Below the pieces are notes generated by a model. That model saw only the letters and a list, made by a program, of their open reading frames with translations. It was not told where the DNA came from and searched no databases. The translations under genes and the position numbers were made by a program. Shown here in pieces: positions 1 through 64,000 of a DNA stretch of 64,000 nucleotides. Source of the stretch: Sanyastnella coralliicola (GTDB taxonomy: Bacteria; Bacteroidota; Bacteroidia; Flavobacteriales_D; Sanyastnellaceae); NCBI RefSeq assembly GCF_030845195.1, contig NZ_CP132543.1, positions 1,009,501 through 1,073,500 on the forward strand, in the 5' to 3' direction. How positions within the stretch are numbered: the stretch's first letter is position 1; each line of letters begins with the position of its first letter.

Positions 1-477
1 TTCTTCAATCGTCATGTCTAGGTAACGGCCTCCACTATACGTCGTCTCAAAATTCGTTTCATCGGTAAATGGAATGAACAAGTAATTCTTGTACTGCTCA
101 TTCTCCATGAGCTGCAGGTTCTGGTAAACTGTCAGCTTGTACCTCTTTCCGTCGATTTTGAAAGACAAGGTTCCATAAGGACGGTACTTCGGAAGGCGGT
201 CTGTCGTCGTTTTCATTTCGAAGGTCTTGCCGTTGTCAATCGGCTTGAATGTAGCTTCAACACGAAAGTCCATGTTGATTTCGTAGTAAGGAATTCCCTT
301 GAACTCTTCAATGTGATCTTCCGGTAGAATTGATGTCTCTGGGTTGCTAAAGACGTTATCAATCGAGTCACGATAAGACGTGATGGTTTTTTCGTATCCG
401 GTTTGTCCGAGGGTCGTCCCCATCGCCAGGGTACACATGGTCAATGTGAGGACTTTCAAATAGTTAACCTTTTGCAT
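1..477 (-). CDS. DUF1684 family protein (C-terminus outside window)
   Basis: This reading frame runs from an ATG at 477 to the left edge without a stop (159 codons), so the C-terminus is missing. It opens with a hydrophobic segment ending in a signal-peptidase-like site (about residues 1-25), which suggests export. The rest matches the DUF1684 pattern: a F-K-G-I-P-Y-Y segment, the basic motif TTTDRLPKYRPYG, then VYQNLQL, PFTDETN and GGRYLD near the edge. The family is common in Bacteroidota and Actinobacteria and has no firmly assigned biochemical role. A -7-like element TATCTTTA lies upstream on the same strand. It is divergent from the gene at 548. Confidence 0.8.
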   Translation of the reverse strand, partial: MQKVNYLKVLTLTMCTLAMGTTLGQTGYEKTITSYRDSIDNVFSNPETSILPEDHIEEFKGIPYYEINMDFRVEATFKPIDNGKTFEMKTTTDRLPKYRPYGTLSFKIDGKRYKLTVYQNLQLMENEQYKNYLFIPFTDETNFETTYSGGRYLDMTIEE

Positions 478-498
478 GTATTCTTCGTAAAAGACCCT

Positions 499-527
499 TA
501 AAGATACGCATGCTTTATCACATGCGT
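499..527. promoter_or_regulatory. -7 element plus inverted repeat between divergent genes
   Basis: The minus strand reads TATCTTTA at 506-499, a Bacteroidota -7 variant, 22 nt before the DUF1684 start codon. Directly beside it is an inverted repeat ACGCATG-N8-CATGCGT (506-527). An inverted repeat abutting a promoter in a 70-bp divergent spacer looks like an operator. No regulator can be assigned to it from this window. Confidence 0.4.
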
Positions 528-547
528 CTAACCGAAACTTACTTACT

Positions 548-1207
548 ATGTCACTACGGCTACTCTCATTCTTTGGAGCGTTCCTCTTTTCTGGTTCTTT
601 GTTGGCTCAAGAACAGGGCTTTGCCTATTTGAATTGGGCTGATCTTCACGCTAACGCGGGAATTAGATCCGTCACGGTGGAACAAATCTTCTATAAGAAC
701 GATGTACCTGTAGATACCTGTTTGGTAAGTCGCGCTGAATTGGATGGGGAAGGCCGTCCGGTCATCTTCGAAAACTACTTCGCTTGTGGAAGGCTATTCA
801 GTCGTGAGGAAATCACATATACTTCTGACTCTACCTTGATCACTTACGCCTGTGTACCCACGCGATGGGAAACGTCACGTTTGGAGGTAACCCAAGATGA
901 CCAAGGTCGAATAAAGACACGCACATTCAACGGAGCGCAAGCCTGGAAAGACGAATTCGTATATGCCGATGACGGCAACATGGTCAAAGCCATTCGCTAC
1001 CAAAAGCAAGGCGAAGAATGGCAACCCGTTGAAATCAAAAAGTTCCTGAACAAGCGTGAAGACATGGAGCGTAGGGCAGAGAATAATCTCACCTACATCC
1101 ACGACCAACAGGGATTACTGTTGATTCACAACGTGTATAGCAATAGTGGACAACTTACCATGGTCAGAAAGTACTCTTACGAGTTCGAACACACGGTGAG
1201 CGAGTGA
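548..1207 (+). CDS. hypothetical secreted protein
   Basis: 219 residues with a clear signal peptide (about residues 1-20, cleavage after LLAQ). The mature part is soluble and rich in charged and aromatic residues. Its short strand-turn units such as YADDGNMVKAIRYQ and RKYSYEFE resemble RHS/YD-like or toxin_15-like beta units, but there is no convincing domain match. Two cysteines (in VDTCLVS and FACGRLF) may form a disulfide. The stop codon directly abuts the stop of the convergent ettA gene, with no spacer. Function unknown; a role in the periplasm or on the cell surface is inferred only from the signal peptide. Confidence 0.75.
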   Translation: MSLRLLSFFGAFLFSGSLLAQEQGFAYLNWADLHANAGIRSVTVEQIFYKNDVPVDTCLVSRAELDGEGRPVIFENYFACGRLFSREEITYTSDSTLITYACVPTRWETSRLEVTQDDQGRIKTRTFNGAQAWKDEFVYADDGNMVKAIRYQKQGEEWQPVEIKKFLNKREDMERRAENNLTYIHDQQGLLLIHNVYSNSGQLTMVRKYSYEFEHTVSE

Positions 1208-2893
1208 TTACTTAACCAGCTTCTTGTACTTGATTCGAGTAGGGCCTTGGTCTCCTAGGCGCTTCTTGCGATTCTCTTCGTAATCAGAGTACCCTCCTTC
1301 AAAAACATATACCTGGCTATCTCCTTCGAATGCCAAGATGTGCGTGCAGATGCGGTCTAGGAACCAACGGTCGTGACTAATGACAACGGCACATCCTGCG
1401 AAGTTTTCGATTCCTTCTTCCAATGCACGCAGTGTATTCACGTCGAGGTCGTTAGTAGGCTCATCGAGAAGGAGCACGTTGGCTTCTGTCTTTAGTGTCA
1501 TGGCAAGGTGCAAACGGTTGCGTTCACCTCCTGAAAGCACACCACACTTCTTCTGTTGATCAGAACCGTTGAAGTTAAACTTCGACACGTAAGCACGGGC
1601 GTTGACAATCTGCCCTCCGATTTCAATTTGTTCGTTCCCACCAGAGATGACTTCGTAAACTGATTTCTCAGGATCGATGTCTTTGTGACGCTGGTCAACG
1701 TAACCGATCTTCACTGTTTCACCGATGGTGATGTTTCCATCATCTGGCTCTTCTTCTCCCATGATAATCTTGAAGAGGGTGGTTTTACCTGCACCGTTTG
1801 GTCCGATAATACCTACGATACCTGCAGGTGGCAGTGAAAAGCTGAGGTTTTCATAGAGGAGCTTATCTCCGTATGCCTTCGTCAGCGTTTCGGCATCAAT
1901 CACGTTGTTTCCAAGACGTGGACCATTCGGGATAGGCAGTTGCAGCTTAGCTTCTTTATCCTTCCCTTGCTGGCTCATCAACTTGTCATAGTTGTTCAGA
2001 CGTGCTTTGCTCTTCGCTTGACGTCCTTTCGGGTTCATACGCACCCAATCCAACTCTCGCTCAAGTTCTTTCTTGCGCTTAGACTCTTGCTTCTCTTCTT
2101 GGGCGAGGCGCTTCGCTTTTTGATCCAACCAAGAGCTGTAGTTTCCTTTCCATGGGATACCCTCACCACGATCAAGCTCAAGAATCCATCCAGCTACGTT
2201 GTCTAGGAAGTAACGGTCGTGTGTTACGGCGATTACGGTTCCCTTGTAACGCTGAAGGTGTTGTTCTAACCACTGCACTGATTCCGCATCAAGGTGGTTG
2301 GTAGGCTCATCAAGTAAGAGCACATCAGGTTGCTTCAACAACAAGCGACAAAGTGCTACGCGGCGACGTTCACCTCCAGAGAGTTCGCTGATCTTTTGAT
2401 CTTCTGGCGGTGTACGAAGAGCGTCCATCGCGATGGCCAACTTCGTGTCCAACTCCCATGCGTCGAGTGCGTCAATCTTGTCTTGAACCTCCGCTTGGCG
2501 ATCCATCAAGTTCTGCATCTTGTCAGGGTCGTTCAAGATCTCTTCATCCATGAATTTGTTGTTGATCTCCTCGTACTCTTTCAAGATATCTACGATCTCC
2601 TGAGTACCTTCTTCAACGACTTCACGAACGGTCTTATTCTCATCCAACTTTGGTTCCTGAGGGAGGTAACCAACAGTATATCCATCAGACCAAACAACAT
2701 CTCCTTGGTAAGCTTCGTCAAGTCCTGCGATAATCTTCATCACCGTTGACTTACCGGAACCATTGGCACCGATGATACCAATCTTCGCACCGTAGAAGAA
2801 GGAGAGGTAAATGTCTTTTAGAATGTGTTTTCCTTGAGGAGTGGTCTTATTGATTTTGACCATGGAAAAGATGACCTTCTGATCGTCTGACAT
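1208..2893 (-). CDS. ettA: ABC-F translation factor EttA
   Basis: 561 residues, the usual EttA length. There are two ABC ATPase domains in one chain and no membrane segments. Domain 1 has Walker A GANGSGKST (about 42-50), signature LSGGERRRVAL and Walker B LLLDEPTNHLD. Domain 2 has GPNGAGKTT, LSGGERNRLHL and LLLDEPTNDLD. The insert between them (KRKKELERELDWVRMNPKGRQAK) is the family P-site tRNA-interaction linker, and the RMNPKGRQAKSKAR stretch is typical of EttA. In E. coli, EttA binds the ribosomal E site and gates the first translocation step according to the ATP/ADP ratio. It appears monocistronic, with a -7 element TATCTTCG 20 nt before the ATG. Confidence 0.95.
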   Translation of the reverse strand: MSDDQKVIFSMVKINKTTPQGKHILKDIYLSFFYGAKIGIIGANGSGKSTVMKIIAGLDEAYQGDVVWSDGYTVGYLPQEPKLDENKTVREVVEEGTQEIVDILKEYEEINNKFMDEEILNDPDKMQNLMDRQAEVQDKIDALDAWELDTKLAIAMDALRTPPEDQKISELSGGERRRVALCRLLLKQPDVLLLDEPTNHLDAESVQWLEQHLQRYKGTVIAVTHDRYFLDNVAGWILELDRGEGIPWKGNYSSWLDQKAKRLAQEEKQESKRKKELERELDWVRMNPKGRQAKSKARLNNYDKLMSQQGKDKEAKLQLPIPNGPRLGNNVIDAETLTKAYGDKLLYENLSFSLPPAGIVGIIGPNGAGKTTLFKIIMGEEEPDDGNITIGETVKIGYVDQRHKDIDPEKSVYEVISGGNEQIEIGGQIVNARAYVSKFNFNGSDQQKKCGVLSGGERNRLHLAMTLKTEANVLLLDEPTNDLDVNTLRALEEGIENFAGCAVVISHDRWFLDRICTHILAFEGDSQVYVFEGGYSDYEENRKKRLGDQGPTRIKYKKLVK

Positions 2894-2912
2894 AGCATTT
2901 TGGGTTGGGTGG

Positions 2913-2920
2913 CGAAGATA
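2913..2920 (-). promoter_or_regulatory. -7 promoter element of ettA
   Basis: TATCTTCG on the minus strand, a one-base variant of the Bacteroidota TAnnTTTG element, 19 nt before the ettA ATG at 2893. No clear -33 TTTG was seen. Confidence 0.45.
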
Positions 2921-2949
2921 GGGAAAATGATCTTCGGGATGTCTTGAGA

Positions 2950-3075
2950 GGAACGCGGATTGCGGAACGCGGAACGCGGAAAACAGATTGCGGATCGAGG
3001 AACGCGGTAATTGGTGTAAGGTTTTTAGTTCTTAGTGATTGGTTATCGTTTATCGTTTATCGATTATCGATTCTT
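2950..3075. repeat. degenerate 7-bp tandem repeat array A
   Basis: Eighteen consecutive heptads can be read without losing phase. Copies of GGAACGC and GGATTGC (2950-3005) drift to GGTAATT and GGTTTTT, then AGTTCTT, then GTTTATC (3048-3061), GATTATC and GATTCTT. Nearly every heptad begins with G or A. The same order of heptad types occurs in the array at 7171-7352. It lies between the divergent genes ettA and 3155 and probably does not encode protein. It resembles the degenerate heptanucleotide (STRR) repeats known from cyanobacteria. Confidence 0.8.
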
Positions 3076-3154
3076 TGTCCCCCTGAACGATTCCTTTTTT
3101 CAAGTGTACAGCAGATAACACGGGCGCTTTTGCCTCTTTGTTTACCGTCTGCCT

Positions 3155-4114
3155 ATGAAATCTTTCATGCTTGTTATCGGCTTTGTATTGACCTTTCTTG
3201 GTGCTTCTGCTCAAGGGTCCATCTTTTACCCATATGATTCTATTCCGAAGGAATTGCCGAATGTCATTTACTATGAATTTATCCATGGCGTTCAGTTGAT
3301 TGAAGTTGATCATTTGGGTGCGTATTGGCATGGGGTGCATATGGCGGATATGGCTTATCCCAGAGCCTTGTCTGCTGCCGTTGATGTGCCCAAACCAGTG
3401 TCGAATGAATACTATGTACGTGATACTCTAGGGCACATTACTAAAAGCTACAGTAGTCATCATAGCCTAGCTTATTTGGATTCACTTTTTGCTGAGATAC
3501 CGATTGATATTGACACAACTCCGATCAATGAGAAGACCTATTTCTCTATTTCAAACAAGTTCGGTGGAATTGACCGGGTAGATTTCTACGGAGATTGGCG
3601 AAATGAAGACCTCGCCTACGGATTAATTAATGGGAGGGGAGAACAGGTTCTTCCTACAGAATATCAACTCATACAAATAACCAATGGCGGGTTCAATCTT
3701 ATGAAAGATGGCCAGTGGGGCTTGATGAGTCAAGACTTCAAGATGCTTACGGAATTCAAATACGACATGATCACCACCTATCCATTTGAGAACGCTTCGA
3801 TATCTGAGATTACCTATTTCAAGAAAGGGAATAAATATAGTGCGTTTCGTGTGGAGGGAAGAGATGAGGTCATTGAAGTTCCTTTCTATGAAGATTTGAA
3901 TACCAGTGTTCTCTTCATAGAACATGAGTATTTGCTCTTTTCATCAAACAGACAAAGAGGACTTATCGATTTTGAAGGGGAAGTCATCTTACCTGCAGAA
4001 TACGATTACATCTTCTTCACGAACAATACAAATTGCACCGATATGCCATGTCTTAAGCTTGTGAAAGGTGCACAAGAGGAATTCCTCCAACCAGAAGTCC
4101 TACGAAGGCCGTAG
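3155..4114 (+). CDS. secreted WG-repeat protein
   Basis: 319 residues with a signal peptide (residues 1-20, ending ASAQ). The C-terminal half has WG/KWG-type beta-propeller repeats, recognisable as GLINGRGEQVLPTEY, WGLMSQDFKMLTEFKYD and GLIDFEGEVILPAEYDYI, about 60 residues apart. The N-terminal half (residues 25-150) has no recognised domain. WG repeats form propeller-like beta units of unknown ligand specificity and are frequent in exported Bacteroidota proteins. Transcription ends at the hairpin 4169-4192, shared with the convergent gene at 4213. Confidence 0.75.
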   Translation: MKSFMLVIGFVLTFLGASAQGSIFYPYDSIPKELPNVIYYEFIHGVQLIEVDHLGAYWHGVHMADMAYPRALSAAVDVPKPVSNEYYVRDTLGHITKSYSSHHSLAYLDSLFAEIPIDIDTTPINEKTYFSISNKFGGIDRVDFYGDWRNEDLAYGLINGRGEQVLPTEYQLIQITNGGFNLMKDGQWGLMSQDFKMLTEFKYDMITTYPFENASISEITYFKKGNKYSAFRVEGRDEVIEVPFYEDLNTSVLFIEHEYLLFSSNRQRGLIDFEGEVILPAEYDYIFFTNNTNCTDMPCLKLVKGAQEEFLQPEVLRRP

Positions 4115-4117
4115 ACC

Positions 4118-4165
4118 GTATGCTGTATACAGTAGGCAGCATACTGCATACCGCATACAGCCTAC
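4118..4165. repeat. 7-bp repeat array with internal dyad symmetry
   Basis: Seven heptads in phase: GTATGCT, GTATACA, GTAGGCA, GCATACT, GCATACC, GCATACA and GCCTAC. The first units are approximate reverse complements of the later ones (GTATGC against GCATAC), so the stretch can also fold on itself. It lies in the 3' spacer of the WG-repeat gene, just before the terminator. Confidence 0.6.
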
Positions 4166-4168
4166 AAA

Positions 4169-4192
4169 AAAGCCCCGCGATTGCGGGGCTTT
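4169..4192. terminator. bidirectional rho-independent terminator
   Basis: Perfect 10-bp stem AAAGCCCCGC / GCGGGGCTTT with a GATT loop, A-rich on one side and T-rich on the other. It serves the convergent genes at 3155 (+) and 4213 (-). Confidence 0.85.
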
Positions 4193-4212
4193 CATATCCT
4201 TGGAAGTAATCC

Positions 4213-4935
4213 TTATTGGATCACTAGTCGCTTGCGTAGTGTTCCTACTTCGATGAAGTAGATTCCGCTTGTTAGAGCTGAAGTATCTACTGTCAATAGA
4301 GAAGTAGTTGTGTTCTCACGAGCCATTACCTTTCCAGTAAGGTCGTAGATCGTGTATGAACCTCCATTTTGTGATTCGAAGTCGATGGTCACTTGAGTTG
4401 TTGCTGGGTTAGGGAACACATTGAAAGAAGATGTTGCCAATTCAGCTACTGATACTATCTGGAATTGCTCGTCGCAATCACCAAATAGAACGTCCATGTA
4501 AACTTCGTTTGAAGGGTCAGAGATGTCGTAGTAGTATAGTCTCCAAGCTGATCCCTCACCTGAGTAGGTGTCATCAACTGCTGACCACGTACCATCGTTC
4601 ACCCAAAGGTGAGCTGTAAGGTCTGTTGTAGATTCTCCAGGACCAATTTGTACTAGAGCACCACCGGCTTCAATAGCAGTGTCTACATCGTAAGGACCGT
4701 GACATAGCAAACCGAAACAAAATTGAACTCCTGTTCCATCATCAGCATGGCAACGACGTTCCAAACGAACTGCCAAACTAACCGCTTCAGTGCCATTGTT
4801 CGTCAGTGTCACTTCACCGTAATCGAACCCACCATCCACAGAAAAATCAAAGAAGTCTTCAGAGAGCTGTAGGCTCTGGCCGTAAGACAATACGCCAACA
4901 CAAAGGGCGAAAAAAGTAAGGTACACGTGTTTCAT
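4213..4935 (-). CDS. T9SS-sorted secreted protein, paralogue of 5063
   Basis: 240 residues with a signal peptide (1-20, LSYGQ). The central region (25-165) looks like an immunoglobulin-like beta-sandwich with the cysteine pattern RRC-x(9-12)-FCFGLLC and a later FGDC. The last 75 residues are a type A Por/T9SS sorting tail: FNVFPNPATTQVTI, YTIYDLTGKV, GIYFIEVG and KRLVIQ. T9SS exports such proteins across the outer membrane and usually anchors them to the surface. The same layout, including the cysteines, recurs in the next gene, so the two are tandem duplicates. The target of the sandwich domain is unknown. Confidence 0.85.
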   Translation of the reverse strand: MKHVYLTFFALCVGVLSYGQSLQLSEDFFDFSVDGGFDYGEVTLTNNGTEAVSLAVRLERRCHADDGTGVQFCFGLLCHGPYDVDTAIEAGGALVQIGPGESTTDLTAHLWVNDGTWSAVDDTYSGEGSAWRLYYYDISDPSNEVYMDVLFGDCDEQFQIVSVAELATSSFNVFPNPATTQVTIDFESQNGGSYTIYDLTGKVMARENTTTSLLTVDTSALTSGIYFIEVGTLRKRLVIQ

Positions 4936-4951
4936 AAATGCAAGTTTGACT

Positions 4952-4959
4952 TAAAGATA
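4952..4959 (-). promoter_or_regulatory. -7 promoter element of the T9SS gene at 4213
   Basis: TATCTTTA on the minus strand, 16 nt before the ATG at 4935. The last base departs from the TAnnTTTG consensus, as it does ahead of the DUF1684 gene. Confidence 0.35.
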
Positions 4960-5062
4960 CACAGAAGCTACTTCCATAGGAAGTTAAACTACTTTAATCT
5001 TTGGATTCCATTCTGGGCTCAATTCGGCCCGAAAAGACGTCAAACTGAAGAAACAGCGGAGC

Positions 5063-5749
5063 TTAGCGAATCACTAATCTTTTACGGATACCATCTACCT
5101 CGATAAAGTAAAGTCCTGAAAGCAGATGACTCGTTTCAACCGTAATTCGAGATGAAGAGGTGTTCTCTGCGGCCACTACCTTTCCTGTAAGGTCGTAGAT
5201 CTTGTACGATGCTTGATTGGTTGTTTCAAAGTCAATCGTGATCATGTTATCTGCTGGGTTCGGGAAGAACTTAAAAGACGTCTGCTGGAACTCTTCTACT
5301 GAAACCACCACGAATTCCTCAGAACAATCACCGAAAATGACATCGACATAAGCTTGGTCTGCTGGGTTGTCAGCGTTGTAGTACACCATTCTCCAAGCTG
5401 AACCTTCACCAGCGTAATCAGCTAAGTGGATAGCAATTTCATTGGTAGTGCCTCCTGGCTCTAGTTCGAAATGAAAGTTTGATGGAGCTTCTGTATTCGC
5501 CTGAATGCCTGGCAAACATGTACCTGGGAAACACCAATCCACGCTTGACTGATCAAAAGCATAGCAACGCACTTGAATTTGCGGAACTACGGTGATCGTC
5601 TCTGAAGACACGTTTGTCAATGTGATCTGCTCATATTCTACACCGGCATCTGGTGCAACTTCAACAAGCGACTCAGTAACTTCGAGGCTTTGGGCGATAG
5701 CGCCCATCGAGAAGATAATTGCGAGGGTTGAGAGTAGAAGGTGTTTCAT
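5063..5749 (-). CDS. T9SS-sorted secreted protein, paralogue of 4213
   Basis: 228 residues with a signal peptide ending GAIAQ. It shares with its downstream neighbour the segment order VRCYAF...WCFPGTC, the GEGSAWRMVYY strand and the FGDCSEEF motif. It ends in a type A T9SS tail (FKFFPNPADNMITIDF, YKIYDLTGKV, GLYFIEVDG, KRLVIR). The 127-bp spacer to 4213 has its own -7-like element, so each copy may have its own promoter. The tails are more alike than the N-terminal thirds, consistent with divergence of the exposed domain after duplication. Confidence 0.85.
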   Translation of the reverse strand: MKHLLLSTLAIIFSMGAIAQSLEVTESLVEVAPDAGVEYEQITLTNVSSETITVVPQIQVRCYAFDQSSVDWCFPGTCLPGIQANTEAPSNFHFELEPGGTTNEIAIHLADYAGEGSAWRMVYYNADNPADQAYVDVIFGDCSEEFVVVSVEEFQQTSFKFFPNPADNMITIDFETTNQASYKIYDLTGKVVAAENTSSSRITVETSHLLSGLYFIEVDGIRKRLVIR

Positions 5750-5822
5750 GTCTTAGCGTTTACCCGAATATACCAAATCACACGCAAAGCAGACCTTCCT
5801 TTTCGCTTACAATCTTGTAGTA

Positions 5823-7091
5823 CTAAGCTGATTGCAACTCCAAAAGCGTAATCTCTGGCCACATTCCAACACGGCCAGGGAAGCCAAGAAATCCAAAGCC
5901 ACGGTTCACGTGCAAATGCTGTTCACCTTCGGTGTATAATCCACCCCAACGCTTGTACCGCAAGCGTGCAGGGGAGAACTTCAATCCAATCGATGGGATT
6001 TCGATTCCCATCTGCATCCCGTGGGTATGTCCGCTCAAGGTGAGTTGAATCTCTTCTTTACCATTGACTTGCTCTTCCCAGTGGGTAGGGTCATGCGACA
6101 TCAAAATTCGTGAAGGAACATCTTCAGTGCCTACCATTGCCTTCGCAAGGTCACCTTGTTGCTTGAATCCTTTCCCCCAGTTCTCGACTCCTATAAGTGC
6201 TACTTTCTCACCTTTCACATTGAGGATGCGGTTCTCATTCAAAAGAAGATCAAAGCCCATCTCTTGATGGATTTCAGGTAAGCGTGTCCGACTAAACAAC
6301 ACCTGTTCCTCAGTCAGGTTACCGTAATCCGCGTAATCGTGGTTTCCTAGAATAGAATACTTACCGTACTTCGCCTTCAATTCTTTGAATACCGGAATCC
6401 ATGGCTCGGCTTCAGAGCTTTCAATGTTGACCAAATCACCTGTGAACAAGATAAGGTCAGGGTTCAGGTCGTTGATCATTTTGATCCCCTTACGCACGTC
6501 TTCGAATTGCTCAAAGAAGCTTCCCAAGTGGGCATCACTGATCTGAACCACTTTCATACCGTCAAAGGCCGATGGTAAGTTCTTCATTGCCACCTTATGG
6601 TCAAGCACACGGAAAGCAAAGCGTCCTTTCGTTACCCCATAAAGGAAACTCACGAAGGTGAGACCTGCAGTCACTTGCCCGATACGTGTCAAGAAGGTCG
6701 CACGAGAAATACCTTTCCCTTCTAATCCTTCGCCACTAGATCCACTAAATGCCTTGACTCCCCATTGCACGAGGTATCGCAAATCATCAATCAAATGGAA
6801 AGCCCCCAAAATTACTTTCGGAGCCCAAAGCACCATAAATGCGGCCATCGCAAACATCAACCATTGTGGATGTTCCGTTCTCCATGCCCTGAAATTCAGC
6901 ATGGCCATGATCGTCAAAGCGAAAGTGAATACGGTAATGATCCAGTAAATCCAGTAAAACACCGTGCGCCAAATAGACGTCCAGTCCTTCAAGCTGACAT
7001 GTATCCCCTTAAATCCGTAGATCTCGACCAATACGAGAACCGCGATGAATATGATAAATCCCAAAATTGCTCCTATTACGTTGCCTCTCAT
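5823..7091 (-). CDS. membrane-anchored metallophosphoesterase
   Basis: 422 residues. The N-terminal third carries about four membrane segments (residues 4-25, 46-65, 77-100 and about 135-150). The remainder is a calcineurin-like phosphoesterase with metal-binding motifs SDAHLGS (185-191), FTGDLVN (216-222), GNHDY (249-253) and SGHTHG near residue 350. The arrangement matches YaeI/YkuE-like phosphodiesterases, which have been linked to envelope phospholipid or lipid A precursor hydrolysis; the substrate here is not evident. I chose the ATG at 7091; an in-frame TTG lies four codons upstream. The spacer to dgkA at 7368 contains a heptad repeat array. Confidence 0.88.
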   Translation of the reverse strand: MRGNVIGAILGFIIFIAVLVLVEIYGFKGIHVSLKDWTSIWRTVFYWIYWIITVFTFALTIMAMLNFRAWRTEHPQWLMFAMAAFMVLWAPKVILGAFHLIDDLRYLVQWGVKAFSGSSGEGLEGKGISRATFLTRIGQVTAGLTFVSFLYGVTKGRFAFRVLDHKVAMKNLPSAFDGMKVVQISDAHLGSFFEQFEDVRKGIKMINDLNPDLILFTGDLVNIESSEAEPWIPVFKELKAKYGKYSILGNHDYADYGNLTEEQVLFSRTRLPEIHQEMGFDLLLNENRILNVKGEKVALIGVENWGKGFKQQGDLAKAMVGTEDVPSRILMSHDPTHWEEQVNGKEEIQLTLSGHTHGMQMGIEIPSIGLKFSPARLRYKRWGGLYTEGEQHLHVNRGFGFLGFPGRVGMWPEITLLELQSA

Positions 7092-7170
7092 TGCAACTTG
7101 CAAAGTTAGATTTCAAACTGATAGTCAAGCGAGTTGTTCACAAAGATTGTGGAATGCCTTCTGCGAAGGA

Positions 7171-7352
7171 GGCTTATGGCTTATGGCCTAAGGCTTATGG
7201 ATCTTTTACCGTGGAATGTGGAATGTGGAATGTGGAACGCGGAACGCGGATTGCGGTTATTGGTCTTTGGTTATTAGTTGTTGGTCTTTGGTTCCTAGTT
7301 ATCGTTTATAGATTATCGTTTATCGATTCTAGACCCTCGTCTCTCGTCTAGT
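7171..7352. repeat. degenerate 7-bp tandem repeat array B
   Basis: Twenty-six heptads in unbroken phase. GGCTTAT (7171-7198) passes to GGAATGT three times (7213-7233), GGAACGC twice, GGATTGC, GGTTATT and GGTCTTT, AGTTATC, GTTTATC, GATTATC, GATTCTA, GACCCTC and GTCTCTC. From GGAACGC onward it follows the same sequence of heptad types as the array at 2950. It fills the spacer between the divergent genes 5823 and dgkA and ends just before a TACCTTTA element (7357-7364) ahead of dgkA. Confidence 0.8.
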
Positions 7353-7367
7353 TCGTACCTTTATATC

Positions 7368-7739
7368 ATGTCCAACAAAAAATTTAGTTTGCGTGATCGT
7401 CTGAAGAGCTTTTCTCATGCTTTTCGCGGGATCAACAGTGCATTGCTGTCTGAACATAATATGTGGATACACATGATTGCGGCAGTGGTGGTGATTTTCC
7501 TTGGACTGTTCTTTAACGTTACCAAGACGGAATGGCTGATTTTGTTGCTGTGTATTGGAGTGGTGCTGGCGGCGGAGCTATTTAATACAGCCATAGAAGA
7601 GTTAGCGAATGCCATTACGCAAGAACAGAACGAGAGGATAGGTAGGGCGAAGGATGTTGCGGCTGGTGCAGTACTGGTTGTGGCGATCACAGCAGCTGTT
7701 GTTGGGGTTTTGGTATTGCTGCCTTACTTCATGAAGTAG
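7368..7739 (+). CDS. dgkA: diacylglycerol kinase / undecaprenol kinase
   Basis: 123 residues, standard for the small membrane kinase family. Three membrane helices (about 33-50, 56-76 and 98-120) follow a short amphipathic N-terminus (RLKSFSHAFRGI). The family signature AELFNTAIEELANAIT with the following KDVAAGAVLV carries the conserved Glu, Asn and Asp residues of the active site. The enzyme phosphorylates diacylglycerol in Gram-negatives or undecaprenol in relatives, feeding phospholipid or cell-wall carrier recycling. The lipid substrate cannot be settled from sequence alone. Its stop abuts the stop of the convergent ABC operon. Confidence 0.93.
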   Translation: MSNKKFSLRDRLKSFSHAFRGINSALLSEHNMWIHMIAAVVVIFLGLFFNVTKTEWLILLLCIGVVLAAELFNTAIEELANAITQEQNERIGRAKDVAAGAVLVVAITAAVVGVLVLLPYFMK

Positions 7740-8396
7740 TTACCAATCTGGCGTGTCTTTGCGCTCACTCACTTTACCTTGCTCGAACAACCAAATACGA
7801 TCGGCTCCCTTTTCGCGCAACATGGCGATGTCGTGGGTGGCTACAATGATGAGCTTATTTTTTGAACGCAGATCGCTCACCAATTCCCACCACTCTTTGC
7901 GACTTGGGTAATCAAGGAATGCTGTTGGCTCGTCCATCAGGATGATCGGAGTATCCTGCATGAGGGCGCGGGCAATCATTGTCTTTTGTTGTTCGCCGTC
8001 TGAGATTTCATCAACCCGTTGTGTCGCCACTTTCTCTAGTCTAAAGGTCGATAGAAGAGAGACGACCTTTTCGTGATTGGGCTCAATCTTTTCTGGGTAG
8101 GCACCAAGTGCTATGACTTCTTGAACGGTGAGGCCGGTCCATTCAGGGGCACTGGTTTGTACGATGGAAATGAACTGGGCTCTCTGTTTCGCGTTGATGC
8201 GGAGGATGTCGTCTTTGTTCCAAGTTATTTTTCCGCTAACCGCGGGAATTAAACCACCTACTGTCTTGAGGAAGGTACTTTTTCCAGTACCGTTTCGACC
8301 GATTACCGCCACGATTTCGCCAGCCTCGGCCTCGAGATCAATCTGATCAATTAGGGCTTTCTTGTATCCGATATGTAGCGCTTGAACTTCGAGCAT
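7740..8396 (-). CDS. ABC transporter ATPase, cobalamin/siderophore import type
   Basis: 218 residues, a short FecE/BtuD-type ATPase. Walker A GRNGTGKST (about 33-41), Q-loop in SIVQTSAPEW, signature as the divergent ISDGEQQKTMIARAL (ISDGE instead of LSGGQ), Walker B IILMDEPTAFLD, and the switch histidine in VATHD. It is the last gene of a three-gene operon with permease 8396 and binding lipoprotein 9378. Its ATG overlaps the permease stop by one base. It would power uptake of a corrinoid or ferric siderophore delivered to the periplasm. Confidence 0.9.
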   Translation of the reverse strand: MLEVQALHIGYKKALIDQIDLEAEAGEIVAVIGRNGTGKSTFLKTVGGLIPAVSGKITWNKDDILRINAKQRAQFISIVQTSAPEWTGLTVQEVIALGAYPEKIEPNHEKVVSLLSTFRLEKVATQRVDEISDGEQQKTMIARALMQDTPIILMDEPTAFLDYPSRKEWWELVSDLRSKNKLIIVATHDIAMLREKGADRIWLFEQGKVSERKDTPDW

Positions 8397-9391
8397 CAGA
8401 AAACTCTCCTTCCTTTAAGAATGATCGCAATAACAACTGGGGCTCCCATGAATGAAGTCACGGCGTTTAACGGCAAGGCTCCTTCTGCTCCTGGCAGTCG
8501 GGCAATGAGGTCGCATCCTAGGCCTATGATCATTCCTGATATGGCTACCGCCGGAATCAAAACTGCGTGTTTTCCAGATTTCCAGAATCCTCTCGCTAAG
8601 TGCGGAACGGCCAAGCCGATAAACGCGATAGGTCCACAGTAAGCTGTAACGATACTGGTGATGATTCCAGTCAAAAGCAACACACCAATCCTGAACTGAC
8701 GGTGGTTGAGTCCCATTGATCTAGCGTATGATTCTCCGAGTGACCACAAATCTAATTTCCGCGCTAGCGAAAAAGCCCAGAAGAACCCAGCAATAACAAC
8801 AACGGACAGCACGCTTATTTCGCTCCACTTCATATCTGAGAAGGAGCCCATGCCCCAAAAGACAAACGAGCGCAATGCCTCTTTGCTACTGCCGAATTGA
8901 AGTAGGATGACAGCTGCAGAAACCATGTAGCCTACCATGAGGCCAAAGATCAAAAGGGTCACCGGTCGTTGCACTCGAAGTGCAAATAGCAGAATGATCA
9001 AAAGGATGACCATAGAACCGAAGAAGGCACCTAGGACAATCCCAATGGCTGCTAAAGCGCCACCAGTGAGTAGTACGACAAGTGCCACTCCCAAGCTTGC
9101 TCCAGAAGTGATCCCAAGTACTGAAGGACCGGCCAAGGGGTTCTGAAAGAAGCGTTGCATGAGCAGTCCGCAGATGGCTAAACCACTTCCTGCAAGTGAT
9201 GCCGTAATAGCTCTGGGTAGTCTGCTTTCGACAACGATAAGGCGGGTAGTTTCAGAGACTTTTTGACCGAACAACGCTGAAATCACCTCACCTAGAGGTA
9301 AGCGCACAGAGCCGAACATCACTTCTAATAAGAAGAAGGTGATGGCGAGTAAAATGGGAAAGAGCCATTTGAGAGCTTTACTCAAGTTCAA
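8396..9391 (-). CDS. FecCD/BtuC-type ABC permease
   Basis: 331 residues, typical for the family, with about ten hydrophobic segments. Family landmarks are RLPRAITASLAGSGLAICGLLMQ near residue 60 (only part of it is the consensus RLPR-GAxL-xGxxLQ), GPSVLGITSGASLGVALV, and CGPIAFIGLAVPHLAR near residue 255, the coupling-helix region that contacts the ATPase. The only start that keeps the first helix is a TTG at 9391, overlapping the upstream lipoprotein gene by 14 bp, which suggests translational coupling. A copy of the 15-bp iterated motif lies within it at 8757. Confidence 0.92.
   Translation of the reverse strand: MNLSKALKWLFPILLAITFFLLEVMFGSVRLPLGEVISALFGQKVSETTRLIVVESRLPRAITASLAGSGLAICGLLMQRFFQNPLAGPSVLGITSGASLGVALVVLLTGGALAAIGIVLGAFFGSMVILLIILLFALRVQRPVTLLIFGLMVGYMVSAAVILLQFGSSKEALRSFVFWGMGSFSDMKWSEISVLSVVVIAGFFWAFSLARKLDLWSLGESYARSMGLNHRQFRIGVLLLTGIITSIVTAYCGPIAFIGLAVPHLARGFWKSGKHAVLIPAVAISGMIIGLGCDLIARLPGAEGALPLNAVTSFMGAPVVIAIILKGRRVF
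8757..8771 (+). repeat. iterated motif TTCCGCGNTAGCGAA, copy 1
   Basis: Perfect 15/15 copy with N = C. It lies in the permease gene, antisense to this orientation, and is read there as S-L-A-R. Confidence 0.8.
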
Positions 9392-10499
9392 CAGGTTGGA
9401 AGTACCGCGCGGTGTGCTGCGGCTTCAATTCAGGATGCAAGATAGCAATGAGGTCTTGTAGAATGGCCTGGGGCTCAACAATCGCATCTCCGAAGTAATC
9501 CGTTTTGGCCGCGTTGCAGTAGAAAACTTGTCCTTTTTCGAACACGGGTAATGACGCATATCGGGGGTCATCTTCTCGAATAGACTCGAGGGTAATGCCT
9601 TCTTCACGGTAAGACACTTTGCCCCAATAATCAGCCAGCATCGCTCGTTCCAGCAACACTTCGAAATCAAGTTTCAGATTCGTTCGTTCTTGGTGGTCAC
9701 TGAATAAGTACGAACCACCGGCATCATGAATGAACTGCGCAATGAAACTTTGTCCGGAAGGAGCAAACCAAACCCCACCGTCGTTCGAGCCAGTAAACAC
9801 AGATGGTCGATTCTGGACATTTGCAGCCAGTTCTTTCGCTGCGTTGTAGCTTGCTTCTATTTCAGCAAAAGCGGCATTGGCTTGTTCTTCTTGACCAATC
9901 AACCAGCCAGCTGCTTTGATCCATTCCGCGCGACCTAAAGGATGAATTTCTAGGTATTCTGAGAAAGGAACGACTACGATACCCAATTCTTCGAATTGTT
10001 CGTACCCTTCTCCACCGTAAGGGTAAGTAATGAGCACATCAGGCGAGAGGTCTACCATTTGCTCAAAATCAATGTTCTTTTCTCCAGAAATGTCACGCAT
10101 GCGTCCATCTTCAAGCCGCGCGTTGACTTCTTGATTCTTCACCCAGCTGGCATAAGCCGTTCCCAACACTTGATCAAGTTGCTGCAGTTTCCAGAAGTAG
10201 GCTAGATGGGTTGTTGATAGAGTAGTAATGGTTGCGCTATCGCGGAATAGGTAGTGATCAACCTCGAGCAAGGTGTCAGGTGGAGTACCCTTGCACACAC
10301 GACAAGAAAGTGAGGTCTCTTCTCCTTCAAGCGTATAAGTCTCAAGACAAGACATGCCGTGAAAATCAACAATAGCAAATCCTTCGGCATAGGAAGTCTC
10401 GGTAAAAGAAACCGGCTCTGGCTGCTCAGGTTGACTTGGTGTTTCGGCGCATCCGATGAGCAACAAAACACAAAACGAAAAGAGAAGAGTTCTTAACAT
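9378..10499 (-). CDS. periplasmic-binding lipoprotein, cobalamin/siderophore ABC importer
   Basis: 373 residues from the ATG at 10499. A lipoprotein signal (LLFSFCVLLLIGC, lipobox LLIGC) precedes a class III (BtuF/FhuD-like) periplasmic binding domain with segments TTHLAYFWKLQQLDQVLG, FEQMVDLSPDVLITYPYG and ELGIVVVPFSEYLEIHPLGRAEWI. The long helix linking the two lobes (AEIEASYNAAKELAANV) is typical of the family. It leads the operon with 8396 and 7740. The promoter element TACATTTG ends only 4 nt before the ATG, so the mRNA may be leaderless. The ligand (B12 or a siderophore) cannot be decided. No TonB-dependent receptor gene is adjacent. Confidence 0.9.
   Translation of the reverse strand: MLRTLLFSFCVLLLIGCAETPSQPEQPEPVSFTETSYAEGFAIVDFHGMSCLETYTLEGEETSLSCRVCKGTPPDTLLEVDHYLFRDSATITTLSTTHLAYFWKLQQLDQVLGTAYASWVKNQEVNARLEDGRMRDISGEKNIDFEQMVDLSPDVLITYPYGGEGYEQFEELGIVVVPFSEYLEIHPLGRAEWIKAAGWLIGQEEQANAAFAEIEASYNAAKELAANVQNRPSVFTGSNDGGVWFAPSGQSFIAQFIHDAGGSYLFSDHQERTNLKLDFEVLLERAMLADYWGKVSYREEGITLESIREDDPRYASLPVFEKGQVFYCNAAKTDYFGDAIVEPQAILQDLIAILHPELKPQHTARYFQPVELE
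10233..10247 (-). repeat. iterated motif, copy 2
   Basis: 14/15 match with N = A, inside the binding-lipoprotein gene at 9378, where it is read as F-R-D-S-A. Confidence 0.75.
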
Positions 10500-10503
10500 G
10501 CCG

Positions 10504-10511
10504 CAAATGTA
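10504..10511 (-). promoter_or_regulatory. -7 promoter element of the ABC importer operon
   Basis: TACATTTG on the minus strand, an exact TAnnTTTG match, with 4 nt between it and the ATG at 10499. That geometry implies a leaderless or nearly leaderless transcript. Confidence 0.6.
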
Positions 10512-10545
10512 GGATATGTGGCTCGTCCAGTTGTACATTGACGCC

Positions 10546-10776
10546 ATGGATCCAAAGCAGAAACAGAAAGTCTATCGCAAGACCATCATCCCGATGGTCA
10601 TTGGAGTTTTCATGATTATTCCCGCATTGATAGCTGAAGACGCTTTCACATTCTTCATATTAGCATGGTTCGGAGGGTTCTTAGTCTTGTCTAGAGCCAT
10701 CACTCTTTACAAGTTTCAAGCTTATCTAAAAGCTCAAGAATCTGAACCAGACGTCTTAGACAATATTGATGAGTAA
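10546..10776 (+). CDS. small two-helix membrane protein
   Basis: 76 residues starting MDPKQKQK at the ATG at 10546; an upstream in-frame ATG at 10516 would add 10 residues that do not look like a leader. A basic N-terminus is followed by two hydrophobic segments (about 16-32 and 36-55) and an acidic tail (SEPDVLDNIDE). The basic/hydrophobic/acidic layout predicts an inner-membrane hairpin. No family recognised. It lies between the ABC operon (divergent) and the K+ channel (convergent). Confidence 0.6.
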   Translation: MDPKQKQKVYRKTIIPMVIGVFMIIPALIAEDAFTFFILAWFGGFLVLSRAITLYKFQAYLKAQESEPDVLDNIDE

Positions 10777-10795
10777 AGAGATTCTACTCTCATTC

Positions 10796-11542
10796 TCATT
10801 CTGATTCTCCTTCTTCCTTTAAATGTTCCTCCTGCTCCAGCATCCGCGCCTTAGACAAGGCGGAGGCTAAGAGTCCGGCGGGAACGGTCACGATCCCTAG
10901 ACCCATCAAGAGGATGAAAAATGTAAAGACCTTTCCACCAGTAGTGATGGGGTAAACATCTCCATACCCAACGGTAGTTAAGGTGATGACAGACCACCAT
11001 AGGCTGTGAAAGACAGAGGCAAAAGCCTCCGGTTGCGCTTCTTTTTCGAAGTAGTAAATACCAGAAGCTGAAAGAAAAATCATAATGCAAGTCACAACCA
11101 AGAATAGCACAGTCTCTTCTCGAACAATGGTATAGGCAATATGGAATCGGCGGAGGGCTCTGTTGTAGCGAACCAACTTCAACGCCCGGAAGATGCGGAT
11201 GACACGGAAAGCTCTGAGCGCGCGCAGGTCAACTACCATACGCAAGTAGAAAGGCAGAATGGCCAAGAGGTCAATGATTCCGTAAAAGCTAAAGATGTAC
11301 TTGAGCGGATTCTTCGCTACGAAGATGCGAAGAGCGTATTCTATGGTGAAGACCACAACACAGAACAACTCAATCAGTTCCAGTCGCTCTTCATTTTCTG
11401 GGGAGAGGTCTGGGAGTGTCTCTAAAGCAAAAGCAATTAGCGAAACGAAGATCAGGATCTGAATGATCCAGTCGAAGATCTTACCGTAGCGTGAAGTATT
11501 GTCTTCAACGATAGGACGAAGTCGCAGTTTGAGGCTGTTCAT
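10796..11542 (-). CDS. voltage-gated potassium channel
   Basis: 248 residues from the ATG at 11542 (a longer frame begins upstream but has no leader). Six-helix Kv-type layout: S1 near residues 20-42, S2/S3 to about 105, and an S4 with arginines at every third position (RALRAFRVIRIFRALKLVR). S5 follows, then a pore loop with the K+ selectivity filter TTVGYGDVYP, and S6 (FTFFILLMGLGIVTVPAGLL). The acidic C-terminal tail has no RCK domain. Such channels set membrane potential in the inner membrane. A TATCTTTG element lies 7 nt before the start. Confidence 0.93.
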   Translation of the reverse strand: MNSLKLRLRPIVEDNTSRYGKIFDWIIQILIFVSLIAFALETLPDLSPENEERLELIELFCVVVFTIEYALRIFVAKNPLKYIFSFYGIIDLLAILPFYLRMVVDLRALRAFRVIRIFRALKLVRYNRALRRFHIAYTIVREETVLFLVVTCIMIFLSASGIYYFEKEAQPEAFASVFHSLWWSVITLTTVGYGDVYPITTGGKVFTFFILLMGLGIVTVPAGLLASALSKARMLEQEEHLKEEGESE

Positions 11543-11549
11543 AGGCGAA

Positions 11550-11557
11550 CAAAGATA
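11550..11557 (-). promoter_or_regulatory. -7 promoter element of the K+ channel gene
   Basis: TATCTTTG on the minus strand, an exact consensus match, 7 nt before the ATG at 11542. Confidence 0.6.
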
Positions 11558-11600
11558 ACCGTTCGGTGGTTGAGCACTATATACCAGCAAAGGTGGACTT

Positions 11601-11635
11601 GATTCTCAATTCTCGCTTATTGATTCTCGATTCGG
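11601..11635. repeat. short 7-bp repeat array upstream of the carboxylase gene
   Basis: Five heptads in phase: GATTCTC, AATTCTC, GCTTATT, GATTCTC and GATTCGG. They match the last heptad types of the arrays at 2950 and 7171. The -7 element TACCTTTG begins one base later. Confidence 0.55.
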
Positions 11636-11636
11636 T

Positions 11637-11644
11637 TACCTTTG
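11637..11644 (+). promoter_or_regulatory. -7 promoter element of the acyl-CoA carboxylase gene
   Basis: TACCTTTG, an exact TAnnTTTG match, 15 nt before the ATG at 11660 and directly after a heptad array. Confidence 0.6.
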
Positions 11645-11659
11645 CGACAAAGCTTATAC

Positions 11660-13303
11660 ATGAAGATCAAGGAAGACCTCACATTCAATAAGAACGACGA
11701 TCAAATGCGCATGCTTCTTTCTGATTTGCGCCGTAAACTCACTGCTGTATACAAAGGTGGTGGGGAAAAGAAGATCGCCAAGCAACACGCCAAGGGTAAA
11801 ATGACTGCGCGTGAACGTGTTGACTACTTATTGGATGATGATCAACCTCGTATCGAAATTGGTGCATTGGCTGCTGAAGGCATGTATCAAGAACACGGTG
11901 GTTGTCCGAGCGCAGGAGTGGTTGTTGAGATTGGATACGTGCGAGGAAGGCAAGTGATGGTTGTGGCGAATGATGCCACCGTAAAGGCTGGAGCTTGGTT
12001 CCCAATGACTGGAAAGAAGAACTTACGCGCTCAGGAAATCGCCATCGAGAATCGCATACCGATCATCTACCTCGTAGATAGTGCAGGAGTGTTCTTGCCA
12101 ATGCAAGACGAAATCTTCCCTGATAAAGAGCATTTCGGACGCATCTTCCGTAACAACGCGGTGATGTCTTCAATGGGGATTCCTCAAATTTCAGCGATCA
12201 TGGGTTCATGTGTTGCTGGAGGGGCTTACCTACCGATTATGAGCGACGAAGCGCTCATCGTCAATAAAACAGGGACTATCTTCTTAGCCGGTTCATACCT
12301 CGTGAAGGCCGCTATTGGCGAAGACATCGACAATGAAACGCTTGGTGGTGCAACGACTCACAATGAGATTTCAGGAGTAACAGACTACAAAGCAGAAGAC
12401 GATAAGGATGCGTTAGACACGATCAAAGATCTTATTGATAAGATCGGACGTGTCAATCAAGATGCCGGATTCAGTCGTATTGAGGCGATTGAGCCGAAAG
12501 TAGACCCGAAGAAGGTCTATGGAATTCTTCCGGCTGAACGCAGCAAGCCTTACGATACAAAGCAACTAATTCGTTGTATCGTAGATGATTCAAAATTCAC
12601 AGAGTACAAGGCAGGGATCGGTAAAACCATTGTTTGTGCTTACGCACGCATTGATGGATGGAGTGTAGGTATTGTTGCCAACCAGCGCGAGCTTGTACAA
12701 TCGAAAACACAAGGGATGCAGTTTGGAGGAGTGATCTACAGCGATAGTGCTGATAAGGCTGCTCGATTCATTATGAACTGTAACCAGAAGAACATCCCAT
12801 TGGTGTTCTTGCAAGATGTGACAGGCTTCATGGTAGGCTCTCGCTCAGAGCATGGAGGTATCATCAAAGATGGTGCGAAAATGGTGAACGCTATGGCCAA
12901 TAGCACCGTACCTAAGTTTACCGTGGTTGTCGGAAATAGCTATGGAGCAGGAAACTACGCGATGTGTGGGAAGGCTTATGACCCACGCTTAATTGTTGCA
13001 TGGCCAACAGCACAAATCGCGGTGATGGGAGGTGCTCAAGCAGCGAAGGTGTTGCTTCAGATCGAAATGGCTTCCATGAAAGCGAAAGGAGAAGAAATCT
13101 CAGAAGAAAAAGAAAAAGAGCTCTTTGACAAGATCAAAGGTCGCTATGATGAGCAGACATCTCCTTACTATGCTGCAAGTCGCCTTTGGGTTGATGCCAT
13201 CATTGATCCGGCAGATACGAGAAAGGTGATTTCCATGGGAATTGAGGCGGCTTCAGGGGCTCCAGCAGAAAAGCCGTACAATGTAGGTGTTCTCCAAACC
13301 TGA
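11660..13303 (+). CDS. acyl-CoA carboxylase carboxyltransferase (beta) subunit
   Basis: 547 residues from the ATG at 11660; an upstream TTG would add six residues. The N-terminus KGKMTARERVDYLLD is the typical biotin-dependent carboxyltransferase opening. Two crotonase-fold halves follow. The first has the oxyanion-forming GSCVAGGAYLPIMSDEAL, the second DVTGFMVGS, VVGNSYGAGNYAMCGKAY and VMGGAQAAKVL. It transfers carboxyl from carboxybiotin to an acyl-CoA. Bacteroidota proteins of this kind are annotated as propionyl- or methylcrotonyl-CoA carboxylase beta; the acyl chain is not evident here. The biotin carboxylase/carrier partner is not in the window. Confidence 0.92.
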   Translation: MKIKEDLTFNKNDDQMRMLLSDLRRKLTAVYKGGGEKKIAKQHAKGKMTARERVDYLLDDDQPRIEIGALAAEGMYQEHGGCPSAGVVVEIGYVRGRQVMVVANDATVKAGAWFPMTGKKNLRAQEIAIENRIPIIYLVDSAGVFLPMQDEIFPDKEHFGRIFRNNAVMSSMGIPQISAIMGSCVAGGAYLPIMSDEALIVNKTGTIFLAGSYLVKAAIGEDIDNETLGGATTHNEISGVTDYKAEDDKDALDTIKDLIDKIGRVNQDAGFSRIEAIEPKVDPKKVYGILPAERSKPYDTKQLIRCIVDDSKFTEYKAGIGKTIVCAYARIDGWSVGIVANQRELVQSKTQGMQFGGVIYSDSADKAARFIMNCNQKNIPLVFLQDVTGFMVGSRSEHGGIIKDGAKMVNAMANSTVPKFTVVVGNSYGAGNYAMCGKAYDPRLIVAWPTAQIAVMGGAQAAKVLLQIEMASMKAKGEEISEEKEKELFDKIKGRYDEQTSPYYAASRLWVDAIIDPADTRKVISMGIEAASGAPAEKPYNVGVLQT

Positions 13304-13306
13304 TGG

Positions 13307-13314
13307 TATCTTTG
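13307..13314 (+). promoter_or_regulatory. -7 promoter element of gene 13319
   Basis: TATCTTTG, an exact consensus match, only 4 nt before the ATG at 13319 and 3 nt after the stop of the carboxylase gene. The transcript would be nearly leaderless. Confidence 0.6.
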
Positions 13315-13318
13315 CACG

Positions 13319-13867
13319 ATGGTAGAGCAAGACAAGAATCAAGAAAAGCTCATTGCTAAAATCGGCAAAGAGCTTCTTTCCAAGGATGATAAAACCGTGA
13401 TTGCGGCCTTGAAAAAGACCGAGAAGCACGGGGATGCTGCGCATGTTCGTCCGCTCATGACAGCTTTCATGCACCGTGAAGACGGTAAGCTGAAAGACCA
13501 GCTACGTGAAGTGTTGTCTACTTTGAAAATCAGCGAAGCTTCGGATATCTACATGGAGGCGTTAGAGGAGGAAGAGTACAAGAGTATCCAAGGTGATATC
13601 ATGTTTTTCTCTTGGAACGCAGGGTTTCAGCCTGTGGATAGCATTGATCTGATTGCTCGTGTTGCTTTGGAAGGAGACTACATGACAGGAGTGGAAGGAT
13701 TGACCTTGCTAGAAAGCATGGCGGGACCTCTAGACGAAGAGAGCCTCACCGAAGCATTGATCTACGTCCGCGAATTCATGTTGAAGCACAAAGACGAAGG
13801 ACACCCGAGTTACGAAATTGCGATTGCGATTTATGGCATCTTAAGCCAACATGAGCGCGAGAGCTAA
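13319..13867 (+). CDS. HEAT-like helical protein, unknown function
   Basis: 182 residues, acidic, with no signal peptide or membrane segment. It is built of amphipathic helices: KTVIAALKKTEKHGDAAHVRPL looks like a HEAT-type helix pair, and later repeats include LREVLSTLKI and EALEEEEYK. It probably acts as a cytoplasmic helical scaffold; nothing in the sequence points to catalysis. Although it sits 15 bp behind the carboxylase gene it has its own -7 element, so it may not depend on that operon. It overlaps the stop of the convergent gene at 13864. Confidence 0.7.
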   Translation: MVEQDKNQEKLIAKIGKELLSKDDKTVIAALKKTEKHGDAAHVRPLMTAFMHREDGKLKDQLREVLSTLKISEASDIYMEALEEEEYKSIQGDIMFFSWNAGFQPVDSIDLIARVALEGDYMTGVEGLTLLESMAGPLDEESLTEALIYVREFMLKHKDEGHPSYEIAIAIYGILSQHERES

Positions 13868-14703
13868 AAGCTCAACAGCTCATTCCGATAATCGATGATG
13901 ATGCTGCCAAGTTGGTAGAGTGCATTACCTCCCAATGCTCCACTGATTGACTCCCCCATGAAGTGAGTCGACATGACCTCGAAGTTCACATCTTCACGAC
14001 GTGTGAAAGCAACATTTTGTACCCGCTTGTTTCCAATGAAAAGGCTTGGTACAATGATTACATCTGCATCATATTGAGCATCTCCTAAGGGGATCATGGT
14101 CCATTCGGGATGATGCGAGACCCAATAATCGAAGATGGAAGCATTGATGAATGATGTTGCCACAAGCTGACCTCCAAATAGCTCTGCCGCCTCTGGTGAA
14201 CAGTTCAATTGTGCTCCAGTATCCAGGAGTAACGGAATAGAGTCTTCTTCAACCACAATCGTCAAGGAAGGCAGGTGGTGGAGGTGCCTTCCATTTTCTG
14301 ACTTGAAGGTTAGGGGAAGTGAGTTCTCGAACACTCTCTCTTCTGGTTCGAAAACTATTCGTTCGTCGTCGTAATCAATGAGCCATGTGCGATCACCAAA
14401 CCAGCCACGACCAAGCATGGCATCGTCTTCTGTTTGGCTTCGTTCTCTTAGAATTGGATTTTGCGGCAGTGGAATTTCATGGATATCTAAAAGGGCACTG
14501 AAAGTCTGATAGTGTTGTCGATCGAGTTTTTTCTTGCCCTTGTTGTGAAGGTATTCTACTCCTCCGGTATCGAGATAGATATGGAAAATGTGTTCGTCTT
14601 GCTCCAGCACTAACCACATCAGATTGTTCTCAAAATGAACCGGTAGTTCTTTTGGAGAAGGACTGCATAGGAATAAAGCGAAGACAAACGCGAGTATTCT
14701 CAT
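13864..14703 (-). CDS. aspartyl protease family (retropepsin-like) secreted protein
   Basis: 279 residues starting MRILAFVFALFLC at 14703; a longer upstream frame is not needed. A short signal sequence precedes two retropepsin-like lobes, each with a catalytic-type Asp motif: IYLDTGGVEYL (about residue 43) and IPLLLDTGAQLN (about residue 158). The first has DTGG rather than the usual DTG-A/S. Two DTG motifs in one chain suggest a bilobal active site. Substrate unknown. Its ATG overlaps the stop of the esterase gene 14700 by 3 bp, so the two are probably translationally coupled. Confidence 0.75.
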   Translation of the reverse strand: MRILAFVFALFLCSPSPKELPVHFENNLMWLVLEQDEHIFHIYLDTGGVEYLHNKGKKKLDRQHYQTFSALLDIHEIPLPQNPILRERSQTEDDAMLGRGWFGDRTWLIDYDDERIVFEPEERVFENSLPLTFKSENGRHLHHLPSLTIVVEEDSIPLLLDTGAQLNCSPEAAELFGGQLVATSFINASIFDYWVSHHPEWTMIPLGDAQYDADVIIVPSLFIGNKRVQNVAFTRREDVNFEVMSTHFMGESISGALGGNALYQLGSIIIDYRNELLSF

Positions 14704-15671
14704 GGGGTACAGAATTCCCAGTCTCCATATTTGCAATCGGCACTTTCTCTCACTTCGTGTTCTATGAAATGCTCATCGTTCTGCACGCGTGTGATGAAGT
14801 CTAGAATGTCTTGGATATCATTCTCTATCGGTTTAGAAGCGATGGAGTGTTTTGCGCCACAATGCGTGACCAAACGAACGGTCTGGTCAAGCGCTTCCAT
14901 TCGTTGGAAAATGGAGTAGCTGCCATGAAGCATCAATGCGCCCACTGTTTTTTCAGGACAGTAGTGGTGCGTATCCGATCCGTATGGAACTAAAGGGTCA
15001 CAACTTCCATGGTAAAGCAAGGTGGGGATGGCATTTTCTTTCGTTACTAGTGAAGTGTCAATCATGGCACCAGCAAATGCCAAAAGTCCTTTGATTTCAG
15101 TTTTGTCTTCGGCGGCGTATTCAGATCTGCTTTTATAGCCATATGGGGCATGTAGAACCACTTCTGCTCCTGCACTGCTTCCGGCGATGTAGAGGCTGCT
15201 TAAGTCAAGGTTCAGATCATCTTTCAGGTATTTAATGGCCATTGAGAGATCGGCAGAAACAGAGTCAAAGGCTTTCATCTTATTCTCGCTGGGTTGATCA
15301 CAATGGAAGGATTGCCCCTTGAGGTAGAGGAAGTAGTCCATGTTCACAACGCGTATCCCATTCCGCGCTAGCGAGTCACAGAAATGCTCAATATTATCTT
15401 CTTTTCTAGTGCCGGTGAAGAATCCACCACCATGGATGAAAATAACCGTGGGTTTAAGGTCATTGGAATCAGTCGGCTCATATACATCTAGGTACATATC
15501 GGCTTCCTTGCGTATGAAGTAGAGATGGTTACTGACGCTCACAGAGTCGTTATAAACCGGAGTCCATGTGTCCTCACTCTCGTTGATAGTAGCAGAGGAA
15601 GTGGCGATACCATCAGAACAAGCCAAGAAAGAAACGATCAAGGATGCTGCACAAATTGTCAATGCTCTCAT
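14700..15671 (-). CDS. alpha/beta hydrolase (esterase-like) lipoprotein
   Basis: 323 residues. A lipoprotein signal (LIVSFLAC, Cys about residue 18) is followed by an alpha/beta hydrolase: oxyanion motif IFIHGGGFFTG, nucleophile elbow GSSAGAEV (Ser), an acid candidate in YHGSCDPLVPYG and the histidine in THCGAKHSIA. This is the layout of esterase/lipase and feruloyl- or acetyl-esterase-like proteins. Extra cysteines (FHCDQ, ADCKYGDWEFC) may form disulfides. First gene of a pair with the aspartyl-protease-like gene 13864. A perfect core of the 15-bp motif lies at 15361. Confidence 0.85.
   Translation of the reverse strand: MRALTICAASLIVSFLACSDGIATSSATINESEDTWTPVYNDSVSVSNHLYFIRKEADMYLDVYEPTDSNDLKPTVIFIHGGGFFTGTRKEDNIEHFCDSLARNGIRVVNMDYFLYLKGQSFHCDQPSENKMKAFDSVSADLSMAIKYLKDDLNLDLSSLYIAGSSAGAEVVLHAPYGYKSRSEYAAEDKTEIKGLLAFAGAMIDTSLVTKENAIPTLLYHGSCDPLVPYGSDTHHYCPEKTVGALMLHGSYSIFQRMEALDQTVRLVTHCGAKHSIASKPIENDIQDILDFITRVQNDEHFIEHEVRESADCKYGDWEFCTP
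15361..15375 (+). repeat. iterated motif, copy 3
   Basis: 14/15 match with N = C, inside the esterase lipoprotein gene, read there on the opposite strand as S-L-A-R. Confidence 0.75.
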
Positions 15672-15707
15672 AATTCTGTTAAATTTAGAACGAGTTAATC
15701 ATTGGCC

Positions 15708-16103
15708 ATGAGAGAGAGGGACTTTAATAACGAATATTCGTTGGATATTCTTGCCAACGGTGTGGTACATATTGTTTTCAAAGATGGATCAAGCATGCAC
15801 GGTGAAGATGTGAATTTGCTCCATGAACGCTATAAAGAAGTAAATCCTGGGCATAAAGTAAAGGTGCTTTCAGATATCCGAGGACTTCGTTCAGTGGATA
15901 TGAAAACGCGAAAATTTGTTTCTGATCCAATCGCTGAAGAACTTGTTGAGTCATTGGCGATCATTGTTAGTAACAGCGTAAGCAGAGTTATAGGAAGCTT
16001 CATCCTAGGACTGAATAAACCGAAATTTCCTGTGAAGTTGGTAGCAGATGAGGAGCAAGGATTTAAATTCCTAAATGTTCATTCTCATGAATCAGTCAAG
16101 TGA
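15708..16103 (+). CDS. STAS-like (DUF7793-type) protein upstream of a histidine kinase
   Basis: 131 residues from the ATG at 15708. No signal peptide. An alternating beta/alpha pattern (VVHIVFKDGSSM, KVKVLSDIRGLRSVDMKTRKFV, SRVIGSFILGLNKPKFPVKLVAD) resembles STAS-like proteins often found just upstream of PAS kinases in Flavobacteriia; the DUF7793 name is my best recollection, not a search result. It overlaps the kinase gene by 17 bp from the second ATG (or 29 bp from the first). That and the following response regulator suggest a three-gene signalling unit in which it modulates the kinase. Confidence 0.7.
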   Translation: MRERDFNNEYSLDILANGVVHIVFKDGSSMHGEDVNLLHERYKEVNPGHKVKVLSDIRGLRSVDMKTRKFVSDPIAEELVESLAIIVSNSVSRVIGSFILGLNKPKFPVKLVADEEQGFKFLNVHSHESVK

Positions 16104-17790
16104 ACAATTAGCACCAGGTCTTCAGAGCATTCTTGACCAGCTCATTTGTATTGCTCAAGGGCAAGACGATTGCCGTGTAGAGATAACAGGAGAGGATGAA
16201 ACGCTTGATGCAATTACCGTTGGGCTCAATATGCTCACCGAAGAATTGACCAAAAGAGATGAAAGCATTCGGGATCAGAATAGACTTTTTGAAACGATGC
16301 TTGAGGCGGTTGCGGAGAGCATTGTATTGGTTGAAACTGACGGTTTTACCTTGTTGGTTGCGAACCAAGCCTACGAGAAAAGATTTGACAAAAAAGTTGA
16401 TAATACGGCCACTGGAAGTGTGGAAGGACGCACTTTAATGGACGCGGCTAGGCTCGTAGGGTATCAAGAAGAAAAGATAAATTTCTTCAATGAATGGATT
16501 TTGGAAACCATTCGAACTAGGAAACGAATCAACCGACTTGAAGAAGATGAGTTTGAGTCTGGAATGCGTTATTTCAGTTCGTCTATCACACCAATTGTAG
16601 AAGGGGATCATGTCAAGTATTTGGCGTATGTATCTCGTGAAATCACAGAAGAAGTAGAAAGTTCTTTTAAGCTATCGATCTCTGAAAGTCGCTTGAAACA
16701 GGCCCAGCGCATTTCTAACGTCGGCCACTTCAACTTTTCGTTGCTCGATCAAAGCCTAAGCTGGTCAGATCAGTTAAAACGTATTTTTGAGTTACCTGAA
16801 GGGCAAGATCCTACTTATGAGTTCTTCTTGAAATCAATTGCGCCTGAGCATCAAGAGCTCATGAATAACGTCATTGGTAATGCCATTCAAAACGGGGAGA
16901 ACTTTGAGGTACCTCACCGCATGGTCACCCCAAGCGGTGAATCAAAATACTTGCTTTGCTCCGGTGAGGCTGTTCAAGAGAATGGACAAACCATCGCCAT
17001 CATGGGAGTTGCTCATGAGGTAACGAAGGATGTATTAGCTAAACAACGTATCGAACAACAAAAGATCGCGCTAGAAGAATCCAATAGAAAGCTCTCAACG
17101 GCGAATAACCGCCTGGAGGAGTTAGCCTATATCGCCTCGCACGATTTGAAAGCGCCACTTTTGAATTTCAACGCCTTGCTTGAAATGCTGGAAGGTCAAG
17201 AAGAACTTGGTGAGTTCAGCAAGACCTTGATTGCGAAAATGAAGCAGTCAGCAGGGGGGATGAATCAAACGATTCAAGGACTTAATACGGTGCTCGAGAA
17301 TTTCCAACAGCAAGAGGAAGCCGAAGTTTGTGATATCCCATCCATTATTGATCAAGTTCAGCTGTCGATCGGTAGCCTTATCGAGCGCGAGAGTGCACAG
17401 ATCAATGTTTCCGCGCTAGCGATAGAAAAAACACGATTCAACAAACAACGACTGGAAAGTATCGTGCAAAACCTCGTAGGCAATTCACTGAAGTACAGAC
17501 AAGAAGATTTAGCGCCTGCTATCAATATTTCAAGTTATACCAAAGATGATGAGGTGGTGCTGGAAGTAGCAGACAACGGCATCGGTATAGATCTCGAAAT
17601 CAATGGAGACCGGATGTTTGGCTTATTCAAACGTTTCCACACGCATGTGGAAGGAAGAGGAATAGGCTTACACATGATCAACAGCTTCGTAGCAGATGCC
17701 GGCGGACATATAGAAGTAGAAAGCGAAGTGAACAAAGGCACCACTTTTAAGGTACACTTAGGACCAGAATCAATTGCTCATGAAGCTTAG
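16087..17790 (+). CDS. cytoplasmic PAS-domain sensor histidine kinase
   Basis: 567 residues from the ATG at 16087 (another in-frame ATG lies at 16075). There are no membrane segments. Two PAS domains (about 65-190 and 200-325) are followed by a coiled coil, the phosphoacceptor box LAYIASHDLKAPLLNF and an HATPase domain: N box NLVGNSLKYRQ, G1 VADNGIGID, F box MFGLFKRFH and G2 GRGIGLHMI. Soluble location and PAS pair imply an internal redox, ligand or light cue; no cofactor residue is obvious. Overlaps the STAS-like gene and the response regulator gene on either side. Confidence 0.92.
   Translation: MNQSSEQLAPGLQSILDQLICIAQGQDDCRVEITGEDETLDAITVGLNMLTEELTKRDESIRDQNRLFETMLEAVAESIVLVETDGFTLLVANQAYEKRFDKKVDNTATGSVEGRTLMDAARLVGYQEEKINFFNEWILETIRTRKRINRLEEDEFESGMRYFSSSITPIVEGDHVKYLAYVSREITEEVESSFKLSISESRLKQAQRISNVGHFNFSLLDQSLSWSDQLKRIFELPEGQDPTYEFFLKSIAPEHQELMNNVIGNAIQNGENFEVPHRMVTPSGESKYLLCSGEAVQENGQTIAIMGVAHEVTKDVLAKQRIEQQKIALEESNRKLSTANNRLEELAYIASHDLKAPLLNFNALLEMLEGQEELGEFSKTLIAKMKQSAGGMNQTIQGLNTVLENFQQQEEAEVCDIPSIIDQVQLSIGSLIERESAQINVSALAIEKTRFNKQRLESIVQNLVGNSLKYRQEDLAPAINISSYTKDDEVVLEVADNGIGIDLEINGDRMFGLFKRFHTHVEGRGIGLHMINSFVADAGGHIEVESEVNKGTTFKVHLGPESIAHEA
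17409..17423 (+). repeat. iterated motif, copy 4
   Basis: 14/15 match with N = C, in the histidine kinase gene 16087, read as S-A-L-A. Confidence 0.75.
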
Positions 17791-18151
17791 AATACTCATT
17801 GTAGAAGACGACGAAGTCAGTGCATTCGTTTCAAAGACGGTAGTCGAGCAGTCAGGGTATTGCGATTCTCCTGTCATTGTTGACAATGGTCAAGCCGCAC
17901 TGGATTATCTCATTGCCAATGACGTTGATTTAATTCTATTGGATATCTCCATGCCTGTGCTTGATGGTTTCCAATTTATGGATTTGAAAAAGGCAAAATA
18001 TCCGAAGCTTGAAGTGCCCGTAGTGATGCTTTCTAGTTCTGACAGAGAACAAGAGCAAGTACGCATGAAAAGCTACCCGGAGATTTTGGACTACAGCATG
18101 AAGCCTTTGAAAAAAGACTTTCTGTCATCTGTGGTAAATCGCCTTAATTGA
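17780..18151 (+). CDS. single-domain response regulator
   Basis: 123 residues, a receiver domain only. Acidic pocket VEDDE (about residues 7-11), phosphoacceptor Asp in ILLDISMPVLDG (about residue 55), the conserved Ser in VVMLSSSD and Lys in YSMKPLKKD. With no output domain it probably acts by protein contact or in a relay. The ATG at 17780 overlaps the kinase stop by 11 bp. Its stop overlaps the convergent peroxiredoxin gene by 8 bp. Confidence 0.93.
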   Translation: MKLRILIVEDDEVSAFVSKTVVEQSGYCDSPVIVDNGQAALDYLIANDVDLILLDISMPVLDGFQFMDLKKAKYPKLEVPVVMLSSSDREQEQVRMKSYPEILDYSMKPLKKDFLSSVVNRLN

Positions 18152-18770
18152 TAGACTCCAGCGCTTTTAAGATATCGTTGACCGGTGGACGTTGGCGGTA
18201 ATCGTAATTGAAGTATCTCCACGTCACCTTCCCGCTTTTTGAAATCACGAATACCGCAGGTACAGGAAGTTGAACATCTTCTTGATTATTCACTTCTGCG
18301 AGATCTGTGCGAAGCATCACCTTGATCTTCTTGGTGTATCGCTTGGTGACTCTAAACAACAAATCGTAGTCGGTGAGAACACTACTTCCATCTGCCGAAA
18401 GCACGTTGAAGTTCAAATCGTTTTCAGCCATCATTGATTCAGCATATTCTCCAATTTCAGGAGTGACCGCAATCACTTGTGCACCAGCAGCTGAAATATG
18501 TGAAAGGCTATCATTCAATGCTGACATGTACTTGTTGCAGTACGGACACCACTCCCCTCGATAGAATACAAGAACGACTGGTCCTTCTTTAAGCTTTTCA
18601 GAAAGTGTTACTTCTTCCTTGCCATTCGAGAGTGTGAAATCTGGAGCGTAAGCCCCTGTAGCCAATCCCTCTGGAACAGTGTATAGGGTGTCAATACCAA
18701 CTGAATTCAAATCTTGTGAGTGAACGCTGAGCGTCAGAGCCAAGAAAAAGCTAAAGAACACGTATTTCAT
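18144..18770 (-). CDS. exported AhpC/TSA-type peroxiredoxin-like protein
   Basis: 208 residues with a signal peptide (1-18, SVHSQ) and a thioredoxin-fold AhpC/TSA domain. The active-site segment is VLVFYRGEWCPYCNKYM, a CxxC in the peroxiredoxin-like position. The strand AQVIAVTPEIGEYAE and the cis-proline region PVPAVFVISKSGKVTWRYF complete the fold. It probably reduces peroxides or disulfides in the periplasm. It lies directly downstream of the RprXY-like pair, 3 bp after the response regulator stop, so it may be read through from it. Confidence 0.85.
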   Translation of the reverse strand: MKYVFFSFFLALTLSVHSQDLNSVGIDTLYTVPEGLATGAYAPDFTLSNGKEEVTLSEKLKEGPVVLVFYRGEWCPYCNKYMSALNDSLSHISAAGAQVIAVTPEIGEYAESMMAENDLNFNVLSADGSSVLTDYDLLFRVTKRYTKKIKVMLRTDLAEVNNQEDVQLPVPAVFVISKSGKVTWRYFNYDYRQRPPVNDILKALESIN

Positions 18771-18773
18771 GTG

Positions 18774-19481
18774 TCAAATATCGTCACTTAAAAAGAGACG
18801 GTATCCTTCACTGTGGATGTTTTCAATCTGGATCCTTGGATCTTCATGCAGGTGTTTACGCAATCGTGCGATGTACACGTCCATGCTGCGCTTGGTGAAG
18901 TAGTTCTCTTCTCCCCAGATTTTATTTAGGGCCTCCGAACGAGAAGTTACTCCTCCTAGGTACTGATTGAGTAAGACAAATAACTCGTGCTCTTTCGGGG
19001 TGAGTCGAACTTCATTGTCACCGTGTTGAAGTCTTCTTCGTGTGGTGTCATAATGGAAGCTTCCGAGCTCAAACTCGCTAGGAGGGGCCTTTTCAGCCAC
19101 CTTTTCGTTCGTGCCTCCGCGCAACAAAGCTTTCACCTTCCAGAGCAAAAGTTCTGAATCAAAGGGCTTACAGAGGTAATCGTTGGCGCCAATTTGAAAG
19201 CCTTTGATTTGATCCTCTTTCATGTTTCTAGCGGTGAGGAAAATCAGCGGGACATGCGCATCTCGTTCACGGATATCTTCTGCCAATTCGAATCCATCTT
19301 TCTCAGGCATCATGACGTCAAGGATACATATGTCAAATTTCTCACGGCGAAAATGACTGAGGCCAACGTATCCGTTTTCGCACAGATCAACCTCATAACC
19401 AGCGAGTTCGAGATAATTCTTGAGTACGCTTCCAAAATTTGGCTCGTCTTCTACCAGCAATATTTTACCCGAGGTTGTCAT
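18774..19481 (-). CDS. OmpR-family response regulator, RprY-like
   Basis: 235 residues. Receiver domain with VEDEPNF (about 10-16), phosphoacceptor Asp in ICILDVMMPEKDG, Thr in FLTARN and Lys in CKPFD. The C-terminal winged helix (about 140-235) has the OmpR signature RLTPKEHELFVLLNQ and the recognition region FTKRSMDVYIARLRKHL. It pairs with the kinase 19478, sharing a 4-bp ATGA overlap. A likely target is the divergent gene at 21148. Confidence 0.93.
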   Translation of the reverse strand: MTTSGKILLVEDEPNFGSVLKNYLELAGYEVDLCENGYVGLSHFRREKFDICILDVMMPEKDGFELAEDIRERDAHVPLIFLTARNMKEDQIKGFQIGANDYLCKPFDSELLLWKVKALLRGGTNEKVAEKAPPSEFELGSFHYDTTRRRLQHGDNEVRLTPKEHELFVLLNQYLGGVTSRSEALNKIWGEENYFTKRSMDVYIARLRKHLHEDPRIQIENIHSEGYRLFLSDDI

Positions 19482-21019
19482 TTCGCTGGAAGTTGGATGG
19501 TTACAGTCGTTCCTTGATCTTTCAAACTCTCTAAATGAATGCTTCCTCGGTGTTTTTCAATGACACCTTTGGCGTAGCTCAAACCCAGTCCGAAGCCTTT
19601 TACGTCATGGCGATACCCGGTCGTTGCTCGATAGAAGGCGTCAAAGGCGTGTTCCTTGGTGTATTTATCCATACCGATACCATCATCGGCAATTTCTATG
19701 TTCACCCACTGTTGGTCTTGCTTTACATCGAAAATCACTTGAGGCGCCCCTTTTGAATACTTCTTCGCATTGTCTATGACATTCATAATCGCATTGCGTA
19801 GATGCATGGAATCCACTTTCAGGTTCAATGCTTCCAACTCAATTGCTGAGCCGTAGGTCGCCCCTTCAATTTGACTGAAAGTGAATCGACTTTGTTGGTC
19901 AATCTCTTCGATAAATGCCTTGAGGTCCACTTCTTCGAAGCTCATTTGAAGGTCATCATGCTCAGATTGTGCAGCTTCGAGAACGCGTTCTATCTGAAGT
20001 TGAAGCCGTTCATTCTCGGCCTTGATGATATCTGTAAGTTGATGAAGTTGGGCTTGATTTCCAATGACTTCCGGGTGACGAATACTGTCAGTAGCTAATG
20101 ATATCGTTGCCAAAGGTGTCTTGAATTCGTGCGTCATGTTATTCACGAAATCGCTTTTCATCCGCGATAGTCGTTTCTGACGTAGAATGGTTCGAACCGC
20201 AAAGACCATGGTCAAACAAAGGACTAGCAAGAGGGCTACGGAAAAGAGCAGAAGTCCTGTCATTCTCGACCAGAGGAGGCTTGAGTGGCCTGATACAGAT
20301 AGTTCGAGTTCATAAGGCAGCGGACGTAAAGATGAGGTGTAGAGCGGAACAGTGGTAGAAGCGGAGGCATCAGCCAAGAGGTCTTTAGTGAGCACCGTAT
20401 CTTTCTGTTCAACTTGAGTGATGTGGTATCCGTGGTCAAGCTCTAATCCTGCATTCGAAAGCTCCTCGGCAATCAGTTCGCTGGTAGCTGCTGAGTCAAA
20501 GAGCATTTCAAATGGAGTAAAAGAGTTCATCTCTTCTTCAATAAGCTCAATGACGATGTTGCTAAACGCGGAACTATGCTCTTCATCGATGAAGGCATAG
20601 GTAGTGTCTTTCAAGACCTGACGGTATTCATTGACTTCCGTGATCTGAACGCCATCTTGGATGTAATTGATGGAACGAAACTGATCACCATCACCAGATG
20701 AAATGACGGTAACCTCCATGTTCTGAGAATCGGGGAGTTGCCAGATCATTGAATCGCTCACAAAAACCATTTCTTGATCAGAACTGGCCTCATGAATCAT
20801 GTATCGAATTTCACTTCGGGTTTCCTCAGAAACCAGCTGTTCCACCCGCAAGCGATCCATCTTGTGTGAAATCTCTTGGGCAAGTTCATCAAGCTGTTTT
20901 TTGAAACCTGATTCTTCGACTTGCCAAGCATTATAAAGCCAATAAGCCTGCATACCCGCGATGCTTAATATCGAGAGTACCATGGCGGTAATAAGGAGTC
21001 TGAATTTTAGTTGGCTCAC
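19478..21019 (-). CDS. membrane sensor histidine kinase, RprX-like
   Basis: 513 residues. Two membrane helices (about 6-26 and 252-277) enclose a roughly 225-residue periplasmic sensor rich in acidic residues. After the second helix come the phosphoacceptor box NNMTHEFKTPLATISLA, N box IMNVIDNAKKYSKG, G1 IADDGIGMD and G2 GFGLGLSYAKGV. The start used is a GTG at 21019, just 4 nt past the -7 element TATCTTTG; the next in-frame ATG is 12 codons later and would cut into the first helix. Works with the OmpR-type regulator 18774. Confidence 0.92.
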   Translation of the reverse strand: MSQLKFRLLITAMVLSILSIAGMQAYWLYNAWQVEESGFKKQLDELAQEISHKMDRLRVEQLVSEETRSEIRYMIHEASSDQEMVFVSDSMIWQLPDSQNMEVTVISSGDGDQFRSINYIQDGVQITEVNEYRQVLKDTTYAFIDEEHSSAFSNIVIELIEEEMNSFTPFEMLFDSAATSELIAEELSNAGLELDHGYHITQVEQKDTVLTKDLLADASASTTVPLYTSSLRPLPYELELSVSGHSSLLWSRMTGLLLFSVALLLVLCLTMVFAVRTILRQKRLSRMKSDFVNNMTHEFKTPLATISLATDSIRHPEVIGNQAQLHQLTDIIKAENERLQLQIERVLEAAQSEHDDLQMSFEEVDLKAFIEEIDQQSRFTFSQIEGATYGSAIELEALNLKVDSMHLRNAIMNVIDNAKKYSKGAPQVIFDVKQDQQWVNIEIADDGIGMDKYTKEHAFDAFYRATTGYRHDVKGFGLGLSYAKGVIEKHRGSIHLESLKDQGTTVTIQLPAK

Positions 21020-21023
21020 AAGA

Positions 21024-21031
21024 CAAAGATA
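21024..21031 (-). promoter_or_regulatory. -7 promoter element of the RprXY-like operon
   Basis: TATCTTTG on the minus strand, an exact consensus match, 4 nt before the GTG start codon at 21019. It supports that GTG as a leaderless start. Confidence 0.6.
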
Positions 21032-21117
21032 CCGCTAGAATAGGGTGTTTTCGTGACTTTAACCTTTCTTTAACCCTCGTTAGCAGCCTTTTAACCCATC
21101 TTCGTTCAACGAGCACG

Positions 21118-21125
21118 TAGGTTTG
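21118..21125 (+). promoter_or_regulatory. -7 promoter element of gene 21148
   Basis: TAGGTTTG, an exact TAnnTTTG match, 22 nt before the ATG at 21148, in the spacer shared with the divergent two-component operon. Confidence 0.55.
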
Positions 21126-21147
21126 CTCAGAACAAAATCACAAGACA

Positions 21148-22278
21148 ATGAAAAGACTTACAGCATTTTTGACAGCCCTTACACTCACAGCAGCTGCATG
21201 GGCTAATAACACGGATGGGGATCCGGTTCGTTACAGCGTGGTTCATATGAACGGCCTACAAGTTACAGTGCTTGATACTACGCTCGCTAGCGCGGAAGAC
21301 CTCACAGTAGAGCAGTTCCTAGAAATGCACGGAATTTCAGCTGAGAATGCTGAAATCATCAACTTGAATGAAGTCGAAGGTATGGAAACACGCGAACTTG
21401 ATGGAAACATCTGGATGATGAGTTCGCCAAACTGTGCAGATGTCAAGATGGAACGTCAATGCATGAAAGCCGGCCCGAATCAAGTGCGCATCATTGGTGA
21501 ACCTGGAGAAGGTGAAGAAATGACGATCACTACCGAAGAAGTTGACGGCGAGATCATCATCAAAAAGGAAATCGTCAATGAAAACGGTGAAGTAGAGGTT
21601 ACTGAGGAAATCATCAACCTGGAAGACCTCGAAAACAATGCGATTCACCAAGCAGAAATGCAGATCATCATTCTCGAAGATGAAGACATCGAAGGTGAGA
21701 ATGAAATCGTTATCGAGGATGTGGAAATGAACATCCAAATCGAAACTACCATTGACGAAGAAGGCAATGAAAACACCATCATCATCGTGAATGGGGAGGA
21801 AGTCTCCGAAGAGGAATTCGAGAACATGGATATTGAAATCATGCAAATCGATGACCTTCCTGAAGGAGAAGAAGCGATCTTCATCTACGAAGTTTCTGAA
21901 GAGTTCGAAGGCACGCCAGAAGAGGTGAACAGCTTCGTCTTCGACCAAGAACGCACCATCGTATTGGTATCGAATGTTGATGAGCCTGAAGCTCGCAGCG
22001 CTGAGGTTAAACCAACGGCATCTTCAGTTACAGATTTGAAGTTCATGCCAAATCCGAACAACGGTCAATTCACGCTGCAGTTTGGACTAGAAGACAAGGC
22101 AAAAACGACCATTGAGATTCACGATATGAACGGACGTGTAGTCTACCAAGAAAACCTAGGACGTTTCGAGGGTGAGTACCGTAACAATATCGATATCTCA
22201 GGAGAAGGATCAGGAGTATATATTCTGACTGTCACACACGGCAAAGAGCGTGTTGTTGAGCGAATGATCGTTCAATAA
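21148..22278 (+). CDS. highly acidic T9SS-sorted secreted protein
   Basis: 376 residues. Signal peptide (1-19, AAAWA). Residues 100-270 are extremely rich in Glu, Asp, Ile and Val, in alternating polar/hydrophobic strings (for example EIVIEDVEMNIQIETT and TIIIVNGEEVSEEEF). This suggests stacked beta strands or a Ca2+-binding surface rather than a classical globular enzyme. The last 80 residues are a type A T9SS tail (LKFMPNPNNGQFTL, IEIHDMNGRVVY, GVYILTVTHG, ERMIVQ). It is divergent from the RprXY-like pair across a 128-bp spacer, so it is probably their regulon member. No enzymatic motif seen. Confidence 0.8.
   Translation: MKRLTAFLTALTLTAAAWANNTDGDPVRYSVVHMNGLQVTVLDTTLASAEDLTVEQFLEMHGISAENAEIINLNEVEGMETRELDGNIWMMSSPNCADVKMERQCMKAGPNQVRIIGEPGEGEEMTITTEEVDGEIIIKKEIVNENGEVEVTEEIINLEDLENNAIHQAEMQIIILEDEDIEGENEIVIEDVEMNIQIETTIDEEGNENTIIIVNGEEVSEEEFENMDIEIMQIDDLPEGEEAIFIYEVSEEFEGTPEEVNSFVFDQERTIVLVSNVDEPEARSAEVKPTASSVTDLKFMPNPNNGQFTLQFGLEDKAKTTIEIHDMNGRVVYQENLGRFEGEYRNNIDISGEGSGVYILTVTHGKERVVERMIVQ
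21283..21297 (-). repeat. iterated motif, copy 5
   Basis: 14/15 match with N = C, in the acidic T9SS gene 21148, read as L-A-S-A-E. Confidence 0.75.
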
Positions 22279-22296
22279 GACCAAATGCTACTCAAG

Positions 22297-22327
22297 AAAA
22301 CGCTGAGCCTTCGGGTTCAGCGTTTTT
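22297..22327. terminator. rho-independent terminator shared by 21148 and 22327
   Basis: Stem ACGCTGAGCC / GGTTCAGCGT (one G-T pair) with a TTCG tetraloop, flanked by A and T runs. The T run overlaps the stop codon of the convergent gene. Confidence 0.85.
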
Positions 22328-23565
22328 TATTTCAGGTAGATTTTCTCTGAGATGATTTGATTGTTCTCGCTATCGCGGAATCGGACGATGTATATCCCAG
22401 GGCGCATTCCTTGCAGCAACACACGTTGCCCGTAAGGAAGGTTGAAATTCCCCACGAGTGAACCAAGGGCTGAGTACACTTCAATATTACCGTTTCCAAT
22501 ATTCCCTTCAATCCAAAGTTCTTGCTGATTCCACTTGATGGAAGCTGCAGGGAGAGAAGCAATTTCAGGTTGTCCTAGGGTAAGGTCTAGATCAATATCC
22601 ATCACCACAGGCAAGTGATCACTCATGTAGTACATCGCCAGCAAAATACCGTACGGAACCTCGTTGTTTTCGTCGCACTGCGTGATGTTGAGGTTGTAGC
22701 AGTCACCGTTATTCCCAAGTGCCTTGTACGAGTCAATGTCTACACGCACCGGGGAAGAAGGATCTTTCATATTCGAACTACACAGGATAAAATCGAATCG
22801 GTCATCCAAACCGCCGCCCGCGCCGTCTCCATAGATTTCGGATACACGTGTGCTCTGTGTCAAGATTTCCTTGAAAGGATACGAAGAAGAGGTCCATGAA
22901 CCCGGCGCATCAATAGGGTCTTCCATGACAATAGCATTGTCATTGGCTAGGATTTCCTGGTAAGCCGGTTCATTGGAACTGTAAACATTAAAGTCACCTC
23001 CGAAGAGTACATAGCTATCACTTGGAATATTCGCGAGTTCGGCGGTAAACACTTCCGCTGATTCAAGGCGAAGTTGCTCGTTGTTATCCCCTTGACTAGA
23101 CTTCAAGTGGGTGACAAAAACATACATGTAGGTGGTATCCGCACCCATGGCTAGTTCTTGGTCTTGGAAGAACAGTTTGTAGATATTGATGTCACGGACT
23201 GGCGTAATTTTCAATCGCTCTTCGGCTAAGCCGAACACATCGGTGTTGTAGATCAACCCTTGTTGCAACGGCCAACTTGTACCTTGGTTAGATTGCTGTG
23301 AAACGTATTCCGCGCTAGCGAAAGAACCAGGAACATCAGCGAAAGACTCTTCGAGAATCATTTGAAGGCCGAGTTCTGACTTCAATTCTTGAATAAGCAA
23401 TAGATCAGGCTCAACGTATTCTACGATCTTCTTGAGGGTGTCTTCACGATCAGGCATGAATCCTTGAGGGAAATTCAACACGTTGTAGCACATGACACGA
23501 ACATCACTCTGAGCCACGCTAGACAGGGAACTCAGGAGCAAACAAATGAATAGCAGTCTTCGCAT
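22327..23565 (-). CDS. T9SS-sorted endonuclease/exonuclease/phosphatase protein
   Basis: 412 residues from the ATG at 23565. Signal peptide (ending SSVAQ). An endonuclease/exonuclease/phosphatase (DNase I-like) domain spans about 25-325: VMCYNVLNFPQG, the Glu of LLLIQELKS, the GGDFNVY motif and SDHLPVVMDI supply the family's Asn, Glu, Asp and His ligands. The last 75 residues are a T9SS-type tail (GNIEVYSALGSLVGNF, GIYIVRFRD, EKIYLK). Extracellular DNA or phosphoester cleavage, for example phosphorus scavenging, is inferred. The promoter element TAACTTCG lies 5 nt before the start. Confidence 0.87.
   Translation of the reverse strand: MRRLLFICLLLSSLSSVAQSDVRVMCYNVLNFPQGFMPDREDTLKKIVEYVEPDLLLIQELKSELGLQMILEESFADVPGSFASAEYVSQQSNQGTSWPLQQGLIYNTDVFGLAEERLKITPVRDINIYKLFFQDQELAMGADTTYMYVFVTHLKSSQGDNNEQLRLESAEVFTAELANIPSDSYVLFGGDFNVYSSNEPAYQEILANDNAIVMEDPIDAPGSWTSSSYPFKEILTQSTRVSEIYGDGAGGGLDDRFDFILCSSNMKDPSSPVRVDIDSYKALGNNGDCYNLNITQCDENNEVPYGILLAMYYMSDHLPVVMDIDLDLTLGQPEIASLPAASIKWNQQELWIEGNIGNGNIEVYSALGSLVGNFNLPYGQRVLLQGMRPGIYIVRFRDSENNQIISEKIYLK
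22366..22380 (-). repeat. iterated motif, copy 6
   Basis: 14/15 match with N = A, in the T9SS nuclease gene 22327, read as F-R-D-S. Confidence 0.75.
23308..23322 (+). repeat. iterated motif, copy 7
   Basis: Perfect 15/15 with N = C, in the same nuclease gene but in the opposite orientation to copy 6, read as F-A-S-A-E. Confidence 0.8.
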
Positions 23566-23570
23566 GAGCG

Positions 23571-23578
23571 CGAAGTTA
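23571..23578 (-). promoter_or_regulatory. -7-like element of gene 22327
   Basis: TAACTTCG on the minus strand, 5 nt before the ATG at 23565 and overlapping the stop codon of the upstream hydrolase gene. Confidence 0.35.
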
Positions 23579-24796
23579 CTGCTCATTCAGCAATTCTGTA
23601 TCAATGGTAATTTCGTTGAGAAGGGTACGATGCACAGGGCAACGACTTGCAATCTCCTTTAAACGAGCACGTTGCTTCTCATCGAGTGGCCCTTGAAGTT
23701 CAATCTCCTTTTTAAAATTGTCGACAAATTTTTTGCTGTCGGGCTCGCAATCTTCAAAATGCTGGCGTTCGTGGTGAACGTGAACCACAGCTTCTTCAAG
23801 CGGCCATCCTTTGCGTTGGGCGTACATTTTCATGGTCATCGCACTGCAAGTCGCCAGACTCGCTGAGAGAAGGTCATACGGCGTCGGTCCGAGATCTTCA
23901 CCACCAACAGATTTAGGTTCATCAGCCAACAAAGCATGTCTTCCAGCAATGACGTCGGTCAGGAACCCAGGTTCATTGTCAACGCGCGCTGCTGCTTGAA
24001 GGTGACTATCCAATTCATCTTCTTGTTCTGGCTCTAGATCAAGATATCTACTCACCCAGGAAGCGATGGCTTGACCCACATAACGAGCGTCTTGCGACTT
24101 CGAGAGAAGGTGGTCTGCACCATCAAGCGAAATAAAACTCTTAGGGTGATGTGCTGCCGTATAGATCTGAGCTGCATTTTCGATGCCTACCGTTAAATCT
24201 TGCGGACTATGGAAGATCAACAGCGGCTTACGCAGTGATGAAATACGTTCAGCGAGGTTGTATTGCTCGAGGTCATCTACAAACTGCTTCTTGAGCTCAA
24301 ATGGACGTCCACCGATATTAACGGTGGCATGTCCTTTCTCTACTAGCTCTTCCCTCTTATCACCAATCAAATGAGTCACATGGACCGGTTCAGCTGGTGC
24401 GCCAATGGTTACCACGGCTTGAACACTCTCAATCGAATGCGCCGCGCAAAGCACAGCAGCACCACCTAGTGAATGACCTATGAGTAGGGAAGGAGCTTGA
24501 ATCATTTCTTCCATGAATTCAGCCGCCGTTATGAGGTCTTGCACATTCGAAGAAAAGCCTGTGTCTGAGAAATCTCCTTCGCTTTGTCCCAAGCCTGTAA
24601 AATCGAATCGTAAAACAGCCAAACCGTCCTGATTCAAACCGCGTGCAATATTTCTGACTGCCTTTAAATCTTTCGAACAGGTAAAACAGTGAGCAAAAAG
24701 GGCACATGCAAGCGGCTTTCCGTTGGCTGGCATATCGAGTCGAGCACTGAGCTGTTCTCCGTCTTTATTGGTGAAGGTGAGCTGTTTAGAGCGCAT
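23576..24796 (-). CDS. alpha/beta hydrolase fused to OsmC domain
   Basis: 406 residues from the ATG at 24796. Residues 1-250 form an alpha/beta hydrolase with an FAHCFTCSKDL oxyanion region, the nucleophile elbow IGHSLGGAAVL (Ser), and the histidine in DGADHLLS. Residues 265-406 are an OsmC-like domain with the peroxidatic-type cysteines in LATCSAMTMKMYA and SRCPVHRTL. This fusion is a known family annotated as bifunctional alpha/beta hydrolase/OsmC; OsmC proteins reduce organic hydroperoxides. The fusion suggests hydrolysis and detoxification of a peroxidised ester. Single-gene unit. Confidence 0.9.
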   Translation of the reverse strand: MRSKQLTFTNKDGEQLSARLDMPANGKPLACALFAHCFTCSKDLKAVRNIARGLNQDGLAVLRFDFTGLGQSEGDFSDTGFSSNVQDLITAAEFMEEMIQAPSLLIGHSLGGAAVLCAAHSIESVQAVVTIGAPAEPVHVTHLIGDKREELVEKGHATVNIGGRPFELKKQFVDDLEQYNLAERISSLRKPLLIFHSPQDLTVGIENAAQIYTAAHHPKSFISLDGADHLLSKSQDARYVGQAIASWVSRYLDLEPEQEDELDSHLQAAARVDNEPGFLTDVIAGRHALLADEPKSVGGEDLGPTPYDLLSASLATCSAMTMKMYAQRKGWPLEEAVVHVHHERQHFEDCEPDSKKFVDNFKKEIELQGPLDEKQRARLKEIASRCPVHRTLLNEITIDTELLNEQ

Positions 24797-24978
24797 GGTG
24801 AAATGTTTTTTCAAAGGTCTTGACCAAATGAGTTCTAACGATCATGAGATCATCACAATTCTGTCAAAACGACTTATTTAATGTCTATAGTCGAAAAAAA
24901 AGTGGCTCGAATCATTTGATAACTCAACAATTCTAGCATTTTTGTCGAAGATTAGTAACAAACCAAAACCAACTCAAC

Positions 24979-25257
24979 ATGAAAAAGGTTCTTTTTGGAC
25001 TAGCTGGGGTTGCGATGATCGCACTTAGCTCTTGCTCTATCACTCTTCCTGTAACTGCGACTTCTAACGCTGTTGGAAACAAAGTAGGAAAGTCATCAGG
25101 TACTTGTTACCTAGGTGTTCTATGTTTCGGTGTTGATGCATCTATCCAGACTGCTGCTAAGAATGGTGGTATCTCGAAGATCTCTACAGTTGATTACACT
25201 CAGAAGAATGTTCTTAACTTGATCATCACTCACGAAACTACAGTTACTGGAGAGTAA
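24979..25257 (+). CDS. TRL-like lipoprotein
   Basis: 92 residues. Lipoprotein signal MKKVLFGLAGVAMIALSSC (lipobox LSSC). The mature part, with GKSSGTCYLGVLCFGVDASIQTAAKNGGISKISTVDY, fits the TRL-like family, whose members carry the same G-x-C/A-x(7)-D-A-S pattern and have no established function. First of three consecutive small lipoprotein genes, separated from the second by a terminator hairpin. Confidence 0.75.
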   Translation: MKKVLFGLAGVAMIALSSCSITLPVTATSNAVGNKVGKSSGTCYLGVLCFGVDASIQTAAKNGGISKISTVDYTQKNVLNLIITHETTVTGE

Positions 25258-25279
25258 TCTCAGAACAGAAATTGAAGAT

Positions 25280-25305
25280 AAGGCCGCGTTTACGTGGCCT
25301 TTTCT
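25280..25305 (+). terminator. rho-independent terminator after 24979
   Basis: Stem AAGGCCGCG / CGTGGCCTT with a TTTA loop and a following T-rich stretch. Confidence 0.8.
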
Positions 25306-25323
25306 TTCTTTTAGACCTTTCAG

Positions 25324-25839
25324 ATGAGAATCAAACTACTACTTATTGCCGGAGCCCTCGTAGGACTCATGTCTTGTAACTCAAACCAGATCTACTTTGG
25401 AATGTACAGCAAGTACGAATTGCGAGATGGTGAAGTGAATCATTACCCGATTTCAGAAGAAAAGGTAGCTGAGTACGACGCATGTTGCTACATGGATGGA
25501 CTCAATATCTATTTGAACCGCGCACTAACGTATTCAAAGGAGAGCTACCGCGTATTCATCGGAGCAGGGGAGACATTGCACTCTTCAGAGTATCCTGACC
25601 GTCAGCGTTTAGATAAGATGTACGAGGTGACAGACACCAAAGAATTCACAGGCAAGAAGGTAGTTTACGACGTATATCGAGTGAACCGTGACGGACATCA
25701 ACTCGTTCGCGTTGGTTTCGACGAACCTAAGAGTGGGTTGTTCTTGTTGGTTGATCACGTATTCTCTGATGCCGCAAAGGCAGATGCATTCTACGAGAAC
25801 GTAGAATCTCGTTTCGAGGAGCACATTACAGTCAAATGA
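25324..25839 (+). CDS. hypothetical lipoprotein
   Basis: 171 residues with a lipobox in LVGLMSC (Cys about residue 18). The mature region opens NSNQIYFGMYSKYEL and contains a YDACCYMDGLNIYL segment with adjacent cysteines and a Tyr-rich middle. The C-terminal half (VGFDEPKSGLFLLVDHVFSDAAKADAFYENVESRF) looks like an alpha/beta unit. No family recognised. It shares an ATGA overlap with 25836, so the two lipoproteins are probably made together. Confidence 0.7.
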   Translation: MRIKLLLIAGALVGLMSCNSNQIYFGMYSKYELRDGEVNHYPISEEKVAEYDACCYMDGLNIYLNRALTYSKESYRVFIGAGETLHSSEYPDRQRLDKMYEVTDTKEFTGKKVVYDVYRVNRDGHQLVRVGFDEPKSGLFLLVDHVFSDAAKADAFYENVESRFEEHITVK

Positions 25840-26366
25840 GAATAGGCATCCTCGTCCTTTTTACACTGGTATTCACCGCTTGTGGAGGAGTGAAGACCAC
25901 GGGTGACTCAGGCAAACCTAGCCTAGTCAAAATTTTCAATCGACCTGACGGAAGCAAGATGTACTTCGCAGGTCCTGTATTCATGAACGAAATTGACGGT
26001 AAAGGCTCCATTGAAATGGACTTTACCGTTGTTGACCAAAGTGAATCAGCAGAGGCGAACGATATGGTTCGTGTCAACTTCACCTATTCAGATAAATTGA
26101 ACGACGCATTTGAATTGAAGGAAATCACATTCCAATGCAACGCAGATAACGCTGAAATAGTCGACGACTACGAAGTGCTCTTTAAAGAGAAGCAAGGGAA
26201 ATACTATCGATACCGCTACTCTTCATTCTTATCACGAGATGGTTTTATCAAATGGGTGAATGGTCCGGCAACCTTGAAGCTTGACTCGTTGTCTTTCGAA
26301 GCAGGGAAGAAGTACGATCAGCACATGCAGATGATCAAGGATCAAATCCTCTTTGCGATCCAGTAA
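25836..26366 (+). CDS. hypothetical lipoprotein
   Basis: 176 residues with lipobox LVFTAC (Cys about residue 16). The mature part is beta-rich: KMYFAGPVFMNEIDGKGSIEMDFTVVD and VRVNFTYSD, then a KYYRYRYSSFLSRDGFIKW segment and a helical end. No recognised family. Translationally coupled to 25324. Its stop codon directly abuts the stop of convergent xerD. Confidence 0.7.
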   Translation: MRIGILVLFTLVFTACGGVKTTGDSGKPSLVKIFNRPDGSKMYFAGPVFMNEIDGKGSIEMDFTVVDQSESAEANDMVRVNFTYSDKLNDAFELKEITFQCNADNAEIVDDYEVLFKEKQGKYYRYRYSSFLSRDGFIKWVNGPATLKLDSLSFEAGKKYDQHMQMIKDQILFAIQ

Positions 26367-27272
26367 TTACCCTTTATTTCTTGGGTGATAATCAAGAAGC
26401 TCTTGGCGCAAGTAATCACGATCAAGGTGCGTGTAGATCTCCGTTGTTGTGATGCTTTCATGTCCGAGCATTTCTTGTACGGCTCTTAAGTCAGCACCTG
26501 CTTCTACTAAGTGAGAGGCAAAACTATGTCTAAAGGTGTGTGGACTGACTTTCTTCTGAATTCCAGCGAGTGCTGTCTGTCGTTTGACAATGTTGAAGAT
26601 GCTCATCCTTGTTAAGGCCTTTCCGCGTTGATTTAAGAACACGAAGTCTTCATGGCCTGGATGGACCTCTTGATGATTGCGAACGGCGCTCACATAGATT
26701 GAAATCGCCTTAATCGCCGAACGTCCGATGGGGATGAGGCGCTCTTTGTTCCCTTTTCCAACAACGCGTACGAATCCATCGCTGTCGTAGATATGGCTGA
26801 TTCGAAGTGTAGTGAGCTCTGAAACGCGCAATCCACAGCTGTAGAGCGTTTCTAGAATCGCCTTGTCTCTTGTTCCTGATGAAGTACTCAGGTCAACCGA
26901 ATCAATAATAGCCAAGACATCATCTGTGCTTAAGGTATCTGGGAGTTTACTGCCAATTTTAGGCGTTTCGATTAAGTCCATTGGATTTGACCGAATCTCA
27001 TTCTCCAATTCCAGGAAGTCATAAAAACTTCTCAATCCAGAAATAATTCGTGCTTGACTGCGAGCGCTCATGCCTAAGTCATGCACCCAAGCAAGGAAAT
27101 GCTGGATGCGTTCTTGGTCTATGTCTTTTGGAAGAAGTTGAAGGTTCTCGTATGAAAGATACTGGGTGAGTTTGTCGATATCGCGGAGGTAGGCTTCGAC
27201 GCTATTGTCAGCGAGCGATTTCTCCAGCTCGAGATAGGTCTTATATCCTTTTTTGAGTGCGTTCCACGACAT
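26367..27272 (-). CDS. xerD: tyrosine recombinase XerD
   Basis: 301 residues, the usual XerC/D length. N-terminal SAM-like DNA-binding domain (1-95), then the catalytic domain with RVSEL (Arg), GKGNKERLIPI (Lys), HTFRHSFASHL (His-x-x-Arg), LGHESITTTEIYTHLD (His, and Tyr nucleophile in EIYTH). XerD with XerC resolves chromosome dimers at dif at cell division. Nothing nearby looks like a mobile element or attachment site, so the housekeeping role is preferred. Confidence 0.93.
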   Translation of the reverse strand: MSWNALKKGYKTYLELEKSLADNSVEAYLRDIDKLTQYLSYENLQLLPKDIDQERIQHFLAWVHDLGMSARSQARIISGLRSFYDFLELENEIRSNPMDLIETPKIGSKLPDTLSTDDVLAIIDSVDLSTSSGTRDKAILETLYSCGLRVSELTTLRISHIYDSDGFVRVVGKGNKERLIPIGRSAIKAISIYVSAVRNHQEVHPGHEDFVFLNQRGKALTRMSIFNIVKRQTALAGIQKKVSPHTFRHSFASHLVEAGADLRAVQEMLGHESITTTEIYTHLDRDYLRQELLDYHPRNKG

Positions 27273-27295
27273 GGTTGACTAGGGCTTGATAAAGA

Positions 27296-27325
27296 AAAAC
27301 CCCCGCGACGTTTCCCGGGGGTTTT
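27296..27325 (-). terminator. rho-independent terminator after 27411
   Basis: Stem AAAACCCCCG / CGGGGGTTTT with a 10-nt loop, upstream of xerD and downstream of the gene at 27411, both on the minus strand. It separates the two units. Confidence 0.85.
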
Positions 27326-27410
27326 AGACTAATTTACCTAAACAAATTCTACATTAATTAACCAAAATTACTACGAGAATATGTGCGTTGTAATCGCCCG
27401 TTGGCGAAAC

Positions 27411-28835
27411 TCATTTATACCATTTTTGCTTGGTGATCATTAGTGCTTCCTGCACCGTAATTCGAACACCTTCATTGTATGCAGTGACAAACGGACCACG
27501 GAAGTTGTAACGTCCTTTGATGCGCTCGCGGTCATCACGTGCTCCTTTGTATTCATCATGTGACCCCGTGGTGTATTTCACCCATCCTTCGTGGTTCTCA
27601 ATACCGAACCCTTCATTGAACCCGTGACGTGAAGCGAAGTAAGCCTCGTCAACTACTCGGTGAGCAGCTGCAATTTGTACTTTGTAAGTCACTCCAGTTT
27701 CTGGATCAGGAACATTTGTTACAGGGTCAGGATCATTCGAAGCGCTCGTCTCTTCCATTACTGGATCTTCTCGCACCGTTTCTACTGGTGGGTTGTTGTC
27801 AGCTACATCTTCTTCTTGAACCGGATCAGGGTCCGTTGTTTCTTCTTGTGTAGAAGATTCGTCTGTACCGTCAGCAATCGAACCAGCCATTGGATCAGTA
27901 GTTACCGTTTCCTCCTCAATTGGATCAGTCGTCTCTTCAACGATCGGATCAGGATCTGTTACTACTTCTTCTACCACAGGGTCTGTTGTATCACCATTGT
28001 CAGCCAATGGCTCTGAAGCTTCGATGATTCCGTTATCGATGACTTCTACTTCCTTGCGTGTATTGTTTTCTACATAAGAGAAAACTCCGTCAACAGAAGG
28101 CGCAGACGTTCCGCCGATGAGGCGATAGCTAACTGAGAAAGAAGAAGCACTTGGTACGTCAAACCATACGTACTTCACGGCGTTGTCATCAATGGTCACA
28201 ACAGCACCATCAGAATCTTCTTCAGCCACAGTGTAACCACTTGGAATGTTCTCTTTGATCTTGGCAAAGCCAGTCAAATCAGAGTTCACTACGTCTAGAC
28301 GTACCAGGTAATCACCGTTTCCAACTTCGGTCATGGTTCTTACACAGGCCAAACCTTCAACTCCAGGGGTGTCGATTGTTTCTTCATTGCTAGCGCTCGC
28401 TGAAGCATCTTCTGTTACTTCAACCATCTTACTTTGAAGATCGTAGTCAACGCGCTGGTTGTTCTTTATGTAAGAGAAGGTGCCTGTAATGACTTTGCTT
28501 CCAGAAGCCGTTGGTAAGGCTTGAAGCTTGTATGAAACCGTAAATTCTTGATCCGCAGGAAGAGACATCCAGATGAACTTGACTTTCTGTCCGCTGAATG
28601 TGAATGAAGCCCCTTTAGTATCACCAGGCACGGCTACTAAACCATCAGGAAGTTCAAGCTGGAGTTTGGCAAAACCTTCTACGTCGCCTTTGTTCACCGT
28701 AATCTCAACAGCCACTTCTTGTCCGGGCTGCATGATAGCCGGGGTGTTGTCTTCGATCAATACTCCATCATCCATGAGTGTTCCGAGAGCGAACAACCCA
28801 AGCATATTAGCGAGTACAAGAGCGTATTTGAACAT
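27411..28835 (-). CDS. envelope protein with duplicated beta domain and C-terminal SPOR-like region
   Basis: 474 residues from the ATG at 28835. A hydrophobic N-terminus (MFKYALVLANMLGLFAL) serves as signal or anchor. Two homologous domains of about 115 residues follow (about 35-145 and 160-275), each with the pattern GFAK-x(3-8)-P-G, a V(K/D)xxW phrase and FSVSYRL at the end. Then comes a long acidic, Pro/Thr/Asp/Glu-rich linker (290-395) and a C-terminal segment beginning VTYKVQIAAAHRVVDEAYF that resembles a SPOR domain, which in other proteins binds denuded peptidoglycan. A role in septal or cell-wall association is inferred from that alone. Confidence 0.6.
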   Translation of the reverse strand: MFKYALVLANMLGLFALGTLMDDGVLIEDNTPAIMQPGQEVAVEITVNKGDVEGFAKLQLELPDGLVAVPGDTKGASFTFSGQKVKFIWMSLPADQEFTVSYKLQALPTASGSKVITGTFSYIKNNQRVDYDLQSKMVEVTEDASASASNEETIDTPGVEGLACVRTMTEVGNGDYLVRLDVVNSDLTGFAKIKENIPSGYTVAEEDSDGAVVTIDDNAVKYVWFDVPSASSFSVSYRLIGGTSAPSVDGVFSYVENNTRKEVEVIDNGIIEASEPLADNGDTTDPVVEEVVTDPDPIVEETTDPIEEETVTTDPMAGSIADGTDESSTQEETTDPDPVQEEDVADNNPPVETVREDPVMEETSASNDPDPVTNVPDPETGVTYKVQIAAAHRVVDEAYFASRHGFNEGFGIENHEGWVKYTTGSHDEYKGARDDRERIKGRYNFRGPFVTAYNEGVRITVQEALMITKQKWYK

Positions 28836-28936
28836 GCGCGTGGTTTTATCTGGTAGGTCTGAAACAAAACTACTTGCACTTCTCGCTGCTGAGCGGCACT
28901 CAGCGCGGAATTCCAAACACGGCTATGTGGATAAGG

Positions 28937-30106
28937 CTAAAGGAGTTGGCGATAGAGAGCAGCAACTTCGTCGGCCAATCGCTCTCGACTAAAGTTGGCT
29001 TTGGCATGGGCATAACCCGCTTGAGCAAAGCGTTTACGGAGTTCTTGATTCGACAAGATTTCTTGCATTGATTGGCTGAAGGCGGAGACATCCCCCGGTG
29101 CAACAATCAACCCTGTTTCTCCTTCTCGAATGACATTCTCAACACCACCAACTCGCGTAGCAACCACCGGAACATTGGCTGCTTGGGCTTCAATTAAACT
29201 AACCGGTGTGCCTTCATTGTGAGAGCTTAAGGCTACTAGATCAACGGCGGGAAGCACCTCAGAAATGTCTTTAATCCAAGAGGTGAAGATCATGTATTGG
29301 TTAAGAGATTCTCCAGAGTTAAGCGTTCTACGCGCACAGAAATCAGTCAATTGGGTATTCAATTCTCCATCTCCAACAACGACGGCGCGCGCCTTGATTT
29401 CAGAACTTTCCAGCATTTGCGCAAAAGCCTCAAAGAATAATTCATGATTCTTAACTGGAGCAAAGCGACCTATGATAGCAACGATGAGTTCGTCTTCATT
29501 AATTCGCCATTGCTGGCGGAACGACTGACGTCTTAAGACTTGATCTTCTTGAAAGCGGTCGAGATCAAATCCCAAATGAACCACGTGCGTTTTGTCCGGG
29601 GGTGCCACCTTATGCAGATTACACAGTTCATGTTTCTGCACATCACTAATGGCGATGATAGCGCTACTCTTACGAGCTAATCTTCGCTCCAACTGCTTAA
29701 AAACCGCTGTTTTCGCCGGATGGAAATAGGAGTGAAATATATGCCCGTGAAAAGTATGAACAACCACAGGAACCTTTTCTTTGAATGCTGCTATGCGTCC
29801 AAGTGCACCTGCTTTCGAGGCATGTGTATGCACAATGTCTGGCTGAAATTCTCGAATGATATTTCTAATGTCCTTGAGTGCCTTGCGATCTTTGGTGGGA
29901 TCAACCGAACGTCGAAGGTTAGGTAAGATTTGAGGCTTCAAGCCTAAAGACTCCGGTATATATAGAGAACTCTCTTCTCCTTCCTCTTCAGGACCGCCAA
30001 TGAGTTTGGTTTCAAACTCAGGGGAGAGGTCAGCCGATAAGTAGCTGGCATTCCACACTGGACCACCGAGATTGAAACGGTTGAGAATTCTTAATACACG
30101 AGGCAT
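28937..30106 (-). CDS. GT4-type glycosyltransferase
   Basis: 389 residues from the ATG at 30106 (an upstream in-frame extension is disregarded). GT-B fold: N-terminal half with LNRFNLGGPVWNASYL and the PDIVHTHASKAGALGRIAA acceptor loop; C-terminal half with the donor-binding IIGRFAPVKNHELFFEA and the family motif EGTPVSLIEAQAANVPVVATRVGGVENVI (E-x7-E). These retaining enzymes add sugars to polysaccharide or lipid acceptors at the inner membrane. The sugar and acceptor cannot be assigned; there are no adjacent polysaccharide genes. The TACATTTG element sits 4 nt before the start. Confidence 0.9.
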   Translation of the reverse strand: MPRVLRILNRFNLGGPVWNASYLSADLSPEFETKLIGGPEEEGEESSLYIPESLGLKPQILPNLRRSVDPTKDRKALKDIRNIIREFQPDIVHTHASKAGALGRIAAFKEKVPVVVHTFHGHIFHSYFHPAKTAVFKQLERRLARKSSAIIAISDVQKHELCNLHKVAPPDKTHVVHLGFDLDRFQEDQVLRRQSFRQQWRINEDELIVAIIGRFAPVKNHELFFEAFAQMLESSEIKARAVVVGDGELNTQLTDFCARRTLNSGESLNQYMIFTSWIKDISEVLPAVDLVALSSHNEGTPVSLIEAQAANVPVVATRVGGVENVIREGETGLIVAPGDVSAFSQSMQEILSNQELRKRFAQAGYAHAKANFSRERLADEVAALYRQLL

Positions 30107-30110
30107 GACG

Positions 30111-30118
30111 CAAATGTA
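30111..30118 (-). promoter_or_regulatory. -7 promoter element of the glycosyltransferase gene
   Basis: TACATTTG on the minus strand, an exact match, 4 nt before the ATG at 30106; a nearly leaderless mRNA is implied. Confidence 0.6.
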
Positions 30119-30218
30119 ATCAAGCCACGGAGACGACATGTACGCTCGAAAAATGGCCTTATTGTTAAAAAGTAGCGTATTTTTGTGGCCATTGCTTGCT
30201 GGGTGTGAAGAAACTTGC

Positions 30219-30226
30219 TATCTTTG
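30219..30226 (+). promoter_or_regulatory. -7 promoter element of rpmE2
   Basis: TATCTTTG, an exact match, 21 nt before the ATG at 30248. Confidence 0.6.
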
Positions 30227-30247
30227 CACCCCTGAAAATTGAACACA

Positions 30248-30529
30248 ATGAAAGAAGGCATTCATCCAGATAATTACCGTTTTGTCATCTTCAAGGATGT
30301 AAGTAACAACTACAGCTTCCTTGGGAAGTCAACGGCTGCATCGAAAGAAACTGAAACTTGGGAGGATGGAAATGAATATCCAGTGATTAAATTGGAAATC
30401 AGCCACAAGTCTCACCCATTCTACACTGGTAAAGTAACATTCGTAGATACTGCAGGACGTATTGACAAGTTCCGCAACAAGTACGCGAAGTGGCAGAAGA
30501 AAGACGAAAAGAAAGAAGAAGAAGGTTAA
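30248..30529 (+). CDS. rpmE2: 50S ribosomal protein L31 type B
   Basis: 93 residues from the ATG at 30248. The N-terminus MKEGIHPDNYRFVIF, then DVSNNYSFLGKSTA, YPVIKLEISHKSHPFYTGK and RIDKFRNKYAKW follow the L31 family. There is no cysteine at all, so it is the zinc-free type B (YkgM-like) form. In several bacteria type B is the paralogue used in zinc limitation; here no type A gene is in view, so it may be the only copy. A typical basic C-terminal tail (KKDEKKEEEG) follows. Confidence 0.93.
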   Translation: MKEGIHPDNYRFVIFKDVSNNYSFLGKSTAASKETETWEDGNEYPVIKLEISHKSHPFYTGKVTFVDTAGRIDKFRNKYAKWQKKDEKKEEEG

Positions 30530-30548
30530 GCCTTTATTCGATATAAAG

Positions 30549-30575
30549 AAAAACCCCGCAACTGCGGGGTTTTTT
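30549..30575 (+). terminator. rho-independent terminator after rpmE2
   Basis: Stem AAAAACCCCGC / GCGGGGTTTTT with an AACT loop and a T run. It also lies at the 3' end of convergent ribBA. Confidence 0.85.
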
Positions 30576-30595
30576 GTTGCCTTATGTTTTCCTCC

Positions 30596-31708
30596 TTATG
30601 AAAGAGGAATGGTATCCACAATCTTCAGTCCAAAGACCGTAATGTTTTTTCTTCTGTTTGGAGTGTTGCTCAGAAGCTTCATGTTCTGAACTCCAAGGTC
30701 TCTCAAGATTTGCGCTCCAATACCGTAGTCTTTGGAATCCATCACCCCTTGTCCACCTTCTTCGCTCATTCCAGCAATGGCCTCAATTTCATTCATCAAG
30801 CCTTCACCTTTGTTGAGGTGGTTGATGTAAACCAACACCCCACGACCTTCTTCGTTGATCATGCGCATTGCTTGACGTAGTTGTTGGCCTTTTCCAATGT
30901 TCAATGCATTGAAAATGTCTCCAACCATGCTACTTGAATGTACACGTACTGGGATTGTTTCGTCAGCTGTCCAATGCCCCTTAACCAAGGCGAGGTGTTC
31001 GCTATCAGTGGTAATCTGACGGTAAGAGATCAGTTTGAAGTCTCCGAACTCTGTATGAAGGTCAACTACCTTCCCACGTTCGATCAATGAATCATGTTCT
31101 AAGCGGTAAGCAATGAGATCAGCGATGCTCACGAGTTTCAAGTCGTGCTTATCGGCGATTTCAAGTAGTTCTGGCAAACGTGCCATGGTACCGTCTTCGT
31201 TCATGATCTCAACAATCACTCCCGCTGGTTCGAAGCCAGCAAGACGTGCGAAGTCAATTGCTGCCTCCGTATGTCCGGCACGGCGCAAAACACCACCTTC
31301 TTTTGCCCGAAGCGGGAAGATGTGTCCTGGTTTACCCAGCTCTTCCGGCTTGGTATCTGGATTGATTAATGCCTGAACTGTCTTACTGCGATCACTGGCA
31401 GAAATACCTGTGGTCGTTCCATGTCCAACCAAATCAACGGATACCGTAAAAGGGGTTTCGAACTGTGCACTGTTCTTGTTGACCATAAGTTCTAGTCCAA
31501 GCTCATCACAACGAGACTCTACAAGTGGCGCACAAATTAATCCACGACCATGAGTAGCCATGAAGTTGATGATTTCAGGTGTTACTGAACGACTCGCGAT
31601 CAAGAAGTCGCCTTCGTTCTCACGGTCCTCATCATCTACTACAATGATCACTTCGCCATTTCGGATGGCTTCGATCGCTGATTCAATGCTATCTAGTTCT
31701 TTTTTCAT
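30596..31708 (-). CDS. ribBA: RibBA-type fusion with intact RibB and degenerate RibA half
   Basis: 370 residues from the ATG at 31708. The N-terminal 3,4-dihydroxy-2-butanone 4-phosphate synthase domain (about 1-205) is intact: VVDDEDRENEGDF, the GHTEAAIDFARLAG helix, GVIVEIMNEDG and others make the riboflavin precursor from ribulose 5-phosphate. The C-terminal half aligns with GTP cyclohydrolase II, but the three zinc-binding cysteines of E. coli RibA (54, 65, 67) are Ser, Ile and Lys here, and the EGR-x-IGLL catalytic motif reads KGEGLMN. The chain also ends early. So RibA activity is probably lost, and a separate RibA would be needed. Promoter element TACATTTG lies 6 nt upstream. Confidence 0.9.
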   Translation of the reverse strand: MKKELDSIESAIEAIRNGEVIIVVDDEDRENEGDFLIASRSVTPEIINFMATHGRGLICAPLVESRCDELGLELMVNKNSAQFETPFTVSVDLVGHGTTTGISASDRSKTVQALINPDTKPEELGKPGHIFPLRAKEGGVLRRAGHTEAAIDFARLAGFEPAGVIVEIMNEDGTMARLPELLEIADKHDLKLVSIADLIAYRLEHDSLIERGKVVDLHTEFGDFKLISYRQITTDSEHLALVKGHWTADETIPVRVHSSSMVGDIFNALNIGKGQQLRQAMRMINEEGRGVLVYINHLNKGEGLMNEIEAIAGMSEEGGQGVMDSKDYGIGAQILRDLGVQNMKLLSNTPNRRKNITVFGLKIVDTIPLS

Positions 31709-31713
31709 CGGTG

Positions 31714-31721
31714 CAAATGTA
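31714..31721 (-). promoter_or_regulatory. -7 promoter element of ribBA
   Basis: TACATTTG on the minus strand, exact match, 5 nt before the ATG at 31708. No FMN riboswitch was seen between them; there is no room for one. Confidence 0.6.
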
Positions 31722-31827
31722 CGCAGATGGAACGCATGAAAGGCCAACTTGTTCAGAGAAGCGATTCTTTGATCATTTTGTTGCGAACCTCAAGGGGTGC
31801 CCGATGGTTGAAACACAACAAAGCACT

Positions 31828-31835
31828 TATCTTTG
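31828..31835 (+). promoter_or_regulatory. -7 promoter element of the def operon
   Basis: TATCTTTG, an exact match, 17 nt before the def ATG at 31853. Confidence 0.6.
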
Positions 31836-31852
31836 CCCCATAATTTTACAAT

Positions 31853-32428
31853 ATGACACTCCCGATTGTCGCGTACGGAGATCCCGTGCTTAAAAAGAAG
31901 GCTGAAGAGATTGATGAGAAGTATCCAGATCTCGATAAACTGCTCGAGAACATGTTTGAAACCATGTATGCAGCAAGTGGAGTAGGGCTAGCTGCGCCAC
32001 AGATTGGACTTTCGATTCGCCTGTTCATTGTTGACGGTACTCCTTTTGCTGAAGGAGAAGACGGCGATCCGGCATGTGAAGATTTTAAGCGCGTATTTAT
32101 TAACCCAATCATCTTTGAAGAGACCGGAGAAGAATGGGGCTTCGAAGAAGGCTGCCTATCCATTCCGAACATTCGGGAGGAAGTAAAGCGTAAATCAACC
32201 TTGAAGATTGAGTACTACGACGAGAATTGGGACTTATATGAAGAAGAACTTTCTGGAATCCCAGCGCGCATCGTGCAACATGAGTATGATCATATTGAAG
32301 GTGTATTGTTTACAGATAAGATTAGTCCGCTAAAGAGAACTTTGCTGACTGGCAAGCTTTCTGATATCAGCAAAGGAAATGTGGATGTAGGTTACAAAAT
32401 GCGATTCCCAAAACTGAAGCGAAAATGA
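31853..32428 (+). CDS. def: peptide deformylase
   Basis: 191 residues. All three family motifs are present: GVGLAAPQIG (about 46-55), EGCLSIP (Cys metal ligand) and QHEYDHIEG (two His ligands and catalytic Glu). The enzyme removes the formyl group from nascent N-terminal Met, using Fe2+ or Zn2+. First gene of a run of four (def, TPR lipoprotein, YbjQ, AlkB-like) with overlaps or a 1-bp gap, so probably one operon. Confidence 0.96.
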   Translation: MTLPIVAYGDPVLKKKAEEIDEKYPDLDKLLENMFETMYAASGVGLAAPQIGLSIRLFIVDGTPFAEGEDGDPACEDFKRVFINPIIFEETGEEWGFEEGCLSIPNIREEVKRKSTLKIEYYDENWDLYEEELSGIPARIVQHEYDHIEGVLFTDKISPLKRTLLTGKLSDISKGNVDVGYKMRFPKLKRK

Positions 32429-32973
32429 AAAGAACATTGATCCTTTTAAGTGCGCTCTTCTTCATAGCTTGTGGAGGAGGAAACGAAGCAGACCCAAAAG
32501 AAACTTCATTGGATGATCAAGCGCAAGAACGCATTGAATTGATCACTGAAATGGAGGAGACTGTAGCCGCTGACAAAGCACGTCAAGATGTGGAGTCGCG
32601 TCAACGTTTGCTCGTGGCGTATGCCGATTTCGCAAATAAATTCAACCAGAACTCAATGACACCAGAGTACTTGTTCCGCGCAGGTAAACTGGCCAATGAA
32701 ATGGGGAAGTCACGTCGTGCTATCGAATACCTAACAAACTTGCATGATGGATTCCCGAACTACGAGAAACGCACAGAGGCTGCCTTCCTTGTTGGATTCA
32801 TTTATGAGAACATGCTTAATGATCGTGAAATGGCGCAGCGCGCTTATGAAAAGGTGATTGAGTTTTACCCTGAAAGTCACTGGGCTGGCGAGGCGCAGGC
32901 TTCGATTGAGTTGCTTTACTTGACAGATGAGCAAAAGATTGCGAAATTCAAGAAGCAAAATCAACAAGAATGA
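32425..32973 (+). CDS. TPR-containing lipoprotein
   Basis: 182 residues. Lipoprotein signal LILLSALFFIAC (lipobox FIAC). The mature part consists of TPR-like helix pairs: TPEYLFRAGKLANEMGKSRRAIEYL, RTEAAFLVGFIYENMLNDREMAQ and AYEKVIEFYPESHWAGEAQASIELL. The pattern of an outer-membrane TPR lipoprotein is like BamD or tol-pal CpoB/YbgF-type proteins, but length and order do not prove either. Its start overlaps the def stop by 4 bp. Confidence 0.8.
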   Translation: MKRTLILLSALFFIACGGGNEADPKETSLDDQAQERIELITEMEETVAADKARQDVESRQRLLVAYADFANKFNQNSMTPEYLFRAGKLANEMGKSRRAIEYLTNLHDGFPNYEKRTEAAFLVGFIYENMLNDREMAQRAYEKVIEFYPESHWAGEAQASIELLYLTDEQKIAKFKKQNQQE

Positions 32974-33284
32974 TCGTCAGTAGCACAGACTCAGTTCCGG
33001 GAAGAGAAATAGAAGAAGCAGTAGGTATAGCACGTGGTAGTACAGTTCGAGCTCGAAATGCCGGACGTGATATCATGGCTTCCTTAAAAAGCATCGTCGG
33101 TGGTGAAATCAAGGAATACACAAAACTGCTTGCTGACGCCCGAGAATCTGCTGTGCAACGCATGTGCGAAGACGCCAGTCGCATGGGAGCCGATGCAGTG
33201 GTAAACGTTCGCTTCACTACAAGTGCTGTAATGCAAGGTGCTGCTGAGATCTTGGCCTATGGAACGGCCGTGAAACTCAAGTAG
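32970..33284 (+). CDS. YbjQ family protein
   Basis: 104 residues. The full family pattern is seen: SSTDSVPGREIEEAVGIARGSTVRA, GGEIKEYTKLLADARESA and RMGADAVVNVRFTTSAV. YbjQ-type proteins form pentamers; the older name heavy-metal-binding domain rests on little evidence and the role is unknown. Overlaps the preceding lipoprotein stop by 4 bp and is followed after 1 bp by the AlkB-like gene. Confidence 0.92.
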   Translation: MIVSSTDSVPGREIEEAVGIARGSTVRARNAGRDIMASLKSIVGGEIKEYTKLLADARESAVQRMCEDASRMGADAVVNVRFTTSAVMQGAAEILAYGTAVKLK

Positions 33285-33285
33285 T

Positions 33286-34338
33286 ATGAAGATTCGCGCA
33301 GTCAAGTATCTGGCGGTATTCACATTACCGCTTACAGCCGCAATAGCCTTTACATCCTACGGTTGGTTGACCTTCCTTCCCGTCATCTACGCCTTTGGAT
33401 TCGTTCCGTTGGTGGAGGTATTCCTTCAACCCCGTCCGAAGAACTTAAGTGATTCCGAACGTGAGTTGGTCAAAATCGATCGTATTTATGACCTGCTCTT
33501 GTACCTGATGGTGCCTACCCAATATGCATTTGTAGTGTGGTTTCTATTCGCTATCGCGGAAGATGGCCTCACCGTTACGGAGATTACCGGTCGTATCATG
33601 TCACTGGGTATGCTCTGCGGAGTAATTGGAATCAATGTAGCCCATGAACTGGGGCACCGACCGAAAGCGACGGAACAAGGAATGGCGAAGTTGCTATTGC
33701 TGTCGTCTCTTTACACGCACTTCTTTATAGAGCATAACCGAGGTCATCACGCGAGAGTGGCAACCCATGACGATCCGGCTACGGCGCGCAAGAACGAGTT
33801 GATTTACATTTTCTGGTTCAGAAGCGTCATCATGTCTTGGGTTCACGCTTGGGGGCTTGAGCATACTCGACTCACTCGAGCAGGGGAGAAGGTGCTTTCG
33901 TTGAAGAATGAAATGATTGTTTTCACGATTGTTCAAGTATTGATGGTTGCGATCATCGCGTTAGCTTTCTCGTTGACAGTTGCTGTGTACTTTGTCATTG
34001 CAGCGATTATGGGAATGCTCCTTTTAGAGACTGTCAACTACATTGAGCACTATGGTCTGAAACGAGATCAACGTGAAAACGGACGATTCGAGCGCGTGAT
34101 GCCTTGGCATAGCTGGAACTCCAACCACGTTTATGGTCGTATCCTGCTTTTTGAATTGACCAGACATTCAGATCATCACTACAAAGCCAGCAAACCTTAT
34201 CAGCTTCTCGACCATATGGAAGAAGCTCCGCAATTGCCAACAGGCTATCCTGGAATGATGTTATTGTCACTACTACCGCCGGTTTTCTTCGCTATTATGA
34301 ATCCGAAGGTGGAAAAGCTTTCACTAAAGAATCGCTGA
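33286..34338 (+). CDS. AlkB-like membrane di-iron monooxygenase
   Basis: 350 residues with about six membrane helices. The eight-histidine di-iron set of the integral-membrane desaturase/hydroxylase family is complete: HELGHR (about 125), HNRGHH (about 150), and RHSDHH (about 290), with the AlkB-specific NYIEHYGLKR. Alkane hydroxylases with this signature oxidise terminal carbons of medium-chain alkanes, using rubredoxin as electron donor; no rubredoxin gene is in the window. Substrate may instead be a fatty chain or lipid. Last gene of the def operon. Confidence 0.88.
   Translation: MKIRAVKYLAVFTLPLTAAIAFTSYGWLTFLPVIYAFGFVPLVEVFLQPRPKNLSDSERELVKIDRIYDLLLYLMVPTQYAFVVWFLFAIAEDGLTVTEITGRIMSLGMLCGVIGINVAHELGHRPKATEQGMAKLLLLSSLYTHFFIEHNRGHHARVATHDDPATARKNELIYIFWFRSVIMSWVHAWGLEHTRLTRAGEKVLSLKNEMIVFTIVQVLMVAIIALAFSLTVAVYFVIAAIMGMLLLETVNYIEHYGLKRDQRENGRFERVMPWHSWNSNHVYGRILLFELTRHSDHHYKASKPYQLLDHMEEAPQLPTGYPGMMLLSLLPPVFFAIMNPKVEKLSLKNR
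33547..33561 (-). repeat. iterated motif, copy 8
   Basis: Perfect 15/15 with N = A, in the AlkB-like gene, read as F-A-I-A-E. Confidence 0.8.
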
Positions 34339-34400
34339 TTCTGACGGACGAATTCGATTTTTACCCATTTTTGCGACTTGATTAACAAACCACTACAGGT

Positions 34401-35465
34401 ATGAAATTCCGTCCAGGCGTGCTTTGGGGAGACGAAGCACAAGAACTACTGAACTACGCAAATGAGAAAGACTTCGCACTACCAGCGGTAAATGCGATTG
34501 GAACGAATTCAGTAAACGCGATCCTTGAAACGGCGCGTGATGTTAACTCACCAGTGATCGTTCAATTCTCGAACGGAGGAGCATCTTTCTTTGCGGGAAA
34601 AGGACTTTCGAATGACGGTCAACAGGCTGCTATTCTCGGAGGTATTTCAGGAGCACTTCATGTGCACAATGTAGCAGAAGCTTATGGTGTACCTGTCATC
34701 CTTCACACAGACCACTGCGCGAAGAAACTGCTTCCTTGGATTGACGGATTGCTCGATTACGGAGAGAAGTACTTCGAACAAAATGGTCGACCGCTTTACA
34801 CAAGCCACATGCTTGATTTGAGCGAAGAGCCAATCGAAGAGAACATTGATGTAAGCAAGAAGTATTTCGAACGCATGAACAAGATGGGCATGATGATCGA
34901 AATCGAACTTGGTGTGACTGGTGGAGAAGAAGACGGTGTTGATAACACTGATATCGACAGTAGCCGCCTTTACACGCAGCCTGATGAAGTAGCTTATGCT
35001 TACGAACGCTTGATGCAAGTGAGTGATCGTTTCACAGTTGCAGCAGCATTCGGAAACGTTCACGGGGTATACAAGCCAGGTAACGTAGAGCTGAAACCAG
35101 TGATTCTAGACAACTCACAGAAACACATCCAGGAGAAGTTCAATACTGGGCACAATCCAGTGAACTTTGTCTTCCATGGAGGATCTGGTTCTTCATTTGA
35201 AGAAATCCGTGAGGCCATCGGTTATGGTGCGATCAAAATGAACATCGATACTGATATGCAATGGGCATACTTGAGCGGTGTACGTGATTACATCTCTGCA
35301 AATCACGACTACCTTCAAACGCAAATCGGAAACCCTGAAGGAGCTGATGTTCCGAACAAAAAGAAGTACGATCCACGTGTTTGGCTTCGTGAAGGAGAGA
35401 AGACTTTCGTTAAACGCTTGAACAAAGCCTTCGAAGATCTTAACTGCATCAACCGCAACGCATAA
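34401..35465 (+). CDS. fbaA: class II fructose-bisphosphate aldolase
   Basis: 354 residues, usual for the class IIA type. Zinc and substrate motifs: the VILHTDHCAKKLLPWIDGLL helix with His and Asp, the GVTGGEEDGVDN loop, FGNVHGVYKPGNVEL (His) and VFHGGSGSSFEEI (His, phosphate loop). It cleaves or forms fructose 1,6-bisphosphate in glycolysis and gluconeogenesis. It sits between the AlkB operon and pgi; it has no copy of the palindromic operator found upstream of pgi. Confidence 0.96.
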   Translation: MKFRPGVLWGDEAQELLNYANEKDFALPAVNAIGTNSVNAILETARDVNSPVIVQFSNGGASFFAGKGLSNDGQQAAILGGISGALHVHNVAEAYGVPVILHTDHCAKKLLPWIDGLLDYGEKYFEQNGRPLYTSHMLDLSEEPIEENIDVSKKYFERMNKMGMMIEIELGVTGGEEDGVDNTDIDSSRLYTQPDEVAYAYERLMQVSDRFTVAAAFGNVHGVYKPGNVELKPVILDNSQKHIQEKFNTGHNPVNFVFHGGSGSSFEEIREAIGYGAIKMNIDTDMQWAYLSGVRDYISANHDYLQTQIGNPEGADVPNKKKYDPRVWLREGEKTFVKRLNKAFEDLNCINRNA

Positions 35466-35530
35466 GATTAGCTTATTGTTAGCAAAGACCTCCGATTTCA
35501 GAGGGTAAAGAAACTTTTCGCATTTTTGAA

Positions 35531-35547
35531 AGTGTAAATAGTACACT
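35531..35547. promoter_or_regulatory. palindromic operator abutting the pgi start codon
   Basis: AGTGTA-AATAG-TACACT, a perfect 6+6 inverted repeat with 5-nt spacer, ending on the base before the pgi ATG. Variants with identical spacing lie upstream of 40383, 41917 and 45313. Because it overlaps the expected start of transcription or translation, a repressor site is the simplest reading. Confidence 0.7.
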
Positions 35548-37191
35548 ATGTCTGATTTTCCTACCATCGCTTTTTCTGATACAGCAGCGCATGCAGCGTT
35601 GAAAGGTCTGGCTGCTTCAAAGCAGTGGGACATGCGTCAACGGTTCACCGCTGAATCAGATCGTTTTGAGAAGTTTAGCATCAGTTCGTCAGAGCTTTTG
35701 TTCGACTATTCAAAGAACTTAGTTGATGATGAGGTGATGACTCAATTGATCGCTAGCGCGGAACAGTGCAAGCTGTCATCAGCCATCGAAGCGATGTTTA
35801 CCGGACAACATATCAATCAGACAGAAGATCGTGCCGTGATGCATACTGCATTGCGTGCGAAGTCGCCAAGTTTTGTTGACGGGAGAGACGTGACACCGGA
35901 TGTACAAGCGGTGTTGACGAGTATGAAATCATACACCGAGCGTGTGCTATCGGGAGAACATCTAGGTGCTACAGGAAAGAAGCTAACGACAGTAGTAAAC
36001 ATTGGCATTGGGGGCTCTGACCTTGGTCCAGTAATGGTTACCGAAGCACTCAAGTCGTTCCAAGTTGGGTTGAAGCCATATTTCGTTTCGAACGTAGATG
36101 GAGCTGATCTAACATATGTCTTAGCAGATGTAGATCCAGAAACAACCCTCTTCATTGTCGTTTCGAAGACCTTCACTACGCAAGAGACACTTACGAATGC
36201 GCATGCAGCGCGCACATGGCTTGTAGAAAAGCTTGGTGAAGAGGCGGTTGCTTCACATTTTGCGGCGGTCTCGACAAATCTTGACGGCGTCAAAGACTTT
36301 GGAATTCTAGAGGCGAACACCTTTGGATTTTGGAGTTGGGTAGGAGGAAGATACTCTTTGTGGGGAGCCGTTGGCTTGAGCATTGCCTTGAGCTGTGGCT
36401 GGAATAATTTCCAAGCCCTGCTTGATGGAGCCAATGCAGCTGATGAACATTTCCGTCGTACTTCTTTCGAAAAGAACGTACCGGTAATTATGGCCTTACT
36501 CGGCATTTGGTACCGAAACTACCTCAACTTTGGCTCATACGCTATTATCCCCTATAGCCAAGATCTACATCGTTTCCCTGCTTACCTCCAGCAGGCCGAC
36601 ATGGAAAGCAATGGCAAGTACGTAGACAGAAACGGACAAGCTGTTGATTTTGAAACGGGTCCTGTCATTTGGGGTGAACCGGGAACGAACGGACAGCATG
36701 CGTTCTTCCAACTATTACACCAAGGAACCGAAAAGATTCCAGTTGATTTCATTGCCTTCGCGAAGGCTACTTCACCATATCAAGATCATCATGACAAGTT
36801 GCTAGCTAATTGTCTTGCACAGTCTGAGGCGATGATGAATGGTAAGACAGAAGACGAAGTCGTAAAAGAAATGCAAGCTGCGGGGGTGTCTGAGGCGAGC
36901 ATTGATCAGCTGAAAGCGTACAGGACTTTTGAAGGCAATCGTCCGTCTACTACTATTCTGTACAAGGAGCTAACTCCATTCAACATTGGTCACATGATTG
37001 CCCTTTACGAGCACAAGATTTTCGTGCAAGGAGTAATGTGGAATGTCTTCTCTTTTGATCAGTGGGGGGTGGAGCTTGGAAAGGCATTGGCAAAGCGAAT
37101 TCTTCCGGTGGTTAAGAAAGAGAAGTCAGGAGACTTCGATGCCTCTACTTCAGCCTTGATTGAGAAAATTCATCAGTTCATCGATGAATAA
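35548..37191 (+). CDS. pgi: glucose-6-phosphate isomerase
   Basis: 547 residues, standard for the long bacterial form. Signature stretches: NIGIGGSDLGPVMVTEAL (sugar-phosphate loop), FIVVSKTFTTQETLTNA, WSWVGGRYSLWGAVGLSIAL, the catalytic Glu in GEPGTNGQHAFFQLLHQG, and HKIFVQGVMWNVFSFDQWGVELGK. It interconverts glucose- and fructose 6-phosphate in the cytoplasm. The operator at its start codon is shared with the sugar-transport and glycan-binding genes downstream, so it seems to be regulated with the polysaccharide locus. A copy of the 15-bp motif lies at 35749. Confidence 0.97.
   Translation: MSDFPTIAFSDTAAHAALKGLAASKQWDMRQRFTAESDRFEKFSISSSELLFDYSKNLVDDEVMTQLIASAEQCKLSSAIEAMFTGQHINQTEDRAVMHTALRAKSPSFVDGRDVTPDVQAVLTSMKSYTERVLSGEHLGATGKKLTTVVNIGIGGSDLGPVMVTEALKSFQVGLKPYFVSNVDGADLTYVLADVDPETTLFIVVSKTFTTQETLTNAHAARTWLVEKLGEEAVASHFAAVSTNLDGVKDFGILEANTFGFWSWVGGRYSLWGAVGLSIALSCGWNNFQALLDGANAADEHFRRTSFEKNVPVIMALLGIWYRNYLNFGSYAIIPYSQDLHRFPAYLQQADMESNGKYVDRNGQAVDFETGPVIWGEPGTNGQHAFFQLLHQGTEKIPVDFIAFAKATSPYQDHHDKLLANCLAQSEAMMNGKTEDEVVKEMQAAGVSEASIDQLKAYRTFEGNRPSTTILYKELTPFNIGHMIALYEHKIFVQGVMWNVFSFDQWGVELGKALAKRILPVVKKEKSGDFDASTSALIEKIHQFIDE
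35749..35763 (-). repeat. iterated motif, copy 9
   Basis: 14/15 match with N = C, in pgi, read as I-A-S-A-E. Confidence 0.75.
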
Positions 37192-37266
37192 CTGCTGTTA
37201 ATAGAGAGCTTTTTCGTATCTTAGGGTTCCTGACTTTAGGACAGGCTATTAGATACCTTAACCAAA

Positions 37267-40251
37267 ATGTTTTTCATGCGAGTTTTTAAAGCACTCTTCG
37301 CAGCGTTGTGTCTTCTCTTGACATATAGCGCTTCCGCAGATCTTACTGGTATTTCAGGTGAAGTTGTAGCGATCGATGGTATAGCTGGTACGATCACGTA
37401 CAGAGTTTATGCTGACTTTAGTGATCCTGCAGATCAACTTATTGCCATTTACGGTCTAGATTCTGCACCTCTTCGAATCGAAACCTCTACTACATTCTTC
37501 CAAGAACCAGTAGCAGGTGGAGCTCTTAGTACTGATATTAACCCAGCCTTCTGGCCGTTCTTCCCAGGTGGAGAATTTGACTCGTGGCTCACAATCGGTG
37601 CTGAAGACAACACGGTCAATACACTACAATCAGTAGGATTTGACTACAGTGTCTTTGAAGCTGGAAACTCTTGGATTGTAGATGACATCATCGGAGGAAC
37701 ACTGTTTGTGCTTCCTGGAGATGCGCAAGCGTTGCCAGTTGCAGGACGAGTTCTTCTTGGTCAATTTACTTCTGACGGTTTGCTTGACTTCACTTTCAAC
37801 CTACAGTGGAGAAACGCAGCACAAGTACCAACGGAAACTGCCGGATTGACATTGTCTCTTCCTCAGGCTATCCCTGGATGTACTGATCCAAATGCATTGA
37901 ACTATTCACCATTGGCTACTGAAGACGATGGTTCTTGTACTTACCCAGCGCCTTCTTTCAGCGGTCTTACTTATGAGACAGTGGCTACAGGTGTTGCAGG
38001 AGGTACATACAATACATACCGCGTATACGCGAACTTCACTAACCCATTTGATCAGTTAGTAGCGGTATACGGACAAGACGCAACTCCTTTGAGCATTACG
38101 TCATCAGGTAGCTTCTACCAAGATGCAGCAGGTGGTGCATATTCAACAGATATCAACGCTGCCCTTTACGGTAGCTTCCCAGACCTAGTATATGATTCAT
38201 GGGTAACCATTGGTGCTGAAGATCAAGCTGGAAACAACCTTCAGAACCTTGGTCTAGATGCTTCTGGTTTCGAAGCAGGCAACGATTTCATCGTGAACTC
38301 TGCAGCAGGTGGAGCTTGGTACGTATTCCCAGATGATCAGCCATCAGCTTTCCCAGATGGAATGGGCCGTGTGCTTATTGCGCAATTGACAACTGACGGA
38401 ATTGTTGATATGACAGTAAACCTTCAGTACCGTGCGCAAGACGGGACGAACCCACAGGAAGAGGCATTGAACATCGTGTTCCCTCCAAACCTTCCTGGTT
38501 GTACAGACCCAACAGCTTGTAACTACGATCCAGCGGCGACTATCGACGATGGTTCTTGTGAGCTTCCTGACGGATGTACTGACGCTACGGCATGTAACTA
38601 CGATCCAGCAGCTACTTGTGACGATGGATCATGTATCCTTCCTGACGGATGTACTGATGCCACAGCATGTAACTACGATCCAGCAGCAGTTTGTGACGAC
38701 GGATCATGTATCCTTCCTGATGGATGTACTGATGCTACAGCATGTAACTACGATCCAGCAGCGGTTTGTGATGATGGATCTTGTATCCTTCCTGACGGAT
38801 GTACTGACGCGACAGCATGTAACTATGACCCAGCAGCGGTATGTGACGATGGATCTTGTATCCTCCCTGACGGATGTACTGATGCTACAGCATGTAACTA
38901 CGATCCAGCAGCGGTATGTGATGATGGATCTTGTATCCTTCCTGACGGATGTACTGACGCAACAGCATGTAACTACGATCCAGCAGCAGTATGTGATGAC
39001 GGATCTTGTATTCTTCCTGACGGATGTACAGATGCGACAGCATGTAACTACGATCCAGCAGCGGTATGTGATGACGGATCTTGTATCCTTCCTGACGGAT
39101 GTACTGACGCCACAGCATGTAACTACGATCCTGCAGCTCAGTGTGATGACGGTTCATGTATCCTCCCTGATGGATGTACAGATGCGACAGCATGTAACTA
39201 CGACCCAGCAGCGGTATGTGATGACGGATCTTGTATCCTTCCTGACGGATGTACAGATGCTACAGCATGTAACTACGACCCAGCAGCGGTATGTGATGAT
39301 GGATCTTGTATCCTCCCTGATGGATGTACAGATGCGACAGCATGTAACTACGATCCAGCAGCGGTATGTGATGACGGATCTTGTATCCTTCCTGACGGAT
39401 GTACTGACGCCACAGCATGTAACTACGATCCAGCAGCGGTATGTGACGACGGATCTTGTATCCTTCCTGACGGATGTACTGACGCCACAGCATGTAACTA
39501 CGACCCAGCAGCCGTTTGTGACGATGGGTCTTGTATCCTTCCTGACGGATGTACTGACGCATCAGCATGTAACTACGACCCATCTGCCGTATGTGATGAT
39601 GGTTCTTGTATGCTTCCTGACGGATGTACAGATTCAGGAGCTTGTAACTACGATCCAGCAGCAATGTGTGATGATGGAAGCTGTGAATTCTCATCATGTG
39701 CAGGATGTACAAACCCATTCGCTGATAACTACGATCCATCAGCAACAATCGACGACGGTTCTTGTATCGTAAGCGGTTGTACTTATGCTGAAGCAACGAA
39801 CTACGATCCTACAGCAACAACTGACGATGGTTCTTGTGTGTTTGATTGTGACGTACCAGGATGTACTGATGCGACAGCAGTGAACTTTGATCCAGCAGCA
39901 ACAGTTGATGATGGATCTTGTATCGCAGCAGTGAACGGATGTACTGATCCTACAGCTACGAACTACGATGCATCTGCCAACGTAGATGACGGTTCTTGTA
40001 TCGCAACTGTATTCGGTTGTACTGACCCAACAGCTTTCAACTACGATCCAGCGGCGAACACAGACAACGGAGGTTGTGTAGCGGTGATGGCAGGATGTAC
40101 TGACCCAGCATTTAGTAACTACAACCCATACGCAAACACTGATGATGGAAGCTGTTTCAACGCGTGTATCGGAGACTTTGATAACGACGGTGAAATCGCA
40201 GCGTCTGACCTCTTGACATTCTTGAGTGTGTACGGAACTTCTTGTGAATAA
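37267..40251 (+). CDS. large secreted repeat protein with dockerin-like tail
   Basis: 994 residues. Signal peptide (about 1-25, YSASA). Two homologous modules of about 180 residues (26-200 and 230-405) share YRVYA(D/N)F, DQL(I/V)A(I/V)YG, STDIN, SW(L/V)TIGAED and FEAGN. Between and after them come about 23 Cys/Asp-rich units GCTDxxAxNYDPxAxxDDGSC, 16 of them in a 25-residue tandem array. The C-terminus (from 40165) is a single dockerin-like Ca2+ loop, DFDNDGEIAASDLLTFL, ending SVYGTSCE. No T9SS tail. Secretion and a long, disulfide- and Ca2+-stabilised stalk are inferred. First gene of the putative beta-glucan locus. Confidence 0.8.
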   Translation: MFFMRVFKALFAALCLLLTYSASADLTGISGEVVAIDGIAGTITYRVYADFSDPADQLIAIYGLDSAPLRIETSTTFFQEPVAGGALSTDINPAFWPFFPGGEFDSWLTIGAEDNTVNTLQSVGFDYSVFEAGNSWIVDDIIGGTLFVLPGDAQALPVAGRVLLGQFTSDGLLDFTFNLQWRNAAQVPTETAGLTLSLPQAIPGCTDPNALNYSPLATEDDGSCTYPAPSFSGLTYETVATGVAGGTYNTYRVYANFTNPFDQLVAVYGQDATPLSITSSGSFYQDAAGGAYSTDINAALYGSFPDLVYDSWVTIGAEDQAGNNLQNLGLDASGFEAGNDFIVNSAAGGAWYVFPDDQPSAFPDGMGRVLIAQLTTDGIVDMTVNLQYRAQDGTNPQEEALNIVFPPNLPGCTDPTACNYDPAATIDDGSCELPDGCTDATACNYDPAATCDDGSCILPDGCTDATACNYDPAAVCDDGSCILPDGCTDATACNYDPAAVCDDGSCILPDGCTDATACNYDPAAVCDDGSCILPDGCTDATACNYDPAAVCDDGSCILPDGCTDATACNYDPAAVCDDGSCILPDGCTDATACNYDPAAVCDDGSCILPDGCTDATACNYDPAAQCDDGSCILPDGCTDATACNYDPAAVCDDGSCILPDGCTDATACNYDPAAVCDDGSCILPDGCTDATACNYDPAAVCDDGSCILPDGCTDATACNYDPAAVCDDGSCILPDGCTDATACNYDPAAVCDDGSCILPDGCTDASACNYDPSAVCDDGSCMLPDGCTDSGACNYDPAAMCDDGSCEFSSCAGCTNPFADNYDPSATIDDGSCIVSGCTYAEATNYDPTATTDDGSCVFDCDVPGCTDATAVNFDPAATVDDGSCIAAVNGCTDPTATNYDASANVDDGSCIATVFGCTDPTAFNYDPAANTDNGGCVAVMAGCTDPAFSNYNPYANTDDGSCFNACIGDFDNDGEIAASDLLTFLSVYGTSCE
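38497..39696 (+). repeat. 75-bp coding tandem repeat (16 units)
   Basis: Units start every 75 bp from 38497 to 39622 and encode GCTDATACNYDPAAVCDDGSC plus the linker ILPD. The central units are identical in protein but differ at synonymous third positions (for example gatgct, gacgcg and gatgcc for Asp-Ala), so protein sequence is held while DNA drifts. The outer units diverge in protein. Long false frames run through the array on both strands. Confidence 0.9.
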
Positions 40252-40280
40252 GACTCTACGAGTCAACCAAATAATTGAAG

Positions 40281-40310
40281 GAGCTCATCGCAAGGTGAGC
40301 TCTTTCTTTT
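40281..40310 (+). terminator. rho-independent terminator after 37267
   Basis: Stem GAGCTCA / TGAGCTC with an 8-nt loop followed by TTTCTTTTT. Confidence 0.75.
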
Positions 40311-40330
40311 TGTACAGAGGTCATCTGCAT

Positions 40331-40360
40331 AGTGTATGAAGTACACATTTTGTTAACTTA
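40331..40360 (+). promoter_or_regulatory. operator and shared promoter-like box of the MFS gene
   Basis: AGTGTA-TGAAG-TACACA (40331-40347, 11 of 12 operator bases), then TTTTG and the box TTAACTTA (40353-40360). The same box follows the second operator upstream of 41917 at nearly the same distance (11 versus 12 nt from TACAC to the box). Confidence 0.65.
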
Positions 40361-40382
40361 TGCTGCAATTCACGAGAACCAC

Positions 40383-41729
40383 ATGAAGAAAAGACTGTCA
40401 TTTTGGGAGATCTGGAACATGAGTTTCGGATTCCTTGGTATCCAATTCGGTTTCGCTTTGCAAGGCGGAAACATGTCAAGAATCTTTCAAACCCTTGGCG
40501 CAGGAAAAGATGATATTCCACTATTATGGATCGCGGCTCCACTAACTGGTTTGATTGTACAACCCATTATTGGTTACCTCAGTGACAGAACTTGGAGCCC
40601 AAGATGGGGGAGAAGACGACCTTATTTTCTTTTAGGTGCTATTCTCAGCTCGTTGGCGCTCTTCTTTGTGCCGTACAGCTCGGCGTTGTGGATGGCAGCA
40701 GGTTTCCTTTGGGTGCTTGATGCCTCGATTAATATTAGCATGGAACCATTCCGTGCCCTCGTTGCAGACAAACTAGACGATGAGCAACGCTCATATGGAT
40801 TCATCATCCAAACCTTGATCATTGGAGTAGGTACTTGGATAGCGTCGAATCTTCCATGGCTTGTTACCAAGCTAGGAGTTTCAAATACGAGTGAGCCTGG
40901 GGTGATTCCAGATTCAGTTTATGTATCGTTCTCGATAGGTGCTTTCGTATTTCTTGCGAGTATTCTATATACCGTATTTACTACTTCAGAGGACCCTCCA
41001 GAGGATATGGAGGCGTTCGAAAAGGAAAAGGCGGAGAACGCCGGATTTATAGCGGGAATCTCTGAGATTTTCTCCAACATTGCCAAAATGCCGAAAGTCA
41101 TGGTGCAACTTGGCGTTGTTCAATTCTTCAGCTGGTTTGCCTTCTTCACGATGTGGTCTTTTTCTACTCCGGCGTTGACTGAGGCCGTGTATAACGCACC
41201 GAAGCCCGCAGTTGATGCTGCGAATTACGAAGCAATGGACATTGCTTATAATGAAGCTGCCAATGCCGTGAGTAGTGCATTTGGTGTGTATGGATTGAGT
41301 TCCATGGCTTTTGCGCTGCTGTTGTCTTTCCTAGCAGCACGTATGCGTATCAATAGAAAGCTCACCCACCTCGTGAGTCTTGTTCTCGGGGGTATCGGAT
41401 TCCTATTAATGGGAGTATGGAATGAATCGACAAGCGATGGACTGATCCTGTCGTTCACTCTTATCGGGTTTGCTTGGGGAAGTATACTTTCGATGCCGTA
41501 CGCCATGCTCTCGAGTTCTATTCCGGCGGAGAAAATGGGCGTCTACATGGGGATCTTCAACATGTTTATCGTGATTCCTCAGATCGTGGCGGCGTTAGGA
41601 GGTATCAACGTGGTCTACAAGGCGCTACTTGGTGATAACATTATCAATACCATGATGCTGGCTGGAATCAGCTTGATTCTTGCCGGATTATCAAATCTGC
41701 TTATTCGAGATAAACGGGCCATCGCCTAG
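40383..41729 (+). CDS. MFS sugar transporter (SLC45/GPH-like)
   Basis: 448 residues from the ATG at 40383. About 12 hydrophobic segments with the MFS loop 2-3 motif GYLSDRTWSPRWGRRRPYF, typical of sucrose/maltose-type proton symporters, and a matching second-half loop. A central cytoplasmic loop (EDPPEDMEAFEKEKAENAG) separates the halves. It would carry mono- or disaccharides across the inner membrane. The operator 23-52 nt upstream is shared with pgi and the modular-protein genes on either side, which ties it to the locus. Substrate glucose or a short beta-glucan is an inference. Confidence 0.88.
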   Translation: MKKRLSFWEIWNMSFGFLGIQFGFALQGGNMSRIFQTLGAGKDDIPLLWIAAPLTGLIVQPIIGYLSDRTWSPRWGRRRPYFLLGAILSSLALFFVPYSSALWMAAGFLWVLDASINISMEPFRALVADKLDDEQRSYGFIIQTLIIGVGTWIASNLPWLVTKLGVSNTSEPGVIPDSVYVSFSIGAFVFLASILYTVFTTSEDPPEDMEAFEKEKAENAGFIAGISEIFSNIAKMPKVMVQLGVVQFFSWFAFFTMWSFSTPALTEAVYNAPKPAVDAANYEAMDIAYNEAANAVSSAFGVYGLSSMAFALLLSFLAARMRINRKLTHLVSLVLGGIGFLLMGVWNESTSDGLILSFTLIGFAWGSILSMPYAMLSSSIPAEKMGVYMGIFNMFIVIPQIVAALGGINVVYKALLGDNIINTMMLAGISLILAGLSNLLIRDKRAIA

Positions 41730-41794
41730 ATTAGAATCATCTACATATAACTAACAACTAAACACCGCCATTGAAAGGCTGGGTTTAGTCACAA

Positions 41795-41847
41795 AGTGTA
41801 TTCTGCACACGAACAAAGTGTCTGGAGTACACTTTTTTATTAACTTA
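41795..41847 (+). promoter_or_regulatory. double operator and promoter-like box upstream of 41917
   Basis: Two operator copies 22 bp apart: AGTGTA-TTCTG-CACACG (41795-41811, 10 of 12) and AGTGTC-TGGAG-TACACT (41817-41833, 11 of 12). A spacing of 22 bp is close to two helical turns, so both would face one side of DNA. The box TTAACTTA follows at 41840-41847. Confidence 0.65.
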
Positions 41848-41916
41848 TACCCCATTACCAATTAGTCGCGGCTGTTTCCTGCGAAGCAGCCGTCAGAAAA
41901 CCAACCAAACCAAGCT

Positions 41917-44900
41917 ATGAATACGTTATTCAAAAGCCTACTGACGCTGTGTGCAATTTTCGCGAGCTCAGTCTGGCTAAGCGCTCAGGTTAATGTCACA
42001 ATCCAAGTCGACATGTCTGAGCAAACTGTAAGCGGCGATGGAGTTCACGTTGCCGGTGATTTTCAAGGGTGGGATCCAGCTTTGACCCCACTAACAGATC
42101 AAGGAGGAGGCATCTGGTCAACGACAATTTCTGTCATGGGCGGAAGCACAATCAACTACAAGTATATTAATGGAAATGTCTGGGGACAGGATGAATCTGT
42201 ACCTGGAGGATGTGCAGTTGGTGGAAACCGAGCGCATACCGTAGGCATGAGCGACGAAACCTTAGACCTTGTTTGTTTTGGAGCATGTACTGTTTGTGCA
42301 CCTGCACAATCGAATGTAACGCTCCAAGTAGATATGACTGGGCTCATGGTAGATCCGGCAGGCGTTCACGTAACTGGTGAATTCCAAGGCTGGGATCCAG
42401 GAGCAACACCTATGGTTGACCAAGGTGGTGGAATTTGGAGTGTAACAGTCCCTATGGACCAAGGATTGACGCTGGGCTACAAGTTCATTAACGGAAACGT
42501 TTGGGGACAAGACGAAACAGTTCCTGCAGAATGTGCTACCGATAACAACCGTACAGTAACGGTAGGTATGATGGACCAAACAGAAGACGTAGTTTGCTTC
42601 AACTCATGCGCAGCATGTGTCGTAGGTGCAGTTCCAGGTTGTACTAACATTGACGCTCAGAACTATGATCCAGCGGCAACAGAAGATGATGGAAGCTGTG
42701 AGTACCTCATTACTTTCCAGGTAGACATGAACCAAGTTTGTTTGACGGCAGACGGGGTGCACATTGCAGGAAGCATTCAAGGATGGGATCCAGCTGCGAC
42801 AGCGATGGACGATAGTGATATGGACGGTGTATATACATACAGCACTGTATTGGCAGATGGAGCTTACGAATACAAGTACATCAACGGTAACGCATGGGGA
42901 CAGGATGAATCAGTTCCTGGAGCATGTGCAGTAAATAATAACCGTGAGCTAGTGGTTGCTGGTGCAAATCAGACGATTCCAGTAGTATGTTTCGCAAGCT
43001 GTGATCCTTGTGGCGCTGCCGCTGATATTACGGTGACACTTCAGGTTGATATGTCTGACGAAACGATTGATGCCAATGGTGTTCATGTAGCAGGAACATT
43101 CAATAGCTGGGATCCAATGGCAGACCCAATGGTAGATGCCGGAGGTGGTATTTACACAAAAGACATTACTGTTCCTTCTGGAACTGGACTGCAATACCGA
43201 TTTGTAAATGGTAATACTTCAATGGGAGAAGAAGTTGTTCCAATGGAGTGTGGATCAGATGACATGCAGGGCGGAGGAGTTCTGGCTCGTACTATTGACT
43301 GTGTAAGCAGCCCTACCGTTGTAAACCCAGTTTGTTTCAGTGGGTGTGACGCTTGTTCTGGATCGCTTGTGAATGTGACATTCCAAGTAGATATGAGCAA
43401 CGAAGTTGTCAATCCTATTGGTGTGTTTATCGTTGGTTCATTCCAAGATCCACCGTTTACTGCAGGTCTTGATCAAATGACAGACCTTGGAGGTGGAATT
43501 TGGGAATTCACTACTGCAATCGCTACAGGGACTGCAGTTACCTACAAATACCTCAACGGACCAAACTTCGCGAACGAGGAAACAGTTCCTTCAAACTGTG
43601 GTCTTGATAATGGCTTCGGTGGTTTCGACCGCGAATGGACCGTTGGAGCAGCAGATGAAACGATTCCAGTTCACTGCTTCAGCAGTTGTGTTTCTTGTGA
43701 TACTCCTGACGTTAACATCACTTTCCAGGTTGACATGTCAGAGGAGACTGTAGCAGCAGAAGGAGTTCACATTGCAGGTGCCTTCCAAGGATGGGACCCA
43801 GGTGCAACGCCAATGGTAGATCAAGGAAATGGAATCTGGACGTACACTACTGCATTAACGCCTGGGGAAACTGTTGAATACAAGTTCATCAACGGAAACG
43901 TTTGGGGACAAGATGAATCAGTACCTGGTGAATGTGCTTCAGGTTTTAACCGTTCGTACACTCCTGGAGGAATGGACGAAACAGTGCCAGTAGTATGTTT
44001 CGCTTCATGTCAAGCTTGTAACGTACCATCGGCGGATGTGACATTTGAAGTAGATATGACGAATGAAATGGTTGATCCAACAGGCGTGTACCTCGTAGGA
44101 ACCTTCAACGGATTTGACGCTTCTGCGACGCCTCTAGCCGATATGGGAGGAGGAATCTGGGCAGTGACAGTTACGCTGGACCAAGGTGCTTCGATTGAAT
44201 ACAAATACCTCAACGGAAGTGATTTTGCTGGAGAAGAGATTGTTCCTATGGAATGTGGTGTTGATAACGGCTTCGGCGGTTACAACAGAGCATGGACTGT
44301 CGGAATGATGAATGAAACGATCCCTGTGCATTGTTTCAGTTCATGTGATGCCTGCGTAGTAGGTGTGCTTGGATGTACTGACATGAATGCAACGAACTTT
44401 GATCCGCTTGCTACAATTGATAACGGTTCTTGTACTTACAATGTGACCTTTAGGGTGGATATGTGGAATGAAATGGTTGACGCTGAAGGTGTGTACATCG
44501 TAGGTGACTTCCAAGGATGGGACCCGACATCAACCCCAATGAACTACCTAGGCTACGGCATTTATGAGTTCTCTTCGGCATTTACAGGGAACTCAACCAT
44601 CACTTACAAGTTTGTGAATGGTAATGATATCGCTAACGCGGAATCGGTTCCTATGGAATGTGGAGCTGACGACGGATTCGGTGGATTCAATAGAACCATC
44701 GATCTCATGACTTCTGACGTGAGTGTGTCAGTTTGTTTTGGTGAATGTGATTCGTGTGCAGGATGTACAGATCCATTCTCAACAGAGTATAATCCATTCG
44801 CAATCAACGATGACGGTTCGTGTGCAACTCCTGTAGTTTACGGATGTACCTATGTTGATGCAGAGAACTATGATGTATCTGCCAATGAGGACGATGGATC

Positions 44901-45012
44901 ATGTACTTTCCAGCCTGCTGGAAGTGACTGTCCTGAAGACTTGAACAACGATGGAATCGTTAATGCGGCTGACTTGCTGCAGTTCCTAGCTGGATTCGGA
45001 ACAATGTGTTAA
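41917..45012 (+). CDS. secreted protein with eight CBM-like beta modules and dockerin-like tail
   Basis: 1031 residues. Signal peptide ending WLSAQ. Eight modules of about 100 residues each begin like VTFQVDMSEETV, contain GVHVAGxFxGWDP and a TxxY(K)Y/FINGNxWGQ(D)E stretch and end VCFxSCxxC. This resembles the AMPK/CBM48-CBM20 type starch-binding fold (VAGxFNxWDP). GCTD-type units are interspersed at modules 2/3 and 7/8 and form two near the end. The tail is CPEDLNNDGIVNAADLLQFLAGFGTMC, quoted here only in parts: loop DLNNDGIVNAADLL and end FGTMC. No catalytic motif, so a glycan-binding surface protein is inferred. Terminator at 45032. Confidence 0.75.
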   Translation: MNTLFKSLLTLCAIFASSVWLSAQVNVTIQVDMSEQTVSGDGVHVAGDFQGWDPALTPLTDQGGGIWSTTISVMGGSTINYKYINGNVWGQDESVPGGCAVGGNRAHTVGMSDETLDLVCFGACTVCAPAQSNVTLQVDMTGLMVDPAGVHVTGEFQGWDPGATPMVDQGGGIWSVTVPMDQGLTLGYKFINGNVWGQDETVPAECATDNNRTVTVGMMDQTEDVVCFNSCAACVVGAVPGCTNIDAQNYDPAATEDDGSCEYLITFQVDMNQVCLTADGVHIAGSIQGWDPAATAMDDSDMDGVYTYSTVLADGAYEYKYINGNAWGQDESVPGACAVNNNRELVVAGANQTIPVVCFASCDPCGAAADITVTLQVDMSDETIDANGVHVAGTFNSWDPMADPMVDAGGGIYTKDITVPSGTGLQYRFVNGNTSMGEEVVPMECGSDDMQGGGVLARTIDCVSSPTVVNPVCFSGCDACSGSLVNVTFQVDMSNEVVNPIGVFIVGSFQDPPFTAGLDQMTDLGGGIWEFTTAIATGTAVTYKYLNGPNFANEETVPSNCGLDNGFGGFDREWTVGAADETIPVHCFSSCVSCDTPDVNITFQVDMSEETVAAEGVHIAGAFQGWDPGATPMVDQGNGIWTYTTALTPGETVEYKFINGNVWGQDESVPGECASGFNRSYTPGGMDETVPVVCFASCQACNVPSADVTFEVDMTNEMVDPTGVYLVGTFNGFDASATPLADMGGGIWAVTVTLDQGASIEYKYLNGSDFAGEEIVPMECGVDNGFGGYNRAWTVGMMNETIPVHCFSSCDACVVGVLGCTDMNATNFDPLATIDNGSCTYNVTFRVDMWNEMVDAEGVYIVGDFQGWDPTSTPMNYLGYGIYEFSSAFTGNSTITYKFVNGNDIANAESVPMECGADDGFGGFNRTIDLMTSDVSVSVCFGECDSCAGCTDPFSTEYNPFAINDDGSCATPVVYGCTYVDAENYDVSANEDDGSCTFQPAGSDCPEDLNNDGIVNAADLLQFLAGFGTMC
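44629..44643 (-). repeat. iterated motif, copy 10
   Basis: 14/15 match with N = T, within module 8 of 41917, read as I-A-N-A-E. It replaces the D-F/W-A-G-E-E phrase that the sister modules encode at this place. Confidence 0.75.
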
Positions 45013-45031
45013 ACAGAATTTGAACTAGTCT

Positions 45032-45056
45032 AAAAGGGGCTTCGGCCCCTTTTTTT
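45032..45056 (+). terminator. rho-independent terminator after 41917
   Basis: Stem AAAAGGGGC / GCCCCTTTT with TTCG loop and a T run. Confidence 0.9.
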
Positions 45057-45072
45057 ATTCAAACAAGTACAA

Positions 45073-45089
45073 AGTGTAAATTCTACGTT
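45073..45089 (+). promoter_or_regulatory. degenerate palindromic operator upstream of 45313
   Basis: AGTGTA-AATTC-TACGTT, 10 of 12 operator bases with the same 5-nt spacer. It lies 224 bp before the start codon, farther than in the other three genes. Confidence 0.5.
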
Positions 45090-45122
45090 ATCTCGCAGTG
45101 TTGTACGGTTAAAGTCGTAAGT

Positions 45123-45220
45123 GATGTAGTGATGCAAAAGTTGTAAAAAACTGACAAACAGCTATGTAAGTAATTATGATGAGTTGGAAAGTAGTGGTTT
45201 GATGTAGTCATGATGTAGTC
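45123..45220 (+). promoter_or_regulatory. GATGTAGTG/C direct repeats upstream of 45313
   Basis: In the 300-bp spacer between 41917 and 45313: GATGTAGTG at 45123-45131, then GATGTAGTC at 45201-45209 and 45212-45220, the last two 11 bp apart. The same box and spacing recur at 54309-54360. They sit upstream of the -7-like element at 45250, as expected for an activator site. Confidence 0.65.
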
Positions 45221-45249
45221 GATTTTTAGCCTGTGAGGAAGTCAAGAGG

Positions 45250-45257
45250 TATCTTTA
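45250..45257 (+). promoter_or_regulatory. -7-like promoter element of 45313
   Basis: TATCTTTA, one base from consensus, 55 nt before the ATG at 45313, and 29 nt after the last GATGTAGTC repeat. Confidence 0.45.
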
Positions 45258-45312
45258 CGGGGCTGTGAAATCGGTGAGATAGAAAATCATAGCCTAACCA
45301 AACCAAAATACA

Positions 45313-48300
45313 ATGCAATCAAAGAGATTTATTTTAAGCCTTCTGATGTGTTTTGGACTTGTGTCTTGGGGGTTCGCCCAGACGTCACCATACTGTGACA
45401 CTCAAGTCTACCACTTCGGAAATCCTGCGGAAACAGCTTCTTCTGTTTTCTTGACAATCACGAACGTAGATGCATCCAGCATGATGATTTCGGTGGAATC
45501 CGCCGATGCTGACGCTGTAGACGACCTTATTATCCCTGGAGGAAGTGGTGCGGCAATTTCAGCCATCGATGCTTCTGTTCCTGGAGTGTTAAGTCGAACG
45601 CTTTCTTGGGGTGGAACTCCACCGGCAGTAGTGAATTTGAACGTTCTGTGGAGCAAGGCCTCATTCCCAGGGAATTGGCAAGTTAATACGGATAACTTTG
45701 ACGTAAACTTCGCTGATAACTGTGCACCGGCAACGGGAATCACTCTTACAATGGATGCTTGTGATGCAAATCCAACAGAGGTTCGCATGACTGGTGAATT
45801 CTGGGGATGGGATCCAGCAGGAGGTCCAGTAGCTTCAGATAATGGAGATGGTACTTGGACAGTCACTCTAGATCCAATGCCAGGAGCTGACATGCAGTAC
45901 TTATGGGTTATGGACGGCGTTCAGGAAAATCTTCTTGATAACGCCGTTGTTGATTTATCATGTACACCTGTGACAGACGGAGCAAACTTTGCAAATCGTC
46001 TTTGGACTGTAGGTTCAGGAAATGTGAACGGTGATGTTTACGATTCTTGTGAGCCATGTCCAATTCCACCATTGACATTGACTGTGGATGTATGCGATGC
46101 AATGCCAACGGAAGTTCGCATGACAGGAGAGTTCTGGGGATGGGATCCGGCGGGAGGCCCAGTTGCTTCAGACAATGGAGACGGAACTTGGACGGTAACT
46201 CTTGATCCAGCACCAGCGGCGGATATGCAGTACCTATGGGTTCTTGATGGAACTCAAGAGAATATGCTTGATAACGCAGTTGTTAACCTCGCGTGTACAC
46301 CTGTAACTGACGGAGCAAACTTCGCAAACCGTCTTTGGACTGTAGGATCACCTGATGTAACTGGAGATTACTACGATACTTGTGGAGATTGTAACGGAGA
46401 TGGAGTAGCTACTTCGGTTGCGTTGACAGTTGACGTATGTGATGCGACTCCAACAGAAGTTCGCATGACAGGAGAATTCTGGGGATGGGATCCAGCAGGA
46501 GGCCCAGTAGCTTCAGATAACGGAGATGGAACTTGGACAGTAACCCTAGATCCAGCTCCAGCAGCAGATATGCAATACCTGTGGGTTGTTGATGGTGTTC
46601 AGGAGAACATGCTAGACAACGCAGTAGTAGATCTTTCGTGTACGCCTGTAACTGACGGAGCAAACTTCGCAAACCGTCTATGGACTGTAGGTTCACCAGA
46701 CGTAACAGGAGACGTATATGATACATGCGGTAACTGTGACGGCGGAGTAGGTGGTTCTCCTCTGACGTTGACAGTTAACGTATGTTCAGCAACTCCAACA
46801 GAAGTACGTATGACCGGAGAATTCTGGGGGTGGGATCCAGCAGGAGGCCCAGTAGCTTCAGATAACGGAGACGGAACTTGGACTGTAACTCTTGATCCAG
46901 CGCCAGCTGCTGACATGCAGTACCTATGGGTTCTTGATGGTGTTCAAGAGAACGTTCTTGACAACGCAGTTGTAAACCTATCTTGTACACCTATTACTGA
47001 CGGAGCAAACTTCGCAAACCGTCTTTGGGTTGTTGGAGATCCTAACGTAACTGATGATTACTACGACACTTGTGGTGATTGTAACGGAGACGGTGTTGCT
47101 ACTTCTGTTTCATTGACTGTAGAAGTATGTGACGGAATGCCAACAGAAGTTCGCATGACAGGAGAATTCTGGGGATGGGATCCAGCAGGAGGCCCAGTAG
47201 CTTCAGATAACGGAGATGGAACATGGACTGTATTGCTTGACCCAGCACCAGCTGCTGATATGCAGTACCTATGGGTTGTTGACGGAGTTCAAGAGAACCT
47301 TCTAGACAACATGCCACAAGATCTTTCTTGTACGCCAATTACAGATGGAGCGAACTTCGCAAACCGTCTCTGGACTGTAGGTTCACCTGACGTGACTGGT
47401 GATGCTTACGACACTTGTACAGGATGTGCTGTTGGAGTAGAGGGATGTACTGATCCAACTGCTGCTAACTACGACATGGCCGCAACTATTGATAATGGAT
47501 CATGTGCTTACCTTGTTTCATTCTCAGTTGACATGAACGAATACGGAGCTGCTTTCGGTTACGTGAACGTATCAGGAGCTTACAACGGATGGTGTGGTGA
47601 CTGTAACCAACTTACAGATGACGACATGGACGGAGTATGGACAGGTACATTCGCTGTGACTAACGGTCTTCAGCAGTACAAGTTCACTATCGATAACTGG
47701 GTTGATCAAGAAAACTTCGCTGGAGGTGAATCATGTACAATCACTAACGGTGATGGATTCACGAACCGTACTGTTGATGTAATGGCAGCAGACGTTGTTC
47801 TTGACACTGTATGTTTCAACAGCTGTTACGCTTGTACTACAGGAGAAACTCCTGGATGTAACGATGCTACAGCAAGCAACTACGATCCAACAGCAACTGT
47901 TAATGATGGTAGCTGTATGTTCGACGTGACTTTCCGTGTTGACATGAGCAACTACGGTGCAGCATTCACTGAAATTCACCTAAATGGTCAGTTCAACGGA
48001 TGGTGTGGAAACTGTGCACCAATGTTCGATCAAGGTGGTGGTATCTGGGAACTCATCGTTCCTCTACAGGAAGGTACTTACGAGTTCCTTTACACTGTTG
48101 ACGGTGCAATCTTCGAATCAATGATGGTTGACGCACCTTGTACTGTGACAAACTTCGGATTCACTAACCGCTTCATCCAGGTAACTGGAAACCAGTCTAC
48201 AATTGATTACTGTTGGGAAGAGTGTGGTGTTTGTGATAACATGAACGTATCTGGATGTACTGACGGTGCAGCTCAGAACTACAACCCAGCAGCAACGATT

Positions 48301-49224
48301 GATGATGGTTCTTGTTCTTACCTAGTAACACTTAACGTAGATATGAACCAGTACGCTGGAGCATTCACTACAGTTAGTGTGTTCGGTACATTCAACGGAT
48401 GGGATCCTAACGCGAACCCTATGGATGACGCTGACATGGACGGTGTTTACACTGTGACAGTAACAATGACTAACGGTGATAACGAATACAAGTTCATCGT
48501 TGACGGAACAACTGACGAGATCTTCGTTGGAGGTGAGCCTTGTACAGTATCAGGTGGTGGATTTACAAACCGTCTAGTATCTGTTAGTGGTGACACAACT
48601 GTAGGAGCAGTATGTTGGGAAAGCTGTAACGCTTGTCCATCTGCATTCTACGATGTGACATTCCGTGTAGACATGTGGAACGAAATGGTAGCTGCAGAAG
48701 GAGTTCACATCGCTGGTTCATTCCAAGGATGGGACGCATCTGCTACTCCAATGACTTACCTAGGTTACGGTATTTACGAGTTCACTGTGACTATCGGAGA
48801 AGGAGAAACTATCCAATACAAGTACATCAACGGAAACGACTTCGCAGGAGAGGAAACTGTTCCTATGGAGTGCGGTGTTGATAATGGATTGGGAGCATAC
48901 AACCGTTCACACACTGTTGGAGGAGCTGACGAAGTGCTTGCGCTTGTTTGTTTCGGAGAGTGTGACGCTTGTGCTGGATGTACTGACCCACTATCTACAG
49001 AATACAACCCATTCGCTGGGTCTGATGATGGTTCTTGTATGACACCGATTGCATTTGGTTGTACATACCCAGACGCAGATAACTACGACGCATCAGCGAA
49101 CACTGATGATGGTTCATGTACGTTCACGACAGGAAATGATTGTCCTGAAGATCTTAACCAAGATGGTATCGTGAATGCAGCTGACCTTCTACAGTTCTTG
49201 GCAGCGTTCGGAACATCTTGTTAA
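45313..49224 (+). CDS. very large secreted protein with nine CBM-like beta modules and dockerin-like tail
   Basis: 1303 residues. Signal peptide ending WGFAQ. After a unique N-terminal domain (about 25-140) come five near-identical modules of about 113 residues, with PTEVRMTGEFWGWDPAGGP, TWTVTLDPxPxADMQYLWV and DGANFANRLW. Four more divergent modules follow (two with YNGWCGDC or FNGWCGNC at the binding-loop site, one FNGWDP, one FQGWDA), linked by GCTD units. The tail has DLNQDGIVNAADLL and ends AFGTSC. No catalytic residues evident. It probably binds an oligo- or polysaccharide repeatedly along its length. Upstream signals: two operator types and a -7 element. Confidence 0.75.
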   Translation: MQSKRFILSLLMCFGLVSWGFAQTSPYCDTQVYHFGNPAETASSVFLTITNVDASSMMISVESADADAVDDLIIPGGSGAAISAIDASVPGVLSRTLSWGGTPPAVVNLNVLWSKASFPGNWQVNTDNFDVNFADNCAPATGITLTMDACDANPTEVRMTGEFWGWDPAGGPVASDNGDGTWTVTLDPMPGADMQYLWVMDGVQENLLDNAVVDLSCTPVTDGANFANRLWTVGSGNVNGDVYDSCEPCPIPPLTLTVDVCDAMPTEVRMTGEFWGWDPAGGPVASDNGDGTWTVTLDPAPAADMQYLWVLDGTQENMLDNAVVNLACTPVTDGANFANRLWTVGSPDVTGDYYDTCGDCNGDGVATSVALTVDVCDATPTEVRMTGEFWGWDPAGGPVASDNGDGTWTVTLDPAPAADMQYLWVVDGVQENMLDNAVVDLSCTPVTDGANFANRLWTVGSPDVTGDVYDTCGNCDGGVGGSPLTLTVNVCSATPTEVRMTGEFWGWDPAGGPVASDNGDGTWTVTLDPAPAADMQYLWVLDGVQENVLDNAVVNLSCTPITDGANFANRLWVVGDPNVTDDYYDTCGDCNGDGVATSVSLTVEVCDGMPTEVRMTGEFWGWDPAGGPVASDNGDGTWTVLLDPAPAADMQYLWVVDGVQENLLDNMPQDLSCTPITDGANFANRLWTVGSPDVTGDAYDTCTGCAVGVEGCTDPTAANYDMAATIDNGSCAYLVSFSVDMNEYGAAFGYVNVSGAYNGWCGDCNQLTDDDMDGVWTGTFAVTNGLQQYKFTIDNWVDQENFAGGESCTITNGDGFTNRTVDVMAADVVLDTVCFNSCYACTTGETPGCNDATASNYDPTATVNDGSCMFDVTFRVDMSNYGAAFTEIHLNGQFNGWCGNCAPMFDQGGGIWELIVPLQEGTYEFLYTVDGAIFESMMVDAPCTVTNFGFTNRFIQVTGNQSTIDYCWEECGVCDNMNVSGCTDGAAQNYNPAATIDDGSCSYLVTLNVDMNQYAGAFTTVSVFGTFNGWDPNANPMDDADMDGVYTVTVTMTNGDNEYKFIVDGTTDEIFVGGEPCTVSGGGFTNRLVSVSGDTTVGAVCWESCNACPSAFYDVTFRVDMWNEMVAAEGVHIAGSFQGWDASATPMTYLGYGIYEFTVTIGEGETIQYKYINGNDFAGEETVPMECGVDNGLGAYNRSHTVGGADEVLALVCFGECDACAGCTDPLSTEYNPFAGSDDGSCMTPIAFGCTYPDADNYDASANTDDGSCTFTTGNDCPEDLNQDGIVNAADLLQFLAAFGTSC
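45739..47428 (+). repeat. five near-identical module repeats of about 340 bp
   Basis: Module starts near 45739, 46071, 46419, 46761 and 47106. The conserved part around GEFWGWDPAGGPVASDNGDG is nearly identical in DNA as well as protein across units. This points to recent duplication or gene conversion. Confidence 0.8.
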
Positions 49225-49251
49225 TGGATATAACGTGATCTTAACTACACC

Positions 49252-49279
49252 AAAAGGGGGCTCTTCGGAGCCCCTTTTT
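49252..49279 (+). terminator. rho-independent terminator after 45313
   Basis: Stem GGGGCTC / GAGCCCC with TTCG loop, A run before and T run after. It ends 16 bp before the GH16 start codon. Confidence 0.88.
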
Positions 49280-49294
49280 CTTTATCTTAGAGTC

Positions 49295-51391
49295 ATGAGA
49301 AAAGTATTGATACTACTGGCGTTTTGCCCACTTTTTGTCACTGCCCAAGATTGGTCTCTAGTGTGGAGTGACGAGTTCGATGGAACAGAACTCGATATTA
49401 CTAATTGGACCTACGATCTGGGTACTGGTGCTCAATTCGGATTGAATGGGTGGGGAAACAATGAGCTTCAGTATTACACCTCCAATGAAACCAATGTGTT
49501 CGTTGAAGATGGAATGCTCCATATCCGTGCATTGGAGCAGTCCCTGGGTGGAATGAATTACACCAGTGGAAGAATCAAGTCACTGAATAAGCAATACTGG
49601 ACATACGGCAAGATGGAAGCACGAATGAAGCTTCCAACGGGTCAGGGTTTATGGCCAGCGTTCTGGATGCTTCCTGAAGGTCAGTTTTGGCCAGGAGAGA
49701 TCGATATCATGGAGATTGTGGGGAACGAGCCAAGTATTCTGCATGGAACTACCCATCAAGGTACCGTAGGAGATGTGCTTTCTATCGGTGGTTCGTATGA
49801 TGCTGGAGCATCATTAGCAGATGATTTTCATACTTACGCCATCGTCTGGTACCCAGACAACATTGAGTGGTACTTTGATGATATTCTTTACTTCAGCCTG
49901 GAACGTTCACAAGTGCCACCGCAGTACGAGTGGCTCTTCGCACAAGATTATTACTTCCTTCTAAACGTTGCAGTAGGAGGGAACTGGCCAGGGGCCCCTG
50001 ACGCGACTACCTCTTTCCCTCAAGAAATGCAGGTGGATTATGTGCGTGTGTACGAATATGCACCTGAAACAAATCCAGTGACCTTTACACTTGATTTATC
50101 TGAAGAAAATGTAAATGCGGGTGACGTCCCATATCTGAACGGTTCGTTCAATAGTTGGTGTGGTACATGTTCACCTATGGTCAACCAAGGAAACGGAATT
50201 TGGACGACGACGATTAATCTGCCTCCAGGCATTCACGAATACAAATACGTCATCAACGGATGGGATGGTACAGTAGAGGGTTTTACTTCTGGGGCGCCTT
50301 GTACGATCACTACCTACGACGGGATCAATACATACGTCAACCGCTTCGTGAATCATGGGTTTGAGCCAACATCAATTCCTCCTGTATGCTTCAATTCTTG
50401 CACCTTCTGTCCTTCAAACAACAATGAAGGCTGTACTGATATCAATGCTTCTAATTATGATGCGAATGCCACCTCGGATAACGGAAGTTGTCTTTATGCA
50501 ACAACTTTCCGAGTAGACATGTCGCAAATGGGGCTTTCTCCCTCAGACCAAGTGCATTTGAATGGTACTTTCAATTCATGGTGTGGGGTATGTAATCAAT
50601 TGTCAGATCCAGATGAAGACAACATCTATGAGATAACACTTGATCTACCAGTAGGGAATCATGAATACAAATTCACAACGAACGGATGGAGTGGTGCGAT
50701 TGAGTATTTCCCAGTAGGAACAAGCTGCACGGCAACTACCTATGGCAATGATGAAGTGTTTACCAATCGAATCACCCAACAAATGGGAGCGCCTTTGATA
50801 CTGGATGTGGTTTGTTTCAACTCTTGTGCGGCATGCGTCGCGACTGAAATCACAGTGACATTTCAGGTAGATGCGTTCGATATTGATGCGTCAACCATGG
50901 ACGTTGAAATCGCTTCGCCATTCTTTACAGGTTTGGTTCCTATGACCCAACAAGGTTGGGGAATATGGGCTACCGACGTGACTTTAAACGGAGGCGAGAC
51001 AATGCAGTATAGATTCGTAGGGGACGGAGTAAATGAATCACCATCTGGATCTTGTGTTGTTGGTGGAATGAGAGAGCTTGCCCTTCCTCTGACCGATCTG
51101 ACGATACCGGTGTCATGTTTCGCTAGTTGTGATCCTTGTTCAGGGTGTAATGACCCCTTTGGAGCTAATTTTAACCCATATGCTACACATGATCCCAACC
51201 TATGTGTTGGGGAATTGCTCTACGGCTGTACCTATGCTGATGCGGATAACTACAATGCGCTAGCTACGGTAGATGATGGGTCTTGTTTGTTTGATACAGC
51301 TACTTGTGTTGAAGACATCAACGGTGACCAAGTTGTGAACGCAGCAGATCTTCTTGCCTTCTTAGCTGGATTTGGGCAAATATGTAACTAG
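49295..51391 (+). CDS. GH16 laminarinase-like enzyme with CBM-like modules and dockerin-like tail
   Basis: 698 residues from the ATG at 49295; an upstream in-frame extension is not needed. Signal peptide ends FVTAQ. The GH16 domain (about 18-265) has LVWSDEFDG, GWGNNELQYYT and the catalytic GEIDIMEIVGNE, in which Glu135 and Glu140 act as nucleophile and acid/base around Asp137. The GWGNNELQYY stretch is typical of endo-beta-1,3-glucanases. Three modules follow (two with FNSWCGxC at the binding loop), then two GCTD-type units and a dockerin-like tail DINGDQVVNAADLL...FGQICN. Secreted endo-hydrolysis of laminarin or a mixed beta-glucan is the best call. The terminator just ahead means it needs its own promoter or readthrough. 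Confidence 0.9.
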   Translation: MRKVLILLAFCPLFVTAQDWSLVWSDEFDGTELDITNWTYDLGTGAQFGLNGWGNNELQYYTSNETNVFVEDGMLHIRALEQSLGGMNYTSGRIKSLNKQYWTYGKMEARMKLPTGQGLWPAFWMLPEGQFWPGEIDIMEIVGNEPSILHGTTHQGTVGDVLSIGGSYDAGASLADDFHTYAIVWYPDNIEWYFDDILYFSLERSQVPPQYEWLFAQDYYFLLNVAVGGNWPGAPDATTSFPQEMQVDYVRVYEYAPETNPVTFTLDLSEENVNAGDVPYLNGSFNSWCGTCSPMVNQGNGIWTTTINLPPGIHEYKYVINGWDGTVEGFTSGAPCTITTYDGINTYVNRFVNHGFEPTSIPPVCFNSCTFCPSNNNEGCTDINASNYDANATSDNGSCLYATTFRVDMSQMGLSPSDQVHLNGTFNSWCGVCNQLSDPDEDNIYEITLDLPVGNHEYKFTTNGWSGAIEYFPVGTSCTATTYGNDEVFTNRITQQMGAPLILDVVCFNSCAACVATEITVTFQVDAFDIDASTMDVEIASPFFTGLVPMTQQGWGIWATDVTLNGGETMQYRFVGDGVNESPSGSCVVGGMRELALPLTDLTIPVSCFASCDPCSGCNDPFGANFNPYATHDPNLCVGELLYGCTYADADNYNALATVDDGSCLFDTATCVEDINGDQVVNAADLLAFLAGFGQICN

Positions 51392-51397
51392 AAAATA

Positions 51398-54229
51398 TTA
51401 GACATTGAGGATGAACTCAGTAAGGTTCACCTCTTTGTCTATTCCCAATTTCTTTCTGAGTCGGTATCTTGAAATCTCGACACCACGAACGCTAATGTTC
51501 ATGATAGTGGCGATCTCTTTCGTTGTGAGGTTCATTCGAAGGTAGGCACAGAGCTTATGGTCATTGGGCGTCAGTTGAGGGAACTGATCTCTCAATCTCT
51601 TCAAGAAGTCAACGTGAACTTGATCGAAATGTAATTCGAACTGATCCCAGTTGTTATCAAGCTTCATATCGCTGTTAATCACCTTAATCAGCCTTCTAAT
51701 TTCTTTGGACGCCTTTTCTGCATCATCGATTTTGATTCCTTGGAGTCCATCTTTAATTCCCTGAAGCAGCTTCCCTTTTTGTACAAGGTGCATGGTGGCT
51801 GAAGCGAGTTCTTTGTTCTTGTGGGCTATCTCAGATTCTAATTGTTCGCTCCGGATCTGATCGATCACTTGAACACTCTGGTCTTTCTGCTCTTGAAGCT
51901 CTTTCTCCTTTTCGATTACGAGAGCCGCCTTTTCCTTTTTGTATTTGCGCTCGTTAGAGAGGTATACAAGGACTAAAATTACCGCACCCAGGGTGATCCA
52001 TGAAAAAACGGCAATCGTTGAAGAATACCACGCTGATTGGACTTCAATATTGAAAGATGTTGAAGAAAGTACTGTTCCATTTCCGTCGACAATGCGTGCA
52101 ACGAAAGTGTAGTCATCTGCTGGGAGGTTAGTATAGTCTCTGAAATAGCTCCCGTCATCAACTGTCCATTCGTCTTCGAAGCCCTCCAATCGGGTTTGTA
52201 CAGAGATGGCGCGTTCTTGAATGAACGATGTAGGTCTGAATCGAATTCGGAAGGACGCTTCTGACTTGTTCAACTCTAAGACATTCTCATTCTGATTCAG
52301 AGTGGAGTAATATGTCGTATCATTATTCAACGATTCAACGGTTCGGAGGGTGAGCGAAGGAGTCTTTTCGAGAAAACGATTCAAGTCGTTGAGATCAATC
52401 GAGATGAAACCGTCTTCTGCTCCGACGTATGCTACGCTGTCATTGATGAACTCTGCACTTTCGAACCCGTTAACTAGCTTTTGCTTCAATTCTGGGATGG
52501 CAGCGACACTCACGGTTTTGTCAATGGCAGATTCAGTGATATTCATAATCCCGAATTCTGTTTCGGTGATGAACCACATGTCTTCTTTTGGGCCATTGAA
52601 TACTCGTCTGAAGGACGGAGTAGAGGGGAAGTGTTCCTCAATGCCGTTCAATGGCTTAACGCTCTTGCTGTTTGTATCGTAGGTGTATAGCCCTTCTTCA
52701 GACGTAAAAATGAGGTTGTCACCAACCCGTTCCACGTAGATCTTTTGGTTGCTTGGGAATCCATTTTCCTGATCGTAGAACTGCACGTTTGGGTGCAAAA
52801 GATCATTGAATTCGACTCTCCATGCTCCTATGTAGGGATGACTAACCCACCAAGTGGATTCGTCCTCTTCAGCCATGATACGGGCACTTTGATCAATTCC
52901 CGTGATTCGATCAATGAATTTCCAGGTGCCTTGTTGTTTTTGAATAAGGCCAAGTCCGTCATAATGGCCGGAGATGAGTACATCCTCATTGGAGCCGAGT
53001 TTCACCACCTGCCATGTGCCAATGCCATTGTACAGATGTCTTAAAGTTTCACCGTCATAGGTGAAAAGGCCATCCTGATGTGAAATCCAAAGCAGATCGT
53101 CGTAAACATCAAGACCCCAGATCTGACCAACTAAATCGCCTACCATGGAGTAGGCATTAAAGCTTTCGGGCTCAGCTTTGAATAAACCATTGTTCGTACC
53201 GAAGTACATGATCCCTTGGTATTCTATGCATGCGTACCCTGCACCTTTGAGAAAGCCATCTGGGGATAGTTTGTAGTAAGGAGCACTCGTATTCAGTACA
53301 TCGATGCCATTCGTGGTGCCTAACCAGACATCGTCATTCGAGTCTAAGAATGAAGCGAGGATATCATTTCGTTGGAGGCCCTCCGATACTGTTATCTGGC
53401 CTGTGATGTCCAAATCAAAATCAGTAGTAATGACACCACCTCGGCGAGTCGTAAACAGAAAACCATTCTTGGTTTCAATGATAGTGTTTACAAAGTATCT
53501 CCTCAATAACTCGTTTAATTCGGCCAAGGGCTGATCAATCTCACTATTCAAAGGGATACCTCCATTTCCTACCGTAAAAATGATTTCTGTACCATTTTGA
53601 AGAATGACAACGTCAACAAATTCACCTACATCGGTAGGAAGAGTTCGAAAAGCATTGTTGTTAATCACGTCAAAGGCCACGGAGTCACGGAAGTGAAGAA
53701 GCGGACCACTAATACTTCGGACTAGTCGCTCGCCTTTATAATTGATTGAGCAACTCTGGTCGTTTCTGTTAAAGATGAGAAAGTGATTCTCACATCGTGC
53801 GAAAAGCTTGCCTTCTTGAAACTGGAGTTCCCACACCTCACCAAACTGACGACCATTACTTGGGATTTGGTCTATCAATGAAATGTACTCAGGTGAACGC
53901 TGCTCAAAGTCCCAGAAACCAAGCTCGTTCTGTCCACCACAATATACCTTAGAGCCATCCAGTGCAATCGAACGTTGAATGGTTCCATTCGGCTGACGAT
54001 AAAGGTGCCATTCAACTCCGTCGTAAAGTAAAAGCCCATCGTTATTCGCAGCAACGATGTAGCCATTGTCTAACTGGGCTATCTCTCGTGTTTGACTACC
54101 ACCCTCATAGTCAGACTTTTTGAAGTTGATGACTTTGGAAGTCCCTTCTGTCTGTCCGAATGATACATCACATGTCAGCGTCAATGTGAGCAGGAAACCA
54201 ATAATTTGTGAAAGTAGTCTAACCTTCAT
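51398..54229 (-). CDS. membrane sensor-regulator: propeller, Y_Y_Y and LuxR-type HTH
   Basis: 943 residues. Signal sequence (ending VSFGQ), then an extended periplasmic region (about 30-640) with two-component-propeller repeats such as VAANNDGLLLYDGVEWHLY and ISHQDGLFTYDGETLRHLY. A Y_Y_Y domain (about 655-725) precedes a membrane helix (about 728-755), a long coiled coil, and a LuxR/GerE HTH at the end: LTPNDHKLCAYLRMNLTTKEIATIMNIS...SRYRLRKKLG. Sensor and DNA-binding domain are in one chain with no kinase or receiver. This is like a Bacteroidota PUL regulator, but one-component. Divergent from the operon at 54414; GATGTAGTG boxes lie at its start. Confidence 0.9.
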   Translation of the reverse strand: MKVRLLSQIIGFLLTLTLTCDVSFGQTEGTSKVINFKKSDYEGGSQTREIAQLDNGYIVAANNDGLLLYDGVEWHLYRQPNGTIQRSIALDGSKVYCGGQNELGFWDFEQRSPEYISLIDQIPSNGRQFGEVWELQFQEGKLFARCENHFLIFNRNDQSCSINYKGERLVRSISGPLLHFRDSVAFDVINNNAFRTLPTDVGEFVDVVILQNGTEIIFTVGNGGIPLNSEIDQPLAELNELLRRYFVNTIIETKNGFLFTTRRGGVITTDFDLDITGQITVSEGLQRNDILASFLDSNDDVWLGTTNGIDVLNTSAPYYKLSPDGFLKGAGYACIEYQGIMYFGTNNGLFKAEPESFNAYSMVGDLVGQIWGLDVYDDLLWISHQDGLFTYDGETLRHLYNGIGTWQVVKLGSNEDVLISGHYDGLGLIQKQQGTWKFIDRITGIDQSARIMAEEDESTWWVSHPYIGAWRVEFNDLLHPNVQFYDQENGFPSNQKIYVERVGDNLIFTSEEGLYTYDTNSKSVKPLNGIEEHFPSTPSFRRVFNGPKEDMWFITETEFGIMNITESAIDKTVSVAAIPELKQKLVNGFESAEFINDSVAYVGAEDGFISIDLNDLNRFLEKTPSLTLRTVESLNNDTTYYSTLNQNENVLELNKSEASFRIRFRPTSFIQERAISVQTRLEGFEDEWTVDDGSYFRDYTNLPADDYTFVARIVDGNGTVLSSTSFNIEVQSAWYSSTIAVFSWITLGAVILVLVYLSNERKYKKEKAALVIEKEKELQEQKDQSVQVIDQIRSEQLESEIAHKNKELASATMHLVQKGKLLQGIKDGLQGIKIDDAEKASKEIRRLIKVINSDMKLDNNWDQFELHFDQVHVDFLKRLRDQFPQLTPNDHKLCAYLRMNLTTKEIATIMNISVRGVEISRYRLRKKLGIDKEVNLTEFILNV

Positions 54230-54230
54230 T

Positions 54231-54360
54231 GATGTAGTGCTAAGGTGAAGTGAAAGTCGTTAAAAACCTTTATATTACAAAGGAATCGAGGCTGAATAAT
54301 TGGCGAATGATGTACTGATGATGTAGTGCGAATTTCGGTGGATGTGGTTACGATGTAGTG
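54231..54360. promoter_or_regulatory. GATGTAGTG direct repeats between regulator and operon
   Basis: Boxes: GATGTAGTG at 54231-54239, GATGTACTG at 54309-54317, GATGTAGTG at 54320-54328, GATGTGGTT at 54341-54349 and GATGTAGTG at 54352-54360. Within each of the last two pairs the spacing is 11 bp; the pairs are 32 bp apart, about three turns. The first box directly precedes the regulator ATG and could serve autoregulation. Confidence 0.7.
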
Positions 54361-54413
54361 TGGTTGTTGTCGATTCTTTAATCCTACATTAACTTGCTCA
54401 CAAACCTTTACAA

Positions 54414-55805
54414 ATGAAGAAGATTTACGCATTGCTCGTAGCAACATTAATGACCTGCTCGCTCGTAACAGCACAGGAGATGTATGATTCGTTTGACGAC
54501 GTTCGAACGGTGACTTACGGATTGAATATTCCTTTCCCGGAACAAATGAACAACGGAATTGGAGGTATGGAATGGCCTGGTTGGCACGGAACATTACTTC
54601 AATACACAGTAAACCCTGGCCCGAATGACGTTAATGACAGTCCTTCATGTGCAGAGTATACTCGTAATCCAGCCGAAACTTTCGATGTTATCCTCGTTGA
54701 TTGTGGAGAATTGGGTGATCTTGCTCCATACCTAGCAGGTGAAAAGACAATGACAATGGATGTGTTCGCACCAGTTCCTGGAATTACCGTTCAAATTTCA
54801 CTTCAAAACGCTGAGCTTGCGGCTAACAATGGCTACCCGGGTGGACGTCACTCAGAGTACCAAGCGATCACTACGACAGGTGGTGAATGGGAAACACTCG
54901 AGTTCACACTAACAGGACAGCCTTGGACTGACGGTGCGAATGCAGGTTGGTGGCCAGATGCAGCAACTGCAAACGTTGACTGTGATGAAATGGTTCTTCT
55001 TTTCAACCCAGGAGTAAACGTATCTGAAACATATTACTTTGACAACCTCATGGGGGCCGAGCGTGCAGAAGCGCCTTGTGAAGCATACAACGAAGCAGAC
55101 TTTGTGTTGATGGATGCTGATTGTGATAACGATGGATTTGTCATTGAATACACTGACGGTCGTATGTCAATCTTCCCAGATCCTGCGCTTGACCAAGACG
55201 ATAAGTGTTTGGAATACGCGCGTAACGGAGGAGCTCCGGATGACGTAGTTGTTGGAAACTTCGCTCAGGCACTAAATATCCCAGTAGGAGAAACAACAAC
55301 GTTATACTTCGACTTTTGGGATCCAGCTGCGCCAAGCACGGTTCTATTCTCTATCCAAGATGATTTCGGATTGGAATTAATCCTAGGAGAATTCGTTACA
55401 ACCACTTCTCTTCAGTGGGAGACATTCTCACTTGATCTAGCGCCAATTCAAGGTGCTCCAAACGCCACTGATTTCGTTATTCTAATTGAACCAGGACAAG
55501 AGCTCGCTGAGACCTTCTACATTGACAACCTAATTGTCGAAACATTGGTGAACGTTGAAGAGCAGTCTTCAATTGATCTTGAAATCTACCCGAACCCTTC
55601 AACAGGACTTGTAAACATTAAGGCTAGCGAACAGCTAGAGCGTTACGATGTGTACAATTCAATGGGTTCACTAGTAGCTAGTGATTTGATCATCCAGACA
55701 CAAACGCAGATCGATCTTTCATACCTATCTACAGGACTTTACACTGTTCATGTGACAAGCGAAGCGGGAGTGAGCGAACAGAAGACACTGTTCATCCAGC
55801 CGTAA
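54414..55805 (+). CDS. T9SS-sorted surface protein with two CBM-like domains
   Basis: 463 residues. Signal peptide (1-20, SLVTAQ). Two domains of about 175 residues (21-215 and 225-390) share the order: aromatic opening, C-x-EY-x-RN, a strand pair with T-M-D/LYFDFW, and V/AETFY(F/I)DNL at the end. This looks like a beta-sandwich carbohydrate-binding type. The last 75 residues are a T9SS type A tail (LEIYPNPSTGLVNI, YDVYNSMGSLVAS, GLYTVHVTS, KTLFIQP). Surface glycan capture is inferred. First gene of the operon, with activator-like repeats just upstream and only 4 bp before the symporter gene. Confidence 0.82.
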   Translation: MKKIYALLVATLMTCSLVTAQEMYDSFDDVRTVTYGLNIPFPEQMNNGIGGMEWPGWHGTLLQYTVNPGPNDVNDSPSCAEYTRNPAETFDVILVDCGELGDLAPYLAGEKTMTMDVFAPVPGITVQISLQNAELAANNGYPGGRHSEYQAITTTGGEWETLEFTLTGQPWTDGANAGWWPDAATANVDCDEMVLLFNPGVNVSETYYFDNLMGAERAEAPCEAYNEADFVLMDADCDNDGFVIEYTDGRMSIFPDPALDQDDKCLEYARNGGAPDDVVVGNFAQALNIPVGETTTLYFDFWDPAAPSTVLFSIQDDFGLELILGEFVTTTSLQWETFSLDLAPIQGAPNATDFVILIEPGQELAETFYIDNLIVETLVNVEEQSSIDLEIYPNPSTGLVNIKASEQLERYDVYNSMGSLVASDLIIQTQTQIDLSYLSTGLYTVHVTSEAGVSEQKTLFIQP

Positions 55806-55809
55806 TCAC

Positions 55810-57501
55810 ATGGATACGCTCGACTTTCTGGTAGTCGGCGCTTATTTCCTGCTCATTTTTGCTGTGGCTTTCTATGTCACTCGAAAAGAGCGTAAGGAGA
55901 AATCGTCGGATGCCTACTTCCTAGGAGGTAAGAACAGTGGCTGGTTTGTTATCGGTGCTTCGCTGTTTGCTTCCAACATTGGATCTGAACACCTAATCGG
56001 CCTTGCCGGTTCGGGTGCGCGAGGGGATTTTGTCAACGGACAGTTTGAAATCCTTGCAGCTCTTATTCTCCTTCTTCTCGGTTGGGTATTCGTACCATTC
56101 TACATTAAGAGTGGGGTGTTTACGATGCCTGAATTCTTGGAGAAACGATACTCTCGAGGAGCTCGCCGATACTTGAGTGTGATCTCGATCCTTGCATATG
56201 TTCTCACGAAGATCTCGGTAACCATCTTTGCTGGTGCACTTGTTTTCGAGCAATTGCTTGGTATTGAGTTCTGGACAGGTGCAGTACTCGTGGTCATCGC
56301 CACTGGTGTTTACACTATTTTCGGAGGTCTGAAGGCAGTGGTATATACTGACATGGTGCAGATGTTTGTACTGATAGGTGGTGCTATTGCAGTCACGGCT
56401 TTTGGTATCGATCAACTCGGTGGATGGGATGCCATGATGGCATCAATTACCGCTGACGTGGGCGATTCAAAAGCTACAGATTACCTGAGCCTTTGGAGAC
56501 CAAACAGTGATACCAATTACCCATGGACAGGAATTCTCTTCGGAGCACCTATTCTTGGTGTATGGTACTGGTGTACTGACCAGTTTATTGTACAACGTGT
56601 ACTTTCTGCTAAAGACCCTGCAAATGCGCGTCAAGGAACCATCTTTGCTGGCTTCTTGAAGCTACTTCCAATCTTCTTATTTGTACTGCCAGGGGTCGTA
56701 GCATTCGGACTGTTCACACAAGACGGTACCCTTCTTCTCGGAGAAGACGGAGAGATTCTTTATGATGCTGCACTCCCTGCGATGGTAGCGAACTACCTTC
56801 CGGTCGGTCTAAAAGGACTGGTTGCAGCTGGACTGCTTGCAGCGCTGATGAGCTCGCTCAGTAGTGTATTCAACTCTTGTTCCACGCTAGTGACAATGGA
56901 CTTCTTCAAAATCTGGAACCCAGATTTGAGTGAACGTCGTCTGGTATACATCGGACAAGTATCAACAGCGGTTTTAGTGGTTATCGGTTTGGCATGGATT
57001 CCTCTTATGGAAAACATGATGTCAGACGGAGGACTATTCAAGTACCTTCAGAGTATTCAAGCGTACATTTCACCACCGATTGCTGCGGTGTTCCTATTTG
57101 GAATTTTGACTCCAGCTGTGAACCACAGAGGAGCTATCCTAGCACTGTGGACTGGTTTTGTGATTGGTTGTGTGCGTCTTGCGCTTGAATTCATGACTGC
57201 TACTGACGCAGCAGGAAACGCGATCCTTTCAGTACAGAAAGGTGGGCTTGTCGACAGCTTTGTCTCAATCAACTTCTTACACTTTGCATTGATCCTCTTC
57301 TTCATTTCTTCGATCGTGCATTTTGTTGGAAGTCGTGGAGTTCAGCATGACCGTCAGGCCATCTTGTACTTGACAATGGCTGATCGCAACAACGGATTTA
57401 TGAAAGAACCAGCTGTAAAACGAGATTTATTATTGACGATGATCTTGGTGGTTCTAGTGATTATTCTGTGGGTAATGTTCTCACCAATCGGAATGGCATG
57501 A
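55810..57501 (+). CDS. sodium/solute symporter (SSS family), sugar-type
   Basis: 563 residues with about 14 hydrophobic segments. SSS motifs: DAYFLGGKNSGWFVIGASLFASNIGSEH near the N-terminus, and FGGLKAVVYTDMVQ around residue 175, the family signature of SGLT-type transporters. A conserved FIVQRVLSAKD loop is also typical. It probably imports glucose or short beta-glucan oligosaccharides together with Na+ over the inner membrane, alongside the MFS carrier at 40383. It lies 4 bp behind 54414 and overlaps 57498 by 4 bp. Confidence 0.92.
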   Translation: MDTLDFLVVGAYFLLIFAVAFYVTRKERKEKSSDAYFLGGKNSGWFVIGASLFASNIGSEHLIGLAGSGARGDFVNGQFEILAALILLLLGWVFVPFYIKSGVFTMPEFLEKRYSRGARRYLSVISILAYVLTKISVTIFAGALVFEQLLGIEFWTGAVLVVIATGVYTIFGGLKAVVYTDMVQMFVLIGGAIAVTAFGIDQLGGWDAMMASITADVGDSKATDYLSLWRPNSDTNYPWTGILFGAPILGVWYWCTDQFIVQRVLSAKDPANARQGTIFAGFLKLLPIFLFVLPGVVAFGLFTQDGTLLLGEDGEILYDAALPAMVANYLPVGLKGLVAAGLLAALMSSLSSVFNSCSTLVTMDFFKIWNPDLSERRLVYIGQVSTAVLVVIGLAWIPLMENMMSDGGLFKYLQSIQAYISPPIAAVFLFGILTPAVNHRGAILALWTGFVIGCVRLALEFMTATDAAGNAILSVQKGGLVDSFVSINFLHFALILFFISSIVHFVGSRGVQHDRQAILYLTMADRNNGFMKEPAVKRDLLLTMILVVLVIILWVMFSPIGMA

Positions 57502-59477
57502 TGAAGAATGTTGTTTTGATTATAGCACTCTTGATTAGCGTTCCTACGTTTGCGGTATCTGATACCCTAGACTGGAAAGGGAATGAAGACAAAGAGTACA
57601 AACTGTCAAAACGCGTCAGTGGATTCTCTTTAAATGGTTATTACCGTTTCTATGGTTTCAATCGAAGCCTCGATCAGAACTTCCAGGTTCTACCGGATAA
57701 CCAATTCGCTAACACACCTCCATACGTTTTCGGAGTTGGAGATGTGTACCGTGATCCACCGATCTTTTTGATGACTGCAAGCATTCGTCCAGGTGGCGGT
57801 GCTTCAATTAGTATGGATTATGCACTCTACTCGCACTTCACAGGAAGTAACGGTAGTGTACCAAATAACCTTAACCTCGGAATTAGCCTTTATGGAACCG
57901 TTCCAACAGATTACGCAACGATCGGTTTCCAGTTAGGAGGGATCAACTGGGTTGAGGTGAGTGATATGGTGTTCTCTAGTTTTGTAGGGTATAACCGATT
58001 TAGTCTCTTTGAGCGCTGGGCCTGGGAAGGAAACGGACAAGGCTCTGAGCGTGCGGATATCTACATGCAGAGTGGAGATATTTCCCGAGACGGTCGTTGG
58101 GCTAACCAAGCTTTCAAAGGAGCACTTTTTGACCTAACAGATTTGCCAGCTGGACTCAGCGCGCGCTTAATGTTTGGTAAAACAGCGGCTACGACCACTT
58201 TCGGTCGTGCTTTGCCTGCGTCGAGTTACGGTGGTCGCTTGCGTAAGAGCTTTGAGAATGGCTTCGTTGGCGTGAACACAATGAACTACCTGCTCTACAC
58301 TGATTCGATTGCGACTCAAAAAGCAGGGATTAGCCTCCACACGATCAATGGACGTTGGGCGAATGACAAGATTGCAGTCAACGCAGAAGCGGGGATTGGT
58401 AGCTTATTTTCTCCGACGCAAGAGCTTGACTATGGCGAAGCGGTTCGTGTAAATGTGAGTGTGAACGAGATTACGCCATGGCTTTCCGGTGATATTGATG
58501 TCTTCAGGCTAGCGCCGGAATTCGTCAACTACTTCGGTAACTTCTTGTCGTCAAACACTCAGATTATCACTGATGATGACGCCGGACAGATTGTTACAGG
58601 TGGGGGTGGAGCTGCCGCATTCGCAGGAAGTATCACAGACGTTGGTCAAATTTTGAACAACCGTCAAGGATTCTCATTCAACCTTTTCGCTGATTTCGAG
58701 AAGACTCACATTTCCATCGGAAACATGGTTTCTGAGGAATTGGAGCGTGCATCGAACCGCTTATCGTTCGGACATAAGATCAATGGACTTGCCTTGTCGC
58801 GTTTCGCTCCGTTTGCGCAGCAAATTGGACCATACGGACGATGGAGCGCTTTCTACAGAGGTGTTGCTGAGGATGTCTTCATTACTGATGTTGATTCACT
58901 CGGACTTCCTCAGAATTTGCTTGGGTTCAACACCCTTCAGTACCAAATCAAACAACGAGTAGATGTGCTAGATCACCCGATCTACCTTCTCTACAACGGA
59001 ATGAGTGGTTCTGTAGGCGATGGATTGAGCTTGCTTCCAATCTTCAATGATGACGCATATCTGAGAACCAATTACCACGAGTTTGATTTCATCACACCTA
59101 TTCGTGATTGGTTAGACTTAAGTGTGGGTGTTGGATTGGAAACCATTAAAGGAAACGATCGCACCAACAACATCTATTATCGCGACCTCAATGGCAACCT
59201 TGCCGGGGCAACGGTAGAAGATATCTCTGGCGATTTTGACAGTTATGGTTTGGATGGAACTCCAATCGCAGGTTCGAATTACGCGGGAACAACCACTGCA
59301 GCCGCAGGTCCAATTGACCAGCGTTCTACTTCTTTCGGAGTAGGGCTCGATGTGAGGCTTTCGAAGAGCTCAGGTCTGTACATCAGACATAAGCGATTCA
59401 CTCAAAAAGACGAAAACTTCGTTCAGGATGACATTTCTGGTACGGAGACAACAATAGAACTTAAAGTATTCTTCTGA
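57498..59477 (+). CDS. outer-membrane beta-barrel protein, unknown family
   Basis: 659 residues from the ATG at 57498 (overlapping the symporter stop by 4 bp). Signal peptide ends PTFAV. The body alternates hydrophobic and polar residues in many strands with aromatic girdles (for example GYYRFYGFNRS, WAWEGNGQGSERADIYM), and the last residues are ELKVFF, with the C-terminal Phe typical of Omp barrels. No TonB box or plug is evident, so it is not SusC-like. An uptake pore for the oligosaccharides, or an export-associated barrel, is inferred. Pairs with 59477. Confidence 0.7.
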   Translation: MMKNVVLIIALLISVPTFAVSDTLDWKGNEDKEYKLSKRVSGFSLNGYYRFYGFNRSLDQNFQVLPDNQFANTPPYVFGVGDVYRDPPIFLMTASIRPGGGASISMDYALYSHFTGSNGSVPNNLNLGISLYGTVPTDYATIGFQLGGINWVEVSDMVFSSFVGYNRFSLFERWAWEGNGQGSERADIYMQSGDISRDGRWANQAFKGALFDLTDLPAGLSARLMFGKTAATTTFGRALPASSYGGRLRKSFENGFVGVNTMNYLLYTDSIATQKAGISLHTINGRWANDKIAVNAEAGIGSLFSPTQELDYGEAVRVNVSVNEITPWLSGDIDVFRLAPEFVNYFGNFLSSNTQIITDDDAGQIVTGGGGAAAFAGSITDVGQILNNRQGFSFNLFADFEKTHISIGNMVSEELERASNRLSFGHKINGLALSRFAPFAQQIGPYGRWSAFYRGVAEDVFITDVDSLGLPQNLLGFNTLQYQIKQRVDVLDHPIYLLYNGMSGSVGDGLSLLPIFNDDAYLRTNYHEFDFITPIRDWLDLSVGVGLETIKGNDRTNNIYYRDLNGNLAGATVEDISGDFDSYGLDGTPIAGSNYAGTTTAAAGPIDQRSTSFGVGLDVRLSKSSGLYIRHKRFTQKDENFVQDDISGTETTIELKVFF

Positions 59478-61243
59478 TGAGAATTACGAAATACATATTC
59501 ATGATCCTCATCTCATCGTTAAGCATTTCCGCGCTAGCGCAGAATGAGAAATTCCAGGTATACGGAGCCGGGAGATTCTACATGCAAAACAGTGAGATTG
59601 GTGGAGATCTGTACCGTCAGACCATTGTAAATGGCGACACCTTGGCGGCAGATACCGTGAACGCGCGTAAAGAAATGACTGGTTATGCGCTATTCGATCT
59701 CGGATTCCAAGTAAACCCAAATCCTTCCACTGAAATCCGAGTACTAACTCGTGTAACAAGCGACCTCGATGGATTTTGGGGAGCTGGTATTGGCTTTGGT
59801 TTCCGTGAACTGTACATCCGTGGTCTAGTCAAAGGAAGGGTGCGCTACCGTGTTGGTGACTTGGATTTGAAGATGACACCGTTCACGCTGTACAACAGTG
59901 ACGCTGACCTTGGTCAACACAGAATGTCAAGTCTTCATGTTTACGAGGACATCATTCAGTACGAACAGTTTTACCGAAACAATCGCTGGCGCCAGCAAGG
60001 GGTTCAGACTGATTTCAAACTGCGTCTTCCTGGAAAAGGAAATACGCTTGGATTCGACATGTTCCTTGCTAAGAATCGCCAAACGGACTTCTTCTTTACA
60101 CCAGATCGTTTGATTGGTGGGGGAAGCATGGTATATGGCCGCAAGGGCTTCGGTGAAATTGGTTACAACTTGGTTGGAATATTTGACGTGGCACAGACAG
60201 CTCAATTCTCAGAAGAGATGAAAGCGACAACGGTGCACACGATCAACGCGAAACTGAAGCCGGTTGAAGACCTCGACCTCATTTTCTACGGAGAAGGAGG
60301 AATGAGCATGTCTCGCTACGAGGAAATCAATGAAGCGCCAGAAGACACTTCTGATGTGTTCTTCCAGTTAGGGGTTCGTCGTAACACAGAAGACAAGCTT
60401 CGTTTCTACGGAGAATACCTATTCGTACGTTCTGGCTTCCGTTCACCAGGAGCACAGAGTCGTCGAATTGTTTCTGGAGCGATGCCACAAGACTTCAGCT
60501 TCCAAGGAAACAATGAAGCACCTCGTACATTCAATGTGTTTGACGTGCTAACGGACGTTGGGTTGTACAACCTGACCATCACTCCTGAACTTCAGCCTTT
60601 CCTTCCAGCTTATAATAACGTGTCGCCGTATGGTGATGCCACACCAAACCGTCAAGGACTTCGTGGTGGTATCGACTACGGAACGGATACAACAGCGATT
60701 CGATCGATAAAAGCGAACCTAGCCTTATTGACAGAGGTGAACGGTGAAGGAACAAGCGAATTCAGAAACTTCACTCGTTTAGACGTAAGCGGACGTTTCG
60801 CATTGAACGAACTCTACGGAGGTAAGAACCGATTGATTGTAGAGTTGGGTGGACGTTATGAAGCAACTTCGCGTGATGCCATTGACGCTCCAGTGGAAGC
60901 GCTAGAAGGTATCGGTGAGGTTGATCTGACAAGCATCTTCCTTGAAGCTGGTATTTCTTTCGAGGTAACTCAAGATCTATTCCTAGAACTAGGCGTGATT
61001 AACTTGAACGCTGAAGGAACGGAGTACATGGCGATGAGAAACGCATTTAGTGAGATTGCTGACTACCAGCAATTAGATATTGATCTGAGTGATCAAACCG
61101 TGTTGGCTGGAATGAAGTACACCTTCAACCAGAATACGCACCTGCTTATTCAAGGACGTTCTTCAACGATTGAATCGGCAGATATTCCGCGTGGAGCTTA
61201 TGACATCCAGCAGTTGGTGGTACTCTTTAATATTTTCTTCTGA
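59477..61243 (+). CDS. outer-membrane beta-barrel protein, unknown family
   Basis: 588 residues. Signal peptide ending ISALA. Strand-rich, with repeated aromatic and charged alternation (RVRYRVGDLDLKMTPFTLY, KLRFYGEYLFVRSGF), a Tyr/Arg-rich interior and a C-terminal VVLFNIFF. No recognised family; a porin-like barrel is the most likely fold. Overlaps the preceding stop by one base (TGATG), so co-translated with 57498. Together the two could take the place usually filled by SusC/SusD. The signal region carries a copy of the 15-bp motif at 59527. Confidence 0.7.
   Translation: MRITKYIFMILISSLSISALAQNEKFQVYGAGRFYMQNSEIGGDLYRQTIVNGDTLAADTVNARKEMTGYALFDLGFQVNPNPSTEIRVLTRVTSDLDGFWGAGIGFGFRELYIRGLVKGRVRYRVGDLDLKMTPFTLYNSDADLGQHRMSSLHVYEDIIQYEQFYRNNRWRQQGVQTDFKLRLPGKGNTLGFDMFLAKNRQTDFFFTPDRLIGGGSMVYGRKGFGEIGYNLVGIFDVAQTAQFSEEMKATTVHTINAKLKPVEDLDLIFYGEGGMSMSRYEEINEAPEDTSDVFFQLGVRRNTEDKLRFYGEYLFVRSGFRSPGAQSRRIVSGAMPQDFSFQGNNEAPRTFNVFDVLTDVGLYNLTITPELQPFLPAYNNVSPYGDATPNRQGLRGGIDYGTDTTAIRSIKANLALLTEVNGEGTSEFRNFTRLDVSGRFALNELYGGKNRLIVELGGRYEATSRDAIDAPVEALEGIGEVDLTSIFLEAGISFEVTQDLFLELGVINLNAEGTEYMAMRNAFSEIADYQQLDIDLSDQTVLAGMKYTFNQNTHLLIQGRSSTIESADIPRGAYDIQQLVVLFNIFF
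59527..59541 (+). repeat. iterated motif, copy 11
   Basis: 14/15 match with N = C, in the signal-peptide codons of the barrel gene 59477, read as S-A-L-A at the cleavage site. Confidence 0.75.
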
Positions 61244-62298
61244 TGAAACGAATTCTATATATCACAATCCTCGCATTCGTCGCTTTTACAGCGTGTCGTA
61301 AAGATGAGATCGAAGGGCCTGAGCTTCAGGATATCTTCGGAGAATTCGAGGTGCTAGAAACATTAAGTTCTGACCGGGAAACGGTTGACTTTGGAGTGGG
61401 AGAGACGGTGAATTTTTCTGCACAACTGACCATTCGTACTGACTGGACGATTACAGTTGAGGGAATGACATCAGGAGCTCGTAAAGAGATCACCGGTCGT
61501 GAGCGCGATGTGACAGGTGAGGTAGCTAACTGGAACGGAAGTATCACTTTTGCGCCATTGTTCTCATCAGAAGAAGCGTTGACCTACATGACCTTCGCTG
61601 ACTACCCTGATACACTCTGGGGAGATACGATTACCATTGCTGGTATTCGTCCTGAACAGTCGATTGACCTCCTACTTGGAGACTTCGAAGAAGCTGCAGG
61701 ATGGGGTACTTTCGCTGAAGCTGCTGCCACTAACGTGCATGTGAATGGTTCGTACTTCGTGCAAGACCCAACCTTTGACACACCTGAATTCATTCAAGTG
61801 TTTGCGGGAGAAGGAAATGGTCACTGGCGAATGACTTACGATAACCAAGGAAGCGTATTCATCTGTGGTATCAACACTACCGCTTCGGCGTCTCAAGATC
61901 TGCCAGCTGGAAGCACCTTTGATTTCCAAACGACAAACCCTGAACACGTGTACATCAACATGCTCGTTCATGGATTCGGCGATGGGAATACGCGGATGTC
62001 GATTGGTCTTCAAGAAGATGATAACCTAGATGGTGAATACGATCGTTTCAACGAAGGAACATACAACACAGAGATTCTGGTTGACTGGAAAGGATGGAAA
62101 GTGGTTTCCATTCCTTTGAGCTCGTTTAACCTGAGTACGGTAGGAGGCTTCGGAAACATTGACGGTACAGGAAACCAAGACGTTGACCGAATCATCAGCA
62201 TCGAATTCCTTCTCCTTTCTGTGGAAGGAACAAGCACCTTCATTGGTTACGGTCTTGATTACGTGAACTTCACTCGATTTACACCTTGGACACCATGA
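61243..62298 (+). CDS. beta-rich lipoprotein, possible surface glycan-binding protein
   Basis: 351 residues. Lipobox AFTAC (Cys about residue 17). An N-terminal Ig-like region (about 30-140, with VDFGVGETVNFSAQLTIRTDW) is followed by a beta-sandwich (about 150-350) ending DYVNFTRF, which resembles CBM-like jelly rolls: WGTFAEAAATNVHVNGSYFV and VYINMLVHGFGDGNTRMSIGLQED. This is the position and lay-out of SusE/SusF-like binding proteins, but no clear homology can be claimed. Overlaps the upstream stop by one base and the next gene by 4 bp. Confidence 0.7.
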   Translation: MKRILYITILAFVAFTACRKDEIEGPELQDIFGEFEVLETLSSDRETVDFGVGETVNFSAQLTIRTDWTITVEGMTSGARKEITGRERDVTGEVANWNGSITFAPLFSSEEALTYMTFADYPDTLWGDTITIAGIRPEQSIDLLLGDFEEAAGWGTFAEAAATNVHVNGSYFVQDPTFDTPEFIQVFAGEGNGHWRMTYDNQGSVFICGINTTASASQDLPAGSTFDFQTTNPEHVYINMLVHGFGDGNTRMSIGLQEDDNLDGEYDRFNEGTYNTEILVDWKGWKVVSIPLSSFNLSTVGGFGNIDGTGNQDVDRIISIEFLLLSVEGTSTFIGYGLDYVNFTRFTPWTP

Positions 62299-63419
62299 GA
62301 AAGCTACCATACATATTGCTAGCACTCTTGTGGATTGGATGTGGAATCACATTCGAGACAATGACCTTGGAAGACCCAAATCTGGTGGGACCGGAAGATG
62401 GAATGCGCTATTTCAAAGCGCCGACTGTCTATAAAGACGCCACAGATAACGTTTGGGGACTAGAGAAGGACGATTGCAAAGACTTCAAGAGTATCAAGAA
62501 AGACGAGCGTGGTACCGTTCTGAAGCTTGAGTGGGCGAAGACTTCTTGTGATTGGGTTGGAATGGGAATTGGTTGGAACAACTGGCAACCTAAAGACCTA
62601 CTCACAATCATGGAGACCGCTGACTTGGTGATGGATATACGCGCAGTAGAAGACAAAACGAATATTCCAATCATCGTTTTCCTTTTGGAAGACTACGGAG
62701 GGGTAATGAGTGCTGCTGTTTCTGGAGGTTACTGTCTTGAAACGTATCCGATTACCGAAGACTGGCAAGAGTTCAGAATGCCAATGAACCGTTTCGATTA
62801 CCAAACCTGTGGTATCGATCTGAGTAACGTGAAGCAACTAGTAATGGAGTGTCAAGGATACGGAAGCGTACTCATTGACAACATTCGAATTGAAGAGCAT
62901 GAAGAACGTTCTGTCAAGAAGAAAGAATTCCCACCACATACCATTGATGCGGATGACCGCATGGTCATTTTCGATGGTTCATTTGATAAGGTATGGGGTC
63001 TAGGTAAGTACGAAAGCCGAGACTTCAACGTCAGAGGAAATACACTTGAGCTTGAGTGGGATGAATGTGATAATTGCCAGTGGCAGCGCATGGGTACCTC
63101 TTGGGCCGGATGGAAAGGAGTGGACTTCACAGAAAAGTATGACGACCTGAAACTAATGGTCGAAGTAGGTGAGAGAAATATGAAAAATGGAGACCTCTTG
63201 ATGGTCATGGAAGCATATAGTTTCGCTCACAAGAAAAAGGCGCTTTCAGCTTACGTAGAGAAAAGCGGAGATGGGAAACAGACGTTCTCAATTCCACTTT
63301 CAGACTTCTCTACTGAAGGAGAATTCTGGAGTCGTATCAAGCAGTTACGATTTGAATTTGAAGGGAAGGGAAGCGTGAATATTCACCGAATTGAGATTGT
63401 CAAGGATGTTACGAACTAA
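62295..63419 (+). CDS. lipoprotein with two CBM11-like beta-sandwich modules
   Basis: 374 residues from the ATG at 62295. Lipobox LWIGC (Cys about residue 16). Two related modules (about 45-205 and 225-370) each hold the strands VWGL, LKLEW or LELEW, a Cys-x-W-(V/Q) step with W(N/A)(N/G)W, and end in SVLIDNIRI or SVNIHRIEI. The W-rich faces suggest binding to flat sugar rings. It probably sits in the outer membrane, holding glycan for the GH3 enzyme encoded next, whose start it overlaps by 14 bp. Confidence 0.78.
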   Translation: MRKLPYILLALLWIGCGITFETMTLEDPNLVGPEDGMRYFKAPTVYKDATDNVWGLEKDDCKDFKSIKKDERGTVLKLEWAKTSCDWVGMGIGWNNWQPKDLLTIMETADLVMDIRAVEDKTNIPIIVFLLEDYGGVMSAAVSGGYCLETYPITEDWQEFRMPMNRFDYQTCGIDLSNVKQLVMECQGYGSVLIDNIRIEEHEERSVKKKEFPPHTIDADDRMVIFDGSFDKVWGLGKYESRDFNVRGNTLELEWDECDNCQWQRMGTSWAGWKGVDFTEKYDDLKLMVEVGERNMKNGDLLMVMEAYSFAHKKKALSAYVEKSGDGKQTFSIPLSDFSTEGEFWSRIKQLRFEFEGKGSVNIHRIEIVKDVTN

Positions 63420-64000
63420 CCAAATACTATTATACATTTTAAGCGTGGCGATCATAGCGTGTTCGCCAGTTGAACAACCAAATGAAAGTAATTCTTCCAC
63501 GAAGGAAAATTCCCAAGTGGAGGAGTTACTCTCTAAGATGACCTTGGAGGAAAAGGTGGGTCAAATGACTCAGCTTACCCTTGATATGATCTTGGAAGGT
63601 GAGCCTTACGCTTCTGTGGAACCGCATCATATTGATGAGCCTAGTCTGCAAGAAGTGATCGTTGACTTGAACGTCGGATCCATCTTGAACTGCGGTGGTC
63701 ACAGCTACCCAAGAGAGTTTTGGTTAGATCTTATGACACGCATCCAAGACAAAGCCAAAGAGACACCGAATCAAATTCCTGTCTTGTACGGTATTGATGC
63801 GATTCACGGAGTAACATACACTGACAACAGCACGCTGATTCCACAACAAATCGGTTTGGCGTGTACATGGGATACTTCCATGGTGAAGTCGCTATCTGAA
63901 ACAGCTGCTTATGAAGTTCGCGCGTCAGGAATTCCTTGGAATTTCTCACCTGTGCTTGACATTGCGCGTGACCCTCGTTGGCCTCGTTTCTGGGAGACTT
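63406..64000 (+). CDS. GH3 beta-glucosidase lipoprotein (truncated by window end)
   Basis: About 198 codons from the ATG at 63406, open to the right edge. Lipoprotein signal (AIIAC, Cys about residue 19). The GH3 N-terminal TIM barrel is recognisable by KMTLEEKVGQMTQ, YGIDAIHGVTYT and the later FSPVLDIARDPRWPRFWET. These are BglX-type motifs; the catalytic Asp lies beyond the edge. It would trim laminari-oligosaccharides or other beta-glucan fragments to glucose at the outer membrane or in the periplasm, downstream of the GH16 enzyme at 49295. Confidence 0.9.
   Translation, partial: MLRTNQILLYILSVAIIACSPVEQPNESNSSTKENSQVEELLSKMTLEEKVGQMTQLTLDMILEGEPYASVEPHHIDEPSLQEVIVDLNVGSILNCGGHSYPREFWLDLMTRIQDKAKETPNQIPVLYGIDAIHGVTYTDNSTLIPQQIGLACTWDTSMVKSLSETAAYEVRASGIPWNFSPVLDIARDPRWPRFWET

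Follow-up and report, generated by a model that had tools for sequence, protein, structure and literature searches.

STRR are degenerate heptanucleotide repeats of heterocystous cyanobacteria. Contiguous heptads, all of one fixed word, also form the operator of omega, a ribbon-helix-helix protein of plasmid pSM19035. Omega binds parS/operator arrays (PMC9499535). The trnL intron P6b repeats of heterocystous cyanobacteria are likewise degenerate heptanucleotide repeats (PMC3488679), and TAACTGA and other heptamer direct repeats are reported from marine Beggiatoaceae, Cyanobacteria and five Bacteroidetes (PMC4679880). Quadruplex heptads with the word GGGNATC, known from Xanthomonas and Nostoc, are over-represented in non-coding DNA, and among relatives their length and sequence vary at the same sites (PMC4692102). 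An excess of heptanucleotides in bacteria, with slippage as its proposed origin, is already in print: as cited in passages of two of these papers, a 2007 survey of long simple sequence repeats found seven to be the commonest unit length in most prokaryote genomes, and the suggested cause is slippage of a polymerase in contact with about 7 nt (PMC4679880, PMC4692102).

Here, arrays of 7-bp units are described from a window of 64,000 nucleotides of Sanyastnella coralliicola (contig NZ_CP132543.1, positions 1,009,501 to 1,073,500) and from samples of the same genome and its relatives. They have the features of degenerate heptanucleotide tandem repeats in general, namely exact 7-bp units, non-coding position and copy-number variation by whole units. 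Of the named relatives of a window protein, the two best belong to the Flavobacteriales (97% and 73% identity) and not to the heterocystous cyanobacteria, so the arrays work like STRR but are not members of that group. Like the operator of omega, they consist of contiguous 7-bp units that could form a protein platform; unlike that operator, with its one word and one protein, they change words within an array and between species.

The preliminary description of this DNA had drawn the parallel with STRR, which is a fair likeness; heptamers repeated in Beggiatoaceae and some Bacteroidetes are a nearer printed precedent (PMC4679880). In the portions of that paper cited here, these heptamers are 7-bp direct repeats, mostly intergenic, some of which overlap stop codons, and contigs end in them; "larger assemblages of heptamer repeats" are noted in Bacteroidetes, and relatives have shorter, repeat-free spacers. 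They differ in having one invariant word and in lying, in the Guaymas filament, mostly just upstream of start codons, whereas the present arrays comprise about ten degenerate word families, form ordered composites and often stand at stop codons (PMC4679880). No tandem TAACTGA (two copies) was found on either strand in 517 kb of this genome; a single copy lies inside an array of stretch L021. The cyanobacterial repeats resemble the arrays in their degenerate heptads, in copy number that changes by whole repeats and in that some join a word to its reverse complement, as array 3 of the window does; they come from another phylum, and the cited portions of the report do not mention composite order, stop-codon abutment or a TAG bias (PMC3488679). 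The repeats of the 2007 survey are simple sequence repeats, whereas those described here are degenerate, composite and concentrated in some genomes. In a search of titles and abstracts that covered few subscription journals, no description of ordered heptad composites or of stop-codon abutment with a TAG bias was recognised.

Heptad arrays of the window

Segmentation defined heptad array 1 (2948..3074, plus strand, 18 heptads) and heptad array 2 (7171..7349, plus strand, 26 heptads when read to 7352). The preliminary description had read 18 heptads at 2950-3075 and 26 at 7171-7352 without a break in phase, and this was borne out. Identity at lag 7 was 0.69 in the spacer of array 1 and 0.68 in that of array 2, as compared to means of 0.26 (sd 0.04, largest 0.454) and 0.28 (sd 0.03, largest 0.394) in 10,000 mononucleotide shuffles of each; the 7-bp autocorrelation thus exceeds that of shuffled DNA, a test which that description had itself proposed. 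Lags 14, 21 and 28 were high too, and every other lag from 2 to 30 gave 0.18-0.31. Poor heptads are GGATCTT TTACCGT (7199-7212) in array 2 and GGAAAAC (2978) in array 1. A role in DNA shape, suggested earlier from the 21 bp of three heptads, is unsupported because lags 10 and 11 are at background identity (0.23-0.27) and lag 21 does not exceed lag 14; helical phasing was rejected, since these three lags add nothing beyond multiples of 7.

The words of array 1 run from a GGAACGC/GGATTGC module through GGTAATT/AGTTCTT to GTTTATC/GATTATC, and those of array 2 from GGCTTAT through GGAATGT/GGAACGC, GGTTATT/GGTCTTT and GTTTATC/GATTATC to GACCCTC/GTCTCTC. The like order and orientation of heptad types noticed at the outset holds for GGAAYGC, RGTYNTT and RDTTATC; the GACYCTC type is confined to array 2, without counterpart in array 1. 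Array 1 occupies a divergent spacer; 54 bp separate it from the start of a gene (1208..2893, minus strand) whose domains (PF00005 twice, PF12848) suggest an ATPase of ABC-F type, and 80 bp from ATG 3155 of a WG-repeat protein gene (3155..4114, plus strand, PF14903). Array 2, also in a divergent spacer, is flanked by a calcineurin-like phosphoesterase gene (5823..7103, minus strand, PF00149, start at 7091 or 7103) and by a prokaryotic diacylglycerol kinase gene (7368..7739, plus strand, PF01219 at residues 17-117), and ends 18 bp ahead of ATG 7368. It has at least 50 matches in its own genome, itself included, the best 40 of 223 candidates being scored.

A third array, overlooked at first, occupies 4103..4166 (plus strand) and is composed of GTATGCN units, after which their reverse complement, GCATACN, takes over. 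Its start falls in the final codons of ORF 3155-4114, the stop codon of which, TAG, is inside the array, and a GC hairpin with a T-run directly after it (about 4170) resembles an intrinsic terminator. The divergent spacer that precedes ORF 11642 holds a short degenerate GATTCTC stretch (11601..11633, plus strand; score 38 in Tandem Repeats Finder), which fell below the array threshold of the segmentation. Window positions 1-12000 gave no Rfam match at gathering score.

Abundance and word order across the genome

An even sample, its stretches chosen by position only, together with the window (464 kb) contained 53 segments at lag 7. The same DNA contained 5 segments at lag 6, 7 at lag 12 and 0-1 at lags 8-11 and 13, and five first-order Markov copies of the sample contained none at all. 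Extrapolation from the 50 arrays of the even 400-kb sample predicts about 500 arrays per genome. Coding use was ruled out, as 51 of the 53 lie outside called genes. Arrays are borne by 13 of 34 convergent, 16 of 166 co-directional and 7 of 58 divergent spacers. The placement in divergent-promoter spacers reported earlier is therefore correct for arrays 1 and 2, but the sampled arrays prefer convergent spacers (13/34 vs 23/224 remaining spacers, p 1e-4).

About ten word families are present and their modules join in many subsets, so that the composite first recognised is real but just one of several. That its heptad order recurs elsewhere in the genome was confirmed: 58 of 60 pairwise module orders are consistent in 32 arrays, 22 of which are from stretches picked for similarity to array 2. 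These 32 are the arrays with two or more modules among 88 entered in the test, comprising 50 of the 53 sample arrays and 38 from match-list stretches; an array was passed over if it started no more than 60 bp from one already counted. The even sample outside the window gave 10 of 10 orders in 8 arrays, the words of two arrays fitting both the M2 and M4 patterns. Among 756 pairs drawn from 40 arrays of at least 84 bp, 123 aligned at a score of at least 40 in forward heptad order and 26 with one member heptad-reversed.

Among the matches listed, in which array counts are lower bounds, composites seemed to be oriented with the leading strand. The even sample and window do not bear this out: the G-rich side has no link to replichore in the 53 arrays (24 with more G than C, p 0.78).

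Array edges, stop codons and related genomes

Stop-side edges fall within 10 nt of a stop codon in 23 of 42 cases. Start-side edges do so relative to a start in 1-2 of 30, at a median distance of 72-88 nt; the ranges reflect gene starts taken from a simple caller and recomputed with the most upstream start. The co-directional composites run 9 with and 6 against gene direction, so gene-linked orientation was rejected and start-codon proximity in gene orientation, as for TAACTGA-type repeats, is not seen here. When only spacers that leave 30 bp or more of room are counted, the stop codon is at most 10 nt away from 11 of 24 stop-side edges, a count attained by none of 5000 null placements (mean 3.7). 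The corresponding count is 17 of 27 in a sister species (null 3.8, 0/5000) and 5 of 15 in the congener G002 (null 0.7, stop-side median 67 nt). The edge and stop-codon sets of G001 and G002 include stretches orthologous to array-rich ones, which biases densities; in the samples chosen by position, the G001 stretches are from longer contigs seen in match lists, and the order-wide stretches were taken mostly from the initial 20 kb of their contigs.

In this genome, the 7-bp periodicity starts at the stop codon. Period-7 identity at array-abutting genes is 0.22 at -17 to -11 (0.25 at other genes), 0.34 at -10 to -4 (0.28), 0.43 at the stop codon (0.29) and 0.56 at +1 to +4 past it (0.27). TAG is used at 16 of 27 array-abutting stops as compared to 61 of 350 elsewhere (p 5e-6), and in the sister species at 11 of 21 as compared to 60 of 236 (p 0.019). 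Between the sisters, the stop codon has changed in 5 of 12 array-abutting orthologues and 7 of 64 others (p 0.018). C-termini are alike in 11 of 12 array-abutting genes and 60 of 64 others; overwriting of coding ends by arrays was rejected because the C-termini are unchanged in those 11 of 12.

The sister species, at about 90% DNA identity, has arrays at the same places with changed lengths. All 17 array spacers compared differ in length, 7 of them by multiples of 7 (chance 1/7, p 0.006), and among 27 array-free spacers 6 differ, in no case by a multiple of 7; the comparison was limited to spacers of at least 30 bp that lie on one contig and whose lengths differ by no more than 400 bp. Gaps in 12 aligned array spacers are multiples of 7 (7, 14, 21, 35 or 49 bp) in 12 of 24 cases. 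At the site of array 1 the sister has a 79-bp array (about 11 heptads) and a spacer 49 bp shorter; the site of array 3 is 14 bp shorter and the stop is TAA. Words have been replaced between the sisters at one gene end (L014:10946) and partly at another (L011:14941). In a 200-kb sample of G002, 18 arrays were found, mostly of different words (GATCCCC, GGTGGAT, GCGGTCT).

Possible origins of the arrays

The arrays look more like self-renewing filler than a dedicated control element. A functional element at gene 3'-ends or in spacers (an insulator, a terminator, an RNA stability element or a platform for a protein with 7 bp per subunit), in which the period is kept and not the letters, appears unlikely. 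It would fit the enrichment in convergent spacers, the position directly after stop codons and the 6 of 13 array-bearing convergent spacers in which the array fills the spacer from stop to stop (residual at most 5 bp). Aligned array columns differ by 12.2% between the sisters, fewer substitutions than at four-fold sites (24.6%; other intergenic DNA 9.8%), so arrays diverge more slowly than free drift would allow, provided that identity is not raised by homogenisation between units or overstated by the alignment of tandem DNA; this also counts against self-renewal without function. However, words differ between congeners and, at the two gene ends above, between sisters, and 222 of 258 spacers manage without an array. 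Folds are somewhat better than in dinucleotide shuffles (mean z -0.95 over 74 strands, 16 below -2 and none above 2), but just 6 of 74 strands fall below z -2 relative to heptad-order shuffles. RNA hairpins were rejected as a general principle, since arrays 1 and 2 fold like shuffles (z -1.0 to 0.4 in both tests), with array 3 and some others folding better. The minus strand of array 3 reaches -34.5 kcal/mol (z -5.3 against dinucleotide and -0.8 against heptad-order shuffles); its plus strand gives z -2.0 and 0.2, respectively. Ordinary hairpin-and-T-run terminators already stand beside three arrays (window 4170, L009 8560 and L009 10915).

The arrays could instead be non-autonomous insertion elements, copied whole into spacers and later worn down, though we consider this improbable. 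Module order is alike at many sites, and a subfamily of four GTGGACY units is followed by a palindromic flank of type TTTCGTTGCGCYTTGCGC at five places (four in L011, one in L035), some members being alike further out. Two composite-bearing spacers (L026, L042) have 157 bp of non-heptad DNA in common at 91% identity, a unit of about 300 bp with an array is repeated three times in L047, one array-gene-array stretch is missing from the sister, and the genome has one weak match to a Y1 transposase. Against this, no border common to arrays at large was found in 240 spacers with arrays masked, and the initial view of arrays 1 and 2 as copies of one composite accordingly stands for order only. Moreover, modules combine in many subsets, and both sisters have an array in all 12 aligned spacers (L021:6830, anchored by short matches, is perhaps a paralogue). 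Very unlikely are quadruplex repeats like the GGGNATC heptads (PMC4692102). Two-tier motifs occur in 42 of 53 arrays (mean 18.8, largest 25 in 50 mononucleotide shuffles), but the three-tier motifs of the GGGNATC heptads are absent from all 53, though present in 10 of 23 G002 arrays, and GATTATC and ATTATTC lack GG on either strand. A dedicated enzyme or template writing 7-nt units, telomerase-like or other, is likewise very improbable. Seven recurs while words change, and very regular runs exist (eight CCGTCCA, nine GTATGCG); ordinary tandem-repeat slippage also yields such runs, and G002 has 12 segments at lag 8 beside 18 at lag 7, which counts against such an enzyme and against self-renewal alike.

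Judged from sequence comparison, we lean towards the arrays being degenerate minisatellites that renew themselves, with a step fixed at 7 bp and no need of a dedicated function. Replication slippage by 7 nt would add and remove heptads, and point changes with local duplication would let words drift along an array. Pieces of arrays may be copied to other arrays and spacers by recombination or template switching, which would spread the genome's word list and composite order. Ordinary deletions would remove non-functional spacer DNA, of which only array DNA would regrow, so that an array might take over up to the last selected base, at a stop codon on one side and a promoter on the other. The preference for TAG would arise because the G that ends this codon can double as the opening G of an array. 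Counting against self-renewal, the stop codon is hardly in phase in the sister species (0.32 vs 0.27) and not in phase in G002 (0.28 vs 0.28), where TAG is not favoured (1 of 6 array-abutting stops); 12 of the 24 gaps are not multiples of 7, some of these at alignment ends.

Plain slippage explains neither seven alone nor the composite order shared at many sites, and the non-heptad flank shared in one subfamily speaks for copying of larger pieces. Tentatively, and with considerable doubt, seven may be a physical constant of polymerase-linked or enzyme-driven copying, ordered from spacer to spacer, in some Bacteroidota genomes, with words free to vary. The arrays would then be the steady state of deletion against 7-bp regrowth, and the DNA between genes would be continually overwritten to the stop codon, with TAG use reshaped. 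About 500 arrays, a sister with changed lengths and a reworded congener make the question "why seven?" open to experiment. Overwriting up to the stop codon, if it occurs, would account for a bias in stop-codon choice and be a warning for annotation and assembly: in relatives, contigs terminate within or close to arrays, and array 2 is where two contigs of the sister assembly terminate.

Heptad arrays in the window and the genome

Two spacers of the window (1009501-1073500 of the 4,097,636-bp single-contig genome) had been read in the preliminary description as unbroken series of heptads (2950-3075 as 18 units, array 1, and 7171-7352 as 26, array 2), and this reading was upheld; segmentation placed the arrays at 2948-3074 and 7171-7349. 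Lag-7 identity was 0.69 in array 1 and 0.68 in array 2; it also peaked at lags 14, 21, and 28, and other lags stayed at background values; the highest lag-7 identity among 10,000 mononucleotide shuffles was 0.454 for array 1 and 0.394 for array 2. The common heptad order claimed for the two arrays was likewise recovered, as GGAAYGC followed by RGTYNTT and RDTTATC, and array 2 ends with GACCCTC/GTCTCTC. A third array (4103-4166) is made of GTATGC units and then their reverse complement, and the stop codon of a WG-repeat gene sits inside it. Long tandem repeats of 75 bp and 345 bp at 38500-40060 and 45760-47418 are separate from the heptad finding.

A sample of 464 kb, made up of the window and 20 stretches of 20 kb at even spacing, was scanned for segments with period-p identity (lag-p log-odds, score threshold ≥16). 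Lag 7 yielded 53 segments, compared to 1, 1, 0, 0, and 0 at control lags 8, 9, 10, 11, and 13; lags 6 and 12 yielded 5 and 7, and lag 14, the double of 7, yielded 42. No lag-7 segment was found in five first-order Markov copies of the 464 kb. The even 400 kb alone held 50 arrays, which extrapolates to about 500 per genome. Of the 53 arrays, 52 contained one or more of ten word families and 33 contained two or more, counts that are descriptive and do not test the arrays because the families were drawn up from such arrays. A higher-order repeat, with a unit of 13–15 heptads (91–105 bp) repeated five times, was seen at L014:52-566 (L-numbers denote fetched stretches).

The order of four heptad modules (M1-M4) was assessed in 88 arrays of this genome, 50 from the even sample and window and 38 from stretches picked for resemblance to array 2. 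Two or more modules were present in 32 of these, and 58 of their 60 pairwise module orders obeyed M1, M2, M3, M4. In the even sample without the window, all 10 module orders agreed (8 arrays, two of which hold words matching both the M2 and M4 patterns). A module-free test gave 123 of 756 array pairs aligning at a score of at least 40 in forward heptad order, compared to 26 of 756 when the heptad order of one member was reversed. Further composites were also recurrent, for example GTTCGTG to ATTATTC to CCACNGT. In one convergent spacer (L047:2330-3140), a unit of about 300 bp occurs three times, with a nearly identical composite array in each copy.

Placement of arrays at stop codons

Arrays were intergenic in 51 of 53 cases and were found in 13/34 convergent, 16/166 co-directional, and 7/58 divergent spacers (convergent versus all others, p 1e-4). 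The median distance from stop codon to array edge was 2 nt, with 23 of 42 edges within 10 nt. On the start side the median was 88 nt (72 nt using the most upstream start), and only 1–2 of 30 edges lay within 10 nt of the start codon. Each array was then placed at random within its own spacer in 5000 trials, using only spacers with at least 30 bp to spare. Stop-side edges within 10 nt numbered 11/24 in this genome, compared to 3.7 expected, a count never reached in the 5000 trials; the sister species (G001) gave 17/27 (3.8 expected) and a third congener (G002) 5/15 (0.7 expected).

Phase at the stop codon was examined with arrays defined solely from sequence 3' of the stop. Period-7 identity at the stop codon was 0.43 in this genome, compared to 0.29 for other genes, and codons 11–17 nt before the stop had no period 7 (0.22 versus 0.25). 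The stop codon was hardly in phase in the sister (0.32 versus 0.27; just 3' of the stop, 0.49 versus 0.26) and not in phase in the congener (0.28 versus 0.28; just 3' of the stop, 0.38 versus 0.30). TAG terminated 16/27 array-abutting genes and 61/350 others in this genome, 11/21 and 60/236 in the sister, and 1/6 and 30/182 in the congener. The C-terminal residue was kept in 11/12 array-abutting proteins in the sister (60/64 others) and in 3/3 in the congener (16/20 others); in the sole exception in the sister, the frame extends 7 codons beyond the end in this genome. These unchanged protein ends indicate that array-abutting genes were neither shortened nor run on.

Turnover between sister species and possible origin

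The sister carries an array in all 12 aligned spacers; at one of them, L021:6830, short matches alone anchor the alignment, and the locus is perhaps a paralogue. Across six stretches, all 17 array spacers differed in length between sisters, and in 7 of them the difference was a multiple of 7. Among 27 array-free spacers, 6 differed, none by a multiple of 7. Words were replaced at two gene ends, fully at L014:10946 and partly at L011:14941, and of the array at L009:10755-10910 the sister keeps about three units. Stop codons were unlike in 5 of 12 array-abutting orthologues, compared to 7 of 64 others. The sister (L214) lacks L009:7328-8488, where a gene of 924 bp (7544-8467) lies between two arrays, one being mostly the reverse complement of the other. 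In the window, a TCTCAT-rich repeat (10780-10814) adjoins the join where the sister (L143) has no small ORF (10516-10776). In the sister, array matches also fall no more than about 170 bases from the ends of contigs C12, C14 (57,458 bp, JAKVAX010000021.1), C29, C59, and others, and arrays extend to the contig end in L183 and L208 of another genome, G013; arrays may thus interrupt assemblies, and draft genomes may understate their number.

We give a little better than even chances to a model in which arrays overwrite spacer DNA. The step, and not the word, would be the constant. Slippage in 7-nt steps would add and remove heptads, as the observed length differences suggest, and the gradient along the array points to local duplication accompanied by point change. 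That words and orders spread by copying between sites is suggested by the replaced words and the shared order. Free spacer DNA would be deleted while only arrays regrow, so that arrays would reach the limits guarded by selection, a stop codon on one side and a promoter on the other. Such deletion and regrowth predicts the observed distances, the TAG excess in words starting with G, and the unchanged C-termini.

Two rivals appear improbable to a similar degree. One holds that the 3' tail has a real function. Divergence between sisters was 12.2% in aligned array columns, 24.6% at four-fold sites, and 9.8% in other intergenic columns, which speaks for some constraint on array columns or their homogenisation, with the reservation that an alignment of tandem units may overstate identity. 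The other is a mobile composite element. After arrays were masked, 240 spacers showed no flank shared by arrays in general. A palindrome of type TTTCGTTGCGCYTTGCGC or close to it follows each of five arrays of four GTGGACY units (L011:8568, 10828, 13598, and 18690; L035:1098), which are a candidate mobile or copied subfamily. Quadruplexes are a much fainter prospect, and an enzyme writing 7-nt units is, by a slight margin, the least credible reading. Three-tier quadruplex motifs occur in 10 of 23 arrays of the third congener. Other dispersed intergenic, REP-like families have palindromic units around GTCCGCCTAAGGCGGAT and GGGGCACGCATGCGTGCCCC (L012:17934-18118, L021:4759-5151, L024:16089-16416, L043, L041, and L009:7251-7543), and a Y1 transposase search gave one weak match (G000:C1:260062, this genome).

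Known repeats and breadth across relatives

According to the papers cited, degenerate heptad repeats occur in cyanobacteria, some of which, in the trnL intron of Nostoc, form hairpins (PMC3488679), and heptad repeats occur in Xanthomonas and Nostoc (PMC4692102) and Geobacter (PMC2700814). TAACTGA and larger heptamer assemblages are described in Beggiatoaceae and some Bacteroidetes (PMC4679880), in a paper that also cites a proposal that polymerase touches 7 nt. Heptad repeats as such are therefore not new, and overlap with stop codons, a feature here, is already reported there for some repeats. As far as the listings of the literature searched show, there is no earlier account of ordered composites, of close stop-codon abutment with TAG excess, or of a word list that changes within a genus at constant step.

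For each congener, 200 kb taken by position were scanned. Lags 7, 6, and 12 gave 12, 3, and 2 segments in the sister, which had none at lags 5, 8–11, and 13; the third congener had 18, 12, 4, and 3 segments at lags 7, 8, 9, and 10. The latter's words are mostly GATCCCC, GGTGGAT, and GCGGTCT; its arrays of GGTGGAT, GATCGGG, and GCGGTCT, both perfect and degenerate, were seen at L168:14349-14422 and in other stretches. The window's phosphoesterase gene has its two best named matches in Flavobacteriales metagenome genomes, at 97% and 73% identity; the third congener's phosphoesterase is 73% identical (L063, contig of 3,478,525 bp). Thirty other genomes of the order were sampled through 40 stretches, in which lag 7 gave 13 segments, lag 6 gave 8, lag 12 gave 5, and lags 5, 8, 9, 10, 11, and 13 gave 0–2. 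Twelve of the 13 sit in three genomes (G013, G039, and G050), and two arrays of G013 have one order common to both, in its own words. The 79 Bacteroidota loci around the phosphoesterase gene, one being the third congener's, gave 7, 4, 3, and 4 segments at lags 7, 6, 8, and 12.

The composite at window 7213-7352 was present in 4 of 60 genomes, including this one and the sister, the other two by one weak match each. When 2 candidates per genome were scored, two further composites turned up in at least 6/345 and at least 7/345 genomes of the class and phylum, both counts including this genome. GTGGACT, GGTTCGT-like, and CTCTCGT words turn up again in other families, by chance or by some rule. In other Bacteroidota families, heptad arrays with words near those of this genome (L228-L232, L221, and L222), found by a search that used those words and may thus have selected them, carry AGACGGT, GTGGACT, GTTCGTA/CTACGCA as inverted halves, and CTCTCGT.
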